DNA from: Desulforapulum autotrophicum
Lineage (GTDB): Bacteria > Desulfobacterota > Desulfobacteria > Desulfobacterales > Desulfolunaceae
Assembly: GCA_020723285.1 (NCBI GenBank)
Contig: DYJE01000001.1
Span: forward strand, 497,509-561,508
Length of the DNA stretch: 64,000 nucleotides
Reading direction: 5' to 3'
Position numbers and translations under genes: made by a program. The first letter of the stretch is position 1. Each line of letters starts with the position of its first letter. Below, piece by piece: positions 1 through 64,000 of the stretch. The notes beneath the pieces are model-generated. The model was given only the letters and a program-made list of their open reading frames with translations, was not told the origin of the DNA and searched no databases.

Positions 1-473
1 CCGTCGTATGCATGGGAGCATAAAACGACAGGATTTCCTGGGCATTCGATATCCGTGAAACCGACATTATCAGACCGGAAATCGGGAAGATAGGCCAAAA
101 AAATCTTTTTACCCTTCAACCTTTTCAAGATCGACGAATAATGTCGGGGATGAACTGCAACAATAACGGCACCGATACTCCAGTCGAACGCCAACTCATC
201 CGGGTCTCTGATAATTCCTGAAGAAAGGCCCCGGCTTTGTTGATCAACAAAATAAGAGACCAAATCCTGCTTTTTTATCAATCCCAGAGCATTGTATACC
301 GTAACACCACTTTTACCAGAGCCGTAAATACAAAGCCGAAGTTTATCTGGGGCTGTATTGATATTGGATATGAATTCCTCAAGGTCTGCGGCCAGTTGCT
401 GAGACATGTCACGTTCCTGCGCGTATTCATTTTCTTCATAACATACTGAACTGTAAAATATTGTATCAGACAT
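1..473 (-). CDS. Rossmann-type nucleotide-binding protein, partial (C-terminus beyond the window)
   Basis: The frame is open from an ATG at 473 to the left edge, giving about 157 residues. The start overlaps the stop of the upstream sulfotransferase gene by 8 bases (ATGTCTGA) and has AAGGA 8 bases before it, so translation is probably coupled. A leader of about 40 residues is followed by a beta-alpha nucleotide-binding motif (LCIYGSGKSG), then VSYFVDQQ and GAVIVAVHPRHY. This is the layout of a small Rossmann module that recurs in several other proteins of this locus. No catalytic domain is visible in the part present, and the role is unknown; it may be the N-terminal domain of a larger glycan enzyme. 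An internal ATG at 407 is a less likely start. Confidence 0.7.
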   Translation of the reverse strand, partial: MSDTIFYSSVCYEENEYAQERDMSQQLAADLEEFISNINTAPDKLRLCIYGSGKSGVTVYNALGLIKKQDLVSYFVDQQSRGLSSGIIRDPDELAFDWSIGAVIVAVHPRHYSSILKRLKGKKIFLAYLPDFRSDNVGFTDIECPGNPVVLCSHAYD

Positions 474-1251
474 ATCCGAGATCCTTGAGAACATCGCCCA
501 TCACCGAATTAAAGACAGCGATCGCTTCATCCGTCAGGTATTTTTCCCATTGCCTGGACGCGCCGCTGCGGTAAAAACTCCCTTCCTTTTCCTCGCCCCG
601 TTTCCGGCCTTCCCTTAAAAACACATCCCGCGCATAACATGCGGTCTCGACTTCTTCCATGGAAACCGGAAGACCGATGTAATCCGTAATATTCTTGACC
701 GTGTTGAACATATCCGATGTAAGGTCTTCGAACCGTATGATCCGGCACCCGCCTTTTTTTGCCTCCTGGACCCAGGGCGTGATCACCTCGGCAAGGGATG
801 AGGGAGAAACGGGATACCATGTTTTTCCCCACATCTCGAATGTGAAACCTTTTCGGGTGACCAGCCGGTTGATGGCAGCTTTGTGATCGAGCCCCTCAGA
901 TTCAAGGAATGCCCTGTAAGCCTTCATGTAATCCGTCATGTCGGGACCGGTGTAGGTGCACTGGTATTTGTGGTGGGAAACCATGATATCCCTGGGATCT
1001 CTGATGAGAAACAGCACCTTGTAAAAAGGGTTTCCGAGGATCGGCTTCACCGTGGCATGGGGATAGTGCTGGAACGTGAACTCGTTCGGTTCCATATCCC
1101 TGAAAAAATTCGGATGAGGCGTCACCCGGTGGGTCGGAAGCATTCTTTTGTGGTAATAACCCTGGCGGTCCAGAAGGTATTCCAGGATCGGGCCTAAAAG
1201 CGTGGTGCCGGAATTGATGGATGTCGAAAGGATGACCGGAGGGTTTTTCAT
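466..1251 (-). CDS. Sulfotransferase-family protein (PAPS-dependent type)
   Basis: This 261-residue protein has the three landmarks of family 1 sulfotransferases. An N-terminal phosphosulfate loop (TSINSGTT, residues 10-17) replaces the usual PKSGTT. The 3'-phosphate site is RDPRDIMVSHHKY near residue 83. A C-terminal FYRSGASRQWEKYLT stretch matches the family's F-R-G-x-W-K region. Such enzymes move sulfate from PAPS to a hydroxyl or amine, here presumably of a cell-surface sugar. It lies downstream of a phosphoramidate-like cassette and overlaps the next gene by 8 bases. The loop is atypical (SINSGTT), so the exact donor is not certain. No PAPS-synthesis genes are in the window. Confidence 0.75.
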   Translation of the reverse strand: MKNPPVILSTSINSGTTLLGPILEYLLDRQGYYHKRMLPTHRVTPHPNFFRDMEPNEFTFQHYPHATVKPILGNPFYKVLFLIRDPRDIMVSHHKYQCTYTGPDMTDYMKAYRAFLESEGLDHKAAINRLVTRKGFTFEMWGKTWYPVSPSSLAEVITPWVQEAKKGGCRIIRFEDLTSDMFNTVKNITDYIGLPVSMEEVETACYARDVFLREGRKRGEEKEGSFYRSGASRQWEKYLTDEAIAVFNSVMGDVLKDLGYV

Positions 1252-1354
1252 AAATCAACGAGTTATCCTATTGCCTGTTTTTTTGAAGCCGTTATAGTGT
1301 TTATCAGATTAAAATTCAGAAATGGAGTTATCCTTCATTCGATGTTGTACGTTG

Positions 1355-1368
1355 GACGTTGGATGTTC
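1355..1368 (+). repeat. Copy 1 of a dispersed GACGTTGGATGTTC repeat
   Basis: The 149-base gap between the methyltransferase and sulfotransferase genes contains tandem variants of GTTGGAyGTTsGATGTTC from about 1340 to 1380. The 14-base core GACGTTGGATGTTC occurs again, inverted, in another gene gap at 37228-37241. Arrays of this type are common as noncoding repeats in diverse environmental bacterial genomes; their function is unknown. Confidence 0.55.
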
Positions 1369-1400
1369 GATGTTCATTCATTCGCGCAATCGGAACAGAT

Positions 1401-2210
1401 TTATGACAACCAATCAAATTGATTTTTTTTCGCGTACCAGAGCTTTGTCATGTATACCGGTTCAAGACGTTCAAGACGTGATATCCTGTTTTCCACATAC
1501 CTGAGGAATTCGTCGAAAACCTTCGGCCCGGCCTGCACCCTTATGTCGTTCACGCTCCGCCAGATGCCCAGGTACCGTTCCGTGCTCATGGTTTCCGTGT
1601 GAAGAAACTCGCCGTACCAGGCGTCTTCCACCCAAGGACACTGTTTCAACCGGTCGAGAAGGCCGTCGCAAAACTCCGATTTTCCCGAAGACACGCGTTT
1701 CATATGGGGTGCCATGGCGTAAAGCGTTTCCTCGATTTCTGTAAAAAGAGGGCTTTCGTCAATTTTCCGGGTGTTCCACAGGGCACCGAACACGCCGCCG
1801 GGTTTCAGTACCCGTTTGAACTCGTCCGTGGCTTTTTCGAAATCCGCCCAGTGAAAGGCCGAAGCCATGGTCACCAGATGGCAGCTTTCATCGGCCAGGC
1901 CCGTGTCCTCCGCACTGCCTTTGATCCAGGCCACGTTTTCAACGGATGCCGAAAGGTCTTCGCCCTTGGCCCTCATTTCATCACAGGGTTCGACGGCTGT
2001 TCCGCGGATAGTCTTTCCCGCCAGCATCCGGGTCCAGATGCCCGTGCCCGCACCGATATCCGCAAAAGCCAGGGCTCCGCCGTCAACACCGGTTGCGCCG
2101 ATCAGCCGGTCAACGGCATGTTCGCTGTAACCGGGACGGTAAAGGGCGTAATCATCCGCAAGGGTTGAAAAATCTCCGTGCCTAAGAGACGAGCCGTTAA
2201 CGCCAGTCAT
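1401..2210 (-). CDS. Class I SAM-dependent methyltransferase
   Basis: This 269-residue protein has motif I (FADIGAGTGIWTRML, near residue 49), an acidic residue at the end of beta-2 (TAVEPCDEM), and a motif-III-like FKRVLKPGGVFGALW. This pattern is typical of the Methyltransf_11/25 families. The ATG at 2210 overlaps the preceding nucleotidyltransferase gene by 14 bases, so it is probably the next gene of one operon. Because it follows glutamine-kinase, amidohydrolase and cytidylyltransferase genes, it may O-methylate the phosphoramidate, as the methyltransferases next to those genes in Campylobacter are thought to do. That substrate is inferred from neighbours only. Methylation of another small molecule or sugar is equally compatible with the sequence. 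Confidence 0.8.
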   Translation of the reverse strand: MTGVNGSSLRHGDFSTLADDYALYRPGYSEHAVDRLIGATGVDGGALAFADIGAGTGIWTRMLAGKTIRGTAVEPCDEMRAKGEDLSASVENVAWIKGSAEDTGLADESCHLVTMASAFHWADFEKATDEFKRVLKPGGVFGALWNTRKIDESPLFTEIEETLYAMAPHMKRVSSGKSEFCDGLLDRLKQCPWVEDAWYGEFLHTETMSTERYLGIWRSVNDIRVQAGPKVFDEFLRYVENRISRLERLEPVYMTKLWYAKKNQFDWLS

Positions 2211-2973
2211 GGGACCACCTGTCCTTTCCGGTTGAAGTTTTTAAAAGTGATTCATACAAAACGATGTCGTTTTGGGAGTCGCATTCGCACCACCTGCCGT
2301 GAACCCTGACACCTTTGACTCGGATGCTGTTTTGAATCAGGGTCATCATCAGACCTGTCATGTCCATGCGGTCAGACTTATTTTCCTTCTGATCCAGTGT
2401 CTTGAGAAGCTCGGCCGTCTTTCGCCATCCCTGGGGTGAAAATTTCAAAAGTCCCATGAACTGGCCTTCAATCCGTGAGATGTCATCTGTTTTCAAGCCG
2501 ATTTCAAGCACCTCGCCGTCATCGTTCACCGCAAACGTTTCCGCGTCGCCCAGGGGATCGTCAAAACGCCTTTGCCACAGAGACAGCCAGTCCTGGTCAA
2601 AGGTCAGCGCGATGTCAGCGTCATCGGCCATCAGGGCTCTCACATGATCCGCCGGGTAAAGGATGTCGCTGTAAGAAACGACGGTGGACGATGATTCCAG
2701 CAGGCTTCCGGCACAGAGGAGCGAAGACACCATGTTGGTTTCACACCATCTTTCATTGATGACGACCGGACATCCGAAGGGTTCCAGCATCGGAGCGAGG
2801 TAACCACCCACCAACGTGATATCGTCTATACCCGCCCCTTTCAAGGCGTCCATCTGCCATGACAGCAGAGGTTTCCCCGCGACCTCGACCAGGCATTTCG
2901 GCCTCAGGTCCGTCATGCTTTTCAACCGGCTTCCCCTGCCTGCGGCAAGAACAACCGCCTTAACGTTCATCAT
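2197..2973 (-). CDS. NTP transferase, probably CTP:phosphoglutamine cytidylyltransferase (Cj1416-like)
   Basis: The 258-residue protein is a sugar-nucleotidyltransferase fold. It has the triphosphate loop VLAAGRGSRL (residues 8-17), the LRPKCLVEVAGKPLL segment and an acidic metal site in VVSYSDILY. Its length and features (KC-V near residue 28, VGGYL, a NERW-C-TNMVSS stretch) recall the Campylobacter Cj1416 type, which makes gamma-glutamyl-CDP-amidate from phosphoglutamine and CTP. The start is ATG 2973, with GGAG 7 bases upstream. It overlaps the amidotransferase gene before it and the methyltransferase after it. The related LicC/choline-phosphate cytidylyltransferases are the main alternative; the flanking genes favour the phosphoglutamine reading. 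Confidence 0.7.
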   Translation of the reverse strand: MMNVKAVVLAAGRGSRLKSMTDLRPKCLVEVAGKPLLSWQMDALKGAGIDDITLVGGYLAPMLEPFGCPVVINERWCETNMVSSLLCAGSLLESSSTVVSYSDILYPADHVRALMADDADIALTFDQDWLSLWQRRFDDPLGDAETFAVNDDGEVLEIGLKTDDISRIEGQFMGLLKFSPQGWRKTAELLKTLDQKENKSDRMDMTGLMMTLIQNSIRVKGVRVHGRWCECDSQNDIVLYESLLKTSTGKDRWSHDWR

Positions 2974-3592
2974 CCATCCACTCCCTGAATCGTCCGATAT
3001 CCGCGTCCCTGAACGGGTTTTCCCGTTCGGGATGCCACTGGACCGCCGCGATCTTCATGGATTCATGCCGAACCGCCTCTGCGAAACCGTCCATCGACAA
3101 GGCAAGGACAGAAAGGGGTTCCTTGACATTTTCTGCACAGACGCCGAATTCATGAAAGGAATTCACGTCCGTTTCCCAGGCCTGTTTATCGGGGACGATC
3201 ATTTTGACGGAATGCCGGGTCGCCACATGTCGTTCCTTTGGGCACGGACTCAAAGGGCAGCCGTAATACCGGCATATCATCTGAAACCCCCGGCACACGC
3301 CGACCAGCGGAATTCCGTGGTCCACGGCATGCCCGATGATCCTTCTTTCCGTTTCATCCCGGATGTCCGATTCGCCGATATGGCCGCCGCCTGAAAGGAT
3401 GAACCCGTCAAAACGGTCATGGGTAAGAAGAAGGGATATGCCGGAACCTGTATTTGGCAAAGGAATCACGAGAACCCCACCGAACACCGAGTTTAAAAAC
3501 CCGTACCACTCCCTCGAAAGTGCGTCCCTTATCTCTCCGGTGGCCGGATCACGGACTTCACGCATGCTGATGCCGATACGTTTGATGGCCAT
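2960..3592 (-). CDS. Class I glutamine-amidotransferase-like hydrolase, probably gamma-glutamyl-CDP-amidate hydrolase (Cj1417-like)
   Basis: This 210-residue protein has the class I GATase/peptidase C26 triad: the nucleophile Cys in GVCRGFQ (near residue 98), and His and Glu in QWHPERE (near residue 187). The oxyanion-type loop FILSGGGHIGE is also present. No synthetase domain is attached, so it should act as a free hydrolase on a gamma-glutamyl compound. In Campylobacter the same gene type, placed between the glutamine kinase and the cytidylyltransferase, releases cytidine diphosphoramidate and glutamate from gamma-glutamyl-CDP-amidate. Here it sits in the same order, 3 bases after the kinase and overlapping the nucleotidyltransferase. 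A generic gamma-glutamyl-GABA hydrolase is the alternative. Confidence 0.72.
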   Translation of the reverse strand: MAIKRIGISMREVRDPATGEIRDALSREWYGFLNSVFGGVLVIPLPNTGSGISLLLTHDRFDGFILSGGGHIGESDIRDETERRIIGHAVDHGIPLVGVCRGFQMICRYYGCPLSPCPKERHVATRHSVKMIVPDKQAWETDVNSFHEFGVCAENVKEPLSVLALSMDGFAEAVRHESMKIAAVQWHPERENPFRDADIGRFREWMDDER

Positions 3593-3595
3593 GGT

Positions 3596-5977
3596 TTATT
3601 TCACCACCTGAATGACTTTTTCACCGCTGTTCAAACGGATACGTGTTGCGTTTTTCACCTGGTCGAACAGGACGCCGCCACAGCCGATGGCCGCCGGTAT
3701 GCCGTATTCCGAGCAACGGATGGCCATGTGGGAGTTGGTCCCGCCGAATTTCGTCACAAGCCCCGCGATGCCTTTGCTGAAAATCCAGTCGAAGCCCGGA
3801 TCTGCGTTTTCGAGAAGGACGATACAGCCTGTAATCGGAGAATCCGCCAGACGGTTCTGGGATAAAAAGGCAACACGCCCTTCCACACAGCGGCCGGTGA
3901 TATAGTTGGGGACGTTCCTGTGCTGAGGCACCACATACACGTCTTTTCCGGCCCTGATCAGGTAACTGAGACGCACAGACCCTGCGAAATCGAATTTTTC
4001 CCGGCCTTTTTCAACCAGATCGCCGTAATGGCTTGAGGTATTGGAATGTTCCGGCGACACCAGGGATTCCAGGATGTCCCCGATGGTCAGAAATGAAAGC
4101 TCGTCACGTGTAAATCCCATGCTCTCACCCCAATGGGCGATCACTTCCAGGATATCCGACACGTTCCGGGTGAAAACGAATTTGGCGAATTCACGCCCCT
4201 TGATCGCCGTTTCCGCGTAATCGAGCAGGGTTTCAAGTGTGACATCATTTCCAAAGGCCTTGTCAATCAAGGTTTTTGCCGCATTTTTCTCTTTCCCTGT
4301 CAGTGTAAAGGGTTCGCCATGATCCTGGATTTCAGGCATATAGATGAAATCCTGATAAATATCGACCCTGTTGCTGTAGCATGGGGACTGGATGTTGTAA
4401 GTTCCCGGGCGCAGGTGGCCGTATTGAGACAAGAAAGCGTCCTTTGAGATCCTATTCTGCCCAAGCCGGATAAACGCTTCGGAAATATCCTGAGACACGG
4501 TCCGGATTCCCCGCTTGAATTGTGCCACACGCTCTTCGGACACGATGCCGTTTGAAATCATGGACCGCAGCAATGATTCCGCCACAAAGGCATGACGGGC
4601 GATGATGGTAAAAGGGAAGGTCCCTGTTTCTATGCACTCGGTGATCAATTGCCGGACGATGGCGATACGGTTGAAGGGTGTAAGCGCCCCCAAATCCACC
4701 GTCCGTTTATTCTGACGTTCATGCAGGCCGTTGATCACCGCGAGGGATTCATGCAGTTTGCCTTGACCGCCTGGCCTCAGAAATCCGGCGGTCATTTCGA
4801 TAAGCTTTTTTCTGAAATGACGCTGTTCATCACGGGTCAGTACACCGGGATACCTTTTTTCCAGTGTAACACCGAAATCGAAATCATAAGCGGTCTGGGC
4901 CACGTCGAACTCGACTTTGTCGTGGCATTCAGGATGGGCGTCCAGATAGTCAATCCAGGCATTGACCAGCTTCTCCCCCACCGTGTCGTCCAACCCTTGC
5001 GGAAGAAAGGAATTGAAACTGTTTCGAACGTCGATGTACGGACAGCCAGCCACGAAGACCATCAGCTCTTCAGGTGGCAGTTTCCGGTATCCCATGGCCT
5101 GGCGGGCTTCACGCCATACCTTTTTCGTGATCAGGGTCCTGTAAAGGGATGATGCCAGGGGTCTGGGGTTGGTTCCGATCATTTCCGCGGGATTCCAGTC
5201 GGGCATGACGCCAAGGGTGGTTTTACGTCCGAAAATTCCGGGCCGGGGTTTCATGATATCCGTAACATACTGCTCGATATAGAGGATTTTTTTTGAAATC
5301 CTTTCCTCGATTGCCGGCTGCCAGAACTGCTCCGTGCAGATCCGCCTTACCTGGAACAACTGAAACCGGCCGTCCCTGTCTATGGCGAACTCGATATCAA
5401 GGGGCGTCGTTCCGAATTCATCCTCGATGGACCGCGCAAAAAGGACGATGTTACGGAGACGGACCGAGTCAAAACTCTCCATATCGTATCCGCGATACAC
5501 GTACACGGTTTTGCTCACTTCCCCGCCGCCGGTGATGCCACCGGTCAGCCCGGAACTGTCGTCGTAGTTGATCACATAATAAGGTGAGCCGTCACCCAGG
5601 CACCGTGTCATGATCACACCGCTCAATTCCACATCCTCGACCATGGCCTGTACGAGGACCTGGTTGCCTGTTTTTCCTTTATACGACGCGATGACCCTTT
5701 CGATGGCCTTTGAGACCGCACCCGAATCCCCGGGGTCCACATGGGTGACACTTTCAAAGCAACCGGCCATGGACGCATGGGTCCCGTCTTCATCGTGTGA
5801 ACTGCTCCTGACAATGATTGTGCCGGTTCCACCGTCGAACCGTTCCCTGATTTCATGAAAAATCCGTTCAGGTTGGCCGGACCATTGATCCTGGGTAAAA
5901 AAATAGAGATCCGGAACACAGAAATTTTTTTCTTTCATGAAAGCCAGTGTTTCAGCTTTTGTTTTCAAGCCGAGCAT
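3596..5977 (-). CDS. PEP-synthase/PPDK-like kinase, probably L-glutamine kinase (Cj1418-like)
   Basis: About 793 residues. The N-terminus is a pyruvate-phosphate-dikinase-type ATP-grasp domain (IIVRSSSHDEDG near residue 55, a GC-ES loop, VLVQAMVEDVELSGVIMTR, LDIEFAIDRDG). The C-terminus is a swivelling phosphohistidine domain with the His in GGTNSHMAIRC, followed by GIPAAIGCG. There is no PEP/pyruvate TIM barrel, so it is not PEP synthase or PPDK. The layout and length fit Campylobacter Cj1418, which phosphorylates the amide nitrogen of glutamine as the first step to phosphoramidate. The start is ATG 5977, with GGAGG 8 bases upstream. It leads a tight kinase-hydrolase-cytidylyltransferase run. 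Other PEP-utilising kinases of this shape (rifampicin phosphotransferase-like) are less likely given the neighbours. Confidence 0.75.
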   Translation of the reverse strand: MLGLKTKAETLAFMKEKNFCVPDLYFFTQDQWSGQPERIFHEIRERFDGGTGTIIVRSSSHDEDGTHASMAGCFESVTHVDPGDSGAVSKAIERVIASYKGKTGNQVLVQAMVEDVELSGVIMTRCLGDGSPYYVINYDDSSGLTGGITGGGEVSKTVYVYRGYDMESFDSVRLRNIVLFARSIEDEFGTTPLDIEFAIDRDGRFQLFQVRRICTEQFWQPAIEERISKKILYIEQYVTDIMKPRPGIFGRKTTLGVMPDWNPAEMIGTNPRPLASSLYRTLITKKVWREARQAMGYRKLPPEELMVFVAGCPYIDVRNSFNSFLPQGLDDTVGEKLVNAWIDYLDAHPECHDKVEFDVAQTAYDFDFGVTLEKRYPGVLTRDEQRHFRKKLIEMTAGFLRPGGQGKLHESLAVINGLHERQNKRTVDLGALTPFNRIAIVRQLITECIETGTFPFTIIARHAFVAESLLRSMISNGIVSEERVAQFKRGIRTVSQDISEAFIRLGQNRISKDAFLSQYGHLRPGTYNIQSPCYSNRVDIYQDFIYMPEIQDHGEPFTLTGKEKNAAKTLIDKAFGNDVTLETLLDYAETAIKGREFAKFVFTRNVSDILEVIAHWGESMGFTRDELSFLTIGDILESLVSPEHSNTSSHYGDLVEKGREKFDFAGSVRLSYLIRAGKDVYVVPQHRNVPNYITGRCVEGRVAFLSQNRLADSPITGCIVLLENADPGFDWIFSKGIAGLVTKFGGTNSHMAIRCSEYGIPAAIGCGGVLFDQVKNATRIRLNSGEKVIQVVK

Positions 5978-5989
5978 CAACGATGCCTC

Positions 5990-7498
5990 CTAAACAATAA
6001 AACCCGTGTTATCCAGATGAAGAAGTTCGCGTTGTGTTATTTCTATACGGTAAAATTGTCTTTCATGCCATTGGGGATCATTTTCATAAAACCAGAATAA
6101 AATCTCCCGCCAGAACGCACCGGACGTGATGATCACGGTGTCATAGTGAAGGGAGGAAATGGAATCATAGGTTAAAAGCGGCAAAGTTTTATCATCCAGG
6201 GAAAGAGCGCCGGCATTCCGGTCAATGACCGCTTCGACATGGATGGACGTTCCAAGCCCGTTCTCCAGCATGATTCGCGTCATGGTCCCCGATGGCACGA
6301 CAAGGGCGGATTCCCCTTTTTCAACACGGGCAACAGGCCTCCAGGTCATGCTCTCGAACGTTTCCTTTTTTACCAGACGCTTCAGGTTTTCGAGGGAGAC
6401 CTCCATGGCTGGATCATCGATTTTTCCGCAGTATTTTTTACACACCGAGGGAAATCTCCTCAACATGTTCATGACGCGCATGATTTTGATGTAACGGGAA
6501 TTGTAAAGTGCGCGCGACGGTGTTGTCAGGGCCTGGGCGGGAATGGGTTCAAGGGAGCAGCAGAAATTGTAATTTCCCTCGCCATCCACCAGGAGATTGT
6601 GAAAAGGAATGGAACAGTGGGCATTGTAGATGGAAGAATCCGATGCATAACGGGAATGTGAATGACGTGCAATTTTTCCGGCAATGGTTTTGTTGACAGC
6701 CCGGGTGTCCCATCCGGCCTTGATACCGTAGCGGTCGCAGGCGTCCAGAAGATCACACATGAACGCTTCCATTTCCCGGGCAGAGAGTTTGTGAATGCCT
6801 TTGTCGTGAGCGCCGGGATGTTCAAAAAGTCTGAAAAGCACCATATGGGCAACCCCCAGCTCGTGGAGAAGCTTCGGCATACCCACAAGACTTTCCCTGT
6901 TTTCCCGGAAGACCGTGCATGCGGCGATCAATTTGTCTCCGAAAGCCTCCGCCAGTTTTGCAATCACCGGTTTAATCTCTTCGAACACACCGTTTTTCCG
7001 GAAGGTTTCGTAACTTTCCCTGTCACTGCCGTCGATGCTCAGGTAGATCTTATTCACAGGATAGGTTTTCAGACGTTCGATTTTTTCATCCGTCAGCAAC
7101 GCTCCGTTGGTTGAAAACGTGAACGACTTGACATGGGGTGTGGCAAAGTCCATCATCTTGAAAATATCCGGGTGCAAAAACGGTTCTCCGCTCACGGCAA
7201 ACGTCAGGTCGTTGATGGGGGTGTTGATCAGGATAAACTGTTTGAATTCGTCGAAAGACAGCCAGCGGTTGCTGTAATAGCCGTAATGGGTGTCAAAATG
7301 GTTGAAACACATGGGGCAGTTGTAGTTACAGGCCGTGCAGATCCCGATCTGGATATTGACAAGGCAGGCGTCCGGCATGGTGACGGCGTCCAGATAAGGG
7401 GTTTCATCCTGTATACCGCAAGTGCGTTTGAAGTCTTCCCAGTCCTTTTCCAGCGATGCGACCACTGGAAAAACAATTTCCGTCAATCCTGAAGGCAT
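5990..7498 (-). CDS. Radical SAM protein with SPASM-like Cys region and C-terminal Rossmann-like module
   Basis: The 502-residue protein has the radical SAM Cys motif CNYNCPMC near residue 60, GG/SAM-binding elements (LTFAVSGEPFLHP, FSTNGALL, LSIDGSD), and a second Cys-rich part (NFCCSLEP, VCKKYCGK) that may hold an auxiliary iron-sulfur cluster. The last 120 residues or so (SALVVPSGTMTRIMLEN, VEAVIDRN, YDTVIITSG) look like the Rossmann module shared by other proteins of this locus. SPASM-type enzymes alter peptides, sugars or small molecules by radical chemistry; the substrate here is unknown. ATG 7498 overlaps the upstream radical SAM gene by 16 bases and has AGGTG before it. The gap to the kinase gene is 12 bases. 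Confidence 0.8.
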   Translation of the reverse strand: MPSGLTEIVFPVVASLEKDWEDFKRTCGIQDETPYLDAVTMPDACLVNIQIGICTACNYNCPMCFNHFDTHYGYYSNRWLSFDEFKQFILINTPINDLTFAVSGEPFLHPDIFKMMDFATPHVKSFTFSTNGALLTDEKIERLKTYPVNKIYLSIDGSDRESYETFRKNGVFEEIKPVIAKLAEAFGDKLIAACTVFRENRESLVGMPKLLHELGVAHMVLFRLFEHPGAHDKGIHKLSAREMEAFMCDLLDACDRYGIKAGWDTRAVNKTIAGKIARHSHSRYASDSSIYNAHCSIPFHNLLVDGEGNYNFCCSLEPIPAQALTTPSRALYNSRYIKIMRVMNMLRRFPSVCKKYCGKIDDPAMEVSLENLKRLVKKETFESMTWRPVARVEKGESALVVPSGTMTRIMLENGLGTSIHVEAVIDRNAGALSLDDKTLPLLTYDSISSLHYDTVIITSGAFWREILFWFYENDPQWHERQFYRIEITQRELLHLDNTGFIV

Positions 7499-9780
7499 AA
7501 TTCACCTGTTTCACGTTTCAAAACCATATCCCCGAACAGGAAAATCCGGTTTTCCGGTATTCCCGCCTGTGTGATCAGCTGGTTTTTAAGACTCTTCTGA
7601 ACCCCGTAACTTGGGGTTGCGATCAAGACGCAGCCGTCCACTTTCGCTCCATCTTTTTCTGGATGATACACGGGATAGCCTTCTATGGTTTTTCCCGATT
7701 TGTAGTTGTCCAGAAGGCCGGATACGTCCATGCCCTGCTCCGTCATCTGTTTCGCCATGGCCACCCCGAACTGACCGGCGGGCATCACCGTGATCCCATT
7801 CCGGCCGCCGTTGTTCATTCTTTGTCTCAGATAACTTGCCAGGTCCGCCACAAGGCGGCTGAAATGAGGTGACCCCGGATCAGGGATACACTGGTTCAGC
7901 CCATGTTCGAACAACGAGTGGATCTTTTCGCTGCCCGAGAGCTCGCAGATCTCCTTGACAAACAGAAGCCAGGTTTCGGGGACCAGGGACACGACGCGTT
8001 CACGGGAGATGCCTCTAGACATCAGGAATTCCAGGGCGTTTTGGCGTCCGAAGGTGTCGGCCAGAAGGACAAGATCGGCACCGTTATTTTGGAATGTGTC
8101 CACCGTCTCCCGGTCATAGTTGAAAAAATACCGGTTCGTCGAACCCTCATCCTCGTCGATAAAGCTTGTAATCTTTGAATAATCCAACCCGAAAATATCG
8201 TAGAAGTTCATCAGACAGCCATTGATTCCGGTGCCGTATACCACGATGGACGATGCGTTTTTCACGGCACGTATAAGGCCATCGTAATGATTCCTGAAAC
8301 GTTCATTCAGATACATGTTGTAAAAAATCTGGTGAAAACACCTGGGACAGAACTGCTCCATGCCCAGGATGGTGTTCACCCGGAAAGGAATGGTCACCCT
8401 GGTTTTGCACCTGGGACAGGCCGCGTTCAACGTATCGAGACAAATGTCCTCGGCCTGGTTCTTATGGTAAAGGTGGGTCGCGTACCGGCGAAACGCGTTC
8501 ATCACGGCCGGGAACAAACGGGAGTCCGGTATTCGGCTGACATTCACATAATCCACATTCCTGAATTGCCCGCTGCCCAGGATATTCGAAAAATCAAGCC
8601 GGTCGATATACGTCCGTTCGTCTTTGATCTTTCCTGTTTTCAAGGCATTGTCATATATCGCCGTACCGGGATAGGCGATCAGCAATGCACCTGGACCGAC
8701 GATATCCTCTTCGATCAGCAGATCCATGGTTTTGGCCAAATCTGCCTCGTCCTCACCGTCGCTCCCCATCATGAAGGAACCGAACGCCGGAATGCCCACT
8801 TTTTTGACAAAACGGGCGAACTGACGGATCTGGGAGACATGGGTCCGTTTCCGGAGTGTCTTGAGCACGGTATCCGATCCGCTTTCCACTCCGTATGAGA
8901 TTCCGATACACCCGGATTCTTTCATATCACGAAGCACGGATTCGTCGATGTCCACCCGTAAAAGGCAGACCCAGGGTTTTCCTATACCGCTGTCCCTGTA
9001 GGCCTTTAAAAATTCACGGATGCGTTCCGACGTGGGATAGAGGATCTCGTTGACGAAAGCGAAACCTTCAAAATCGTAGCGATCGTTCAGGTCATGAAGT
9101 TCACGGATCACATCGCCGATTTGCCTCATACGGAAAGAGCCGTTGGTGGGCGAACAGAACGTGCACTTACCGGTGCATCCCCTGCCGGTCAGCACAGGAA
9201 AAGCCTTGAAACCCGGAAAACCTCCCACGCCCGCATTGAGGTAGTGGACCACATCGATGTCTTTCCAGGTGGGGTATAGATCGTGTTCACTGAGATTGAT
9301 TGGCTTCGGAAGGGGGTTTACCACAAGCCTGTTCGTGCCATTCCCTGGAAATACAAGTCCGTCTATGGATTCCGCCTTTTCAGGAGCATTCTCCAGCAGT
9401 GCTTCCAGAAGAAACGGAAGCGTGGACTCCCCTTCCCCCCTGATGCCGAAATCAAAAGGGACCCGCTCAAGCAGAATGTCGAGCGGCATGTCCGATACAA
9501 TCTTTCCACCCAGGATAAAAGGGGTGCCGGGCTTAATCTCGTTCACGCGCCGGCATACATGGGTCAGATCCGGCATGTCGCCTGTCAGTCCTCCCGTGGC
9601 CACGGCATAATAGGAGCCGTCTGCAAGTTTTTGCTCCCAGTCCGAGTTGTCCCGCAGGAGATCCACAAACTCGTAATCCATTCCGTGGGAAATCAGTGAG
9701 GTGATCACATGGGCGAGGCCCACCGGAAAAAAATTGTATCTGGGTTTGACGATCAGAAGCTTTTGGCTGTGAGCATTCAT
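7483..9780 (-). CDS. B12-binding-domain-type radical SAM enzyme with zinc ribbon and two Rossmann-like modules
   Basis: This 765-residue multidomain protein starts with a cobalamin-binding-like domain (residues 8-150; no DxHxxG His seen). A radical SAM domain follows, with GRGCTGKCTFC near residue 205 and later GVESGS and GSFMMGSDGE elements. Two CPRC pairs about 35 residues apart (near 465-495) suggest a zinc ribbon. Two nucleotide-binding modules end the protein: SSIVVYGTGINGCL with TSFIDEDEG, and ITVMPAGQFGVAMAKQM with LLDNYKSGKTIEG and CVLIATPSYGVQ. The second closely matches modules in the next two glycosyltransferases. B12-dependent radical SAM enzymes often methylate unactivated carbons or rearrange sugars. 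I infer a carbohydrate-linked substrate from context only. No strong ribosome site precedes the ATG. Confidence 0.78.
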   Translation of the reverse strand: MNAHSQKLLIVKPRYNFFPVGLAHVITSLISHGMDYEFVDLLRDNSDWEQKLADGSYYAVATGGLTGDMPDLTHVCRRVNEIKPGTPFILGGKIVSDMPLDILLERVPFDFGIRGEGESTLPFLLEALLENAPEKAESIDGLVFPGNGTNRLVVNPLPKPINLSEHDLYPTWKDIDVVHYLNAGVGGFPGFKAFPVLTGRGCTGKCTFCSPTNGSFRMRQIGDVIRELHDLNDRYDFEGFAFVNEILYPTSERIREFLKAYRDSGIGKPWVCLLRVDIDESVLRDMKESGCIGISYGVESGSDTVLKTLRKRTHVSQIRQFARFVKKVGIPAFGSFMMGSDGEDEADLAKTMDLLIEEDIVGPGALLIAYPGTAIYDNALKTGKIKDERTYIDRLDFSNILGSGQFRNVDYVNVSRIPDSRLFPAVMNAFRRYATHLYHKNQAEDICLDTLNAACPRCKTRVTIPFRVNTILGMEQFCPRCFHQIFYNMYLNERFRNHYDGLIRAVKNASSIVVYGTGINGCLMNFYDIFGLDYSKITSFIDEDEGSTNRYFFNYDRETVDTFQNNGADLVLLADTFGRQNALEFLMSRGISRERVVSLVPETWLLFVKEICELSGSEKIHSLFEHGLNQCIPDPGSPHFSRLVADLASYLRQRMNNGGRNGITVMPAGQFGVAMAKQMTEQGMDVSGLLDNYKSGKTIEGYPVYHPEKDGAKVDGCVLIATPSYGVQKSLKNQLITQAGIPENRIFLFGDMVLKRETGELCLQD

Positions 9781-9805
9781 GGCGGAGACTGTTTACCGGA
9801 TTGGC

Positions 9806-11530
9806 TTAAAAAATAAAGGATATAAGGTCATTGACAGCCGTTTTGATGTCCCATCGTTTTCTAAGGGCCAGGACGTTTTTCACCATGCCGTCGTAATCGC
9901 ATTCTGAAATGATCTGGTTAAGCGACCCCACATTTCGGCTGTTTGTCACTATGCCGATGCCGTATTCACGGATGACTTCCACCTGGTAGGTGCTTTCCTC
10001 GGAGCAGATCACGGGAAGACCGGCATTCACGTAAGACAACAGTCGGCTTGTAAACGTGTAGGCATGCCTTTCGATGTCTTCGTCACTCTGGTTGGAAAAA
10101 TCGTAGACAAGCCATCCCCAGTTATAGAGCCTCATGACCTGGTTATGGAATTCCGCGGCAATGGGCCTGTGGTAGTGGATATACCGGTTTTGTTCAGCGG
10201 CGCTGATGAAATCAGGGAGCGCGGTGCCCATGGGATCGGCCGGATTGAAAAAATGCATGTGGATACCCTGTGCCGCCACCTGCCGTGCCAGGGAAAGAAC
10301 GGAATAGACCAGTTCGTCCGGCGCATTCAATATGTGCCCGCTGAACACGATATGCTCTTCCCCGTCCAGTTCTTTCAATGTGTCGCACCGTTCGGGATAC
10401 GGTAAAAATCTCAAGGAGGGCGTTGTGATTCCGAAAAGTTTTTTCGCTTTTTCCATCAGCGCCGGACTGTCCCTGAAAACAATGCCGTCCACCGTTTGAT
10501 AGACCATGCCCCTTGCATGGTTTTCAAGATCGAACAAATCCACGCCGCTTCCTTTTTCGGCATTTTTTACGCCCCGGCCTTTGGAGTATCCGGCATTGTC
10601 GCTCAAGTCGTAGACCTCAAGCACCATTTTGCCGGAAAAAAGATCACGGATCAGAAGGGCCAGCCAGTTGAACAGGGAGTAGTCCACGGCATAAAGGGAG
10701 CAGTTCTTCAACTGACGGACGATGTGGAAAAAAGCCAGCAGGTTGTTTTCCGTGGTTACGGCCACATCGAATGCCCTTCCATATTCACGGACGGACGGGC
10801 CGTACATGATTTCAGGCGAAAGGGACAAGAGGACCACTCGGACGCCTTTCCGTCTCAACGCCCGCACATGCCCGATATAATGGGCGGGAAAAGACGGCAC
10901 GGCGAACACAACGGTACGGGAATCCTGGGGCACGACGGCTTCGATGGCTCTCAGCGCATTCACCACCGTATCATCGGACGTTTGAAGAAGTGTTTCAATT
11001 TTGGCCTGCAGGGTGATGTCGCCGGTCTTTATGATTCTGGCCTTGTCCCCGATGATCTGTTCCATCTGCCGGGCCATGGCGGCCTGGACCCCATAAGAAG
11101 GGGTGGCTAAAATGACAGCATCAAAATCCATGGCCTCGCATGCAGCAGGGTTCAGAACCTGCCAGGTGCCACAGGTCGTCTGACCCGACTTGAAATTGTC
11201 GAGAAAGCCCACGATGTCATAGAGAGAAGGGTCAAGGGCCCTTGCGATATCCTGGGCGAACGATCCGGCCGGCATGAACACGGTTTTTACAGGCGAGTCC
11301 GACGGGGACCGCATCACCGCTTGTTCATGAAGGGATTCAACGATCTTCTTCACATATCCGGCGTCCGCAAAATGATCGGAAGGAACCAGTTTCGTCAGTT
11401 CCTGGTTCACGATGGCCCGCATTTCACCGGGCCAGGCATCAAAGAGCCTGACACCGCCCTTTGTCCCGTGATCCTGAAACAACTGCCTGAGCTTTAGAAA
11501 ATAGAGATCTTCAGGGGCAAAGTCAGACAT
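9806..11530 (-). CDS. GT-B-like glycosyltransferase with N-terminal Rossmann module
   Basis: 574 residues from ATG 11530, which overlaps the upstream stop by 8 bases (ATGTCTGA); a longer reading would need a start deep inside the previous gene. Residues of about 85-190 form the shared module (VFMPAGSFAQDIARAL, IVGFLDNFKSGQT, FDAVILATPSYGVQAAM). The rest resembles a two-domain GT-B transferase: VVFAVPSFPAHYIGHVRAL in the acceptor half and LLSYVNAGLPVICSE-Y near the C-terminus, typical of the nucleotide-sugar half. No signal peptide is seen, so it is expected in the cytoplasm. It most resembles the next gene, which has the same module plus transferase layout. Donor and acceptor are unknown. Confidence 0.72.
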   Translation of the reverse strand: MSDFAPEDLYFLKLRQLFQDHGTKGGVRLFDAWPGEMRAIVNQELTKLVPSDHFADAGYVKKIVESLHEQAVMRSPSDSPVKTVFMPAGSFAQDIARALDPSLYDIVGFLDNFKSGQTTCGTWQVLNPAACEAMDFDAVILATPSYGVQAAMARQMEQIIGDKARIIKTGDITLQAKIETLLQTSDDTVVNALRAIEAVVPQDSRTVVFAVPSFPAHYIGHVRALRRKGVRVVLLSLSPEIMYGPSVREYGRAFDVAVTTENNLLAFFHIVRQLKNCSLYAVDYSLFNWLALLIRDLFSGKMVLEVYDLSDNAGYSKGRGVKNAEKGSGVDLFDLENHARGMVYQTVDGIVFRDSPALMEKAKKLFGITTPSLRFLPYPERCDTLKELDGEEHIVFSGHILNAPDELVYSVLSLARQVAAQGIHMHFFNPADPMGTALPDFISAAEQNRYIHYHRPIAAEFHNQVMRLYNWGWLVYDFSNQSDEDIERHAYTFTSRLLSYVNAGLPVICSEESTYQVEVIREYGIGIVTNSRNVGSLNQIISECDYDGMVKNVLALRKRWDIKTAVNDLISFIF

Positions 11531-13121
11531 GGGTTCCGTTTCTCTTTTCAGATTTTTCAAGGTCATCGTAGAATGTGGTAAGACGTTTGATATGATGTTC
11601 CATGGACAGATGCCCAAGATTTTCAAGGACCTTCCTTTTAAGATCCGCGACACACTCCGGATCAAGGCGGCTGGCCAGGGAATCCACTTCGCTGTACCGG
11701 ATTCCGATTCCCACATGATGGGATTCCACCCACCCTGCCATGTATTCCGCTTCTCCGGCGACGATCACAGGCAGTCCCGCCTCCAGATAGTTGAACACTT
11801 TGGAGCCGAAAGTCGTTTTCAGGAAAAATTCGCTTTCCATGGCCATAGAAAAATCAAATCCGAACCAGCCCAGGTCGTACACGGACAGCACCTGGGCAAG
11901 CCTGTCCTGGGGCACGGCGAAGTGATAATTGAAATGCGTCAGTCTTTCAGCCAGTTCAAGGTAGCTCTCAAAACCTTTTCCTGTGGTATCGATGGCGTTA
12001 TAGATATCGAACCCTATCCCCTGGCGGTCCAGAGATTCGGCGATGGTGTGAAGAGAACTGACCACAGGGTAGGCGTGGGATGACGGGTCGTTCACCACAC
12101 AACCGGCATACACGATTCTGATCTTTCCCTGCCCTTCCCCTTTCACCGGCACTGAATTCTTGAGCGGTGAAAAATCCAGGGACGCGTAACTGTGGAACTC
12201 AAGGACATTCCGGGGGCCCTGCCCATAGTGTTCTGAAAGTTTCCCGATAATTTCAGGAGAATCCTTGATGATCAGGCCGTCGCTTCGGGTAAACAGGTTT
12301 CTCCACGATTCTTTTTCCCGGTTGAGCTGTCTTTCGGACATGAATTTCAGATACGTGGCCTCATCGTCATAAAGAATCTGGTGAAAATCGCAGTAATCGG
12401 TCACAAACACGGCGTTTGACTTCTCAAGGGCCCGTTTCAGCGGAATGGCGGACGCGGTGGTGAGAATCGCGTGAACCACGTCAAACGTTGTAAGTTCCAG
12501 TATTTTGGGCATGATCACATCGTAATGCTCGACCACAAGACAGAGATCGTAAAACCCCCTGTCCCTGAATTCCAAAACGGACAAAGCACTGTTGATATAC
12601 TCATGGCCCGTGATCACGGTGACATGGAAATTGTCTTTTTTGAGGTACTTGATCAGTTTAAGAAAATTATGATGAAAAAAAGGGGTGGTCAGACAGATTT
12701 TTTTCCGGTCTCCGGCCATGGCGTGGTGCCCGGTTATTGAACGGACATGGTCCATCAGCACGGCGTCAAAATCGCCGCTTGTCAGATCAAACAGGGTAAC
12801 GATATCGGCTTTTCGGCCGGGAATGATTTCAACCAGCTGCTCCCGCATATCCTCCTGGACCGTCAGCGAGGGAGTGGCGATAAAAACAGCGTCAAATTCA
12901 ATGGTTTTTAGGATAGCCGGATGATGGATTTCAATCCGGCCATCCCGGCATCTTTCACCGGCCTTGAAATTATCGAGAACCACACTGACCGTCTTCCCCA
13001 TACGGACAAGCTCGTCGGCAAAGGAAAGGGCGAAGGCGCCTGCTGGCATCACGACGAGGGTCTGTTCAGTGTGGAATCTCTGTTCGAGACGCCTGATGTT
13101 GTCCGTCGAAGGATTATCCAT
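11523..13121 (-). CDS. GT-B-like glycosyltransferase with N-terminal Rossmann module (paralogue of neighbour)
   Basis: 532 residues from ATG 13121, which overlaps the upstream stop by 8 bases (ATGGATAA). The N-terminal module (about residues 15-125) shows LVVMPAGAFALSFADEL, VVLDNFKAGERC and FDAVFIATPSLTVQEDM. The transferase part starts near ICLTTPFFHHNFLKL and ends with FNYLEAGLPVIVAGEAEYM, the GT-B signature shared with two other transferases in this locus. The tight overlap suggests coupled translation with the SDR gene before it and the transferase after it. The substrate is not predictable. The N-terminal module could bind a nucleotide or sugar nucleotide, or mediate assembly. Confidence 0.72.
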   Translation of the reverse strand: MDNPSTDNIRRLEQRFHTEQTLVVMPAGAFALSFADELVRMGKTVSVVLDNFKAGERCRDGRIEIHHPAILKTIEFDAVFIATPSLTVQEDMREQLVEIIPGRKADIVTLFDLTSGDFDAVLMDHVRSITGHHAMAGDRKKICLTTPFFHHNFLKLIKYLKKDNFHVTVITGHEYINSALSVLEFRDRGFYDLCLVVEHYDVIMPKILELTTFDVVHAILTTASAIPLKRALEKSNAVFVTDYCDFHQILYDDEATYLKFMSERQLNREKESWRNLFTRSDGLIIKDSPEIIGKLSEHYGQGPRNVLEFHSYASLDFSPLKNSVPVKGEGQGKIRIVYAGCVVNDPSSHAYPVVSSLHTIAESLDRQGIGFDIYNAIDTTGKGFESYLELAERLTHFNYHFAVPQDRLAQVLSVYDLGWFGFDFSMAMESEFFLKTTFGSKVFNYLEAGLPVIVAGEAEYMAGWVESHHVGIGIRYSEVDSLASRLDPECVADLKRKVLENLGHLSMEHHIKRLTTFYDDLEKSEKRNGTHV

Positions 13122-13980
13122 AGAAACCTGCTGAAGCCAGATCGTGTGCAAAACAATCTGCGGCATGCCGCCATGTGGGTGGTTCATTGAAGCTGGAAGC
13201 CAACGCCTGATAAAGGGGCATGGGCTTTCCGGGATGAAACTCCTCTGATTTTACCGGAATGATTTCCACATCGAGAAAAAATTTTTCAGCCAGATACGTC
13301 ATCAGATCATGGAAGGAGACCTCGTCCGCCCCTGAAAGATGGGACACCGTATCCGCCGTTTCTTTCTGGCAGGCGATCCGAAACAGCTTTTCGGCAACCA
13401 TCCTCCCATGCACCGGTGAGTGAATGACGTCTTCGGCAACGCGGATGGTTCTGTTTTGGCGGGCGAGATGCAGCAGCCGGTATATGCCCTGGCGTTCAGG
13501 ATTGACTTTCCGAAGGCCGAGGACCATGGGAATTCGGACAATCCTCAGCAGGGAATGATCAAGCTTATCCAGCATGTTTTCTTCCGCCGACCGGATAAAG
13601 TATCCATAGGGGTCCACAGGGCCGGGCCGATCTTCTGTCGAATACGGTGTGTTTTTATCCCCGCTGAACACCCGGCCGCTGCTTAAAAAAACAAAACGAA
13701 CGCCCCGTTCACAGCACAAGGACGCCAGGCGGAAGGGGTATTTTGAATAGACTTTCTCAAGCGTTTCCGGCTCGGCCTGGGCGTTGCCTGCGGTATTGAT
13801 GACCACGGCCGGTTTCAAACCGACCAGAAGTTCCTTCACCTGTTTTTCGTCGGAAATATCCAGATCCCGGCGGGACAGGTAGACGCAGTTCTCCCTGCCA
13901 ATCGCCTTCATGTAGCTGGCGATCATGCTGTCGCCGCCTGTCACGAGAATACGAACAGATCCCGAATCAGACAAATTCAA
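13114..13980 (-). CDS. RmlD-like SDR family protein with degenerate active site
   Basis: The 288-residue protein has the overall outline of an NAD(P)-dependent sugar reductase such as dTDP-4-dehydrorhamnose reductase: RILVTGGDSMIASYM, LDISDEKQV, VVINTAG, FLSSGRVFSGD, DPYGYFIRSAEE, RIVRIPMVLG. The glycine motif has lost glycines (TGGDSMIAS instead of TGxxGxxG). In the YxxxK site the Tyr is present (DPYGYFIRS) but Ile stands where Lys belongs, with Arg next to it. It may be inactive or work differently. The start is unclear: TTG 13980 has GGAGG 4 bases upstream, and TTG 13974 would give an 8-base overlap like its neighbours. It lies between a radical SAM gene and glycosyltransferases. Confidence 0.7.
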   Translation of the reverse strand: MNLSDSGSVRILVTGGDSMIASYMKAIGRENCVYLSRRDLDISDEKQVKELLVGLKPAVVINTAGNAQAEPETLEKVYSKYPFRLASLCCERGVRFVFLSSGRVFSGDKNTPYSTEDRPGPVDPYGYFIRSAEENMLDKLDHSLLRIVRIPMVLGLRKVNPERQGIYRLLHLARQNRTIRVAEDVIHSPVHGRMVAEKLFRIACQKETADTVSHLSGADEVSFHDLMTYLAEKFFLDVEIIPVKSEEFHPGKPMPLYQALASSFNEPPTWRHAADCFAHDLASAGFYG

Positions 13981-15037
13981 GGTGCCTCCGGTCCGTGGAC
14001 AGGAAATCGTTCAATGCAAGGTTTTTCCCGTGGGAAACACAGTGGTGGGAGCATGCCAATGATGGATTCAGAGCTTTGACGGCCTTTTCATAGGCACTGG
14101 AATGCCACAGCTCTTTTAAAGACATGTCCTTGAGAGACCCGAGAATCCCGGCCTGTGTATAGGCCTTGTCCTGGCAGGTATACACGTTGAGATCCGCAGC
14201 GATCACATTGAGGAAGCCCAGAAACGGACATGTTTCATAGGTCTTGTCGAAAGCGTCCTGGGCTTCGTGGAATTTGTTGACCACTTTGAAACTCGAGTCA
14301 GAAAAATCCGCGTGGGCCCGGTGGATCTGTTCCATGACCTGATTAAAATGGGGTTCGTGGTAGAGGTTGTTTTCCGCGCCCCGGGTGCTGACGATGCAGG
14401 CGCATACTTTCACGTGGTCGGCACCCTTGTCTTTCATCAATCCGATGAATTCATACACATGGTCCTTGTTCATCCGGGTGATGATAAAATTGATGCCCAG
14501 TTCACAATCACGATGTTTCTGTTTTGAAAAGGTTCCGATGTTGTCCGTAATACGGTCGAACTCCTGTTCGTCCACCCCCCGTGACTTTGCCAGCATGTCA
14601 TTGTTCACCGAATCAATGGAAAGCCGGACCCAGGACGCACCCTGGGCAAGCAGAGAACCGGTTTCTCCGGAGAGCCGTGAACCGTTGGTCAGCACGGCAA
14701 CCTTGATGTGATGCTGGAACAGGGATTCAACGGTCCGGTTGATATGCGGGTAGATAAGGGGTTCCCCTCCTCCGGTAAAGGTCACGGCCTTGACACCGCA
14801 TTCCGCCATATCCGTCACAATCTCTTTCATTTTCGTTTCCGGGATCATGTGTTTTTCATCCATCAGTTCCCCGAGAAACAGCTCATCGCTTCGGTAACAG
14901 CAATAAAAGCAGCGATGGTTGCAGGCATTGATGGGCTTCAGCCTGACGTGGACCGGTGCGGTGACCCGTCCGTTTTTCAGGTCGTCCAGCTTGGAGTAAA
15001 AATGAAACATCTTGCCCTGGCTGTATACGTTTTCCAT
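13967..15037 (-). CDS. Radical SAM/SPASM domain protein
   Basis: 356 residues from ATG 15037, which has GAGG 7 bases upstream; an earlier start would run back over the methyltransferase gene. The radical SAM motif is CNHRCFYCC (near residue 42), followed by FTGGGEPL, VLTNGS and RLSIDS. The C-terminus has Cys residues in ETCPFLGF, YTCQDK and LACSHHC, fitting a SPASM or twitch auxiliary cluster. The sequence around TCQDKAYTQAGILGSLKD resembles radical SAM proteins of peptide-modification and glycan loci. It is one of three radical SAM enzymes in this operon. The substrate is unknown; a sugar or amino-sugar oxidation or epimerisation is a guess from context. Confidence 0.8.
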   Translation of the reverse strand: MENVYSQGKMFHFYSKLDDLKNGRVTAPVHVRLKPINACNHRCFYCCYRSDELFLGELMDEKHMIPETKMKEIVTDMAECGVKAVTFTGGGEPLIYPHINRTVESLFQHHIKVAVLTNGSRLSGETGSLLAQGASWVRLSIDSVNNDMLAKSRGVDEQEFDRITDNIGTFSKQKHRDCELGINFIITRMNKDHVYEFIGLMKDKGADHVKVCACIVSTRGAENNLYHEPHFNQVMEQIHRAHADFSDSSFKVVNKFHEAQDAFDKTYETCPFLGFLNVIAADLNVYTCQDKAYTQAGILGSLKDMSLKELWHSSAYEKAVKALNPSLACSHHCVSHGKNLALNDFLSTDRRHLEFV

Positions 15038-15053
15038 GGATCGCCTCACGTCC

Positions 15054-15722
15054 CTATTCAAAAAAAATAAACGAGTAATCCCCTCGATAACCGAAGCGGT
15101 GATAGATCCACTCCCACTCATCCACGGAATAAAAGCTTTCGCAGGTCAGCTGCCAGTAAAGGAGGTTGACCCTTTCGGCTTCATTTCTGTAGGATTCCAC
15201 CATGATATAAGCCCGTTCAGGGTTTTTGAGCACACGGCCGATCTCGCGGACCGCCTTTTCCAGATCGTAGATTTTCAGGTTGTGCAGGGTTCCAAGGCTC
15301 ATCACGTAATCGAAGGATCGGTCCTCGTATGGAAGGGATGTGGCTTCTCCCTTATGCAGACTGTCCTTTATTTCTGGTTTGCAGTGCATAAGGGCATAGT
15401 CGGAAATGTCCACGCCGGTGATCCTGATTCCGGGAAGAAGCTTCTTCATTTCGTAGAGCAGAAAACCCTTGCCGCAGCCGATGTCAAGGATGCTGTCCGA
15501 TTCCGTGAGTTGGTAGTGTTCAATCATATCCCTTGCCACCCCTTCCCACCTTCCGTCATAGGAATACCCCCCGTAACCGTATCGCCTGTCACCGTCCCAG
15601 TAATCCCGGCCGTATTGTTTTGCAATGGTCGCGCACTCGATCTTGTCGTGGTCGCAGACCCTTTCCAGGTAATTGCGCGACGTTTTTTTGTGGAGCTTCA
15701 TGATGAAGTCATGATAGGGCAT
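15054..15722 (-). CDS. Class I SAM-dependent methyltransferase
   Basis: The 222-residue protein has motif I (ILDIGCGKGFLLYEM near residue 80), ITGVDISDYAL for the ribose-binding acidic residue, FDYVMSLGTLHNL and IGRVLKNPERAYIMVE. The N-terminal 70 residues are rich in Tyr and Gly (GYGGYSYDGRW). It starts at ATG 15722 with AGGTG before it and ends 17 bases before the radical SAM gene. It probably methylates a nucleotide sugar or glycan intermediate made by this operon. Methyltransferases of this outline are common in O-antigen and capsule loci. The exact target cannot be read from sequence. Confidence 0.8.
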   Translation of the reverse strand: MPYHDFIMKLHKKTSRNYLERVCDHDKIECATIAKQYGRDYWDGDRRYGYGGYSYDGRWEGVARDMIEHYQLTESDSILDIGCGKGFLLYEMKKLLPGIRITGVDISDYALMHCKPEIKDSLHKGEATSLPYEDRSFDYVMSLGTLHNLKIYDLEKAVREIGRVLKNPERAYIMVESYRNEAERVNLLYWQLTCESFYSVDEWEWIYHRFGYRGDYSFIFFE

Positions 15723-15798
15723 GGGGCACCTGAACCTTTATAGGGGTTGTCATTGATCTGTTTCGATATCGCGAATGAACTTCGAATATTTGAAACGA

Positions 15799-16722
15799 TC
15801 ATCCGATTATTTTCGATATCTCTTTGATTTTTTTAATGACGGAGTCCGAATCGATTCCGAACATCTGCCGCATTCCGGCCTGGTTCCGGATGGCGTGAAT
15901 GAACCGGTTGGGAATGGCCATGGGGTAAATCCGCCGGGAGATGCCCGCTTCGCTGAACCGTTCCAGGAGCCTTGTGTAAAGGCCGCCGTGCCGGAAATGC
16001 TCTTCGAGGACAATCACATGCTCCGTGTTGGAAAGAACCGCGTCCAGCGATTCCATGTCAAGGGGCTGAATCGTGGGCAGGGACACGATTTTCGGACGGA
16101 TTCCCGAGTCCTTCAACCGGTCGGCGGCCTGTACCGCTTCCGCAACGATGGAACCGTAAGCGACCACGGCGATGCCCTCTCCGTCCCGGATCACTCCGGG
16201 GCTTAAAATACCGTTTTCCCGGACGTCCTTCATCACCGGTTCCCCGGATTTGGCAATCCGGATATAAACCGGCGCTTCGCTCTGAACGGCATAGTCCACG
16301 GCAGCCCGGGTCTCGATCCCGTCCGCCGGGGAAATGACGGTCAGGTTGGGCAGGGCGAGGCACAGCGACAGGTCTTCCACGCTGTAATGGGTCATTCCCC
16401 CCGGAGCATAGGTCAACCCGGCCCCGATGCCGACGAGGGTCACCGGAAGGCGCTGGTAGCAGATATCGTTTCTCACCTGCTCGAAGCACCGGTAGAGAAC
16501 AAAGGGGATGATGTTGTAAACAAACACATTGAATCCGGCCATGGCCATGCCCGCCGCATAACCGGTGGCATTGGCCTCGGCGATTCCCGAATTGATGTAG
16601 CGGCCGGGGTAAAGCGCCTTGTAATCTTCGAAAACTCCGAATCCTGCGTCACCCGACACCACATAGATGGATTCATCCGAAACCGCTCGTTCCGTGAGGG
16701 TTTTAATAAAGGTAGTCCGCAT
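15799..16722 (-). CDS. Transketolase, C-terminal subunit
   Basis: This 307-residue protein is the pyrimidine-binding plus C-terminal half of a split transketolase. It carries the TPP-activating Glu in INSGIAEANATGYAAGMA (near residue 45), YAPGGMTHYSVEDL, and a C-terminal domain with VVAYGS and IVLEEHFRHGGL. Its ATG shares one base with the stop of the N-terminal subunit (TGATG), so the two should be made in equal amounts. Transketolase moves two-carbon units and can make sedoheptulose 7-phosphate. A dedicated copy beside heptose-like genes could feed that pathway, although related two-subunit enzymes also act in other sugar and deoxy-sugar routes. Confidence 0.85.
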   Translation of the reverse strand: MRTTFIKTLTERAVSDESIYVVSGDAGFGVFEDYKALYPGRYINSGIAEANATGYAAGMAMAGFNVFVYNIIPFVLYRCFEQVRNDICYQRLPVTLVGIGAGLTYAPGGMTHYSVEDLSLCLALPNLTVISPADGIETRAAVDYAVQSEAPVYIRIAKSGEPVMKDVRENGILSPGVIRDGEGIAVVAYGSIVAEAVQAADRLKDSGIRPKIVSLPTIQPLDMESLDAVLSNTEHVIVLEEHFRHGGLYTRLLERFSEAGISRRIYPMAIPNRFIHAIRNQAGMRQMFGIDSDSVIKKIKEISKIIG

Positions 16723-17549
16723 CAGTCACCTGCAAGAATTTCAGTCCGGGCTTGTTCAAACATCTCGTCGGTCACTATGAAATAATGCCATTTCAGTTCA
16801 TCTTCCATAAATGAAACCCCCTTGCCCTTGGTGGTTTTCATAATGACGGCCGAGGGGCCTTCCGCTTTTTCCGTTAACGCAAACGCCTTTTCCATGGACT
16901 GAAAATCGTGCCCGTCCGCGATCACAGCCTTCCAGCCGAAGGCCTCCCATTTTTCGTCAAGATTATGGAAATGCATGATTTCCGTAGGACGTCCGTACCC
17001 TTGAAGATTGTTGAAATCGATGATGGCTGTCAGGTTGTCCACGCCCAGTGCCGGAGCCATCATGGCTGCTTCCCAGACAGAACCTTCCTGAATTTCCCCG
17101 TCCCCCATAAGGACATAAACACGGCCGGGGATGCCCTTTTTTTTCAATCCGTGTGCCAGACCAAGACCCATGGGAAGTCCATGACCAAGAGAACCGGCCG
17201 AAACCTCGATATGGGATGATGTCAGTTTATCCAGATGGGCGGGAAGTGTGCCCTTGTCCTGCATGTACCCGTCGATGGCTTCCTTTGAAAGGAGTCCTTT
17301 TTCATGGAGCGTGGCGTAAAGGGCCATGGCCCCGTGCCCCTTGCTCAGGATGAACCGGTCTTTAAAAGGCGAATCCGCAGGTTCTCCGTCAAACATCAGT
17401 TTGTTGAAATACAGGTAGGCCAGGATGTCCACAATGGAAAGCGACGATCCCACATGGGCGCTTTTGGACCGTCTGGCCATGTCGAGAAGGGTGATACGGA
17501 TATTCGCCGCCCGCTCACGCAGCGTCTGTTGCAGCCTGAGTTGCATCAT
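16722..17549 (-). CDS. Transketolase, N-terminal subunit
   Basis: 275 residues from ATG 17549, which has AAAGG 5 bases upstream; a TTG at 17570 is possible but less good. The TPP diphosphate-binding motif is GDGEIQEGSVWEA, followed by IIDFNNLQGYG. SKGHGA supplies a conserved His, and HIEVSAGSLGHGLPMGLGLA is family-typical. Together with the next gene it makes one alpha2beta2-type transketolase. The split form is usual in archaea and some Gram-positive bacteria and also occurs inside sugar-biosynthesis loci. It overlaps the FkbM gene by 35 bases and the C-terminal subunit gene by one base. Confidence 0.87.
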   Translation of the reverse strand: MMQLRLQQTLRERAANIRITLLDMARRSKSAHVGSSLSIVDILAYLYFNKLMFDGEPADSPFKDRFILSKGHGAMALYATLHEKGLLSKEAIDGYMQDKGTLPAHLDKLTSSHIEVSAGSLGHGLPMGLGLAHGLKKKGIPGRVYVLMGDGEIQEGSVWEAAMMAPALGVDNLTAIIDFNNLQGYGRPTEIMHFHNLDEKWEAFGWKAVIADGHDFQSMEKAFALTEKAEGPSAVIMKTTKGKGVSFMEDELKWHYFIVTDEMFEQARTEILAGD

Positions 17550-18801
17550 TTGCGCCTTTCTGTTTTGCAAAAAGAAGAATTTCCCATGGACTTCCCGTAA
17601 AATTCAGATGCCGGATAAACAACTCATATCCGTCACTCAACTCGCTGATATAAAGAGGAACATCCAGCATATCCGATATGGAGTGATAGATGGCAAGGGC
17701 CATTTTGGGCTTGAAACGGTCGATGGTTTCCCGGCCGCCCCTTAGCATTTCAAGTTCACAGCCTTCAATGTCGCTTTTGATGAAGTCCAGTTTTTCAATC
17801 CCGTTTTCAGTGCAGAAATCATCCAGAGTGACGGCGTTCACCTTGCTAAAATCCTCGGTATCGAGATGTTCCTTCATCACATAAAGAAAACTTCCGCTCT
17901 GGGGAGTGGATATCAGGTTGCATGTGGTGTTTTTATCGTACAGGGCCTTTTTCACCGGAATCACGTTATCCATTCTGTTCCGATCGATGTTTTCGGTGAG
18001 ATAGGCATAGTTCTGCTCATCAGGTTCAAAGGCGTACACCTTTCCGCTCCCGCCGATATACTTCCTGAAAAAAGCCGCCGTATCGCCCCTGTAAGCCCCC
18101 ACATCCACCACCACGTCGCCCGGTTCGGGAACCACTTTGGACATTTTGTACGTTTCCAGAGCCAGGCTGTACTGTATGGTCATGTCCTGCATATTGGTCA
18201 GGGTCATGGAGTGGTAGTCCACCACCCCGTCAGGCTTGTAGATGTAGTCCGAATGCATGAAATAGACAGACAGGATATCCTTGTCCAGAAGAAGCATGGA
18301 TATCCAGGTCAGCAGATAGGTGATCCGTGATTTTTTGTCCGAAACCCTGTCAACGACCTTTTTAACCTTTAAAATAATCTCGTCCGATGTGTAATGGGAC
18401 AACTGCTCCTTGATCAGGGATGTCACCACACATTTTTCCACCGGAAAGCCCGCTTCTTTCAGATCGAGCAGCAGATCCTCGGGGAATTTGGAAGCGGCCA
18501 CGATCAGCACATCGATGTCATCCGCATTGACCTGGTCAATGCGGCGCACGATGAAATCATTCCTGAAATTGACATTGGTGCTTTTATCGTACACAGCCTC
18601 GATGCGGCCCATCAGATCGGGATGGTTCTCCTCGAAAAAATTAAGGATTTTCCGTGAATACCGGTTGCATGGAAAAATCCCGATTTTCCCGGCATCTTTC
18701 ACCGATGCCGCAATCTTTTCCATTTCCTTCATCCCGTTCTGCTCATCGTTCAGATTTGTCTTGACCGTCGTGACAAACAAATCAAAAAAAGTTGAAAACA
18801 T
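17515..18801 (-). CDS. FkbM-family methyltransferase with N-terminal Rossmann-like module
   Basis: The 428-residue protein has two parts. Residues of about 25-135 resemble the module seen elsewhere in the locus (GKIGIFPCNRYSRKILNFF, IEAVYDKSTN, IDVLIVAAS). Residues of about 215-410 are an FkbM-type O-methyltransferase: VVVDVGAYRGDTAAFF, VYAFEPDEQNYAYL, VTLDDFC, LDFIKSDIEGCELEML. FkbM enzymes methylate sugar or polyketide hydroxyls. It starts at ATG 18801 with GGAG about 6 bases upstream. The C-terminal tail overlaps the transketolase start. Its substrate is probably a glycan intermediate. Confidence 0.82.
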   Translation of the reverse strand: MFSTFFDLFVTTVKTNLNDEQNGMKEMEKIAASVKDAGKIGIFPCNRYSRKILNFFEENHPDLMGRIEAVYDKSTNVNFRNDFIVRRIDQVNADDIDVLIVAASKFPEDLLLDLKEAGFPVEKCVVTSLIKEQLSHYTSDEIILKVKKVVDRVSDKKSRITYLLTWISMLLLDKDILSVYFMHSDYIYKPDGVVDYHSMTLTNMQDMTIQYSLALETYKMSKVVPEPGDVVVDVGAYRGDTAAFFRKYIGGSGKVYAFEPDEQNYAYLTENIDRNRMDNVIPVKKALYDKNTTCNLISTPQSGSFLYVMKEHLDTEDFSKVNAVTLDDFCTENGIEKLDFIKSDIEGCELEMLRGGRETIDRFKPKMALAIYHSISDMLDVPLYISELSDGYELFIRHLNFTGSPWEILLFAKQKGANDATQAATDAA

Positions 18802-18843
18802 GATCTCTCCCGGTGGTTGTTTCGGTTTCTTGATGGAACCCGA

Positions 18844-20124
18844 TCAGTGATAAATCGCTTCAAGCATAGGCAGACCCGTGTCCATGGAACGGGCGCGCCT
18901 GAAAGACAGGACGCTGGCGGCCAGTTTCTGGTAATCGGCTTTTTCAACAGCACGGTGAATCGTCCGGGGATCCTCCGCCCTGTAGATCACCGCAAAGCCA
19001 TGCTTCTCGGCATAACTCCTGATGTATTCCGCATGTTCCGGCACAAGCACCGGAAGCCCCGCCTCGATATACGAAAAGAGTTTCGTGGGCATGTTGTATT
19101 TGAAATGCAAGGGGTTGTAAGAAGAGGCCTTGAAATTTTCATAGTAAAGACCATACTCAAAACAACAGATCCTTTCAGGCAGCGCAAAAAACGGAACCCC
19201 TTTATAAAAATGGAAACCAGGATAAACCGCCTGGTAATCCAGGTAATGGGCGTGCTCTTCCCAGTAGGACTCCCTGGCGTTTTGATTGACGAAAACACTG
19301 AATTCCATGGCCGGATCATGGCCTTGGCAGATGCCCTGAATCAAAGGATCGAACACATGGCCTTCATGCCCTTTTTTCACGGCGATGTCATATGGAATCA
19401 GCCCTCCTGCAAACACGACAGACCGATGCTGTTTTGCCTCAGACACTGCAAAAAAATCCGTCTCAGGCAGGGAGTGTGACTGGACGTCCCTGGGAAGCCC
19501 CGGCCAGATATGACGCATTTCATCGATGGCTTCGGCGGGCATCTTATGGGTGAACCCGTCGCAGGATTCAAGCATGATTCTTTCAAGGACAACGGACGGT
19601 GACTGAACATCCTTTTCGATAAACAGCATGGCATCATTCACATCAATAAGGGTTCTGATACCGGTCGCTTTTCTTGCGGCCACGGCTGCAAGGCCGAAAA
19701 CAGAAGGAAGGCTCACCGCATGAAGTGCGAATCCGCCGCACTGGCACATCATGCTGAACAGTTCCCAATAATCCGACACTTCATAAACGTCGTCAAAAAA
19801 CCGTTCCAGACAATGGTCTTCCCTGACACAACACCCGATGAACGTCGTGTGGTACCTGCCCGTCTTTCGAAGCGCCACGCTTTTTTTGACAAGGGTGATG
19901 TTGGGATAATACGATGTGAAAACGATATGTTTTTTAGTGTCGACGAAGGCGCTCTGAAAGTGGCCGGGCCGTTTTCTGTAATGGAGCCTGCCCCTGCCCC
20001 TGGGCATGGGGCCGTGGAGTGTCCTTGAGAACTGAGCAAGCTGTGTTGAGGTCAACCGGTCACCCAGAAGACGCTTAAGCAGGTCATCGTTACTGTTTGA
20101 AGGGAATGCCGCTTGCGTCAACAC
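18844..20124 (-). CDS. Glycosyltransferase, GT-B-like
   Basis: About 426 residues. I chose GTG 20124 because GGAG lies 6 bases upstream and it overlaps the preceding stop (GTGTTGA); a TTG at 20136 is the longer option. The N-terminal half (HIVFTSYYPNITLVKK, FIGCCVRED) fits an acceptor domain. The C-terminal half has SVVFAGGLIPYDIAV and TKLFSYIEAGLPVLVPEHAEY, the same ending as the two module-bearing transferases downstream (9806-13121). This protein lacks the N-terminal Rossmann module. Donor and acceptor are unknown. It follows directly on the deoxyhypusine-synthase-like gene. Confidence 0.7.
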   Translation of the reverse strand: MLTQAAFPSNSNDDLLKRLLGDRLTSTQLAQFSRTLHGPMPRGRGRLHYRKRPGHFQSAFVDTKKHIVFTSYYPNITLVKKSVALRKTGRYHTTFIGCCVREDHCLERFFDDVYEVSDYWELFSMMCQCGGFALHAVSLPSVFGLAAVAARKATGIRTLIDVNDAMLFIEKDVQSPSVVLERIMLESCDGFTHKMPAEAIDEMRHIWPGLPRDVQSHSLPETDFFAVSEAKQHRSVVFAGGLIPYDIAVKKGHEGHVFDPLIQGICQGHDPAMEFSVFVNQNARESYWEEHAHYLDYQAVYPGFHFYKGVPFFALPERICCFEYGLYYENFKASSYNPLHFKYNMPTKLFSYIEAGLPVLVPEHAEYIRSYAEKHGFAVIYRAEDPRTIHRAVEKADYQKLAASVLSFRRARSMDTGLPMLEAIYH

Positions 20125-21074
20125 AGGGCACTCCAAAGCTGGGGAACGGTGATGTCATGGCGTCCGTTCACATAGAAACTTTCCCCGCCGTCTTTAACGG
20201 TTCTCACAAGCATGGTTTTCCAGGGCCTGAAATAATATCCTGGGGTCTCCGGAGAGGGCTCTTTTCGCCAGTTCTCCGGCAAATCCACAAGATCGCAGAC
20301 CAGGGTTGTGAACCGGCAGAGGGTTTCATTGGTCTGGGCGGCAAGGTTCCTGACCATGGACAGGGCTTTCAAATAGATTTCAGGCGCCATGACCGCACTT
20401 CCGAAATTCATGACCACACCGTTTTCAAGTCCCGTCATAACCTGGGTGAATCTCAGGAAATCCCTGTAACTCGTGTCTCCATAGGCCGCGCCGTTGCAGT
20501 TGGGCATCTGGTATACGATATCCTGACCGATGCCCACATGGACGGTCACGGGGATTCCCAGGCGGTATCCTGCTGAAAAAAGGCTGATATCCCGGTGGGG
20601 CAGATTGTTTTCGAGGATGTAGCGGCCGATGGATTCCCCCAGCCCCATGTTGTTTTTCGCACCGTCTGCAACAATATCGTTGATCATTGCCGTTTCACGC
20701 CAGAATCCGAACTGCCCGTCCGTGATATAACGTGAAACCGTTTCTGTTGTGCCGCCGGCCAGGGCGAATTCGAAGTCATGGATCACGCAGGCCCCGTTGA
20801 CGGCGACACAGTCGATCATGCCTTTTTCCATAAGATCGATAATGTAGCGCTGGACGCCGGATCGTATCACATGGGCCCCCATCATGAGGATCACCGCCCC
20901 GCCCTTTTTCCTGGCTTCCATGATCCGCCGGGCCACCTGAAAAATAGCATCCAGGGTCACATCTTTTTTTTCAAGGGGTTTCACCTGATCCACCCCGAGA
21001 TTGTTCACGCGGAGACTAAGGGGTTGAATCTTGACACGGCGGGTATCGAATTCGACGACCATTCTTTTTTCCAC
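20118..21074 (-). CDS. Conserved protein, possibly deoxyhypusine-synthase-like fold
   Basis: I do not recognise a proven function for this 318-residue protein. It has a nucleotide-binding look: GGAVILMMGAHVIRSG, IDCVAVNGACVIHDFEFA, IPVTVHVGIGQDI and NGVVMNFGSAVMAPEIYLKAL. The order of these parts (an early glycine strand, a VNGA strand, a late 'IPV...GD' strand and a glycine strand near the end) recalls the deoxyhypusine synthase/DHS-like NAD-binding fold, but I see no hypusine-specific active site. It sits 0-1 bases after the kinase/nucleotidyltransferase gene, starting at GTG 21074 or ATG 21062, and between heptose-like genes and transketolase. It may act on a phosphosugar of that route; that is a guess. 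Confidence 0.6.
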   Translation of the reverse strand: MEKRMVVEFDTRRVKIQPLSLRVNNLGVDQVKPLEKKDVTLDAIFQVARRIMEARKKGGAVILMMGAHVIRSGVQRYIIDLMEKGMIDCVAVNGACVIHDFEFALAGGTTETVSRYITDGQFGFWRETAMINDIVADGAKNNMGLGESIGRYILENNLPHRDISLFSAGYRLGIPVTVHVGIGQDIVYQMPNCNGAAYGDTSYRDFLRFTQVMTGLENGVVMNFGSAVMAPEIYLKALSMVRNLAAQTNETLCRFTTLVCDLVDLPENWRKEPSPETPGYYFRPWKTMLVRTVKDGGESFYVNGRHDITVPQLWSALC

Positions 21075-22588
21075 TATTTCATCAGGGAGGTGACATAGGA
21101 TTTCACACCGGGAAGATCGATGGCTTTTTTATTTCCAATGATCTCCACGGCCAGGGCTCCGGTGACATTGCCGATAAAGCCGATCATCTCGTTTGACGCG
21201 GAAAGGTATGAAGCCATGGACGTCACCGACAGAACCGAATCACCCGCACCCACCCTGTCCACCACACTCCGGGCAAAGGCCGGAACAGCCACAAATCCGC
21301 CGTTGCCGTTCATGACGATGCTTCCTTTCCGGCCCCGCGTAACCGTAAACTGCTTCGTGTTCATCTGACGTGACAGTCGTTCCATCATCGGAGGAACCTG
21401 ACCGTTTTTCTGCCGTGTCTCCAGGCGGATTTCATGCTCCGCGATGCAGACGTAATCGGCCCTGGGATACCGGGTCACGGTATGAAACCCCCTGTTCCCT
21501 GAATTGGACTGGGCGTTTACGGCAAGAAACGGAGCCTTGTCACAGAGAACGGAAACCATGGCGTCGCTCACCGCACCATGGCCAAAATCCGCCACAATGA
21601 CCAGATCGTGATCCCCTGCATGGTCCGAGATCCATCGACACATGGCGGCGTCTTTTTCCCGGTTCAAGCCCGAATCGTCCATCACGTAAACCTCGAAGAG
21701 CTTGTTGAACGAGTAGCCGTCGACATAACGTCGCTTGATCAGGGTCGGGGCTTTATCCTGGATTTCCCGGTAAAGTGTGATGTTGGGCGAAAGCTGTGAC
21801 CTGATGAAATCCTCATGGGAATCGGTGTCGCCCAAAACGGTGCACAGGGTGACCTTGCCTGCAAAATTGGCCACATGGTTGGCCACGGCCAGGGCACCGC
21901 CTGCGAACATGTCCCTGGAACGGTAGTGCGCCGTCAGCACCGGATCTTTAGATGACTTGCCCAGGGGATCGCAGTAAAGATATTCGTCAAGAATGGTGTC
22001 ACCGACCACGAGAACCCTGAGGGACGCCATTTTTTCGAACAGTTCCTCGATGTCCGCAAGGCTGTGACGCGTCCTGAACAGTTTCATGTACGCATCGATT
22101 TCTTCGGGGAGATTCGACAGGTAGGTGTTGATCAGGTGGGACGAGCTGAAAACGATATCGTTTGTAAACGCCAGCCGTGCGCCGATTTCATCGACAACGT
22201 TCTTTTCCTTCTGGATTTTTCCTGTTTTATCGCTTGTGATGGATTTGAATTCAGACCCTTTCACATAGATATCCGGCCGAAGCAGCCTCAAGGTCTCCTC
22301 CGCCGTGGGCCAGGCGTTGACGGCCACGTAATCCACCATGTTAAGGGACGCCACGGCCTCCGCACGCAAATCTTCGGGGAACGCCGGACGAAACGGCCCC
22401 TTGTCCACATAACGGTCGGGAGTCAGCGTCACCACCAGAACATCACCCATGGCCGACGCTTCCTCGAAATACCGTATATGACCGATATGAAGAAGGTCGA
22501 ACACCCCGTGGCAGTGAACCACCGTTTGCCCCTTTTCTTTCAATTCCCTGATGATTCCGGCAAGTTCATTCAAATCCGTCAGCTTCAT
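21074..22588 (-). CDS. HldE-like bifunctional nucleotidyltransferase/PfkB kinase with reversed domain order
   Basis: The 504-residue protein joins an N-terminal cytidylyltransferase-fold domain (HGVFDLLHIGHIRYF near residue 25, then VTLTPDRYVDKG and IYVKGSEF) to a C-terminal PfkB sugar kinase (VLVVGDTILDEYLY near residue 190, FAGGALAVANHV, and catalytic Asp in DRVGAGDSV near residue 455). E. coli HldE has the same two domains the other way round and makes ADP-heptose from heptose 7-phosphate. The activity here may be similar, but both the order and the sugar are open. It begins at ATG 22588, directly after the SIS isomerase gene, and touches the next gene. Confidence 0.8.
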   Translation of the reverse strand: MKLTDLNELAGIIRELKEKGQTVVHCHGVFDLLHIGHIRYFEEASAMGDVLVVTLTPDRYVDKGPFRPAFPEDLRAEAVASLNMVDYVAVNAWPTAEETLRLLRPDIYVKGSEFKSITSDKTGKIQKEKNVVDEIGARLAFTNDIVFSSSHLINTYLSNLPEEIDAYMKLFRTRHSLADIEELFEKMASLRVLVVGDTILDEYLYCDPLGKSSKDPVLTAHYRSRDMFAGGALAVANHVANFAGKVTLCTVLGDTDSHEDFIRSQLSPNITLYREIQDKAPTLIKRRYVDGYSFNKLFEVYVMDDSGLNREKDAAMCRWISDHAGDHDLVIVADFGHGAVSDAMVSVLCDKAPFLAVNAQSNSGNRGFHTVTRYPRADYVCIAEHEIRLETRQKNGQVPPMMERLSRQMNTKQFTVTRGRKGSIVMNGNGGFVAVPAFARSVVDRVGAGDSVLSVTSMASYLSASNEMIGFIGNVTGALAVEIIGNKKAIDLPGVKSYVTSLMK

Positions 22589-22589
22589 A

Positions 22590-23246
22590 TCAGGCCCCTT
22601 TTGCCGCGAACATGGGCTGAAGTCCGAAAAGCTCAGACCGCATTTTACGGTCCATCTTCAAAAACGAATACACCAGATGTCCGATAATGGAAAACACGTC
22701 CTCCACCGGCCCGTATTCGCCTTTGAAGGTCGGGATATGCAGGTTGATGTCGGTCATGGTCCTCATTTTTCCACCGTCGAACCCGGTCATGCCGATGGTG
22801 ATGGCGCCGTGGTTCATGGCGTATTCAAGAGCTTCAATGACATTTTCCGAGTTGCCGCTGACCGACAGGGCGATCAACACATCTCCTTTTTTGAGACGTC
22901 CCTCCAGTTGTTTGACAAAGACTTTGCTATAGCCCTCGTCATTGGCAAGGGCTGTCAGAAGGGGAAGGTTGTCGGTGAGGCTCATGGCCTGTATGGGCGG
23001 AAGTCCCCTGGCCCGGGTTCCCACATGGATATCGTTGGCGTAATGGGACGCCGACGCGGCGCTTCCCCCGTTCCCGATGAAATAGATCGTGTTACCGAGT
23101 TCGTGAGCCGTTTCGATGGTATCAATGATCGCCGCGATGGTTTCGGTGTTGAGCCGGGAAATGAGTCCGCACAGATAATCGAGATAACGTTTCCCAAAAT
23201 CGATTTTTGACATGGCATTGTTAAAATGATTATTCAGGCTTTCCAT
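22590..23246 (-). CDS. GmhA-like SIS-domain phosphosugar isomerase
   Basis: The 218-residue protein is a single SIS domain close to sedoheptulose 7-phosphate isomerase: IYFIGNGGSAASASHYAND (phosphate site, near residue 52), ALSVSGNSENVIEAL, GMTGFDGGKM and a C-terminal VFSIIGHLVYSF helix. By hand alignment with E. coli GmhA, the catalytic Glu of AEEL is Asp here (ANDI) and the Gln of the RIQE helix is Glu (PVED), while the His (IGH) is kept. The altered pair may mean another sugar. It begins at ATG 23246 with GAGGAG upstream, and a kinase/nucleotidyltransferase follows, as in heptose pathways. Confidence 0.8.
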   Translation of the reverse strand: MESLNNHFNNAMSKIDFGKRYLDYLCGLISRLNTETIAAIIDTIETAHELGNTIYFIGNGGSAASASHYANDIHVGTRARGLPPIQAMSLTDNLPLLTALANDEGYSKVFVKQLEGRLKKGDVLIALSVSGNSENVIEALEYAMNHGAITIGMTGFDGGKMRTMTDINLHIPTFKGEYGPVEDVFSIIGHLVYSFLKMDRKMRSELFGLQPMFAAKGA

Positions 23247-23270
23247 ATTAAACTCCTCGATGATACTTTG

Positions 23271-24221
23271 TTATAGAGTTGCATAAACATCCATAAGGAT
23301 GCCGAGAACGTTCGCCTCGTTCCAGCAGTTCACCATGAATTCCCTGGCCTCCTCACCCCTGGTTTTCCGCAGGCCGGGGTCCTCGATCAGCTCCGACAGG
23401 GTGTCCCTAAGTTCGACCCGGCTTCTTGCGATACACCACGGCAGCTTCGTTCTTCCGCTGAACGATTGGATATGTCCGATATTCCAGTCATCAAGACCGG
23501 CGATCACAGGTTTGCCCTGACTGAGTGATTCCAGTGACGAGACCCCGTAATAGCCCTGCATATGGTCAAAATGGATATCGCTGGACCTCTTGATGGAAAG
23601 GCATGTGTCGTAGACGGTGTTTTCAATGACGACGCATTCAATATGGGGATACCGCCCTTTCAATTCATCGACAACGGCGATGAATTCAGACGTGTTCTTC
23701 AATTCTTTTTTTGTCGGAGACTGACAAATCCTGACCTTTCCCTTTGCCTGCTTCCCGGTCGGCATAAACCGCGGGTCGTTCACGGGAACCACATTGGGTA
23801 TCCAGCATGCTTCGGGGAGAAGCTTCAGAAGATCCGGCGTGCTGACCAGGGTCCGCCTGTTCAGTTCCCTGTATTTTTCCCTGTATTTTCCCGGATTCGC
23901 CCTGAAATCCGGGTGACCGTGGTGATGGTTGACAAGGCCCTTGCCACGGATGTAGTCCCTGACCCTTAAAGGCCCGATTTCCATGGATTCATCGGACAGG
24001 ATATGGAAATGGAAGATGTCCGACGATGTTAAAAGCTCCTCGATTTCATCCAGTCCCGAGCCGTCCAGATCCGGAAGGTGGAGATCCTTCTCGAAATCGA
24101 TGCCGTATCGTTCCTGCTTTGTGATCAGGCGGCAGGTGTGCTCACCGGTTCTGTTGATCGCTTGACAAAATGCGATTCCCATGCCTGCAGGATCGTTTTC
24201 AGTGAGCATCAGGATGTTCAA
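23271..24221 (-). CDS. Glycosyltransferase, GT-B-like (short)
   Basis: The 316-residue protein begins MNILMLTENDPAGMGIAF and ends with a GT1/GT4-like donor half (HMQGYYGVSSLESLSQGKPVIA, then GLDDWNIG). A HHHGH stretch near residue 100 lies in the acceptor half. The start is TTG 24221, supported by GGAG 7 bases upstream. It is shorter than usual GT4 enzymes (350-400 residues) but looks complete. It sits between the nonulosonate synthase and the GmhA-like gene, with 116 bases of noncoding DNA upstream. Donor and acceptor are unknown. Confidence 0.68.
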   Translation of the reverse strand: MNILMLTENDPAGMGIAFCQAINRTGEHTCRLITKQERYGIDFEKDLHLPDLDGSGLDEIEELLTSSDIFHFHILSDESMEIGPLRVRDYIRGKGLVNHHHGHPDFRANPGKYREKYRELNRRTLVSTPDLLKLLPEACWIPNVVPVNDPRFMPTGKQAKGKVRICQSPTKKELKNTSEFIAVVDELKGRYPHIECVVIENTVYDTCLSIKRSSDIHFDHMQGYYGVSSLESLSQGKPVIAGLDDWNIGHIQSFSGRTKLPWCIARSRVELRDTLSELIEDPGLRKTRGEEAREFMVNCWNEANVLGILMDVYATL

Positions 24222-24337
24222 TATATAGCTCCGCCCGTTCGATTACATATCGAGCATTTCAATGGTACTAAAAAAAATCAGTTTCACCCTGTCTTCAGGC
24301 TGAAGTTCAACCATTCAGTCTTTGAATGGACGTTTCG

Positions 24338-26212
24338 CTATAAACTGTAAGCGGACAACCGGGCCAGTGCGTCTATAAATCCTTTGCATTGCTGAAGATG
24401 CCCGCGCCAGATTTCCGGCACAAAGGTGCCGTCGTATTTTGAAAACAGGGGCATGACTCTCTCAAAGTCGATATCGCCCTCTCCGATCTGGACACCTTCG
24501 CCGTCAAGGCCGTATCCGTCGGCGAAGTGGATATGCCGGATATAAGGGTAAACCGTTTGGATATAGGTTGTCAGATCTTCGTTTTTTGCATTGCAGTAAA
24601 GAGCCGCGTGGGACAGGTCAAAGCAGATGTTCATCCCGGTTTCTTCACAAAACGAGGCGACATCCTCGGCGCTCATGAAATAATTACCTTTCCAGGCCCC
24701 CCCGAAATACCAGGGATAAGGAGGAAGGTTTTCAAACAGGACCTCGAATCCTGCGATTTCCATTTCTTCGACCGACTTGAGAAGCTTATTTTTCATCACC
24801 ATCGTGTCAAGTTTTGTATTCAGGCTCATGGCTCCGGGGTGAACGATGATTTTTGGCAAAGCGCCGTTAAAAAATGGAGCCAGATCACGGGTTATCCTGA
24901 CGGTTCTTGCAAACACGTCCAGTGACGCCTTTCGGATGTCCTCGTCTTCGGAGCACAGGTCAAACAGACGGTCGCCCATGTATTCCGGAGAATGGACAAC
25001 AAGGGACTGAGTGTAATTTTTCCGAGGGGTGAAGGTCCTGTCCAGATCCTTGTCGGTAAAATGGAATTCGACGACTTTCGGCTGGTACGTCATGATTTCA
25101 TCGATATCGTCGTAACGGGCAATCAATCCCCAGGAAGCCCTGAACCCGCTTGTCATGGCCATCATCTCTGTTTCCGAGATGTCGTTTTCCGTAAAACACG
25201 TCCCCTTTTCGATGAATCGCACGGCCTTTCTGCCCACCAGATCTTCTATCCGAGACGGGGGAAGCCCCTTGCCTGGCCCCAGAACCGTTAACTGATCACG
25301 GGCAATCGTATCCCCGGGATGAATATCGCACGCCGCGAAAAGGCTTTTTCCGAACAATTCGCGATTGAGAACCTCTCCGCGAAGCAGGTAGCGCTGTTCC
25401 TTTCCCATGGCCTGGTCCGCGACCCCGATGTCCCGGACCATCCGGTTCAACTCATAGGGTTCAAGGCTGATCTTGTGATCCGGCCCGTTCATGGACTTGT
25501 CCAGAGTGATGTGCTTTTCGATGATACAGGCCCCCATGGATGCCGCAACAAGCGGTATGACGATGCCCATGTCGTGACCGGAGTATCCCACCGGAACGCC
25601 GAAGGTTTTAAGCTTTTCGATCATTTTGAGGTTCACTTCCCTTGGCCAGACGGGATAGGAACTTCGACAATGGAGAAGCGCAAATTTCGCGCTTCTCCGT
25701 TTCAGCTGGGCCACCGTTTTTTCGATTTCCTCCCAGTAGGACATGCCCGTCGACACAATGAGGGGTTTTCCAGTTCCTGCGATAAAATCAATAAGAGCGT
25801 AGTTGTTCAGATCCGCTGAGGCGATCTTGAACGCCGGAACGCCGATACGTTCAAGGAAAGCGGCGCTCGGGATATCGAAAGGAGTGCAAAGAAAGGTTAC
25901 CCCCCGTGATTCACAGTATTTTTTGATGTCTTCCACCTGCTCCTCGGTCAGTTCAACCGTTTTAAGGAGAGGAATCATGTATTGAAAATTCTGTTCGTAT
26001 CGTCCGGTATTCTCAAGAACATCCGGGCTGTAAAGGCTTGACAGGCAACGTTTCTGGAATTTCACGGCGTGAACCCCCGCCTTGACCGCAACATCGACCA
26101 GACGTTTTGCGGTATCGGGATCTCCGTTATGGTTAATCCCGATCTCGGCGATGATATACGTGGGCTGATCGCTGCCGATCCGGGTTCCGTTTATGGTGAT
26201 GGATTCCGTCAT
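24338..26212 (-). CDS. NeuB-family nonulosonic acid synthase fused to a TIM-barrel (AP-endonuclease-2-like) domain
   Basis: 624 residues from ATG 26212, 4 bases after the upstream stop. Residues 1-280 are a sialic/pseudaminic/legionaminic acid synthase barrel: YIIAEIGINHNGD, HAVKFQKR, IVSTGMSYW, VGYSGHDMG, IIEKHITLDK, GPDHKISLEP. An SAF/antifreeze-like domain follows (SLFAACDIHPGDTIARDQL, about 290-350). The remaining 260 residues are a second barrel of the sugar-phosphate isomerase/AP_endonuc_2 type (KIIVHPGAMS, VLFENLPPYPW, CFDLSHAALY, IRHIHFADG, FVPEIWRGH). NeuB enzymes condense PEP with a six-carbon amino sugar; the extra barrel could make or edit that sugar. The other nonulosonate genes (dehydratase, aminotransferase, CMP-transferase) are not in the window. 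Confidence 0.85.
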   Translation of the reverse strand: MTESITINGTRIGSDQPTYIIAEIGINHNGDPDTAKRLVDVAVKAGVHAVKFQKRCLSSLYSPDVLENTGRYEQNFQYMIPLLKTVELTEEQVEDIKKYCESRGVTFLCTPFDIPSAAFLERIGVPAFKIASADLNNYALIDFIAGTGKPLIVSTGMSYWEEIEKTVAQLKRRSAKFALLHCRSSYPVWPREVNLKMIEKLKTFGVPVGYSGHDMGIVIPLVAASMGACIIEKHITLDKSMNGPDHKISLEPYELNRMVRDIGVADQAMGKEQRYLLRGEVLNRELFGKSLFAACDIHPGDTIARDQLTVLGPGKGLPPSRIEDLVGRKAVRFIEKGTCFTENDISETEMMAMTSGFRASWGLIARYDDIDEIMTYQPKVVEFHFTDKDLDRTFTPRKNYTQSLVVHSPEYMGDRLFDLCSEDEDIRKASLDVFARTVRITRDLAPFFNGALPKIIVHPGAMSLNTKLDTMVMKNKLLKSVEEMEIAGFEVLFENLPPYPWYFGGAWKGNYFMSAEDVASFCEETGMNICFDLSHAALYCNAKNEDLTTYIQTVYPYIRHIHFADGYGLDGEGVQIGEGDIDFERVMPLFSKYDGTFVPEIWRGHLQQCKGFIDALARLSAYSL

Positions 26213-26216
26213 CGTT

Positions 26217-27248
26217 CTATGCCTGCATCCTTCCACAGGGTTTAACAGCCTTTCGCCCGTGAGCCCGGCCACCCCGTGTCCCCATGTTCTTTTCCAGTTT
26301 CCCGCGCCAATCGTTCAACAGGTCTTCAAGTGTTGTCCGGATAGGGATCTCCGGCATCCAGCCGGTTGCCCTGTAAAATTTTGCGAAATCGCAACGGAGT
26401 TCCGGAACATCCGAAGGCCTCATTCTTTCCGGATCCTCTTCCACGGTAATATCCACATCACTGAAATCAAGAATCATTTCAAGAATTTCTTTGATACTGT
26501 ACGCCACGCCGGACCCGACATTGTACACTTCGCCGGGTTCACCAAAACGGACGGCCAGTTCATACGCCTTCACGATATCGCGAATATCCGAGAAATCACG
26601 TTTCGCGGAAAGATTACCCACCTTGATCACCGGTTCCTTGAGTCCGAGTTCGATTTCAGCAATCTGTTTTGCGAAACTCGATGTGGCGAAAACTTCACTC
26701 CGTCCCGGACCGGTGTGATTAAAAGAGCGGGTTCTTATGATCTTCAGCCCGTAATTATGGAAATACTGAAAACCCAGGGCGGACTGGGTGACTTTGCTGA
26801 CCCCGTAAGGGCTCATGGGCCTCAGGGGGTTCAGCTCGGACACGGGCAGCTCTGTCTCGTAAACAAGCCCGTATTCCTCGGAACTTCCCGGAACCAGAAC
26901 CACCGTTTCAAAGCCGTCCAGAAGACGCAGGGATTCAAAAAGATTCAACTCCGGGGTGATGTTGTTAAGAATCGTATCCTGGGGCGAATTCCAGCTCTGC
27001 TCCACACTGCTCTGGGCTGCAAAATGGAAAATGAAGTCGGGCCGTACCGTTTTCAGGAGCCTCGTAACCGAATAGGGATCGCGAAGTTCGCAGTTATGGA
27101 GCGTGACATGTTTTTCAAGGTCCGCGATATTCTCCCTGGAACTCCGCCATCTCAAAGTCCCGTGAAGCTCGTAGCATCCTGACAAAAGAAGATTCCGTGC
27201 CATGTGACTTCCCGCCATACCTGTGATTCCTGTGATCAAAGCTTTCAT
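26217..27248 (-). CDS. NAD(P)-dependent SDR, GDP-mannose 4,6-dehydratase/reductase-like
   Basis: 343 residues from ATG 27248, 10 bases after the regulator's stop, with GAGAG about 8 bases upstream. It has TGITGMAGSHMARNLL (residues 6-21), HFAAQSSVEQSW, the Ser in VLVPGSSEEYG, YGVSKVTQSALG as an intact YxxxK, and SFNHTGPGR, all typical of extended SDRs acting on GDP-sugars. The short LHGTLRWRSS segment fits a GDP-mannose dehydratase/RMD type better than UDP-glucose epimerase. The product is probably a 4-keto-6-deoxy or reduced GDP-sugar for this glycan. The last 20 residues are basic and may be a disordered tail. Confidence 0.8.
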   Translation of the reverse strand: MKALITGITGMAGSHMARNLLLSGCYELHGTLRWRSSRENIADLEKHVTLHNCELRDPYSVTRLLKTVRPDFIFHFAAQSSVEQSWNSPQDTILNNITPELNLFESLRLLDGFETVVLVPGSSEEYGLVYETELPVSELNPLRPMSPYGVSKVTQSALGFQYFHNYGLKIIRTRSFNHTGPGRSEVFATSSFAKQIAEIELGLKEPVIKVGNLSAKRDFSDIRDIVKAYELAVRFGEPGEVYNVGSGVAYSIKEILEMILDFSDVDITVEEDPERMRPSDVPELRCDFAKFYRATGWMPEIPIRTTLEDLLNDWRGKLEKNMGTRGGRAHGRKAVKPCGRMQA

Positions 27249-27258
27249 GCTGTGTCTC

Positions 27259-27912
27259 TCATAACGTTGCGAGTTTCTTGATGGCGATCCCGTCCTTGAC
27301 AAGATTCTTGAGATACGCGTAAATCTCTTCCTGCCGGGCGAAAGAGGTGATGATCACACCGTCCGGCTTGATTTTCACCACATCCTCCGGTTTTCTCACT
27401 TTCAGTCCGTTAAAAAACGTGCCCTGTTTTTCCTCGGCGTTGTCCACGACTCCGATGACCACGAGGTCCGTGTCCTTGATGGCTGCGTGGACGATCTCCG
27501 CCGTTTCAGCAGCGCCGAAAAGGACCACGGTCCTTATACCTTCTTCGTAGATACAGTTCAGGATATTCCGGATCTCTTTTTTAACAGCAGAATAAAGCTG
27601 AACAATTTCAGCGGAATATTCCAGGAGCGAGCGTGTCAGTAGGCCCCGGCCTTTTTCCGTGAGAAAATAGTTCTGGGTTCTGTTTGTGTTGCCGGTAACC
27701 GTGATCAGTTTTTGGCCTTTAAAAAACTTGATGTAGTTGTTCACCATGGAACTGCTCAGCTTCGTCTGTTCTCCGATATCGCTCTGACTGTTGTCGGGCG
27801 ATTCATTGACTGCGAAAAGCACGGAAAGGCACCGAAACTCTTTCGTCGGTAAAAGGTATTTTGAATGAAAAGGCTCTATCATGGTTTCCTGAGAATCCTT
27901 TTGACCGTTCAT
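27259..27912 (-). CDS. Winged-helix (MarR/EPS-type) regulator fused to a Rossmann-like module
   Basis: About 217 residues. The N-terminal 90 residues are a winged-helix DNA-binding domain (FRCLSVLFAVNES, IGEQTKLSSSMVNNYIKFF as recognition helix, NYFLTEKGRGLL as wing), like the MarR-type regulators found at the head of exopolysaccharide operons. The C-terminal part has VVLFGAAETAEIVHAAI, VIGVVDNAEEKQG, FNGLKVRKP and DGVIITS, the same nucleotide-binding module carried by enzymes of this locus. It is the first gene of the 27.9-kb leftward operon and probably controls it, perhaps by sensing a nucleotide sugar. ATG 27912 has no clear ribosome site; GTG 27930 is the alternative. Confidence 0.75.
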   Translation of the reverse strand: MNGQKDSQETMIEPFHSKYLLPTKEFRCLSVLFAVNESPDNSQSDIGEQTKLSSSMVNNYIKFFKGQKLITVTGNTNRTQNYFLTEKGRGLLTRSLLEYSAEIVQLYSAVKKEIRNILNCIYEEGIRTVVLFGAAETAEIVHAAIKDTDLVVIGVVDNAEEKQGTFFNGLKVRKPEDVVKIKPDGVIITSFARQEEIYAYLKNLVKDGIAIKKLATL

Positions 27913-27942
27913 TGAATAAATATAAAGCACCAGACCACGAAT

Positions 27943-27960
27943 CAGATTGAACAGAATCTG
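27943..27960. promoter_or_regulatory. Inverted repeat upstream of the regulator gene
   Basis: CAGATT and AATCTG lie 6 bases apart, 30-50 bases before the regulator's ATG. A second dyad, ATCCA-N9-TGGAT, is at 28013-28031. The 195-base gap holding them must contain the promoter of the leftward glycan operon. Either dyad could be an operator for the winged-helix regulator; the assignment is by position only. Confidence 0.35.
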
Positions 27961-28107
27961 GATGCAGAGCGATTGAGAAAAGGCAATATCACGGAAGTTC
28001 GAGTGTCGAATAATCCATTCAATAACTGGATGGTTGACCCCATATTACCACCGGACTTTTGGATAAATCAAGTCATTTTTCCGATCCCTGTTCATATCGT
28101 GTTCAGC

Positions 28108-31100
28108 CTATCCCCGTCCTTCGATTTCCCGGATTCGCCTCATGGCCAGCTCATTGGTTCTGTCTGCCCGAATCACGGCCTTGTAGGCCATGACCGCGGA
28201 TTCCTGCATTCCCATGGCCAGATAAACGTCACCGATCTTCCGGATCACGTCCGTCCTTGAAGGAAGGGAGGACACGCACATTTCATAAGCACTGATGGCC
28301 TGACGGTGGTCACCTTCCCCGAACAGAACGTCCCCGATCTCCTCCCACAGTTCTGCAGCACCGGAATCCAGCTCAACCGCCCTTGAGAGAACGCGGAGAG
28401 CCTGGTCTCTCTTGTCAAGTGAAAACAGAATCTTGGCGAGATAAAAGAGAATATGGGAATCGTCGGCCTCTTCCTGGGGCAGGGATTCCAGATATGCAAG
28501 GGCCCCTTCAAGACCGGCCATCTTTTCACGAATGACGGCCCGTACCGGATGATAATCCCGCAAGACGGCCCGTGTGGATTCCCATTCAAGGCACAGGGAT
28601 TCGGCTTTTTCAAACTCACCGCCATCGAGAAACAATTCAATCATTGAACAGTCTTCATGCCATCGTTCAAGGACAAAATCCGAAAGCCAGGCTTTGTCTT
28701 TTTTAATAAGAATACTCGGGTCATGATTGACGGATGCGAGCAGACAGCTGGATCCAAATAGTTTATCACCCGATTCAACAAATATTTTTCCGGTGAAATA
28801 ATAATACCAGGAAAGAAAATGCAGGGGGCGATATTCCTCCATATCCTGTATCATCGTTCCATTTCGGAAGGCTTCGAGGACCCGGCCGATCCATGGATAA
28901 TCGGATTCTTCGACAAATATTCCGTTTAAAAGCTCTCTGGCACGTTCCATGTTTCCGGTTCTGAAATACAGGAGACAGGCCGTCAACCGGAAATTACAGA
29001 AGACACCTTCCGTTGTTTCAAGCAATCCCTGAAGGATTTCAAGGCCCAGTGAAATATCGTTCCGGTACAAGGCGATCATGGCGGAATCATGGGCTATAAT
29101 CCCCTTTTCACCGATTCTTGCAACGGTTTCCTTTTCCACCTCCCCAGCAAGAAAGATCATCCGTTGGGCCCCTTCCAAATCCCCCCTGCCGAGCCGAGTC
29201 CATGCTTTGAGATTCAACCATTCAGGGACAACACGTTCAATTATGCCCCACGCATTGAGCATCGTTTCAGTTTCAGTCAGTTCCTGTTCCGATATTCTCC
29301 GCTGGAGAATCTTGCCAGGCAAAAAACCGATATTCAGCCTGAACAGTTCCTGGACAGCCCGTTTCGCCCAGGCTTCCTTACGTGCGAAATCAACAAGATC
29401 CTTGACCCAGGTTCCTTCCGGCAAAAAACGTGTTTCCCCAATGACCAGAAAAAAATGACGCTTTAAAAAAAAGTCACGACCGGAACAGACCCACTGTTTT
29501 TCAATGGACTTTCTGAGAAATCCGAGTCCCCTCCCACGTTCACCCCGGTGAAGAAGCAATATGGCGAAGATGCCCTGCATAACTTCGTCTTCAATGGGAT
29601 TGAGCCTGTTTGCTTCGTCCATTTCATCGAAAGCCGAAGGGTAATCCCCTGAATCAAGAAGCACCATAACACGGCTCGCCAGCCTGTCTCTTGCAGCGGC
29701 AACGGCCTTTTCATTCTGCCTGTCGAGTTTCAGAGCGCGGTCGATACAGATTTTCCTGTATGAATTCGGACCTTCCTCATTGAGCAGCATGCCGATCGTT
29801 TTCATCTTGAACGTTTCGATGAGATGACCCAGTCCTTCATCCTTGGAAAAAGCGCTCTGAAAACATGCCGTCCCGTCTTCAACAGCTCCCGCCGTAACGC
29901 GCAGACACCCTTCGTAAAATTCCTTTAAAGGATGATCTCCGGTTTTTGATAAGAGTTCACCGGCCTTGACGAGATAACGGTGGTCGATCAGCATGTCCAG
30001 ACAGCCGGTCAGCCTGGTATCGCCCGTCTGGCCCCAAGAAAGCCCGTCATCCGAAAGAATCGTTTCCGTTAACCGGATGAACCCATGGGCTGCGCCCGAC
30101 AATTCAGAAAGAAGGGTCACGGCCTTTTTCCTGATTTCCTGAACAAAAGCCTGTTGTTTCAAAGCCGCGGCGAAACGGCGGCCCGGAGATAAAGACTCTG
30201 CCGCCACATCCATCTCGGCTTTGAGATATTCGTCATAATACTCTGTAAATACACAGGTCAGACTGGACATCAGGGGAGATTGATCAAGGGCCCTGCTGAT
30301 CCTGTCCATAGTCCCGGCGGATTTTCCTACAGCTCGTGGCAGGGACGAAGGGTCTGGCATGCGCTCTCCAATGGATTTCATATAGCTGTCGACAACGTTC
30401 AGTTCTTTCTCGTAAAGAGTGATCTGATCCATCAGCCCGCCAAGATCCTTTTCAATGGATTCGAGCTGTGAAAGAACGACCTTGAGGCCAGGGACATCTC
30501 TGCAAGGAAGGTTGCCCCGCATGTCACAGGTTCTGAAACAATGAACAGACAGGGTTTCTGCAAGGGAAAGGATTTCCGTCCCCTTGATTTTCGCCCCCCC
30601 CTCGGTGGCGTCGATGAACGTTCTGCCACCGGCCGTCGCGATCATCCGCTCGCAGATCTCCTTTGCCGCCACAAACCCGTGTGTGCTTTCGACCATGGTC
30701 CCGTCAACGCCCATAACCATGACATTCCCCATGGCCTTGGCCTGTTCTCCATTCCAATGAAGAATGGTTCCTGCCGCATGGTCGCTTTTCCCCGCAAACG
30801 CCAGATCAAGCCCCGTAAAAATAATGGGATCACACCCTGCGGTCAACGCCGCCGAAATTGCGAGATGAACCACGGAATGAACATCTTCCAGGGCATCTCC
30901 GTCCGTTTTCAGCAGACGGTTGAAGAGATCTCTAAGGCCCTTGTCCGGAAAACTGAAGTACCTGTTCCTGAAACGGATCCCATTTAAAATTTTCGATGTG
31001 ACCGCTGGAATGTACACAAGATCCGTTCCCCCGAGGTTTTCGACGAAAGGTGCAAGCTTTTCATACGTGAATTCGTTGTAATCCACAGAAACAACAGCAT

Positions 31101-33765
31101 GGGGCGTAATCCCCCTTTCCATCAGCGGGGCCAAGGCCGAATCCACGGCAATGATCCACGCTTTTCCTCCGGCTCTTTCCAGTTCTCCGATGTTCTTCGA
31201 CAGAGAAGGCCCCGAAGCCACGACAATGGCGGGAATCCCTTTCATGGTATCGTTGAGGGTCTTCAGCGGATGGGATTCCGCAAGCCCCATGAGGTTTTCG
31301 AAACTGTTACCGAGAAAGCGCCTGCCTGCAGCCATGGCGGTTTTCAAAGAAAGTCTCCGCCGTGATAGGTACTGCTCAAACACCTCCCGCCGTGATGCAT
31401 ACCATTCTGGCGCAAGGGCCGTAAACTGGCCGAATTCGATCAGTTCCCTTCCATGGTTTGTATAGAGCCCGTCATCATCAGAACCGATCAGATCGTAGGG
31501 GTCGGATATTGGCCCCACGGCAAACCGGGCATGGGGATGGGCGACGATGTCCGTGATATCCAGACTCTCAAGTGACGCTTTCAAAATCTCGGGATGGGCT
31601 TCAAAAAAAACGACCAGATTCCGAGCCCCGGCTATTTCAAGTATAGCCCGTGCGTGAACGAACATCCCGTCTCCCATGACACAGACCACTTTCCCCCTGA
31701 CGTCTTTCAGCCTGTTTTGAATGGCGTGAAATTCCTTTGTGATCCCTTGGGTTCGCATGACGATTTCACCATCATTCCCTTTTTTGAAACGAAGGACAGG
31801 AATTCCTTGTGGTGAAAACGATACTGAAGTTTCTTGAAGTTCAATTCCGCTGAGAAGGGTTTCGATTCCGGGGTGAAAACGCTTTAAGGCCGCAATGTTA
31901 TTTTCAAGGACATCCTTTCGTATACATTCATCCACCACCTGATTTGAGCCTGTCTGACGTTCCACCCATTCCACCCACATGCCCCTGAATGCGTATTCGA
32001 GTTTTTCAGTGAAAGCCACGGGGTTCATCAAGGATGAACGGCTCATTCTTTCACGCAGAGTTGATCGATACCCTTGGAGGTGTTCCGCGTTCCGGGCCAG
32101 TGCCACGGCTTTTTCAACATAGTCATCGGCCGTTGCCGCCACACAGCTGTCAAGCCCGGCATGACGCAGAAGACTCGCACCCACCCGGGATGCGTGGTTG
32201 TTTCCTTCCAGTGCGATAACGGGCACGCCCATCCACAGCGCTTCGCAGGTGGTGGTGGTGCCGTTGTAAGGGAAGGTGTCCAGGGCGATATCCACCGTGT
32301 TGTACAGCAGAAAATGTTCCTTAAGGGAGACCTTGTAGCCCTCGAACCAGATCCGTTCCGATGGAACCCCATGGTGGGCGAAGCGTTCCAGTATGAACTT
32401 CCTCGTGCCGAAATCCGAAAAAGACCTGGATTTCAGCTTGAGCCTTGAGCCTTCGGCCTGTTTCAGAATCCTGGCCCACACCGCGATCACGCGCTCCGAG
32501 ATTTTGGAGTTGTTGTTGAACGAGCCGAAGGTGACGGCTCCCGTTTTCATGAATGGCGGCGCGGATATGGGGTAAGACTCCCCCGAAGGCCGGTAACAGT
32601 GAAAACCACCGGCAAGCCGGATCAGTTTTTCCGATGAAAGCCTGTCCGACTCTCCAGGCGGATCGGCCAGAGCGTCGGTGATGCGGTAATCCATGGTTTT
32701 AAGACCGGTGGTATCGGGGTATCCAAGCCATGCCACCTGAATGGGCGCGGGTTTCCGGGCGAATATCAGAATGCGGCTGTTCCGGGTGTGTCCGGCGAGG
32801 TCCACCAGGATGTCGATACGGTCTTCCCGGATCATGCGGCAGGCATCGTCATCGGATAAAAGGCTGACATCACGCCAGTTGTCAGACAGTTCACGGAACC
32901 TTTGGGTAAAATCATCCTTCTTGTCCGAACAGGAATAACAAAAAATCTCGAATTTATCCTTGTTATGTGCCGCCATCACATCTTCCAGGAAATACGCCAC
33001 GGAATGGGTTCTGAAATCCGGGGAGACGTACCCGATCCGCAGCCGCCTGAAACGGTCCCTGTCATTGTCGAACACCGGATTGTCAGGGTAGTGTTTTTCA
33101 GCAAATGACGAAGCCCAGGCCGCATGCTCGTCGAAAATCTGCTCCGGCGTCACGGTGTCGCTGAAATGAAGGGAATACAGGTAATTGGAATGGGCGTCCT
33201 GAAAATCAGGATTGATTTTCAGGGCTTCCTTGTAGGCCCACATGGCTGTGACAATCCTTCCCTGTTCGCAGAACACACGGCCCAGATTGTAATACGCCGG
33301 TGAAAACCCGGGGTCTTTGCGGCAGGCTTTTTCGAAACACACCACGGCTCCATCCATATCCCCCTGTTCATGGAGCATGGTTCCCAGGTTGTTGCTGGCA
33401 GACACACAGTCGGGGTCCACCCGGAGGGCTTCCCGGTAGGCTTTTTCGGCATCCTTGGATAGACCCATTTCCCGGAACACGTTGCCCAGGTTGTTGTGAA
33501 ACATGGCGCCCATAGGGTAAGCCTGAATGGCCTTTTTAATCAAAACCAGGGCCTTGTCGTGTTCGCCCCGCTCAAGGTAAATGGTGCCCAGAAGGTTCAG
33601 GGCGTTGGAGTTTCGGGGGTCCTGGCGGATAATCCGCAAGTACAGCTCCTCGGCCCGGACATCGTCACCTTTGACATGGAGCCCGTAGGCTGTTTCAAAA
33701 AGGGATGTGATGTCCTGGGAGCGTTTGCCCGCCGACGGGCTTTTCCGTTTCTGTTTTTTACTCAT
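28108..33765 (-). CDS. Giant TPR - GT41/SPINDLY - Maf (DUF115) - TPR fusion, probable flagellin glycosyltransferase
   Basis: About 1885 residues. TPR repeats fill residues of about 25-200 (ALNLLGTIYLERGEHDKAL, MFHNNLGNVFREMG, ASNNLGTMLHEQGD). Residues 240-620 are an O-GlcNAc-transferase/SPINDLY domain: RIGYVSPDFRTHSVAYFLED, AWLGYPDTTGLKTMDYRITD, LDTFPYNGTTTTCEALWMG, GNNHASRVGASLL. Residues of about 650-1090 are a Maf/DUF115 domain (AIVVASGPSLSKNI, ITPHAVVSVDYN, IIFTGLDLAFAG, ILSLAETLSV). The last 750 residues are mostly helical with TPRs at the very end. GT41 enzymes O-glycosylate Ser/Thr; Maf proteins put nonulosonic acids on flagellin. The position 6 kb from fliC fits both. ATG 33765 overlaps the upstream stop by 8 bases; ATG 33774 is the alternative. 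Confidence 0.85.
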   Translation of the reverse strand: MSKKQKRKSPSAGKRSQDITSLFETAYGLHVKGDDVRAEELYLRIIRQDPRNSNALNLLGTIYLERGEHDKALVLIKKAIQAYPMGAMFHNNLGNVFREMGLSKDAEKAYREALRVDPDCVSASNNLGTMLHEQGDMDGAVVCFEKACRKDPGFSPAYYNLGRVFCEQGRIVTAMWAYKEALKINPDFQDAHSNYLYSLHFSDTVTPEQIFDEHAAWASSFAEKHYPDNPVFDNDRDRFRRLRIGYVSPDFRTHSVAYFLEDVMAAHNKDKFEIFCYSCSDKKDDFTQRFRELSDNWRDVSLLSDDDACRMIREDRIDILVDLAGHTRNSRILIFARKPAPIQVAWLGYPDTTGLKTMDYRITDALADPPGESDRLSSEKLIRLAGGFHCYRPSGESYPISAPPFMKTGAVTFGSFNNNSKISERVIAVWARILKQAEGSRLKLKSRSFSDFGTRKFILERFAHHGVPSERIWFEGYKVSLKEHFLLYNTVDIALDTFPYNGTTTTCEALWMGVPVIALEGNNHASRVGASLLRHAGLDSCVAATADDYVEKAVALARNAEHLQGYRSTLRERMSRSSLMNPVAFTEKLEYAFRGMWVEWVERQTGSNQVVDECIRKDVLENNIAALKRFHPGIETLLSGIELQETSVSFSPQGIPVLRFKKGNDGEIVMRTQGITKEFHAIQNRLKDVRGKVVCVMGDGMFVHARAILEIAGARNLVVFFEAHPEILKASLESLDITDIVAHPHARFAVGPISDPYDLIGSDDDGLYTNHGRELIEFGQFTALAPEWYASRREVFEQYLSRRRLSLKTAMAAGRRFLGNSFENLMGLAESHPLKTLNDTMKGIPAIVVASGPSLSKNIGELERAGGKAWIIAVDSALAPLMERGITPHAVVSVDYNEFTYEKLAPFVENLGGTDLVYIPAVTSKILNGIRFRNRYFSFPDKGLRDLFNRLLKTDGDALEDVHSVVHLAISAALTAGCDPIIFTGLDLAFAGKSDHAAGTILHWNGEQAKAMGNVMVMGVDGTMVESTHGFVAAKEICERMIATAGGRTFIDATEGGAKIKGTEILSLAETLSVHCFRTCDMRGNLPCRDVPGLKVVLSQLESIEKDLGGLMDQITLYEKELNVVDSYMKSIGERMPDPSSLPRAVGKSAGTMDRISRALDQSPLMSSLTCVFTEYYDEYLKAEMDVAAESLSPGRRFAAALKQQAFVQEIRKKAVTLLSELSGAAHGFIRLTETILSDDGLSWGQTGDTRLTGCLDMLIDHRYLVKAGELLSKTGDHPLKEFYEGCLRVTAGAVEDGTACFQSAFSKDEGLGHLIETFKMKTIGMLLNEEGPNSYRKICIDRALKLDRQNEKAVAAARDRLASRVMVLLDSGDYPSAFDEMDEANRLNPIEDEVMQGIFAILLLHRGERGRGLGFLRKSIEKQWVCSGRDFFLKRHFFLVIGETRFLPEGTWVKDLVDFARKEAWAKRAVQELFRLNIGFLPGKILQRRISEQELTETETMLNAWGIIERVVPEWLNLKAWTRLGRGDLEGAQRMIFLAGEVEKETVARIGEKGIIAHDSAMIALYRNDISLGLEILQGLLETTEGVFCNFRLTACLLYFRTGNMERARELLNGIFVEESDYPWIGRVLEAFRNGTMIQDMEEYRPLHFLSWYYYFTGKIFVESGDKLFGSSCLLASVNHDPSILIKKDKAWLSDFVLERWHEDCSMIELFLDGGEFEKAESLCLEWESTRAVLRDYHPVRAVIREKMAGLEGALAYLESLPQEEADDSHILFYLAKILFSLDKRDQALRVLSRAVELDSGAAELWEEIGDVLFGEGDHRQAISAYEMCVSSLPSRTDVIRKIGDVYLAMGMQESAVMAYKAVIRADRTNELAMRRIREIEGRG

Positions 33766-35026
33766 GAAGTCCATTTCCCCGTTTTATTCCGATGGTGTCG
33801 ATGAGTGCGTCGAGCAGAAGAACCAGGTGTCGCCCTTCAAGACGGGCCACGCAAGGGGGATAATCGTAAAACAGACGCCGGCTTTCCTTTTCGTTGATAA
33901 ACGCCATGCCGGGACAGAGATCCCCGTCTTTCAAAGCGTGGACGTAACAGGGCGTGCGGCAGACCCCCTCAAGAAGGAATTCCACCTGAAGGGTTTCGCT
34001 GAACTTATAAGGCGCTGTCCGTTCTTCGGCGGTGACCACGTTGAACACCGACCCGCAAGGCCGGGCCAGGGCTTCGGCCAGATGGGTGATGCCCGAGTCG
34101 ACGGTGATGACCGCGTCGGAACGCGCGATGATCCGGCAAAGATCCCTGACATCCGCGATCAGACCTTCCGTACTCCTGACATGATTCGAATCCAGGGCCT
34201 TCAGGGCCTTTTCAATGTCCGGCCGTTTGAACGAGGACACCAGAAAGGCAAAACGGTCCTGTGCCGATGCGATGAATGCCATCAGGGTGTCCAGGGGCAG
34301 GTCCCTGACCCGGCCCGTGGACACGGCGTTCACGAAAACAAGGGGTTTGCCGCATTTTTTAAGGATTCCAATCGTTTCATCCACCAACCGCGAGCTGGGA
34401 GCCTCCCTGGCATAATCCGGCGAGATCCTGGGAACAGGCTCGCCTATGAGATCCGCCGGATGAAAAAAGAACCGGCTCATATAGAATTCCGGCGGATAAC
34501 AGCCGTTGTATTCCGGAACATGGGCGAAATGTTCTGCGTTCAGATAAAAATCAAAGCTTTTCATTTCATCGGTTTTCACCACCGGACCGGTGATGCGGTA
34601 AAACGATTCAAAATAAATCAGGGGATACCACTGTTCCGCCGAAGCGATGGACGGCCTCACGATCACCACCTCCATGCCCGGATATCGGGCTGAAAGCGCC
34701 CGGAGCGCCACCGCGAGGTACATCTGATCACCCAGGCCGTGCATGGGGAACACAACCAGCCGCCTGCCCGTAAGATCCTCCCCCTGATACTGTGGCGGAA
34801 GCCCCATGGACAGCCATTTTTCCTTTTGAATCTCCAGGTGATCGTGGTTTCCATGGTTCATGGTCAAAAGTCCCTGATACGGCAGATGAACCGGCACGAA
34901 GGGGCGGTCCAGACGGATTTTCCCGCTGGCCAGCTCGCGAGACAGGGCCATCCCCATTTCCGTGGAGATGAAAAGCCCCTGTTCATAGACCGTATCGCCC
35001 GAGTCCACGGGGCATAAAAATATCAT
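33758..35026 (-). CDS. GT9 (heptosyltransferase-like) glycosyltransferase
   Basis: 422 residues from ATG 35026, with AAAGG 7 bases upstream. It has GT9/heptosyltransferase landmarks: VVFPMHGLGDQMYLAVALRAL near residue 90, VFVNAVSTGRVRDLP, and SDAVITVDSGITHLAEAL with RPCGSVF near residue 310. A Cys-rich tail follows (VCRTPCYVHAL, DLCPGM, YPPC), shared with the next paralogue and unusual for heptosyltransferases. It is followed with an 8-base overlap by the giant GT41-Maf gene, so it should act in the same glycosylation pathway, perhaps extending a flagellin glycan. The sugar is unknown. Confidence 0.75.
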   Translation of the reverse strand: MIFLCPVDSGDTVYEQGLFISTEMGMALSRELASGKIRLDRPFVPVHLPYQGLLTMNHGNHDHLEIQKEKWLSMGLPPQYQGEDLTGRRLVVFPMHGLGDQMYLAVALRALSARYPGMEVVIVRPSIASAEQWYPLIYFESFYRITGPVVKTDEMKSFDFYLNAEHFAHVPEYNGCYPPEFYMSRFFFHPADLIGEPVPRISPDYAREAPSSRLVDETIGILKKCGKPLVFVNAVSTGRVRDLPLDTLMAFIASAQDRFAFLVSSFKRPDIEKALKALDSNHVRSTEGLIADVRDLCRIIARSDAVITVDSGITHLAEALARPCGSVFNVVTAEERTAPYKFSETLQVEFLLEGVCRTPCYVHALKDGDLCPGMAFINEKESRRLFYDYPPCVARLEGRHLVLLLDALIDTIGIKRGNGLHE

Positions 35027-35065
35027 CAAAAAGCCTTTATGATCTGATTCATGGTTTTTAGAATT

Positions 35066-36322
35066 TCACGGGTTTTTGGCGGTTGCCGGAAACAGCCCTT
35101 CAAGAGCGTCAAGAAGTTGACGCAAATGCTCTCCCCGGACATGTTCCATGCAGGGCGGATAGGCGTTGTATGACGATAATCCGTCTCCTTCATGGTTAAG
35201 GCATGAATTAGCAAATTTCATTCCAGGACAGAGTTCCCCATTTTCCAGGGCAAATACATAGCACGGCGTCCGGCAGATCCCTGGGATTTCGAATTCCACC
35301 CGGAGGGTTTCGCTGAAGCGGTAACAGGCGGTGCGTTCTTCGGGAAGGGCGGTGTTGAAGACGGTTCCGCAGGGTTTTTCAAGGGCTTCGGAAAGGTGGG
35401 TGATACCCGAATCCGTGGTGATCACATAATCCGACCGCCTGATGATCCCCATCAGGTCCGTGACATGGGTTTCAAGGTCGCCGGAGCACACAAAGGTTTC
35501 CATGTTCATGGACCGGATGATGTCTTCAAAGCCGGGGTTGTTGTATGTGGAAAAAATCACGGCGCAGCGGCCGCTGATGAGCCCGGCGAAGTCCATCACC
35601 GTGGCCATGGACAGATCCCTGGATCTGCCGGTGGACACCAGATTGACGAACACCACGATTTCTTTCAGGGACCGCAGTTTTTCAAATGTCCGGTCTATGG
35701 TTTCACTGTTCCTTTCATTCCCCGGAGAAAAAGCCGTGACCCTGGGGACCTTGACAGCCATGATCTTCGGACTGTGATGGAAAAAAGCCTCCATAAAAAA
35801 ATCGGCGGTATAGCTGCCCCTGAAACCCGGAAGATGGGCGAAATGCTCCGCGTCCACAAAAGCGTCGAAGGCCCGCATTTCACGGGCGCTCAGCACGCTC
35901 TCGGCCAGCCGGACATGGGGTTCGGAATAGATGTAGGGATACCATTTTTCAACCGAAGGAATTCCGGAACGGACCACGGTGATTTCAAGCCCTTCGTACC
36001 GTTGTGCAAGGGCGCGGAGAGCCACGGCCAGATAAAGCTGGTCTCCCAGGGCGTGCATGGGGAACACGGCGAGCTTTTTACGGGAAAGATCCTCTCCGGT
36101 GTAAAGGGGTGGCAGTCCTGCGGCGTTCCAGGCGCAGGCACTGGCTTCGTTCCGGTCATCGTCACCGTAATTGAGGCGGATCAGTCCCTTATACGGCAGG
36201 TGAACCGGATACAGCCTTTCGGTGAACCGGACCCCTGAAAGCTGGGTGGCCATATGGGTTGAAACAAAAAGTCCTCGGGTCAGATCGAACTCCGGTTTTT
36301 TGCCTGGACAAAGAAAAATCAC
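35066..36322 (-). CDS. GT9-like glycosyltransferase, tandem paralogue
   Basis: About 418 residues. I prefer GTG 36322 because GAGG lies 6 bases upstream and the protein then starts VIFLCP, lining up with MIFLCP of its neighbour; GTG 36334 is the other choice. Matching blocks run along the whole length: VHLPYKGL, LAVFPMHALGDQLYLAVALRAL, VNLVSTGRSRDLS, SDYVITTDSGITHLSEAL, ICRTPCYVFAL, LCPGMKF, YPPC. This points to a local gene duplication. The GT9 fold fits transfer of heptose or another sugar. It is probably part of the flagellin or surface glycan island. Confidence 0.75.
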   Translation of the reverse strand: MIFLCPGKKPEFDLTRGLFVSTHMATQLSGVRFTERLYPVHLPYKGLIRLNYGDDDRNEASACAWNAAGLPPLYTGEDLSRKKLAVFPMHALGDQLYLAVALRALAQRYEGLEITVVRSGIPSVEKWYPYIYSEPHVRLAESVLSAREMRAFDAFVDAEHFAHLPGFRGSYTADFFMEAFFHHSPKIMAVKVPRVTAFSPGNERNSETIDRTFEKLRSLKEIVVFVNLVSTGRSRDLSMATVMDFAGLISGRCAVIFSTYNNPGFEDIIRSMNMETFVCSGDLETHVTDLMGIIRRSDYVITTDSGITHLSEALEKPCGTVFNTALPEERTACYRFSETLRVEFEIPGICRTPCYVFALENGELCPGMKFANSCLNHEGDGLSSYNAYPPCMEHVRGEHLRQLLDALEGLFPATAKNP

Positions 36323-36344
36323 GCGCCGCCTCACTTGATTTCAT

Positions 36345-37109
36345 TCAGTTTTTCCGAAGGATCACCGCGCCTTTTTCCGTGTCCACGAACTCCGCCGTAA
36401 AGCAGGGCCATCGTTCCGTCCAGCGCCGGACCATGTCTTTTTCCCCTTCTCTTGCCGCGTCGTCCAGGAGCACCACCGCACAATCCGACAACCGGTCGAA
36501 AAAGAAAGGCAGCGAGGGATAACGGATGTCCGAACGTATGGACGCGGGTGGACCGTCGATGACCAGAAGGTCGATGGAATCGGGAAGAATGCCTGGGTTT
36601 ATGGCATACCAGATCCGTTCCTCCCCTTCGAAAACCTGGTTTTGAAGGGGGGCTTCGTGAACGGCCGCAACGGTTTCAAGTCCGTGAAGGACGAGGTTCC
36701 GCCGGGTGATCTCTGCGAAGGGCATGTCATGGTCTATGGACAGAAGCCTTCCTTTTCCGTTTTTTTCAAGACCGTATCCGCCCACAAGGGTTGACACCCC
36801 GCTGCCCAGCTCCACCAGGGTTTCGGGTTTCAGCTCCAGAATCAGAGAAATGAGGATTTTGACGAAATCCGGGGAAACCGGCCAGCCCCGCATGGTGGGC
36901 AAAGGATGCCGGATGCCGATAAGGGAAAAAATGGAGAACAATGCGTCGATCTGGGTGTAGATTGTGTTCTGCTGGGCGTAGATCTGCTGGTGATGGGCGG
37001 CGAGTTCCTCGATTTTTCCCGCCATGAGCCGCTGGTGGACGCTGAGATGCTCGACCAGGGTGCAGAGATCCTGAATGGTTTTGTCAGGGTTGTTTGGGGT
37101 GTCGCTCAT
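36345..37109 (-). CDS. SAM-dependent methyltransferase (class I, Methyltransf_24-like) with N-terminal coiled coil
   Basis: 254 residues from ATG 37109, with GAGG 9 bases upstream. Residues of about 15-60 are rich in Gln, His and Glu and look like a coiled coil. The methyltransferase part has LVELGSGVSTLVGGYGL (motif I, near residue 95), LLSIDHDMPFAEIT, IDLLVIDGPPA (motif with catalytic-type Asp) and AVVLLDDAAREG. This resembles the CmcI/Methyltransf_24 group that methylates small molecules or sugars. It begins the run of glycosylation genes leading to the GT41-Maf gene and probably methylates a glycan. Confidence 0.78.
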   Translation of the reverse strand: MSDTPNNPDKTIQDLCTLVEHLSVHQRLMAGKIEELAAHHQQIYAQQNTIYTQIDALFSIFSLIGIRHPLPTMRGWPVSPDFVKILISLILELKPETLVELGSGVSTLVGGYGLEKNGKGRLLSIDHDMPFAEITRRNLVLHGLETVAAVHEAPLQNQVFEGEERIWYAINPGILPDSIDLLVIDGPPASIRSDIRYPSLPFFFDRLSDCAVVLLDDAAREGEKDMVRRWTERWPCFTAEFVDTEKGAVILRKN

Positions 37110-37227
37110 GTGCACCGGCCTCTTTATGTTGATGAATGTTTAGATGAATATTAAATGATTAATGCTCGATGGCGACCGCTGGAACGGGTTTGACAGCTTC
37201 CGCTTTGGCGGAGGATTTTTGAACGTT

Positions 37228-37241
37228 GAACATCCAACGTC
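37228..37241 (-). repeat. Copy 2 of the dispersed GACGTTGGATGTTC repeat
   Basis: The 14-base core identical to 1355-1368 lies here on the other strand, inside a longer run of related units (about 37220-37252). Both copies are in gene gaps. Confidence 0.55.
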
Positions 37242-37317
37242 GAACATCCAATTGCGGATCTTGCCATTTTGATTTCTGAATGATTCAGTCCACCGGTGAA
37301 GCAGGTGCCAATCCATG

Positions 37318-37348
37318 GTAGGTCGGCTTCTCGGCACGAAAGCCGACA
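37318..37348 (+). repeat. REP-like hairpin element A
   Basis: The sequence reads GTAGGTCGGCTT, a short loop, then AAGCCGACA. It forms a stem and is flanked by the GTAG head typical of REP-like repeats. It is oriented opposite to element B 130 bases away. Confidence 0.55.
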
Positions 37349-37477
37349 CATGGCCCCATCCTTATCATGCGACAACCTTGATAATCATTTACAGCACCGA
37401 TGGATTCAACACAGGGTTCAGTCAATTTGGACGCCGCTGTCACTTAAAAGCCTGATTATTTGAATGATCGGGCCATT

Positions 37478-37504
37478 TGTCGGGTTTGTGGAACCCGACC
37501 TACG
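37478..37504 (-). repeat. REP-like hairpin element B
   Basis: On the minus strand it reads CGTAGGTCGGGTT, a short loop, then AACCCGACA, so it is the same family as element A with compensating stem changes (GGGTT/AACCC for GGCTT/AAGCC). The two elements form an inverted pair. Confidence 0.55.
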
Positions 37505-37529
37505 ATAGCCTTTCGTAAAACTGCCCCAC

Positions 37530-39755
37530 TCAATCTACCGTCGACACCACAATCATCTCCGGTTTTTTACCGTCCATCCACAATGTCCACATGGCCGTCA
37601 GCGCCCGTTCGTAATGCCTGACAAAACGAGCCGTATCAAAAAGCGGTGCTGTTTCACGGTTCGCCTCCAGTTTTTTCTTCAGTGCGTCCAGACTTCCCGG
37701 CTCTTTGGCGAGACTTACGGCAAGATTTTTGTAGCTTTCAAGGCTTTCCGTCACCAGTTCGCTAAGGCCGATATGGGTGAGGATGCTGGCGGGGGCCCTT
37801 GAAATGAAATGATTCCCGCGTTTGGTGATCACGGGAACTCCGGCCCAGAGGGCGTCGCTGGTGGTGATGTGGCCGGACACCAGACGGGTGTCTAAAGCCA
37901 GATCCGCCAGTTTCAGACGGGCCAGATGTTCGGGTTTGGGCATCTTGTCCGAAAAGACCAGGCGCGATTCGTCAACGCCCTGTCTTGCGGCCTCGGCCTT
38001 CAGGTTCGTTTCCATGTGAGGATTTTCCCGCAAAAGCCAGATCACGCTGCCCGAAACGTCTTTGAGGATGTCCATCCACGCTCCGAACATCACGGGATCG
38101 ATTTTATACGCGGAATTGAAGGAACAGAACACAAAGCCCGTTTCGGGCAGACCGAAATCGGCGCGGGTGTATACCGTTGGGGCGATTTTCTGGTCCCGGT
38201 CGTTGATCTGGTAACACTCGGGCATGAGCACAAATTTCTCCGTGTAATTCACCTGGTCTTCCGGCGGGGTCATGATGCGGTCTGTGATGAAATAATCGAA
38301 AAACGACGCCTGCATGGAACCGGGAAAGCCCAGATACCTGACCTGAACCGGCGCGGGTCGCAACGCCGGAATCTCCATCACGCTTCCCAGGGTGTATCCG
38401 GTGAGATCGATGAGAATATCCACCCCATCCGTATGTATGACTTGGGCGGCGTCCACGTAGGACATATCCCGGATGTCTCTGAACAGGTCCGAGTCCGCTT
38501 CGATTTTTTTCCGGTAATCGCTGCCGTCGTCTTCACCGTAGGAATAAACATTGACGCTAAAACGGTCCCGGTCGTGACAGTTGAACAACCCGAGAACCAG
38601 ATGGGCATTGGGATGGTTCTTCACGTTGTTCGACAGGTATCCAAGGGTTATCCTTTCCTTTTCACTGTTCCCATCATACTGAAAAACAAGCCCCAGCTTC
38701 TTGATGAAATCCTGAAGCTGATCGCTCCAGTACGCCGTGACGCGCCTGGCATACTCCCCGTCTTCATCCCTCCCCAGACAGCTGAACGGAGCCTCGGGAC
38801 AGTCTCCGTTTTCCTCCATGGCCTTCAAAGCCAGCCTTTTCAGTAAGGCCCGATAATGTTCATAACGTTCAAAGTCGCACCACGACTCAAGAATAGATAC
38901 GATCTGCTGAAGGGCGTGGCCGTGGTCCTTTTTTATATCAACCGTTTCAACGAACATGGAAAAGGCTTCGTCAACCAGCCCGGCTGATCGCAGGACATCG
39001 GCAAGGCTGTACCGTGTTTCCGCCGAACCGGGCTCAAGGGTAAGGGCTCGTTCGTAGCATTCGGCGGCCCTGTTCCACGCCCTCTTTTTTTTGTGCGCAT
39101 TTCCAAGGTTGTTCAGGGCTTGGTAAAAATCCGGCAGCAGGTCTATGGCCTTCTCGAAACAGGGTATCGCATCATCAGGGCGGTTCAGTTTTAAATACAG
39201 GCAGCCCATGTTGTTGAAGGCTTCGGCAAAACCAGGGTCGATTTCCACAGCTTTGTTAAAAAAAACAAAGGCTTCTTCGGGACGGACGAACTCCATGGCG
39301 AGATTGCCCAGATTATTCCAGGCCGCCGCGTGATCCGCTTTAAGGACCAGGGTTTTTTCGTAATACGTGAAGGCATCTTCGTTCATGCCCAGGTTCTGAT
39401 ACATCAGGGCCGCCCGGTAAGAGGCCTCGTGGCAGTTCCTGTCCAGATTGAAGGCCCCGAGGTATTCATCCAGGGCTTTTTCATAGTTTCCACTTTCAGC
39501 GAGTATCAACCCCAGGTTGGTACGAAACAGAACACAGTCCGGAGCAAGGGCCACGGCTTTTGTCACCAGCTCATCCGCCTCGGCCAGCCGGCCCTCGTCA
39601 AAGGCCACAAGCCCCATGAGATGCCAGGCATCGGCATGGCACGGGTCCTGCTTTACTATAAGGCGGTACATGGCGAGGGCTTCTTTTTTAAGGCCATTCT
39701 GATGCAGCTCTATCGCGCGTTTCAGCTCGTTTTCGATGTCCATAGACCTTTTCAT
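37530..39755 (-). CDS. TPR - GT41/SPINDLY-type O-glycosyltransferase
   Basis: The 741-residue protein has eight or so TPRs in residues 5-290 (ADAWHLMGLVAFDEGRLAEA, AAWNNLGNLAMEFV, ALNNLGNAHKKK). A GT41 catalytic region (360-730) follows: ITLGYLSNNVKNHPNAHLV, VRYLGFPGSMQASFFDYFIT, FCSFNSAYKIDP and DALWAGVPVITKRGNHFISR. The stretch usually reading LDTxPxNGHTTT is LDTRLVSGHITT here, which differs from the GT41 domain of the giant neighbour. It probably O-glycosylates Ser/Thr of flagellin, since fliC is the divergent neighbour 340 bases away; other targets are possible. ATG 39755 or ATG 39743 (AAAAGG just upstream) may be the start. Confidence 0.82.
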   Translation of the reverse strand: MKRSMDIENELKRAIELHQNGLKKEALAMYRLIVKQDPCHADAWHLMGLVAFDEGRLAEADELVTKAVALAPDCVLFRTNLGLILAESGNYEKALDEYLGAFNLDRNCHEASYRAALMYQNLGMNEDAFTYYEKTLVLKADHAAAWNNLGNLAMEFVRPEEAFVFFNKAVEIDPGFAEAFNNMGCLYLKLNRPDDAIPCFEKAIDLLPDFYQALNNLGNAHKKKRAWNRAAECYERALTLEPGSAETRYSLADVLRSAGLVDEAFSMFVETVDIKKDHGHALQQIVSILESWCDFERYEHYRALLKRLALKAMEENGDCPEAPFSCLGRDEDGEYARRVTAYWSDQLQDFIKKLGLVFQYDGNSEKERITLGYLSNNVKNHPNAHLVLGLFNCHDRDRFSVNVYSYGEDDGSDYRKKIEADSDLFRDIRDMSYVDAAQVIHTDGVDILIDLTGYTLGSVMEIPALRPAPVQVRYLGFPGSMQASFFDYFITDRIMTPPEDQVNYTEKFVLMPECYQINDRDQKIAPTVYTRADFGLPETGFVFCSFNSAYKIDPVMFGAWMDILKDVSGSVIWLLRENPHMETNLKAEAARQGVDESRLVFSDKMPKPEHLARLKLADLALDTRLVSGHITTSDALWAGVPVITKRGNHFISRAPASILTHIGLSELVTESLESYKNLAVSLAKEPGSLDALKKKLEANRETAPLFDTARFVRHYERALTAMWTLWMDGKKPEMIVVSTVD

Positions 39756-39925
39756 TAAGACGCGGCGGCGGAAAAAACAGCCGACCTGATTTCAGGAATG
39801 AGGAAAAAAATGCTGATTATTCTGTTTATATTGGATTCTTTGCTTAAGATTCGTGAACGGATGACCGAACTTTGTTTTGAATATAGCAGCATCGGGATGA
39901 ATTATCCAGATCATAAAATTAATTC

Positions 39926-39952
39926 TCAAGTTTGGATCAGGCTTTCCGATGA
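39926..39952 (+). promoter_or_regulatory. Sigma-28 (FliA)-type promoter of fliC
   Basis: TCAAGTTT at 39926-39933, an 11-base spacer, and TCCGATGA at 39945-39952 match the sigma-28 consensus TAAAGTTT-N11-GCCGATAA at 7 of 8 and 6 of 8 positions with exact spacing. Transcription would start near 39960, leaving a leader of about 130 bases. This is the expected class for a flagellin gene. Confidence 0.7.
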
Positions 39953-39980
39953 TAGGAGTAAACGAACGAAAAAAAGGAAT

Positions 39981-39989
39981 CAAGGAGGT
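39981..39989 (+). promoter_or_regulatory. Candidate CsrA site 1 in the fliC leader
   Basis: CAAGGAGGT is identical to the sequence at the fliC ribosome site 97 bases downstream, but no gene start follows it at the right distance. A ribosome-site-like GGA motif in the upstream leader is the arrangement seen at CsrA-controlled flagellin mRNAs such as Bacillus hag. Confidence 0.5.
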
Positions 39990-40049
39990 GGCCAAAGACA
40001 AAAAGAAAAAGACATCCTGACGGAAAAACGTTTTAAAAAGTTATTAAAC

Positions 40050-40065
40050 GCAGCAAGGACGCTGC
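40050..40065 (+). promoter_or_regulatory. Candidate CsrA site 2: hairpin with GGA in the loop
   Basis: GCAGC and GCTGC pair as a 5-base stem around the loop AAGGAC. GGA in a hairpin loop is the preferred CsrA target. It lies between the other two sites in the fliC leader. Confidence 0.5.
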
Positions 40066-40077
40066 AATGCCTGAAAC

Positions 40078-40086
40078 CAAGGAGGT
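40078..40086 (+). promoter_or_regulatory. fliC ribosome site overlapping candidate CsrA site 3
   Basis: CAAGGAGGT gives a near-perfect ribosome site; GGAGG is 6 bases before the ATG at 40092. The same bases fit a CsrA core, so bound CsrA would block fliC translation. Confidence 0.65.
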
Positions 40087-40091
40087 AATAT

Positions 40092-41558
40092 ATGGCACTT
40101 TCCGTAAACACCAACGTCGCATCCCTTAACGCCCAGAGAAACCTTGTGGGCACGGGGAGAAAACTCAACACAGCCCTTCAGAGACTCTCATCCGGTTACA
40201 GAATCAACTCCGCCAAAGACGACGCCGCCGGTCTCGCCATCACGGACCGAATGACATCCCAGGTCCGTGGTCTGACCCAGGCCGCGCGTAACGCCAATGA
40301 CGGTATATCCCTCGCCCAGACCGCTGAAGGCGCGCTCAACGAAACCACAGCCCTTCTTCAACGTATGAGGGAGCTGGCAATCCAGTCCGCCAACGACACC
40401 AACAGCGACTCCGACCGCCAGTCCATCCAGGACGAAGTGGTCAACCTCCAGTCAGAAATCGCCCGTATCGCCGACACCACCAGCTTCAACAACAAGAAGC
40501 TCCTGGATGGTTCGTTTGGTACGGCCAGTTTCCATGTGGGTGCCGAAGCCGGCCAGGTCATCACCGTTTCCACCGGTGACGCACGGGCCAACAAAATCGG
40601 CTCCTACAGACTGAGACTGGAAGGTAACGTCGGAACCGGTGCCTCGACGACTGCCGCAACTCAAGCCACCCGATGGAGTGGTGCTGACGTTGTCGTAAAC
40701 GGTTACCTGGGTTCAGCCACCGCATCTGTTGCCGTGGGTATTTCTGCAAAAGCTGCAGCAAGCGCCATCAACTCAAAAACAGTGGACACTGGCGTTACCG
40801 CCACAGCTGAAACCAAAGTAGAAATCAGCAGCATCGCTCAAGGCTCCTATTCCTTCGCTCTTTCAACAGGAACAGGCCAGACTGCCACTGTATCCGCTGC
40901 TGTATCAGGGACCGACCTGACCGACATGGTAGATGCCATCAACGACCACAGCGCCACCACCGGCGTTACGGCTACGCTGAATGAAGCTGAAGACGGCATC
41001 ATCATGAAGGACGCCGACGGAGACACCATCACCCTTCAACGGCTTGACCAGGTCAGCGACACCTGGACCACCAAAATGATCGGCGACGTCACGGAAGAAA
41101 GCATCAGCTCGCTGACCAGCGCCGCTGCTTCCGACACCGTGTCGTTCAGAGGCCAGGTTCTGATGGAATCTGAAAAATCATTCTCCATCGGATCTAGCGG
41201 GGCAGGTGCCGACGCCGTGGCCAACGCCACATCCGCGTCACTGTCCCAGGTGGCCAGCATCGACCTGAAAGACCAGACCGGAGCCAACGACGCCCTGTCC
41301 GTCATCGACAAGGCCATTGCCAAGATCGACAGTATCCGAAGCAAGCTCGGTGCGGTTCAGAACAGGTTTGAATCCACCATCACCAACCTTACCAACGTTG
41401 CGGAGAACATCACGGCTTCACGGTCTCGAATCCTTGACGCCGACTTCGCAGTGGAAACGGCGGAATTAACCAAGGCCCAGATTATTCAGCAGGCCGGTAT
41501 CTCCATGCTGTCTCAGGCGAACCAGCTGCCTCAGTCAGCGTTGAGCCTGCTCCAGTAA
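40092..41558 (+). CDS. fliC: Flagellin
   Basis: The 488-residue filament protein has the usual D0/D1 ends: [37 protein letters not shown] and [10 protein letters not shown] at the N-terminus, and [38 protein letters not shown] and [14 protein letters not shown] at the C-terminus. The middle (about 190-400) is a variable Ser/Thr/Ala-rich outer domain, the likely place for O-glycans added by the GT41 and Maf proteins encoded upstream. It is secreted by the flagellar export system with no cleaved signal. The start is fixed by a strong ribosome site. A sigma-28 promoter precedes it and candidate CsrA sites lie in the leader. Confidence 0.97.
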
Positions 41559-41579
41559 TCTGAGCGGACAGCGTTTGAC

Positions 41580-41605
41580 GTTCCGGGGGGAATTCCCCCC
41601 GGAAC
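41580..41605. terminator. 26-base perfect palindrome between fliC and fliD
   Basis: Each arm reads GTTCCGGGGGGAA and the two halves are perfectly complementary, which would give a very stable RNA hairpin just after fliC. No T-run follows. It may be a partial terminator or a 3'-end stabiliser that lets fliC mRNA exceed fliD mRNA. Confidence 0.55.
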
Positions 41606-41635
41606 TGTCATCCGCTGATTAAAGAGAGGTCCATC

Positions 41636-43312
41636 ATGGGCATTGCATCCAGTGTAGGTTTGATATCCGGGCTGAATACCGATTCCATTATCACTTCGCT
41701 GATAAACATCGAAAAAGCCCCCATCACGAAGCTTCAGCAGAAGCAGGCCGTGTATCAGTCGAAAATATCGTCATACGGCATGCTGAAAAGTTCGCTAACA
41801 AGCCTCCAGACCGCCATGACCGCCCTCAAAAACCCGGACACCTTCGCAGCGGGTTACACGTCCACGTCCAGCAACAAGGACATCCTTGGCGTATCCGTGA
41901 CGGATTCAGACACGGCTTCGGAAGGAACGTACAAAATCAAGGTCAATCAGATGGCCACATCGGCCCAGATGACCAGCTACACAAACACGGCCAGCGACAG
42001 CGCCGTGGGCACGGGCACCCTTCATTTCAAAGTGGGTGACGGGGAAAAACAGAGCATCGCCATCGATACGGCCAGCCAGAACCTTGACGACATCGCCGCC
42101 GCCATCAACGATTCAGACGCAGATGTCACCGCTTCTGTTTTAAGAGTGGCGGACAACGACTACCGGCTGACCCTCACGGCCAAAGACACGGGAAAAGACA
42201 TTTCCTACAGCTACCAGGAATCGGGTTTCACCTTCGACACCACGGTCCAGGCCGGAAGCGCCACCGGTGAAACCATGAAAAGCCAGAGTTTCGACAGCGC
42301 CGGGGCGGCCCTGGGTATCACGGGAACCCTCACGGTCAACGGAACGGATATCGCCCTTAATGGAACCCAGAGTCTCAACGACATTCAAAGTTCCGTGGAC
42401 GCCATCGCCGGTGTGACGGCGGCGGTCAATTATGACAGCGCCACAGGCAAATACAGCCTGAACGTCACCAACGAAACAGCGGAAGGCGAAGTGGCCCTGA
42501 CCTTCAAGGACAGCACGGACGCCACGGGTTTATCCCATCTGATGGACCCTGCGGCCAGCGTCGCGGCGAAAAAGGCATTGGTAAACATCAACAATATCGA
42601 TGTGGAACGTGACAGCAACACCATCACGGATCTTGTCACAGGGCTCACCCTCACCCTCGCCTCCGAAGATCCGGCGGAAACCCTCACGGTCAAGGTCAGC
42701 GCAAACCACAGCACGGCCAAGACCAAGATGGACGGTTTCGTTGAAGCGTTCAACAACGTGATCAAGTCCCTGGACAGCCTGCAGAGTTACAACAAGGAAT
42801 CCGGAGCTGCAGGCAACCTTCTGGGTGACAGTACGGCCAACATCCTGAGGTCGGGTCTCCGCCGTATGATCTTTTCATCGGTGGAAGGGGTGGAAAACAG
42901 TGTCAACTCCCTGAGCAGTCTTGGCGTTGAACTGGAGGAAACCGGCCTTCTCAGCCTTAACAGTGAAACGTTCACTGAGGCCATGGACAATCATCCCGGC
43001 GATGTCACGGATTTTTTCACAGCCGATGAATCAGGGGTCAAAGGTTTAGCCGTTCAGTTCGACAGTTTTCTGAACGGATACCTGGACAGCAAAGAAGGAA
43101 TCCTGGCTGCAAAAATCGACGGTTACACCTCCTCGTCTTCCCGGATCGACAAAGACATCCTGGCCATCAACAACCGTCTGGCCACCCGTGAGGAAAATTT
43201 AAGAAAACAGTACGCGGCGCTCGAACAGGTCCTATCCACTTTTTCGAGTACTGCGTCATACATGACAAACCAGCTGTCGGTGCTGTCCAACATGACGAGC
43301 AAATTCAAATAA
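41636..43312 (+). CDS. fliD: Flagellar hook-associated protein 2 (filament cap)
   Basis: The 558-residue protein has the FliD N-terminus (VGLISGLNTDSIITSLINIEKAP, KQAVYQSKISSYGMLKSSLTSL) and a coiled-coil C-terminus (LREN-type repeat in NNRLATREENLRKQYAALEQ, ending MTNQLSVLSNM). It caps the growing filament and folds flagellin subunits. AGAGG precedes the ATG. It lies 77 bases after fliC with the strong palindrome in between and starts the fliD-fliS-fliT-like-flaG run. Its length is within the usual range. Confidence 0.95.
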   Translation: MGIASSVGLISGLNTDSIITSLINIEKAPITKLQQKQAVYQSKISSYGMLKSSLTSLQTAMTALKNPDTFAAGYTSTSSNKDILGVSVTDSDTASEGTYKIKVNQMATSAQMTSYTNTASDSAVGTGTLHFKVGDGEKQSIAIDTASQNLDDIAAAINDSDADVTASVLRVADNDYRLTLTAKDTGKDISYSYQESGFTFDTTVQAGSATGETMKSQSFDSAGAALGITGTLTVNGTDIALNGTQSLNDIQSSVDAIAGVTAAVNYDSATGKYSLNVTNETAEGEVALTFKDSTDATGLSHLMDPAASVAAKKALVNINNIDVERDSNTITDLVTGLTLTLASEDPAETLTVKVSANHSTAKTKMDGFVEAFNNVIKSLDSLQSYNKESGAAGNLLGDSTANILRSGLRRMIFSSVEGVENSVNSLSSLGVELEETGLLSLNSETFTEAMDNHPGDVTDFFTADESGVKGLAVQFDSFLNGYLDSKEGILAAKIDGYTSSSSRIDKDILAINNRLATREENLRKQYAALEQVLSTFSSTASYMTNQLSVLSNMTSKFK

Positions 43313-43387
43313 CGGCCATAGCGTCCCATAACGGACGATTGAATAACGGTTTTTTGTTTCACCCATAATATGTAACTGGAGTTCACC

Positions 43388-43843
43388 ATGGTACAGACAG
43401 GGCATCAGGCATACAGACAAAACGCGGGCAATTCGGTCATCAGCAAAGAACAGTTGCTGCTGAAACTCTACGAAGGATCCCTGAATTTCCTCCACCTCGC
43501 GCGGCGCGGCATGGAAGAAAACAATCCCAGGGTCAAGGGCGAAAACATCTCCAAGATCATCGCCATCATGACCGAGCTGGACTGCGCCCTGGACATGGAT
43601 ACCGGCGGTGAAATCGCCGAAAATCTCTCCACATTGTACCGGCACATCATCTTCAGGCTTGTCGAAATCAATATTAAAAACGATATCCAAGGCCTGGACG
43701 AAATCGAACACATTATTGCGGAAATCAGGGACGGTTTTACCCAGGCGGTCCTCCTGACACGGGAGAAAAAGGAAAGCCCGATGGTCATGCCCCCATTGCC
43801 CCAGATGAACGAACACAAGGAGGGAATGCGCATTGCTATCTGA
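43388..43843 (+). CDS. fliS: Flagellin export chaperone
   Basis: This 151-residue helical protein begins with the FliS pattern (YRQNAGNSVISKEQLLLKLYEGSLNFL) and has DMDTGGEIAENLSTLYRHI, the helix that holds flagellin's C-terminus. FliS keeps flagellin unfolded before export; in some bacteria it also joins FliW in sensing flagellin level. The usual Tyr-Gln-Thr-rich beginning is replaced by MVQTGHQAYRQ. It overlaps the next gene by 11 bases. Confidence 0.93.
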   Translation: MVQTGHQAYRQNAGNSVISKEQLLLKLYEGSLNFLHLARRGMEENNPRVKGENISKIIAIMTELDCALDMDTGGEIAENLSTLYRHIIFRLVEINIKNDIQGLDEIEHIIAEIRDGFTQAVLLTREKKESPMVMPPLPQMNEHKEGMRIAI

Positions 43844-44150
43844 TCGTAAAAAGAACCTTTACCGGTCTCTGGGTGACATTGCTTCCGACATGCGGACGGC
43901 CCTTGAATCGGATCAGGCCGAAAGCGTGGAAAGACTTCTCGGTCTTCATCATGATGTGATGAACGAGCTCATCATGGAAGGTGATGAGAAAGACCCTGAA
44001 ATGCACCATGTCATTGTCAATGCGGAACAAAAAGTCAGAGAACTGATTTCAACCATACAGAGTATGCAGACGGATATCCGGCGCCAGTTGTCAGCCATGA
44101 ACAACCGCCGCCAGATTGAGTCCACTTATCACAGCAAGGATGCGAGGTAG
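43833..44150 (+). CDS. FliT-like small flagellar chaperone
   Basis: The 105-residue all-helical protein begins at TTG 43833, supported by GGAGGG 8 bases upstream inside the end of fliS. It lacks strong motifs but has the size, charge pattern and position of FliT-type chaperones (between fliS and flaG), which bind FliD before export. The sequence MNELIMEGDEKDP and the helix after it are unremarkable. I am sure it is a gene and fairly sure of its role by position. Confidence 0.7.
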   Translation: MLSDRKKNLYRSLGDIASDMRTALESDQAESVERLLGLHHDVMNELIMEGDEKDPEMHHVIVNAEQKVRELISTIQSMQTDIRRQLSAMNNRRQIESTYHSKDAR

Positions 44151-44154
44151 GATT

Positions 44155-44604
44155 ATGATCAATCCGACAAACACTGCGGGAGTCGCAGCCATCGAAGTCA
44201 AAAGCGTCAACGCGACCATTGTGCCTTTCAAGAGCCCTTCACAGACCACGGAAGACAGGGCCGAAAGTCTCACGATGAAAAAGAAGACCCATGTGGCCGT
44301 TGAAGAACAGAGAAAAGAAGCCGAAGTCCAGAAAGCTCTTGAAAAAAAGGCGGCTGAGGAAAGTGAAAAAAACAAGGAAGAAAATCTTTCCCAAGAACTG
44401 CTGGACGGACTGTCCATGGACATTGAGATGCTTCACAGCGTGGGCCTGAGCTTTTCAAAACATGAAGACACAGGCCGAACCATGGTCAAGGTCATCAACA
44501 AGGACACCGACGAACTGATCCGCGAAATCCCCTCGGAGCAGGTTCTGGACATGGCGGCAAAACTTGATGAAATGGTGGGCATCCTTTTTGACACCAAGGC
44601 ATAA
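44155..44604 (+). CDS. flaG: FlaG-family flagellar protein
   Basis: 149 residues from ATG 44155, 4 bases after the previous stop. The C-terminal half is the FlaG domain: LHSVGLSFSKHEDTGRTMVKVINKD and LIREIPSEQVLDMAAKL. The N-terminus is a charged, Lys/Glu-rich linker. FlaG proteins affect filament length and are usually near fliD/fliS. It ends the rightward operon, 90 bases from the end of the leftward fliW. Confidence 0.9.
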   Translation: MINPTNTAGVAAIEVKSVNATIVPFKSPSQTTEDRAESLTMKKKTHVAVEEQRKEAEVQKALEKKAAEESEKNKEENLSQELLDGLSMDIEMLHSVGLSFSKHEDTGRTMVKVINKDTDELIREIPSEQVLDMAAKLDEMVGILFDTKA

Positions 44605-44693
44605 TTTGTAAGACCGGGCGAAGCGTTTCAGCCGGGCTTTGCGACGATTATCAGACTTCTGACAAACAGCGGCAGGCGAGGTGTTTCCACAGT

Positions 44694-45152
44694 TCACCCC
44701 GCCTTTTCCTTGTCATTGCCATTGAATATCAGGTATTTATTAGCATACCCCCTGTCCCCGACCATCATCTGGACACCTTCGTTCCGTTTGATGTTGATGA
44801 GCAGAGGCCCCATGAGATTCGCCGTCATCTTTCTGGGATCAGGGTCCGTGGCGTTGATGATCACGTACAGAAACATGTCGTCTGTCTCTTCCATGTTCCA
44901 GTTCATTTCAAGAACCGTAGAATCCACATCCACCGCATAGTCCGCCTTGAAAAGAAACGGGTCCATGATGATAAAGGCCAACTTTTCATCGTCCACACAC
45001 TGGAACGAGTAAAACGGATGGATGTCCTCGTGATCCAGGATAATAAAGCGTCTGGCATCTGAAAATCCCGGCATGCCCTTGGGCAGGGTGATGATCTTAC
45101 CCTCATCGATGATCACAGGTCCGAACTGTCTTGTGTTGAGTTCCACAGTCAT
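44694..45152 (-). CDS. fliW: Flagellar assembly factor FliW
   Basis: 152 residues from ATG 45152, with AAGGAG 4-5 bases upstream. It shows FliW features: FGPVIIDEGKIITLPKGMPGF, FYSFQCVDDEKLAFIIMDP, INATDPDPRKMTANLMGP and INIKRNEGVQM. FliW binds flagellin or CsrA: when flagellin is low, FliW is held by flagellin less and sequesters CsrA, allowing fliC translation. It is the gene after csrA with 1 base between them, as in Bacillus and Campylobacter relatives. The convergent fliC operon ends 89 bases away. Confidence 0.93.
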   Translation of the reverse strand: MTVELNTRQFGPVIIDEGKIITLPKGMPGFSDARRFIILDHEDIHPFYSFQCVDDEKLAFIIMDPFLFKADYAVDVDSTVLEMNWNMEETDDMFLYVIINATDPDPRKMTANLMGPLLINIKRNEGVQMMVGDRGYANKYLIFNGNDKEKAG

Positions 45153-45153
45153 C

Positions 45154-45411
45154 TCACTCCTTGTTTTCAGCCTTTTGGACATCTTTGACTTTCAGCATGC
45201 CGGCGGCCTTGAAAAGCCCCGACACGTTACCTTTCGCCGCTTCGATGTTTTCGGCCCTGACCCTTTCGTAAACTTCCTCACGAAGAATTTTGACATTTCC
45301 CGGTGCGTCGATCCCAATTTTCACGAATCCCTTACTTATTTCGATCACATGGACCGCGATCTGGTCACCAATTTTTATGACTTCGCCTGTTTTCCGCGAT
45401 AGGATCAGCAT
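45154..45411 (-). CDS. csrA: Carbon storage regulator / translational repressor
   Basis: 85 residues from ATG 45411, with GGGGAG upstream. It has the CsrA core: MLILSRKTGEVIKIGDQI, KIGIDAPGNVKILREEVYE and RVRAEN. It binds GGA sites in mRNAs. The C-terminal 25 residues extend past the usual 60-65-residue core, a shape also seen in other FliW-linked CsrA proteins, where the tail helps FliW contact. It is co-transcribed with flgL and fliW, so flagellin translation is its likely local target. Confidence 0.95.
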   Translation of the reverse strand: MLILSRKTGEVIKIGDQIAVHVIEISKGFVKIGIDAPGNVKILREEVYERVRAENIEAAKGNVSGLFKAAGMLKVKDVQKAENKE

Positions 45412-45490
45412 ATATCTCCCCACTGTGTGCCGGGCGTCTCAAGGGCCATGAACGGGAATAAACGGCTCATCTCATGGATCATTTATGGGT

Positions 45491-47080
45491 CTAAATGTAA
45501 TCGAGAAGGCTCATCTGGATGACTTTCGCCGTGGAGCTCATGGCGGCGTTGTAAGAAAATTCCTTTTGATTCAAGCGGGTTATTTCCTGAATCATATCCG
45601 CATCTTCCAGTTTCATCTTAGTGCTTTCGTAACTGATGTTCAAGTCGGAAATAATATTTTCACGCACATCGAGACGATTTCCCTTGATCCCCACTTCCGA
45701 CAGAACGGTACCGATATAATCAAAATCAACGGACAACCGGGAGATGGACCGGTTGATGCCCTCGGTGTCCTTGTCGGCCAGATACCCTTCAAGTTCCATA
45801 AGGGTTCTGAAAATGCCCCATTCCACCTCTTCATCACTCACATGGGTGCTTCCGTTGGCAGGCCCGGTGAGATCGGCGGAAACATCGAACCCCAGGTCCG
45901 AACCGATGCTTGTTCCTGAATGGGTGCCCGATTCCCACATCAGTTCAAGATTGTCCAGAATGGGTGCGCCCTGCTCCATGATGGTGTATTTTTTCGTGCC
46001 TTCATTGTAATTCACCGAATACTGAGCCCCGTTCCCCCCTGCTGCCGCGGCGGTGATATCGAAGGAGACAACGTAACCATCCGCCACCGGAGCGTCGAAG
46101 GTTACGGATACATCGGTGTTGAGATCACCGTCAAAATCGAGATAAACCCCGCCCGAATCGCTGGTGAGGGTCTGAACGGTGATGGGCGGTGTGTAGCCAG
46201 GATCGTTGGCCACGGCCCATGTGTTGCTGGCCGCCGCGTACGTAAGCTGAATGGGCAGAGCCCCGGTGGGAACGGTCAGCGTATCATACTTGTTCACCAC
46301 CACCGTTGCGTCGTTCTGCGACACATTCATGATTTCCGGCTGTCCGGTAGCGGCGCTCCTGGCCGTCATGATGTTTTCAAGGGTGGTCGCCAGTTCGTGG
46401 GGGTAATATTTCCCGAAAGGGATCTGGGCCGTCAGCTCCGCACCGTACTCTCCGGGGCCGCCCGCCGGGTCCTCGCGAAAATCGATCATGTTGTTCGTTT
46501 CATCGATGACGACATAGGGCGTCTGGAACACCGTGTCCCCGCAGTATCCCACACCCACATCCGATGATTCGGACATCTTGATCTTGAATTCCTCATCGCC
46601 GCCCTGATAGAGCATCCGGGTGGGATTGTCCTCATCGTCCGGCACAAAGGAACGGATGTTGGTTTTGGTGCCTGAAAAAATATACCGACCGTTCACCTGG
46701 GTGTTGGCGAGATTGAGGATATGGTCCCTGATGCCTTCGATGGCATCTTTTCCGGACACGTAGTCTTCGGTGGTGATGATGCCGTTGAGCATGGCGATGG
46801 AGGTGGTTTTCGCCTCCGTGATCTGGGCCTTGACATTGGACAGGGCCGTCTCGGCCCCCTCCAGCCACTGCTGGCCCGAGGCAATGTTTGCAGAGTACTG
46901 TGTGACGCTTGCGATGGAGGTTTTCAGGTTGAGAATGGGTGCCACGGTCACAGGGTCGTCGGACACCACGTTCACTTTTTTCCCTGTGGCCACCCGTGTG
47001 TTGGTCTCCAGCAGATCCTGCTTGACACGGTTCAGCCGGCTTGCGGACAGATTATAGAGTGTATTGAAAGCGATACGCAT
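45491..47080 (-). CDS. flgL: Flagellar hook-filament junction protein FlgL
   Basis: The 529-residue protein has the flagellin-like ends: RIAFNTLYNLSASRLNRV, TRVATGKKVNVVSDDPV and INGRYIFSGTKTN-type sequence near the N-terminus, and SVDFDYIGTVLSEVGIKGN and TKLEDADM-type sequence near the C-terminus. It joins FlgK to the filament. It is longer than common FlgL proteins (about 300 residues) because of a middle insertion (about residues 190-400) rich in Thr, Val, Gly and Ala, likely a surface-exposed beta domain. ATG 47080 has GGAG 6 bases upstream. It lies between flgK and csrA. Confidence 0.92.
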   Translation of the reverse strand: MRIAFNTLYNLSASRLNRVKQDLLETNTRVATGKKVNVVSDDPVTVAPILNLKTSIASVTQYSANIASGQQWLEGAETALSNVKAQITEAKTTSIAMLNGIITTEDYVSGKDAIEGIRDHILNLANTQVNGRYIFSGTKTNIRSFVPDDEDNPTRMLYQGGDEEFKIKMSESSDVGVGYCGDTVFQTPYVVIDETNNMIDFREDPAGGPGEYGAELTAQIPFGKYYPHELATTLENIMTARSAATGQPEIMNVSQNDATVVVNKYDTLTVPTGALPIQLTYAAASNTWAVANDPGYTPPITVQTLTSDSGGVYLDFDGDLNTDVSVTFDAPVADGYVVSFDITAAAAGGNGAQYSVNYNEGTKKYTIMEQGAPILDNLELMWESGTHSGTSIGSDLGFDVSADLTGPANGSTHVSDEEVEWGIFRTLMELEGYLADKDTEGINRSISRLSVDFDYIGTVLSEVGIKGNRLDVRENIISDLNISYESTKMKLEDADMIQEITRLNQKEFSYNAAMSSTAKVIQMSLLDYI

Positions 47081-47112
47081 ACCTTGCTCCTTTGATCCCT
47101 TGATCCCTTGCG

Positions 47113-49878
47113 TTACTTCGTCGCCATCAGCGTCTGCAGCATCTCGTCCACGGTTTTGATCAGTTTGGACGCCGCGGTGTACGACTGCTGATAGGAGATG
47201 AGTTTCACCATTTCCTCATCGATGGAAACCCCTGAAATCATGTCCCGCTGCTGGGCCAGCTGTTCCACAACAATGTCCCCGAACTCCACGTTCTGTTTGA
47301 GGGTCGATCCGGTCACTCCAAGGGCAGATATCATGTCCTGGTAAGCGCCTCCAATATGGGCGCTCACCGTTTCGGAGTAAATATCCCTTCCCCTGGTAAA
47401 ATTCCATTTGGCCATGGAAAAATCCGTGTATTGAAGATCGGAAATGGCGATGGCGTTCGAGTTTTCACTCACACCGTAATCTCCTTCCGGAGGGAGGTAA
47501 ACGTTGTCAAGGGGTTTGAACCCCAGAGCCGACGCCGTTCCGGCATTCTCACTCCAGAATATTTCAAGGTTTTCAAGATGGGAACCGTCATTTTCAGAAA
47601 TCACGAAACGGTTGGCGTCCTCATCATAGATCACCTTGTAGGTCGAGGGCGGTGACACAGCGGACGCCGCATTCATCTGAGTCTGAATATCCGCGGCCAG
47701 ACTGTGGAAATCTGTCTGACTGGTGTACGTGGCGTTAGTCAGGGTGACGGTGTGCGACACGTCGTTTTCCGTGAACCTGAACGTGTTGTTGCTGTTCGCC
47801 GCGCTGATGGTCAGATTCGCCAGAGCCGGATCAGCAAGAACGGCGTCACCTTTCATGCCGTCACTGTCACCTCCGTTAATCCGGGCGGCGGCGATGTAGT
47901 CCACAAATTCCAGAGCCCCCCTGACTTTGATGTTCGAGGCGTCTTCCCCTTCAAAAAACGAATTGATACCCAGGGCCGCCATCAGCCCGCAATCCTCCGC
48001 CTGGTCATCTGAAAATGCATAGCTGTATCCATAATCGGGAACGAATTTCAGGCTGCCGTCCAGGTTCACGTAGCCGGTGACATGGGCTCCGGCGGCAGTG
48101 GACTGGGCGTTGAACTGATCTTTGAACGACTCCACGGTCCAGTGCCATTCCGACGACGTGCCAATGGAAAAACTTCCGGTATCGTCGATCTGGAAACCAT
48201 GCTCGTCGGTGGTGATGGTAAACACGTCGTTATTGAAGAACATCCCCGAATTGAACGTGAGTTCCATCCCGTCCACGTCCACCGTAAGATCCGCCGGGTC
48301 GGTGAGGGTGAACGACTGGGTTTCCCGGCTGTTTTTCCATTCAATGACCATGGGGTTCGCGATGCTCACGCCGGTCACGTCCCCTCCGCCTGAAATCACG
48401 CGGAACATGTAGTTGTCGAGCACACTGTTGGCTTTCTGAAGTGGATCGTGTGTGATATTCACTGGGGCCGCCGTACCCGCCGCATCGGTGTTCACCGTGA
48501 AGGTGTTGCCCGCAACCAGATATCCGGCGTCGAGAGTGAACGTCATTCCGTCCACCACAAAGTTGCCTGCACCGGAGCCGTTGATGGTCACGGTTCCCCC
48601 GCTGCCGGGAAGACCTGGCGGATCGACGCTGTGATCCGCTTTTTCCCAGGTGATCACCGGATTGTCCGCTCCGGGCCCCACGGTTCCTGCGGTGGTGACC
48701 GTGAAATAATATTTGTTGAGAGCGCTCACCGCTGCGCCGCCCACATAGGTGAGATGTGTGTCGGACACGGCCATGTCCACTTCGAGGGAAACGGTGGCAG
48801 GTGGATTGCCGCTGTCTTTGGCCCACATTTTAAAATCTTTGGAATAATCGATCTTGTCCCCATAGCTCAAGGTATTCAATATCCCGCCTTCGGTGGTGAT
48901 GGGGGTATAGCTTCCGCTCTGCTCCGTGGAAATGTAATTGGTGCCCACACCCTGGGAATGGACCTTGTTCACCTGCCAGATCAGCTCCTTGGCGATGGTG
49001 TCCAGCTGGGTCCGCATCTTCATGACTTCCTGCTCCTTGATGTCGAGCCAGCCGCTGATCTTGCCACTGGAGATGTCGTCGGATATGTCGATGGTCCCGC
49101 CGCCGGTGGTCTGCCAGTAAACCCTTCCCCCCTCCCCTTTGAGAGGATATGCCTGATTTTCAACGACAAGGGGGTATCCGCTGTCGTTGAGAATGGTGAT
49201 GAAACCGTTTTTCTGGTCGATGGCGTTGATGCTCATGAGTTTCGCAAGATCGGTAATCAACCTGTCTCTGGAATCCCGCTGGTCATTGGCTGTTTTGCCG
49301 ATGTTTTCAGCAAGGTTGATTTCAACATTGAGAAGGGCGATCTTGTCCAGGATGCCGTTCACCTGGCCCACACCGGTTTCGATTTCCTGATTCATATGAT
49401 CTTCAAGCTGGGCCAGATCTTCGTTCATGATATTCAGGCGTTCACTCAGCTGGCTGCCGTACTGATAGACCACGGTCCTTTCGGAAGTCCCGGAAGGGTT
49501 GTTGCTCAGATCCTGCCAGGTATTCCAGAACTCGCCAATCATCGCGCTGAGTTCATTGTCCGACTGGATGTCGAAAATGGATTCCAGATTTTCCACATAA
49601 AGGACCCCCTGCTCGTCTCCCGCCAGTATGGACTGCTGCTCCCGGAGACGTTCGGCGAGAAGGTCGTTGGCCTGGCGCTGAACCGATTCGATGGTCACAC
49701 CGCGCCCGAACTGAAGCCCGCCGATGCTCATGGGTGACGCCACAGCCAGGGACGCCGTCTGACGGCTGTACCCCTCGGTGCTCAGGTTGGCCACATTGTG
49801 ACCGGTTATGGCCAGATTGTTCTGGGAGGCCGCGAGAGCGCCTTTGGCAATATCCAGTGTGACTCGGTATCCGGACAT
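47113..49878 (-). CDS. flgK: Flagellar hook-associated protein 1 FlgK
   Basis: 921 residues. The N-terminal hook/rod motif LAASQNNLAITGHNVANL and the C-terminal VSIDEEMVKLISYQQSYTAASKLI identify FlgK. Family members are usually 450-650 residues; this one is enlarged by a central region that includes two related beta-rich units (YYFTVTT...VVDGMTFTLDAGYLVAGNTFTV and YMFRVIS...DVDGMELTFNSGMFFNNDVFTI types). It lies one base after flgN and leads to flgL. The protein joins hook and filament outside the cell and is secreted without a cleaved signal. Confidence 0.93.
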   Translation of the reverse strand: MSGYRVTLDIAKGALAASQNNLAITGHNVANLSTEGYSRQTASLAVASPMSIGGLQFGRGVTIESVQRQANDLLAERLREQQSILAGDEQGVLYVENLESIFDIQSDNELSAMIGEFWNTWQDLSNNPSGTSERTVVYQYGSQLSERLNIMNEDLAQLEDHMNQEIETGVGQVNGILDKIALLNVEINLAENIGKTANDQRDSRDRLITDLAKLMSINAIDQKNGFITILNDSGYPLVVENQAYPLKGEGGRVYWQTTGGGTIDISDDISSGKISGWLDIKEQEVMKMRTQLDTIAKELIWQVNKVHSQGVGTNYISTEQSGSYTPITTEGGILNTLSYGDKIDYSKDFKMWAKDSGNPPATVSLEVDMAVSDTHLTYVGGAAVSALNKYYFTVTTAGTVGPGADNPVITWEKADHSVDPPGLPGSGGTVTINGSGAGNFVVDGMTFTLDAGYLVAGNTFTVNTDAAGTAAPVNITHDPLQKANSVLDNYMFRVISGGGDVTGVSIANPMVIEWKNSRETQSFTLTDPADLTVDVDGMELTFNSGMFFNNDVFTITTDEHGFQIDDTGSFSIGTSSEWHWTVESFKDQFNAQSTAAGAHVTGYVNLDGSLKFVPDYGYSYAFSDDQAEDCGLMAALGINSFFEGEDASNIKVRGALEFVDYIAAARINGGDSDGMKGDAVLADPALANLTISAANSNNTFRFTENDVSHTVTLTNATYTSQTDFHSLAADIQTQMNAASAVSPPSTYKVIYDEDANRFVISENDGSHLENLEIFWSENAGTASALGFKPLDNVYLPPEGDYGVSENSNAIAISDLQYTDFSMAKWNFTRGRDIYSETVSAHIGGAYQDMISALGVTGSTLKQNVEFGDIVVEQLAQQRDMISGVSIDEEMVKLISYQQSYTAASKLIKTVDEMLQTLMATK

Positions 49879-49879
49879 C

Positions 49880-50383
49880 TCACACCCCTTCCCTCACAGC
49901 CGCCGTCCGACCGTAGGTCGTCGGCCGCATGTAAGTTTCCCTTCCATACCGTTCTTCCCGAACACAACTCCTGGTGATGATATGGACCAGATCTTCGATG
50001 GTCTTTAGGCTTTCCTGCAGGTACATGCGGTTCTCATGGGACAGAGCGGCGATTTTCCGTTTGATCTCGTTCAGCGCCATGTTGACGTTCACCAGAGATC
50101 CTTTTTCCCTCACAGGAACTGCGGCAAGGATCTTCGCCATGCTGTATTCGGCAAACACCATATCGCCGGTCAGACCGGCCTCTTCAGCCAGATCAAACAC
50201 AGTGCGCCTAATGTCGTGGATGTTCTCGGCCAGTTCCCTCTTTTCACGGGCGTAAGTCCAAAGAGACGCCACATCGGCCTTGATGATCGCCTTGCGCTCA
50301 TTCCGGAACACCGCCAGAAGCTTGTAAAACACCAGCAGTTTTTCCTGACATAACCTTTCCATGTTACGGATGGCGTCTTCCAT
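49880..50383 (-). CDS. flgN: FlgN-family flagellar export chaperone
   Basis: The 167-residue helical protein has the FlgN pattern (CQEKLLVFYKLLAVFRNERKAI, SLWTYAREKRELAENI, ENRMYLQESLKTIEDLVHII). FlgN holds FlgK and FlgL for export, matching its position directly before them. ATG 50383 has GAGGAG 7 bases upstream. The last 20 residues are Arg-rich and variable. It is the first gene of the leftward flgN-flgK-flgL-csrA-fliW operon; I could not place the promoter in the 170-base gap upstream. Confidence 0.85.
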   Translation of the reverse strand: MEDAIRNMERLCQEKLLVFYKLLAVFRNERKAIIKADVASLWTYAREKRELAENIHDIRRTVFDLAEEAGLTGDMVFAEYSMAKILAAVPVREKGSLVNVNMALNEIKRKIAALSHENRMYLQESLKTIEDLVHIITRSCVREERYGRETYMRPTTYGRTAAVREGV

Positions 50384-50553
50384 GGCTGATCTCCTCGTGT
50401 TATTTTCATTAAACCGGCTGACATTGCCTGTCCCGATCTTTTTTTCCCTGGGTCATGGGAAATATTTTCCGGTTTCAAAACCCTTTTCATTTTGAAATGA
50501 GGAAGTTGCAGGTTGTATGCCATGAAGGGAAAAGCGGCTGGCAGGGTCTTGCC

Positions 50554-53481
50554 TTATCGGCCGTCGAAAATGGCTTCGATGGTTTTTAAGAAGGCATTTT
50601 TTGCAAAAGGTTTTTGAATAAAATGAACTCCGTCGTCAAGAACCCCGTGATGACTGATCACATTGGCCGTGTAACCGGACATGTAAAGGCATTTGAGGCC
50701 TTTGAAACGGCCGGAGATCATGGCAGCAAGATCCTTTCCGTTCATTCCGGGCATAATCACGTCGGTCACAAGGACATGGATGTCCCCCTCATGGGTTTCA
50801 GCCACGGAAAGGGCCTCGGCCGGTTTTGCGGCCGCAATGACGGTATACCCCTCGCGTTCAAGCATGGTGGCTATCATGGAAAGGATCGCCGGCTCGTCTT
50901 CCACCAGGAGGATGGTTCCGTTCCTGCGAATTTTTTCAAAATCCGTATGTTCCTCGGTCATGGATACGGGCTCGCCCCCATGGACCGGAAGGTAGATTTT
51001 AAAGGACGCACCTTGGCCCGGTTCACTGTAGACATTGATGAACCCCTGGTTTTGTTTCACAATGCCGTAAACCGTTGCAAGCCCAAGACCCGTTCCCTTG
51101 CCGACATCCTTGGTGGTGAAATAAGGCTCGAAAACCCGTGAAAGAGTTTCCCTGTCCATCCCGCTCCCGTTGTCCGATACCTCGATCCTGACATATTCAC
51201 CCGGAACGCATTCATGCTGATTTGTGTTATATCCGGGATCCACCGTCACCGCCGAAGTCTCGATACGGATGGTGCCGACTCCGGCAATGGCGTCACGGGA
51301 GTTGAGGCACAGATTCACCAGCAGCTGATCCACCTGGCTTGGATCGATATTCACCGATCCGATATGCCGTCCGGGGATCCATGCCAGTTCCACATCTTCC
51401 CCGATAAGACGGCGCAGCATATTCAGCATCCCTCCCACCTTCTCGTTCAGATCGAGCACCTGGGGCGACGCGATCTGCTTCCGAGCGAAAGCCAAGAGCT
51501 GCCGGGTGAGATCCGCGGATCTTTCCCCGGCTTTCCTGATTTGCAAAAGTTCGGCGTAAAGGGGATGCCCCGTCTCCATCCCGTCCATGATCATATCCAG
51601 ATGCCCGAGAATCACACCCAGCATATTGTTGAAATCATGGGCGATTCCTCCAGCAAGGCGGCCCACGAACTCCATTTTCTGGGCCTGGTGAAGCTGTTCG
51701 TGGAGCCGGATTCTCTCTTCTTCGGCTTTTTTCCTCGGGGTGATGTCATGAAAATACCAGACACGGCCGTAGTATGTGCCATCATCACCCCGCACCGGGG
51801 CCGAATACCTCTCAATGACCGTTCCGTCGGAGAACAAGATTTCATCCGTGCTTGTTTCCAGGGGATGCTCGTAAAGATAGCGGACTTTACTCAAAAAACT
51901 GTCGGGGTCCGCAACCCTTCCAAGCACTGACGCCAGCACTTGTTCGTCGGATCGGCAGGCCAGTGTTTCGGCCGGGATACCCCAGATGTCTTGAAACCGT
52001 CTGTTGTAAGAAAGGATCTTGGCGTGATGGTCCACCACCAGAATCCCGTCGATGGAGGCCTCAAGCTGGGTCGAAAGCAGGGTGTTCCTGAACGTCAGCT
52101 CTTCGGCGTCTTTTTTTGACCGGGTCACATCCTCCAGCATTCCGAGCTGACAATAAGCCCTGCCCATGTCATCGGGAATAAAAAAACCACGATCCCTGAT
52201 CCATACGTCATGCCCTTCCTTGTGGCGCATGCGGTAAGTCTCGTCCCAGTAGGAACAAGCCGCCTCAGCCCTGGCCAAAGCCCCCAGAGCAGCATCTTTG
52301 TCGTCGGGATGAAGCAGGGCCTGCCATTGCTCGAATCCCCCTGATATTTCGTCGATGGAGTATCCCAGGACATTCACCATGCTCGCGCCCCAGGTGATTT
52401 TCCCCGTAGGAACGATGTACTCGTAGGCCACCTGGCCCGATGCCGCGACAATCATTTCGTACCTTCGCATCCACTCCTGAAGATCCTTTTCAGTCTTCCT
52501 TGCGGCCGTGATGTCGGTGTGAAGCCCAGCGAGGCCGATGATGCGGCCCTCCGTGTCATGAATGGCGTAGGCTCTTAAAAAAATATCCAGGAGGGTCCTG
52601 TCGCGTTTGAACATTTTCAGCTCGCCCTGCCAGCTTCCCCCGTTCATGATGGTTTCGAACACGCGCAGCCCTTCGTCTTTGTCCACATACAATGTTTCCG
52701 GAGGATTGGCCCCGATATCCCCGAACAGACGGTCAAAAGCTTCATTCTGGTAATAGTGGACACCTTCGGCCGTGGACATGCCGATGGCGTCGGTGGATCG
52801 GGCCACCAGGGCCTTGAAAGCATGAAGTTCTTCCTGCTCTCGTTTACGCCCGGAAATATCGATGTAACTCGCACGGACCAGACGCCGCTTCGTCGATGGA
52901 AGACCAACCAGACGCACTTCGCAATCAAGGATGTCACCACGGGAATTCACGATGGCCCGCTCGAATTGGACCATCTCACCCTTCATGGCCCGTTCAATAT
53001 GCTCGGCGATGCTTTCGCCCATGGGCCGGCCATCGGGCTGAGCCGGGGCGTACCCCAGGGAGGGTCCGCTCGATAGAAGCTCGGCACGGGTTCGGCCCAA
53101 AAGGTTTTCCGCACTGGCGTTGGCATCCACGATCGTCATCGTGTCCGGATCAAAGAGCACGATGGCTTCCGGTGCCAGATCATATAAAAAACGGGTCATT
53201 TCCCCTTTTTCACGGACTGTTTCTCCGGCACGTTTCGTTTTGCGGTTCTGAGCCGTCAAGACAATGATAAATGCGATAAGAACAACGAAAACCGCCATGA
53301 CGGCCAGACTCTCTGATGGATACTGATTCCAGACTGTGTTCCTGCCGAAGCGACCAAGCGCATTCACGGGGTGTCCGTCCCCTTCAGACTTCAAAGCAGC
53401 CACAGAATACTGAATTTTCAGAAAAAATATAAAAAGAAAAAGAATGGAAGAACGAACAAACGTCAATCCGTTTCGTGTCAT
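50554..53481 (-). CDS. Hybrid sensor histidine kinase with four PAS domains
   Basis: The 975-residue membrane protein has hydrophobic segments near residues 10-28 and 58-78 with a short outside loop. About four PAS domains follow (95-215, 218-335, 340-460, 465-585; NASAENLLGR, IGLAGLHTDITAARK, YCQLGMLEDVT, YNRRFQDIWG). Next are HisKA with the phospho-acceptor His in GGIAHDFNNML, HATPase_c (NGSGMDRE, GKGTGLGLATVYGIV) and a receiver domain (LLVEDEPAIL, Asp in VTDVIMPGMNG, Lys in FIQKPF). No DNA-binding output is attached, so it should pass phosphate to another protein. It starts at ATG 53481 with AAGGA 7 bases upstream. No partner regulator is adjacent; a link to motility is only positional. 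Confidence 0.88.
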   Translation of the reverse strand: MTRNGLTFVRSSILFLFIFFLKIQYSVAALKSEGDGHPVNALGRFGRNTVWNQYPSESLAVMAVFVVLIAFIIVLTAQNRKTKRAGETVREKGEMTRFLYDLAPEAIVLFDPDTMTIVDANASAENLLGRTRAELLSSGPSLGYAPAQPDGRPMGESIAEHIERAMKGEMVQFERAIVNSRGDILDCEVRLVGLPSTKRRLVRASYIDISGRKREQEELHAFKALVARSTDAIGMSTAEGVHYYQNEAFDRLFGDIGANPPETLYVDKDEGLRVFETIMNGGSWQGELKMFKRDRTLLDIFLRAYAIHDTEGRIIGLAGLHTDITAARKTEKDLQEWMRRYEMIVAASGQVAYEYIVPTGKITWGASMVNVLGYSIDEISGGFEQWQALLHPDDKDAALGALARAEAACSYWDETYRMRHKEGHDVWIRDRGFFIPDDMGRAYCQLGMLEDVTRSKKDAEELTFRNTLLSTQLEASIDGILVVDHHAKILSYNRRFQDIWGIPAETLACRSDEQVLASVLGRVADPDSFLSKVRYLYEHPLETSTDEILFSDGTVIERYSAPVRGDDGTYYGRVWYFHDITPRKKAEEERIRLHEQLHQAQKMEFVGRLAGGIAHDFNNMLGVILGHLDMIMDGMETGHPLYAELLQIRKAGERSADLTRQLLAFARKQIASPQVLDLNEKVGGMLNMLRRLIGEDVELAWIPGRHIGSVNIDPSQVDQLLVNLCLNSRDAIAGVGTIRIETSAVTVDPGYNTNQHECVPGEYVRIEVSDNGSGMDRETLSRVFEPYFTTKDVGKGTGLGLATVYGIVKQNQGFINVYSEPGQGASFKIYLPVHGGEPVSMTEEHTDFEKIRRNGTILLVEDEPAILSMIATMLEREGYTVIAAAKPAEALSVAETHEGDIHVLVTDVIMPGMNGKDLAAMISGRFKGLKCLYMSGYTANVISHHGVLDDGVHFIQKPFAKNAFLKTIEAIFDGR

Positions 53482-53670
53482 GGAGTCTTCCTTTATCGAT
53501 CAGGCAGATGGATGAATTTCTTTGGGATTACTCTCTTTCAGATCCCGTCAACACAAGGGACTGTTACACCGGAAGTCATTTTCGTCATTATCACTGATAT
53601 TGACCGATTTTTAAAAAAAACGAAACACATTTTCATTTCATCCGCTTTTAAAAATTTCATTCTCATCCGG

Positions 53671-53682
53671 CCTTATATAAGG
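53671..53682. promoter_or_regulatory. 12-base palindrome before recJ
   Basis: CCTTATATAAGG is a perfect dyad ending 14 bases before the recJ ATG. No ribosome site is clear between the two. It may be part of the promoter or a small operator; the assignment is weak. Confidence 0.3.
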
Positions 53683-53696
53683 TATATCCCCTTATC

Positions 53697-55415
53697 ATGA
53701 AAGATCAATGGAACATTCCGGAAACGGACAGAGACGAGTCGGCAGCCCTCGCCCAGCAGACAGGGGTCAGCGAGGTGGCGGCGGGTCTTCTCATCCAGCG
53801 GGGGTTTTCGTCGCCCGAAGCGGTGTCGCAATTCCTTGAGCCATCCTTAGGGTCTCTCAGCCCCCCTTTCATCCTCAAGGATATGGACCGTGCTGTTTCG
53901 CGTATTGTCAAAGGCATTCTTGAAAAGGAAACCATCCTCGTCTTCGGGGATTACGATGTGGACGGCGTGACCGGCACCCTTGTTCTCCTGGATTTCCTGA
54001 AACACTGCGGGGCCGACGTCTCCCACTACATCCCGCACCGTGTGCGTGAAGGTTACAGTTTCAAGCCCGGCCATGTGAAAAGCCTTCTCGTTCCACGACG
54101 GACAAAACTCCTGATCACCGTGGACTGCGGATCGGACAGCAACGAAGCCATGGCCCTCGCCGCCGAACACGGCGTGGATGTGGTGATCACCGACCATCAC
54201 AGTGTGCCTGATCATCCCCCCCATGCTGTGGCCATTGTCAATCCCAAACGCCACGACTGCACGTCGGGCCTCGAACATCTGGCCGGAGTGGGTGTGGCGT
54301 TCTACCTGGTGATGGCCCTCAGGAAAACCCTGAGAGAAAAGGGTTTCTGGAGCACACTTCCCGAACCCAATCTCAAAGCCGCCTGCGATCTGGTGGCCCT
54401 TGGAACCATCGCGGATATCGTGCCCCTCATCCGGGAAAACAGAATCCTCACCCGCATGGGCATGGACATCATGAACCGGAATCCCCGGCCCGGCATCAAG
54501 GCACTCATGGATATCAGCCGGATGAACAAGGACAGCATCACCGCGGAAGACGTGGCGTTTCGCATCGCTCCCCGGCTCAACGCCGCCGGCCGGATGGACC
54601 ATGCGGACAGGGCCCTTGCACTGCTTTCGGCAAACCGGGAAAAAGACGCCAGGGAACTGTCCAGATCCCTGGAAGAACTCAACGCCCGAAGACAAAGCGT
54701 GGAACAGCAGATGGTGGATGAGGCGGAAGACTACCTCACCCGGACACCGGGGGCCGCTGAAAAACCCGCCATCATCCTTCACCGCCAGGGATGGCATCTG
54801 GGGGTCCTGGGTATCGTGGCGGCCAAACTGGCTAAAAAATACCACAAGCCCGTGATCCTCATCACCTTTGACGGAGACACGGGCAAAGGTTCAGGCCGCA
54901 GCGTTCCCGGCATAGACCTTTACGAGGCCCTTTCCGCCTGTGCCGGTATCCTGAAAGGATTCGGCGGCCACGCCATGGCCGGAGGCCTTGAAATCAAGCA
55001 GGAAAAACTCTACGCCTTTCACCGGGCGTTCAACGACCATGTGGAGGACATCACGGCCCAAAAACCCCTGTCGCCCAGACTGGACATCCACAGTCGGATC
55101 TGTTTCGACGACATCCGGCCCGGCCTTCTGGATGAACTGGAAAAATTCCAGCCTTTCGGAAATCTCAACCCCGAGCCCCTGTTCATCGCAAGTGACGTGA
55201 ACGTGGTCTCGGATCTCGCTGTGGGGGAAAAACACCGCAGACTGGTCCTTTCGTCACCCGGTGGTGAAACCGACGCCCATGTCATGGCCATGCATTTTCA
55301 CACGGCCCGCATGGCCGACTACCCCGGCAGTTTCAGACACCTGGTGTTCCGCATTCAGTGGAACCGCTGGAACAACGCCCGTTCGCCGCAGATCATCATT
55401 GAGGATTTTTTGTAA
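53697..55415 (+). CDS. recJ: Single-stranded-DNA exonuclease RecJ
   Basis: This 572-residue protein has the DHH phosphoesterase motifs in order: FGDYDVDGVTGT (motif I, near residue 81), TVDCGS, TDHHSVPDHPPHA (motif III), VALGTIADIVPL, then the DHHA1 glycine motif GFGGHAMAGG near residue 422, and a C-terminal OB-like domain ending NARSPQIIIEDFL. RecJ degrades 5' ends of single strands in recombination and repair. The start at ATG 53697 matches the family N-terminus but has only AAGG 14 bases upstream. It is a stand-alone gene. The length is typical. Confidence 0.95.
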   Translation: MKDQWNIPETDRDESAALAQQTGVSEVAAGLLIQRGFSSPEAVSQFLEPSLGSLSPPFILKDMDRAVSRIVKGILEKETILVFGDYDVDGVTGTLVLLDFLKHCGADVSHYIPHRVREGYSFKPGHVKSLLVPRRTKLLITVDCGSDSNEAMALAAEHGVDVVITDHHSVPDHPPHAVAIVNPKRHDCTSGLEHLAGVGVAFYLVMALRKTLREKGFWSTLPEPNLKAACDLVALGTIADIVPLIRENRILTRMGMDIMNRNPRPGIKALMDISRMNKDSITAEDVAFRIAPRLNAAGRMDHADRALALLSANREKDARELSRSLEELNARRQSVEQQMVDEAEDYLTRTPGAAEKPAIILHRQGWHLGVLGIVAAKLAKKYHKPVILITFDGDTGKGSGRSVPGIDLYEALSACAGILKGFGGHAMAGGLEIKQEKLYAFHRAFNDHVEDITAQKPLSPRLDIHSRICFDDIRPGLLDELEKFQPFGNLNPEPLFIASDVNVVSDLAVGEKHRRLVLSSPGGETDAHVMAMHFHTARMADYPGSFRHLVFRIQWNRWNNARSPQIIIEDFL

Positions 55416-55538
55416 AAGCTTTCTTGCATGGTCCAGTGGAAGCGAAGCTGTCATGAGGGGAAAAGCAACTGTTAGTCATCTGATTTTTAAAGATAAATTC
55501 TGTCGTTAAATTGTTGGGCAATTATGCTTAGTCGGTTT

Positions 55539-55613
55539 TTAGTATCCCACTTCTTTTTGGTGCCGGAAGGCGAGAATATAAACGTCATTATCATCTATAA
55601 GATATCGTGGCAT
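55539..55613 (-). pseudogene. C-terminal remnant of a ParE/RelE-type toxin
   Basis: The 24-codon frame MPRYLIDDNDVYILAFRHQK plus four more codons, ending in TAA, resembles the last two strands of ParE-like toxins (typically Y-I--D-VYIL-F-HQ-). It overlaps the 3' end of the antitoxin gene by 19 bases in another frame, as a toxin gene start would. The front three quarters of a toxin (about 70 residues) are missing, so a deletion joined its tail to the antitoxin. Confidence 0.6.
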
Positions 55614-55873
55614 TGAGGCATCTCTGATTCTTTATTCGTCCCCCATGTTTGTAACCAGTCACGCACTTCCTGCCCAGTCAGGTGCCGACCGGTTTCTTTA
55701 TATGATTCCCATGATGCCAAAGCTTCTTTTTTAAATCGCTCCTTGGCTTCTTCGCGTTCTATGTAATCGCGTATGGCTTCGCACATGATCCAATGCGGAG
55801 AACGGTTCCTTAAGGCGGCAAGATGTTGAACTTTGCTTTTCAGATCTTCGTCCAATTTAACGGATGTGGCCAT
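55595..55873 (-). CDS. Ribbon-helix-helix antitoxin/regulator, orphan
   Basis: 92 residues from ATG 55873, with AAAGGA upstream. The N-terminal 45 residues are a CopG/ParD-type ribbon-helix-helix (TSVKLDEDLKSKVQHLAALR and SPHWIMCEAIRDYIEREE). The tail (KEALASWESYKETGRHLTG, EVRDWLQTWG) fits the toxin-binding part of this antitoxin group. The partner toxin gene that normally follows is reduced to a 24-codon remnant, so this seems an orphan antitoxin. It may still repress its own promoter through repeats at 55897-55913, and could neutralise a toxin made elsewhere. Confidence 0.82.
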   Translation of the reverse strand: MATSVKLDEDLKSKVQHLAALRNRSPHWIMCEAIRDYIEREEAKERFKKEALASWESYKETGRHLTGQEVRDWLQTWGTNKESEMPQCHDIL

Positions 55874-56319
55874 AATAATCCTTTCATAGCTATGGGTAAT
55901 ACCTCTTAATACCCTAGCATGGTGACATCCAGATGTCACGCAGTACTCTCTCTGTCTCACAATATAATATTCAACATATTTGTAAAATACTGAATAATTG
56001 ACGTTTTAATATTTAAAAAATCAGCCATTCACTTTATCGTCGGCCTGGACATTCCCGGACATGAAGAACCCGGCCCGATCCTGGTTTCTCGTTTAACGGC
56101 AATCTCACATCCGTCTAATAAAACTGTGGGATCTTTCGATGGCCAGATGAACATTGACAGGGGTCCGGGTTATGGTTTATCAGATTCAGAACGGAAAAAC
56201 ACAATCACGAAGCATATGCTTACTCAACGACGGACGCCCAAATCATGAACCGGTCTTTCCCCGATCTTCTGATAAACAGTCTTGCTCAACCCATAAACCC
56301 CTCCATACGGAGCCTGCCG
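55874..56319. other. Noncoding gap of 446 bases
   Basis: It holds the operator-like repeats and leftward promoter of the antitoxin gene at its left end, an AT-rich stretch near 55960-56030, and the upstream region of the efflux operon. I see no convincing gene, RNA or terminator in the rest. Confidence 0.5.
55897..55913. promoter_or_regulatory. Operator-like repeats for the ribbon-helix-helix protein
   Basis: TAATACC occurs at 55897-55903 and again at 55907-55913, a period of 10 bases, and the block is bounded by GGGTA and TACCC. Half-sites one helical turn apart are the usual target of ribbon-helix-helix repressors, and the site is 24 bases before the antitoxin start. Confidence 0.5.
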
Positions 56320-57717
56320 ATGATAATAAAAAAAATGACCCGTTTTATTCTTGCAACGGCTCTTTGCTTTTTCGTTTTTTTTGCAGCGCACCCGTCCGCC
56401 TCGGCCGCGGAGAATCAGGATGCGGTCAAAAAAAAACACACCCTGACAGACCTCTACAACCTGGCTCTTTCCCAGTCTGAACGCATCAGGATCGCACGGG
56501 AAGACGTGTTCATCGCACAAAAAGACAAAAGCCGGGCCTTGTCCGTGCTCATGCCCAGCGTCAGCGCCTTCGGCACGGTCAGCACGGGCCGGACCGACCA
56601 GAGCACCGATCCCACGGTCCCTGCCGAGGATTACGATATCAGCACACACTCCGTCGGATGGGGCGTCAGGTTTGACCAGACCTTCACCCTGAACGGCAAG
56701 GAACTGATCGCCCTCCGGATGAGCGGGGACAACATCGAGCGAAGCAACCAGGACCTTTCGGCCGTCAGTGAATCCTACCTTCTTAACGTGGCCACGGCAT
56801 ACTACCAGGTTCTCCGTGCGCGCAAAGGTCTTGAAATCGCCAAAGCCAATGTCCAGCGTCTTGAAAAGCACCGGGACTCGGTGGGAACCCGGTATAAACT
56901 CGACGATGTGACAAAAACGGACATGGCCCGCGCACAGTCCGAGCTGTCAGACGCACTGGCCCGGCAGATCGATGATGAAAACCGTTACATGCTGAGCCGC
57001 GCCGCCCTGGAATCTCTGGTGGAACTCCCGTCAGCTTACGAACTCGAAGAACCGTCGGAGTCCGCATTTGAAAACATGCCCCTTGATCTCTCCCAGCTCA
57101 AGCGTGAGGGGCTTTCACTCCGGCCGGAAATCAAATCCGCCGAACTGGCTTTGACCGTGGCGGAGCAGAACGTCCGGCTGACCCAGGGCAACCGCTGGCC
57201 CACCGTGTCCATCGAAGGGCAATACGCTCAAGGGACCGACGCCAATGACGGAACCCTTGGAGGCAGCTCCCTCGATTATGACAAGGATGTTTCCGGTTAC
57301 ACGCTGGCCGCAAAACTCAACGTCATCCTGTTCGACGGAGGATTGCGAAACGCGGAAACCGAACAGGCCATGGCCCGGGCACGGCAGGCGAAGCTCACTC
57401 TTTCCGAAACCCGGAAAAAAATCGAGCTGGATGTCCAGGACGCCTTCCTCAACGTCTCAACCCAGAAAAGCCGCCTGAAAGCCCTGGACGACAAACTGAC
57501 CTACGCCCGTCAGAACTACAAAGCCGTGTCCGAACTTTACAGACACGGCCTTTCCAACAGCGTGGACATGATGGATGCCAACACGGTTCTCGTTTCTTCG
57601 GAACGGGAGCTGTCGGAAGCCCGGTTCGGATACAAGCTGGCGGTCCTGACACTCAAACACGCCACGGGATCTTTCAAGGAAACCCTGGACAAACCCTCAC
57701 CCCCGGAAAACGGATGA
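56320..57717 (+). CDS. TolC-family outer-membrane efflux protein
   Basis: 465 residues from ATG 56320, with GGAG 7 bases upstream; an earlier frame start lacks a ribosome site. A signal peptide of about 35 residues (MTRFILATALCFFVFFAA, cut near ASA-AEN) leads into two TolC/OEP repeats (LYNLALSQSERIRIAREDV, LLNVATAYYQVLRARKGLEIAKAN and, in the second half, LSLRPEIKSAELALTVAEQNV, ELSEARFGYKLAVLTL). It forms the outer channel of an RND pump and is the first of three genes in an outer channel-adaptor-pump operon. The substrate is unknown. Confidence 0.92.
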   Translation: MIIKKMTRFILATALCFFVFFAAHPSASAAENQDAVKKKHTLTDLYNLALSQSERIRIAREDVFIAQKDKSRALSVLMPSVSAFGTVSTGRTDQSTDPTVPAEDYDISTHSVGWGVRFDQTFTLNGKELIALRMSGDNIERSNQDLSAVSESYLLNVATAYYQVLRARKGLEIAKANVQRLEKHRDSVGTRYKLDDVTKTDMARAQSELSDALARQIDDENRYMLSRAALESLVELPSAYELEEPSESAFENMPLDLSQLKREGLSLRPEIKSAELALTVAEQNVRLTQGNRWPTVSIEGQYAQGTDANDGTLGGSSLDYDKDVSGYTLAAKLNVILFDGGLRNAETEQAMARARQAKLTLSETRKKIELDVQDAFLNVSTQKSRLKALDDKLTYARQNYKAVSELYRHGLSNSVDMMDANTVLVSSERELSEARFGYKLAVLTLKHATGSFKETLDKPSPPENG

Positions 57718-57724
57718 CACACCT

Positions 57725-58876
57725 ATGAATGCCATGAAAGACCTTAGAAAAAAAATGTTTCGGGGTTACATTCCCCTTGCGGTTCTCGTCGTCTGCCTTT
57801 TTGTCCTCGGCATGTGCTCCCAGTCCAAAAAGGAACGGCTCGAAAAGGAAAAGAAAGCCGCGGGCAAGGAAGTGGTGCACCCCGTCAACGTGGTGATTAT
57901 GGAAATGAAACCCCGGGAGGTCAAGGATCAGCTCAGCCTGCCGGGAACCCTGGCCCCTTTTCTGACCCTGGTGGTCTCCTCGGAAACCTCCGGCATGATT
58001 CTCGACAAACAGGTCAACGTGGGGGACCCGGTCCGCAAAGGTCAGGTTCTCGCCACCATCGACGGATCCAAATACAAAAACGCCTACAACTCCGCCAGGG
58101 CCACGTATGACAACGCCCTTTCATCCAAAAAACGCCTGGAATCCCTGTACCGGTCGGAAATCACGAACAAAACCGAACTGGACGCGGTGACCGCTCAGAT
58201 GGAGAACGCCATGGCGGCCATGAAGATCGCCGCCATCGACCTTGAAAAAACAGTGATCAAAGCCCCGGATTCGGGTATCGCCAACCGGGTGCATGTTGAA
58301 AAGGGCCAGTTTACCGATGTGGGAAAACCCGTGGTGGAAATCATCCGGATCAACCCCATCAAGGTCAATGTGGGTATTCCCGAATCGGACATCCATGCCG
58401 TGAAAGATCTGAAATGGTTCGATGTCACCGTGGACGCCCTGAAAGGCAAAACGTTCAGGGCCGAACGGCACTCGCTGTCGAGGACCACCAGCTCCCTCGC
58501 ACGGGTCTACGACATGGAACTCACCCTGGCCAACCCTTCTGGCGAACTTCTGCCCGACATGTTCGTCCGGGTCAACATCGTCAAGAAAAAACTTCCGGGT
58601 GCCTTTGCCGTGCCCCTTTACGCCATCCTCAGCATGGGGGAAAAAAAATTCGTGGTTGTGGCTGAAACATCCGTGCAAGGGAAGACGGACGCCCCCAGGG
58701 ACACTGCGTCCGTCCGGGAAATCGAAACCGGTGTCCAGGACGGCTGGATGGTGGAAGTGATAAAGGGGCTGAAAACGGGCGATGCCGTCATCACCGTGGG
58801 CCAGCGCAGCGTGTCCGACGGCCAGAAAATCAACGTCATAAGGACCCAGGATGAACAGGAGAAACTCCTCAGATGA
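57725..58876 (+). CDS. RND efflux periplasmic adaptor (membrane fusion protein)
   Basis: 383 residues, 7 bases after the TolC-like gene. A membrane anchor lies near residues 14-30 (LAVLVVCLFVLGMC). The Cys is preceded by LGM, so a lipoprotein is possible but not canonical. The lipoyl halves (VVSSETSGMILDKQVNVGDPV and TVIKAPDSGIANRVHVEKGQF) flank a coiled-coil hairpin (AYNSARATYDNALSSKKRLESLY), and beta-barrel and membrane-proximal domains follow. It joins the inner pump to the outer channel. The last bases overlap the pump gene (ATGA). Confidence 0.92.
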   Translation: MNAMKDLRKKMFRGYIPLAVLVVCLFVLGMCSQSKKERLEKEKKAAGKEVVHPVNVVIMEMKPREVKDQLSLPGTLAPFLTLVVSSETSGMILDKQVNVGDPVRKGQVLATIDGSKYKNAYNSARATYDNALSSKKRLESLYRSEITNKTELDAVTAQMENAMAAMKIAAIDLEKTVIKAPDSGIANRVHVEKGQFTDVGKPVVEIIRINPIKVNVGIPESDIHAVKDLKWFDVTVDALKGKTFRAERHSLSRTTSSLARVYDMELTLANPSGELLPDMFVRVNIVKKKLPGAFAVPLYAILSMGEKKFVVVAETSVQGKTDAPRDTASVREIETGVQDGWMVEVIKGLKTGDAVITVGQRSVSDGQKINVIRTQDEQEKLLR

Positions 58877-61800
58877 TCGTTTCAGATACCGCCATAAAAA
58901 ACAGGGTCAGCGTGATGGTCCTGTGCCTGATCATTCTCATCGCGGGAACCTACAGTTATCAGACGCTGCCCAGGGAAGACGAGCCGGACATCACCATCCC
59001 TTACGTCTTTGTTTCCACCACATACAAAGGGGTGTCGTCGTCGGACATCGAAACCTCCATCACCATTCCCATCGAAAAAAAGCTCAAGGGCCTCAAGAAC
59101 GTCAAGAGCATCCGCTCCGTCAGCGCCGAAGGGGAATCCTCCATCAACATCGAGTTCATCCCCAAAACGGACATCGAGGAAGTGCTCCAGAAAGTGAAGG
59201 ACAAGGTGGACGAGGCCAAGCGTGACCTTCCCGCCGACCTGGAGGACGACCCTTCGGTTTATGAAGTGAATCTTTCGGAAATGCCCATCGTGGTCTATTC
59301 CCTGAACGGCGATTGCGGCATCGCCAACCTCAAGCGCATCGCCGACGACCTGGAAGACGATATCGAGTCCGTTCCCGGCGTTCTTGAAGTGGATGTGACC
59401 GGAGGCAGCGAGCGGGAGATCATCATCGAAATCGATCCCAAAAAACTGGCCTATTACCACATCCCCATCACCGCCTTCAGCGAAGTGGTCCCCAGCGAGA
59501 ACACCAACACCTCGGGCGGGTCCATCACCCTGGGCGACGGCCGTTACCAGTTAAGTGTCCCCGGCGAATTCAAAACCCCCGATGAAATCTACGGCATCGT
59601 CATCGCCACGTTCGAGGGCAAACCGGTGTACCTCAAGGATCTGGCCCGGATCGTGGACGGATTCAAAGATGAAACAAGCCGCTCGCGCCTGAACGGCCGT
59701 GAATCGGTGAACCTCTCGGTGAAAAAAAGAAGCGGTGAAAACGTCATCCGGATTTCCGAGGAAATCGACCGTCTCATCGAAAAACAGAAACAGCGCTGGC
59801 CCCTTGGAACCCACGTCACCAAAATGATGGACAAGGCCAAAAACATCCACATGATGGTTTCGGATCTCGAAAACAACATCCTCTCGGGCCTGGTTCTCGT
59901 GGTGGGCGTGCTATTGTTCGCCATGGGCATACGAAACGCCGTGATCGTGGCCATGGCCATTCCCTTTTCCATGTTCATGACCTTCTCCATTCTCCAGATC
60001 ATGGGCATCACCCTGAACATGGTGGTTCTCTTTTCCCTGACCCTGGCCCTGGGCATGCTGGTGGACAACGCCATCGTCATCGTGGAGAACATCTACCGAT
60101 ACATGGAACAGGGTGTCCCGAAGGTCCAGGCCGCCATGAAAGCCACCTCGGAAGTGGCCTATCCCGTGATCGGGTCCACCCTCACCACGGTCTTCGCTTT
60201 CGCCCCCATGTTGTTCTGGCCGGGAATCATGGGGGAATTCATGGCTTACCTCCCCCTGACACTCATCGTGACCTTAAGTTCCAGCCTTTTCGTGGCCCTG
60301 GTCGTCAATCCGGCCCTGGCGTCGTATTTCATGAAAATCACAAAAAAAACAACGGGCACGGGTCCCGCCCTCAGCGCCGACGACATTGAAAAAAAAGGGG
60401 AAGACCCCATCGTCATCACCGGCCCCGTTCTATCTTCCTACGCCAGGATGGTCGACTACTGCCTGGCCAACCGGATCAAGGTTCTCGTGGCATCGTTTCT
60501 GATCCTCATCATGTTCATGCAGGTCTGGATGCTTGTCATCGGCATTGAAAAACCTGTGGAGTTCTTCCCCAGCGTGGACCCGAAAAACATCTATGTGAAC
60601 ATCGACCCGCCCGAAGGAGCGGACATGGAATACATCGACGCCATCACCAAACAGGTGGAAATCGCGGTGAATCGCGTTAAAGATAAGAACAGCCCTCTTT
60701 CCGCTCAGTACGAAAAGGCCTATGTCCTTAATGACCACGAAAGACGGGACGGCTCCACGTTCAAAGGCCCCACGGATTTCGACAATGTGGAGCACATCTA
60801 CGCCACTTCGGTGGAAAAATTCGGCAGCAAGCTGTTCTCCAACGTTTCGTCCAACCATCTGGGCATCCAGTTCCTGGACTTCGAACAGCGGAAAAGACCT
60901 TCGGCGGAAGATCTGAAAGACATCCGGGACCGCGTCAGTGATATTCCCGGCGCACGGATCACGGTCATGGAAGAAGAAGGCGGACCGCCCACCGGCGACC
61001 CCATCAACATCGAAATCGCCGGGGATGATCTGAAAACCCTGGGCCTCTTGTCTAAAAAAATTCAGGGCATCCTTTCCGAAATCCCTCTGATCAAGGATGT
61101 GAGGGATGACTACATGGACAGCATTCCCTCCATCCAGGTCTCCATCGACCGCCAGAAAGCCGCCCTCATGGGCCTTTCCACCAGCGCCATCGGTTTTGCC
61201 CTGAAAACCGCCTACAACGGCTACAATGTTTCAACATACAGGGAAAACGGGGAAGACTACGACATCACCGTGAAACTCTCCCAAAAAGACCGGGAGATCA
61301 CCGACGTGCTGCACAACCTGATGATCCCCTCCCCCAACGGCCAGCTGGTGCCCCTCACCACCGTGGCAGCCATCGATTATTCGGGAACCATGGGGGACAT
61401 CAACCGGATCAACCACGAACGGGTGGTCACCGTGAAAGCCAATGTGGATGAAAGCAAAACCACAGGGGCTGTGCTCCGCATGGACGCGGAAAAAATGTTG
61501 AAGGGCTTAAAGCTGCCGGACGGGTACAGAGTCACCTTCACCGGAGAAGGCGAAGCCCAGGAAGAGGCCCAGGATTTCCTCTCCAAGGCGTTTGTCATAG
61601 CCCTTCTCCTGATTTTCCTGATCCTGGTCACCCAGTTCAACTCCGTGATCCAGCCGCTGATCATCATGACCTCGGTGATTCTCTCCCTGGGGGGTGTCTT
61701 TTTCGGGCTCAGCATCATGCGCTTACCCTTCGGCATCATCATGTGCGGCGTGGGTGTGATTTCGCTGGCCGGTGTGGTGGTGAACAACGCCATCGTCCTC

Positions 61801-62130
61801 ATCGACTACACCAACAAGCTCCGTGAGCGGGGCATGGAACTCAACGAGGCCATCGTATCCGCCGGAGCCACCCGGCTGCGCCCCGTGTTCCTGACGGCGG
61901 TCACCACGATTCTGGGCCTCATCCCCATGGTGACGGGCATTTCCATCAACTTCAGGGATCTGAGCATCTCCATGGTCAGCGAGACATCCCAGTACTGGAA
62001 ATCCATGTCCGCCGTGGTGATCTTCGGCCTTGCCGTCGCCACTTTCCTGACCCTTCTGGTGGTTCCCACCCTTTACTCTTTGAGTGAATCGGCGGCCAGG
62101 AAAATTGAACGACTGTTCTCAAGAAACTAA
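58873..62130 (+). CDS. RND-family efflux pump, HAE1/AcrB-like
   Basis: The 1085-residue inner-membrane transporter has 12 predicted helices and two large periplasmic loops. TM1 is VSVMVLCLIILIAGTYSY. Family motifs are NVKSIRSVSAEGESSI, LTLALGMLVDNAIVIVENIY (TM4) and GVVSLAG-type sequence around VVVNNAIVLIDY (TM10). AcrB has Asp-Asp in TM4 and Lys in TM10 as its proton relay; here TM4 reads Asp-Asn and the Lys position is Asn, so coupling residues differ. ATG 58873 overlaps the adaptor stop by 4 bases. Drugs, lipids or solvents are possible substrates. Confidence 0.93.
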   Translation: MIVSDTAIKNRVSVMVLCLIILIAGTYSYQTLPREDEPDITIPYVFVSTTYKGVSSSDIETSITIPIEKKLKGLKNVKSIRSVSAEGESSINIEFIPKTDIEEVLQKVKDKVDEAKRDLPADLEDDPSVYEVNLSEMPIVVYSLNGDCGIANLKRIADDLEDDIESVPGVLEVDVTGGSEREIIIEIDPKKLAYYHIPITAFSEVVPSENTNTSGGSITLGDGRYQLSVPGEFKTPDEIYGIVIATFEGKPVYLKDLARIVDGFKDETSRSRLNGRESVNLSVKKRSGENVIRISEEIDRLIEKQKQRWPLGTHVTKMMDKAKNIHMMVSDLENNILSGLVLVVGVLLFAMGIRNAVIVAMAIPFSMFMTFSILQIMGITLNMVVLFSLTLALGMLVDNAIVIVENIYRYMEQGVPKVQAAMKATSEVAYPVIGSTLTTVFAFAPMLFWPGIMGEFMAYLPLTLIVTLSSSLFVALVVNPALASYFMKITKKTTGTGPALSADDIEKKGEDPIVITGPVLSSYARMVDYCLANRIKVLVASFLILIMFMQVWMLVIGIEKPVEFFPSVDPKNIYVNIDPPEGADMEYIDAITKQVEIAVNRVKDKNSPLSAQYEKAYVLNDHERRDGSTFKGPTDFDNVEHIYATSVEKFGSKLFSNVSSNHLGIQFLDFEQRKRPSAEDLKDIRDRVSDIPGARITVMEEEGGPPTGDPINIEIAGDDLKTLGLLSKKIQGILSEIPLIKDVRDDYMDSIPSIQVSIDRQKAALMGLSTSAIGFALKTAYNGYNVSTYRENGEDYDITVKLSQKDREITDVLHNLMIPSPNGQLVPLTTVAAIDYSGTMGDINRINHERVVTVKANVDESKTTGAVLRMDAEKMLKGLKLPDGYRVTFTGEGEAQEEAQDFLSKAFVIALLLIFLILVTQFNSVIQPLIIMTSVILSLGGVFFGLSIMRLPFGIIMCGVGVISLAGVVVNNAIVLIDYTNKLRERGMELNEAIVSAGATRLRPVFLTAVTTILGLIPMVTGISINFRDLSISMVSETSQYWKSMSAVVIFGLAVATFLTLLVVPTLYSLSESAARKIERLFSRN

Positions 62131-62266
62131 GGAAAAAAAATCGACCGTCATGCTTTTCTTCCGGGATTTTCAGAATTATTCTCGACAATTCATGGAATTA
62201 TGTCATATTAAAGCACTCATCGGTTGAAGATATCCAGTAAAACAAAAAAAACGCGTCGGAGTTTGG

Positions 62267-63070
62267 ATGACTCGTCTACATATTTTTAAAACAGCAGGGA
62301 TTCTCATCCTCTCTGCCATTCTCGTATTCACCGCCTGTTCACCAAGGCGTTTCAAGGAAACCCATCCGGCCCCACAGAAAACAAAGCCTCCGGTCAAAGC
62401 CGTCAAAAAAGAACTGAAGCGCATGGGGTACACCATCCAGGCCGGAGCCTTCGCCAACCCGGACAACGCCGTGCGTTTTTCTGAAACCTTACGGGCCCGG
62501 GGGCTTGACGCCACCTATTTCGCGGCCAAAACCGGTCTTTACAAAGTGCGTTTCGGAAATTTCAAGACCAAAGATCTGGCCCGAAAACACGCCGCATACC
62601 TCAAGGACGCCGGAGTCATCGAAGAATTCTACATCGTGATGCCGGAAGAATACTCGGTTACAAAAAGCGAGAAACTGGGCGATGACCAGCTGTCCTACCT
62701 CCGGGATGAAATCGTGAAATCGGCCCACAGTTTCATCGACGTGCCCTATCTCTGGGGCGGGACATCGGTGGAAACGGGCTTTGATTGCAGCGGTCTCACC
62801 ATGACCGTGTATCAGTTGAACGGCCTTGACCTGCCGAGAAATTCCTCCGATCAGTTCGCCGCCGGTAACCCCATCGACAAGGACAGCCTGATGAAAGGGG
62901 ATCTGGTCTTTTTCGCCACCACCTGTTCCGGCCGCATCTCCCATGTGGGCATCTACATCGGCGACGGCCTGTTCATCCACGCCCCCAGCAAGGGAAAAAC
63001 CATCCGAAAAGATTCCCTTTCCGACAGTTACTGGATGAAACGCTACATGGGGGCCAGCACTTATCTGTGA
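62267..63070 (+). CDS. SPOR - NlpC/P60 lipoprotein, probable peptidoglycan endopeptidase
   Basis: The 267-residue protein begins with a lipoprotein signal (FKTAGILILSAILVFTAC; Cys near residue 24). An SPOR-type peptidoglycan-binding repeat follows (YTIQAGAFANPDNAVRFSETL, YKVRFGNFKTKDLARK). It ends with an NlpC/P60 domain with catalytic Cys in FDCSGLTM and His in ISHVGIYIG, plus FIHAPSKGK. Such enzymes cut peptide links in the wall and work at the outer or inner membrane. CGGAG precedes the ATG. It is followed by an overlapping gene (GTGA). It is separate from the efflux operon by 136 bases. Confidence 0.9.
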   Translation: MTRLHIFKTAGILILSAILVFTACSPRRFKETHPAPQKTKPPVKAVKKELKRMGYTIQAGAFANPDNAVRFSETLRARGLDATYFAAKTGLYKVRFGNFKTKDLARKHAAYLKDAGVIEEFYIVMPEEYSVTKSEKLGDDQLSYLRDEIVKSAHSFIDVPYLWGGTSVETGFDCSGLTMTVYQLNGLDLPRNSSDQFAAGNPIDKDSLMKGDLVFFATTCSGRISHVGIYIGDGLFIHAPSKGKTIRKDSLSDSYWMKRYMGASTYL

Positions 63071-63975
63071 CAGAACGCAAACTCTACCCGATTTTCGGTT
63101 TGAGAATTCTGTCAGACGTTGAACTCCCTGCGCCCTTTCGACAGAACCCGGAATCCCACCTCGCACAGGATGTCACCATCGAGTTCGGCAAAACACCGGA
63201 ATATCTGGTGAACCCCACCATTCAGCGCCCGCGTTTCCAGGCGTCACCCGGAGAATGCCTCCTCTTTGTGGATTCCGTCGCGCGTTATCATGTCACCTGT
63301 GGAAACCGCATCGTCATCACGCCTGTGCCCGGCGCTTCCGAGAGCGCCATCCAAATCTTTCTGCTGGGTTCCGTTTTTGGAGCATTGCTTCATCAAAGAA
63401 ATTTTCTGGTGCTTCACGCCGGAGCCATTGCCTTGAAAAATGCCGCCATCGCGTTTTCCGGCGTGTCAGGCACCGGAAAATCCACTCTGACCGCCGGATT
63501 CATTCAAAGGGGATTCACTTTTCTTGCCGACGATGTCTGTGCGATCCGGATGGAAGACGGCATCCCTTTCGTAATGCCGGGGTTTCCCAGATTGAAGCTG
63601 TGGGCGGATGTTCTGAAAAAACTCGATATCACCCCAGTGAATCCGCCGCATATCCGCCGGAATGAAGGACTCGAAAAGTTTTTCATTGACTCGGAAGCCT
63701 TTTGTACAGAGCCTGTTCCGCTGAAAAAGCTGTTCATCCTGACCTCTTCGCAGACCGACCGCCTGGATACTTTCCCCCTAACGGGCGGTGATAAAATCAA
63801 AACCCTCGTGTCAAACACCTACCGCAAAAAAATGATCCGGGGCTTCGGGCTCACGAACTCCCATTTTCAACAGTGCGCAACCCTTGCCCGGAGCATCGCC
63901 ATCCACCGGATCAAACGGCCTGCAAAGGGTTTTCATCTTGATGAACTCATGGACATGATCGAAGCGGTTCTGTGA
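63067..63975 (+). CDS. HPr-kinase/phosphorylase-like ATP-binding protein
   Basis: 302 residues from GTG 63067, which overlaps the stop of the NlpC/P60 gene (GTGA). A P-loop, SGVSGTGKSTL near residue 133, and FLADDVCAI near residue 155 match the catalytic domain of HPr kinase/phosphorylase and relatives, but the N-terminal HprK domain and the HprK signature are not seen. Relatives often sit beside peptide- or sugar-modification genes and are of unknown target. No PqqD or PTS gene is nearby. A kinase role on a small molecule or protein is plausible but not shown. Confidence 0.75.
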   Translation: MTERKLYPIFGLRILSDVELPAPFRQNPESHLAQDVTIEFGKTPEYLVNPTIQRPRFQASPGECLLFVDSVARYHVTCGNRIVITPVPGASESAIQIFLLGSVFGALLHQRNFLVLHAGAIALKNAAIAFSGVSGTGKSTLTAGFIQRGFTFLADDVCAIRMEDGIPFVMPGFPRLKLWADVLKKLDITPVNPPHIRRNEGLEKFFIDSEAFCTEPVPLKKLFILTSSQTDRLDTFPLTGGDKIKTLVSNTYRKKMIRGFGLTNSHFQQCATLARSIAIHRIKRPAKGFHLDELMDMIEAVL

Positions 63976-64000
63976 TGACCTGAAACTGAAACCATGGTTT

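Follow-up and report, generated by a model that had tools for sequence, protein, structure and literature searches.

A SPINDLY-type GT41 domain and a Maf domain in one predicted polypeptide from a flagellin-linked gene run of Desulforapulum autotrophicum

To our knowledge, the Maf flagellin glycosyltransferases known so far are stand-alone proteins. Flagellin glycosylation systems are usually described as relying on a single transferase family each.

Maf works on flagellin within the cytoplasm (PMC4065374). Its central domain has been described as CstII-like in PMC11339370, where accession PF01973 is named Maf_flag10. SPINDLY (SPY) from Arabidopsis (PDB 7y4i), composed of TPRs and a GT41 domain, is a plant nucleocytoplasmic O-fucosyltransferase that takes GDP-fucose as donor and acts on Ser of protein (PMC9715652). 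FlmG of Caulobacter consists of TPRs and a GT-B transferase and its TPR part binds flagellin; it has one catalytic domain, needs pseudaminic acid and belongs to an organism without Maf (PMC7591256). According to the same authors, each flagellin sugar is transferred in the cytoplasm as a single unit, from a soluble donor. In enterobacterial flagellin islands, GT41 proteins of the SPINDLY family are found in flagellin loci, most of them also containing a methyltransferase domain, and GT2, GT25 and GT41 appeared mutually exclusive in each strain; Maf as a protein is absent from the text of that paper (PMC4875605).

The DNA analysed here, a stretch of 64,000 nucleotides (hereafter the window), contains a gene whose predicted product combines these elements (Table 1). 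With the Maf proteins of Magnetospirillum (5mu5), Aeromonas (Maf1) and Clostridium botulinum it shares the PF01973 core and the predicted full-length fold, but a TPR-GT41 part precedes the Maf domain and a long TPR-like region follows it. Compared by sequence with SPINDLY, it has the same TPR and GT41 arrangement and active-site residues, whereas the plant enzyme has no Maf. As in the enterobacterial islands, a GT41 protein of SPINDLY type occurs in a flagellin locus. Each half was known already, and the GT41-Maf pairing appears new; in the literature searched (open papers, most subscription papers lying outside it) no report of such a fusion was found.

Table 1. Coordinates of the fusion gene, its parts and its neighbours in the window, and of a second fusion in another genome
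Feature	Position	Strand	Remarks
Fusion gene, TPR - SPINDLY-type GT41 - Maf - long TPR-like C-terminus	28108..33765	minus	1885 aa
N-terminal TPRs	33166..33723	minus	about residues 15-200
GT41 domain, SPINDLY type	31957..33066	minus	residues 234-603
Maf domain	30238..31917	minus	residues 617-1176; PF01973 core 30793-31305
C-terminal all-helical TPR-like region	28111..30408	minus	residues 1120-1885; Pfam TPRs towards the end
NeuB-type nonulosonate synthase, SAF and extra xylose-isomerase-like barrel	24338..26272	minus	Pfam
GDP-sugar reductase/dehydratase-like (Rmd-like) protein	26217..27302	minus	closest solved: GDP-6-deoxy-D-lyxo-4-hexulose reductase
Protein with winged-helix and C-methyltransferase C-terminal-like matches	27259..27930	minus	kept in sister locus
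GT9-like glycosyltransferase	33758..35029	minus	last codons overlap fusion start
Second GT9-like protein	35066..36334	minus	Pfam none at 1e-5; heptosyltransferase I weak, under cut-off
Methyltransferase	36345..37115	minus	PF13578
GT41b, separate TPR-GT41 protein, OGT type	37530..39755	minus	tree
Flagellin FliC, presumed acceptor	40092..41558	plus	divergent from glycosylation genes
Maf-TPR-GT41 fusion of a second genome, reverse order	L046 1557-6017 (G649:C46)		profiles

The preliminary description had proposed, from the sequence alone, a single polypeptide of about 1885 residues, which is confirmed. The minus-strand frame 33774-28108 comprises 1888 codons with zero internal stops, for which the chance is about 10^-38 given the base composition. 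Its likely start is the ATG at 33765, with a GGGG stretch 11 bases upstream. A break of the frame between the domains, or a middle region without a DUF115 match, had been named as what would overturn that proposal; the frame is open through the junction, by which a frameshift as the source of the fused frame is ruled out, and Glyco_transf_41 and PF01973 both exceed their Pfam cut-offs within it. With our own profiles, GT41 extends over residues 234-603 and Maf over 617-1176 of the protein (in the stop-to-stop frame, whose first residue lies 6 positions earlier, 240-609 and 623-1182). Third-position G+C is 0.66 in the TPR-GT41 part, 0.52-0.57 across Maf and the middle region, and 0.61 towards the C-terminus; the change-point, codon 528 (z 5.45; the 99% level in shuffles is 3.56), lies near the GT41/Maf junction and not on it. 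A pattern scan of genome contigs with the whole fusion protein gave zero matching stretches.

The GT41 motifs noticed earlier at about residues 240-620 correspond to a Glyco_transf_41 match (PF13844; E 1.5e-58, 198.8 bits, cut-off 25), and among solved proteins the whole chain comes closest to Arabidopsis SPINDLY (phmmer E 9.3e-148, residues 30-620). The eight SPY residues compared, taken from the active site described in the structure paper (PMC9715652), are all kept: D491, H495, S496, N661, K665, H728, Y744 and T748; human OGT differs from SPY at S496 and Y744. A quick tree with 56 rows puts the domain together with Arabidopsis SPY, in a group that counts 41 rows and has support 87 (not starred), a placement that holds for the group and not for a position within it. 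Since the Thermobaculum protein 5djs has Tyr744 too, this residue alone leaves the donor unfixed; nor does the GT family fix it, since FlmG, a TPR-GT enzyme, needs pseudaminic acid. The difference in donors between the two domains, as first suggested, is kept in a refined form: the GT41 domain is of SPINDLY type, with a plant relative using GDP-fucose, and not of OGT type. The model for HMW1C-type N-glucosyltransferases (NF049992) gives the fusion 33.7 bits, below its cut-off of 1000.

The Maf part is matched by PF01973, listed by Pfam as MptE-like, at residues 821-991 (E 1.9e-31, 109.6 bits, cut-off 34.6). Maf_flag10_N (PF20157) is absent among the matches listed, which cover 25 of 28 Pfam families, and sequence matches to the PDB are weak (8sd5 MptE, 0.015; 5mu5 Maf, 0.072). 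A 31-row alignment that combined window proteins with those of fetched loci gave a model of pLDDT 87.8 and pTM 0.84. In Foldseek the top match of this model is 5mu5 (E 3.1e-18), followed by MptE and SteA and then by CMP-sialyltransferases with E just above 0.001. VIA-align gives Z 27.7 with 5mu5 (rmsd 5.3, 481 residues aligned, model 3-565), and 15.1 with MptE, 11.0 with SteA and 10.1 with CstII. From the match of this model to 5mu5 and the CstII-like central domain of the literature, the part looks like a complete Maf with N-terminal, central and C-terminal domains, going beyond the shared core. The Maf domain expected at about residues 650-1090 is thus present, its extent being longer than had been proposed. 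The GMGLGY stretch of the Maf consensus reads GDGMF in the window, with both invariant glycines of the stretch kept, and all 14 columns invariant among 31 Maf domains, of which the window is one, are conserved. With the PseD model (NF050051) the Maf part reaches 67.5 bits, far under the cut-off of 670.

TPR families are found by Pfam at both termini, as previously described, and the C-terminal helical TPR-like part spans about 700 residues. Residues 1120-1885 are predicted to be purely helical (pLDDT 78.8, pTM 0.56, seven-row alignment), and Foldseek with this model finds helical repeat proteins, OGT and SPY among them; the TM-scores are low, so that the claim is limited to the fold class.

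Related to the gene neighbourhood, the fusion had been placed next to fliC; more exactly, four genes that run in its own direction lie upstream, between it and the divergent fliC, which starts at 40092 and is followed by fliD (a name read from sequence). The central region of the window FliC (residues 171-400) contains 63 Ser/Thr in 230 residues, so candidate acceptor sites are ample. GT41b, one of the four genes, groups with human OGT (11 rows, support 99, quick tree) and departs from SPY at four of the eight active-site residues. The best match of the Rmd-like protein is GDP-6-deoxy-D-lyxo-4-hexulose reductase (E 1.8e-79), with GDP-heptose 4,6-dehydratase second; the LegB model gives it 128 bits under its cut-off. 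Two GMD genes, both passing the cut-off, are found elsewhere in the genome. NeuB is the sole PF03102 match in the genome, lies about 2 kb from the fusion and falls under the NnaB and PseI equivalog cut-offs. Further downstream come a protein without Pfam match and then GmhA-like, HldE-like and GSU2086-family proteins. About 50 kb away there are a candidate PseF-like CMP-nonulosonate synthetase (97.9 bits, cut-off 205.7) and a PseC-like transaminase (252.4 bits, cut-off 423.5). Assigning donors to the window's genes through curated models failed, the relevant equivalogs being below their cut-offs. By Pfam, the GT41 active-site residues and the Maf model, the two glycosyltransferase modules first seen in this run are both apparently intact.

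Eight genomes of the family, the window's included, were searched, and matches were obtained in two: the window's and a sister genome (G017). Its locus resembles the window in fliC (63%), fliD (65%), the GT9-like (49%), winged-helix (57%) and HldE-like (73%) proteins and NeuB (39%), and a GT41 of the OGT group is also present. The Maf-TPR protein of the sister genome (1324-aa frame) aligns from fusion residue 618 to the end, without GT41, and the next closest Maf relatives (loci L025 and L039) also have no GT41 part. It is therefore most likely, judging from these alignments, that the GT41 part was gained in the window lineage. Nor does the sister genome have a close counterpart of the GDP-sugar reductase-like gene: the best match there is 38%, not closer than the GMDs of the window's own genome are. 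The NeuB-SAF protein is fused in the window to a xylose-isomerase-like barrel, and the NeuB frame of the sister genome (312 aa) matches the NeuB part only.

Of 389 genomes of the order that were surveyed, 85 carry PF01973. Eighty of these were searched for GT41 (E 1e-10 or better), the Maf-model frames of the other five (273-311 aa) being too short for both domains, and 21 have it. The two domains are at most 20 kb apart in 10 of the 21 genomes (8 of 19 without the two fusions described here); by rough arithmetic, chance would place them so in a few per cent. In two of the remaining 11 genomes they are farther apart on the same contig and in nine on different contigs.

In two of the 80 genomes, the window's and G649, GT41 and Maf share one frame. 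A search for the same fusion thus provided a second GT41-Maf fusion, in reverse order and with a GT41 that falls in the OGT group of the quick tree. The G649 frame, of 1487 aa, has Maf at 23-592, TPRs at about 876-1066 and GT41 at 1124-1486; it divergently adjoins a 1268-aa frame matching flagellin, and its family differs from that of the window. In the Maf tree G649 is in a clade of 13 rows (support 99) and the window in a clade of four (support 100). Because of the reversed order, the different Maf clades and the OGT grouping of the G649 GT41, the two fusions are most likely independent as far as sequences tell, the domains having been joined at least twice.

Profiles were also run on the 2783 frames of at least 120 aa that the collected loci contain; GT41 was found in 49, Maf in 153 and both in three, namely the window's frame and that of G649, which counts twice because two of the loci overlap there. 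The commonest length of a Maf frame is about 600-660 aa. In 79 named Maf loci (from the best 80 of 104 matches, with at least four records from the window's order) the Maf frame is always without GT41, and in two of them a neighbouring frame has it: L082, which is the sister genome, and L085, which fits G040:C46. In the phylum sample Maf occurs in 56 of 297 genomes; beyond the order GT41 was sought in five longer Maf frames of this sample, and none contained it. The class-level sample almost wholly repeats that of the order, with at least one further Maf genome listed (G680, 994-aa frame). Fourteen fetched loci were searched with the window proteins and flagellin was found in five (L036, L037, L038, L054 and L064). 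It adjoins a SPINDLY-type GT41 gene in L036, L038 and L064 and is one gene away in L037; in L064 flagellin, SPINDLY-type GT41 and Maf are together in 7.5 kb.

Taken together, we consider it probable that the fusion is a cytoplasmic bifunctional O-glycosyltransferase, acting most likely on flagellin before export, with a GDP-sugar used by GT41, a CMP-nonulosonate by Maf, and separate Ser/Thr as acceptors. The TPR-like regions at both ends would grip the flagellin chain; the SPINDLY-type site would use a GDP-sugar, possibly a GDP-6-deoxyhexose (for instance GDP-D-rhamnose), to glycosylate some Ser/Thr, and at others the Maf site would attach a nonulosonate, supplied through the neighbouring NeuB, from its CMP form. 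We infer that both sites are active with these donors, that flagellin is the acceptor of two separate sugars and not of a two-sugar chain, and that one FliC binding event may be served by both active sites. This proposal is supported by the two Pfam families in one frame, the eight SPY residues and the Maf model; by NeuB and the distant PseF-like and PseC-like genes; and by the Rmd-like gene of the run, the two GMD genes, the G649 fusion and the 10 of 21 genomes with both domains within 20 kb; Maf action in the cytoplasm and flagellin binding by the TPRs of FlmG are precedents. The suggestion of the preliminary description, that two sugars in order or two kinds of sugar may go to the same flagellin, is partly supported: two apparently intact modules in a flagellin-linked run bear it out, and the G649 fusion beside flagellin and the unfused neighbours elsewhere also fit. 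Against the bifunctional reading, NeuB, the Maf part and the PseF-like and PseC-like proteins score under the cut-offs of their equivalog models; the Rmd-like gene could belong to a nonulosonate or heptose route instead, given its LegB score and second-best match; other transferases of the run, namely the two GT9-like proteins and GT41b, could add sugars; in 11 of 21 genomes Maf and GT41 were not seen within 20 kb of each other, nine of these having them on different contigs, and the fusion occurs in only two of 85 Maf genomes.

Among the alternatives, there is some chance, about equal to that of drawing one card in five, that a single chain is built, GT41 attaching the first sugar to Ser/Thr and Maf capping it with a nonulosonate, or the reverse. 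The joining of two sites favours a hand-over, both domain orders were fused in two lineages and the predicted Maf fold is like that of sialyltransferases acting on sugars; nevertheless, characterised Maf enzymes are said to modify Ser/Thr (PMC11339370) and SPINDLY acts on Ser (PMC9715652), so that separate sites seem the likelier arrangement.

It is rather unlikely that one domain is a binding or scaffold module and that a single sugar is attached. The departure of Maf from the consensus in its glycine-rich stretch and a sister locus existing without the fused GT41 part would agree with such a module, but the eight GT41 active-site residues compared and the 14 invariant Maf columns are all retained. 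We give a similarly low probability to the modification of a protein other than flagellin, for instance another secreted or surface protein. TPR-GT41 enzymes have many possible targets, and the contig also carries numerous further genes for glycans, methyltransferases and radical SAM proteins; against this stand the flagellar locus in both fused genomes, the flagellin genes adjoining or one gene from SPINDLY-type GT41 in four other genomes and the established role of Maf. Finally, an assembly or sequence artefact joining two genes is very improbable: the genome is a single one of 92 contigs, the G+C shift would also fit a chimera and the sister genome has no GT41 part, but the frame runs on through the junction and the gene is embedded in a contig of 677 kb, where synteny with the sister genome extends to either side of it.

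Returning to the bifunctional reading, two families with expected different donors, naturally fused at least twice, suggest a functional pairing, and point mutants of this single gene would allow the order in which two sugars are added, the sites chosen and the donors used to be dissected. A SPINDLY-type GT41, best known from the plant O-fucosyltransferase, is now seen in a bacterial flagellar setting, where the donor hypothesis can be tested. More speculatively, and with a probability we would set at little more than one in five, the protein may be a bacterial counterpart of SPINDLY that, as one enzyme, decorates a flagellin in a fixed arrangement with two chemically unlike sugars, a GDP-derived 6-deoxyhexose and a nonulosonate; this idea draws on a pairing that arose at least twice and on a GT41 part and an Rmd-like gene that are both absent from the sister locus.

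Some further observations were made. In the window, two adjacent transketolase-half-like genes lie in the glycan run at 15799-17570 (16722-17570 matches transketolase models and its neighbour is the second half by sequence reading). A PEP-utilising/PPDK-like protein and two radical SAM proteins are found at 3596-13187, and two large proteins, at 9806-11716 and 11523-13187, have no Pfam match at 1e-4. Several long Maf frames were considered as GT41-Maf fusions and rejected: G078 has two Maf cores and TPRs (1423-aa frame, open at the contig end; L034 1-4269, G078:C49), G087, G321 and G559 have Maf and TPRs, and G179 is a multi-domain glycan protein. The latter, a 2324-aa frame reaching the contig end (L043 803-7774, G179:C115), carries an FkbM-type methyltransferase, a Maf-type core, two further methyltransferases, a group-1 glycosyltransferase domain and three stretches of family-2 glycosyltransferase domains. 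Two giant single open frames with 11 GT41 domains each were also found, one of 8395 aa (L030 and L031; G115:C1, 6110238-6135422) and another of 8093 aa (L032 and L033; G032:C74); flagellin was sought in their fetched flanks and none matched. Although these genomes belong to different families, 10 of the 11 modules pair one-to-one between them, the last module being of OGT type, so the array is conserved. Further very long GT41 frames of the same order are those of G077:C631 (6568 aa), G454:C943 (5683 aa), G006:C438 (4843 aa) and G011:C218 (3835 aa).
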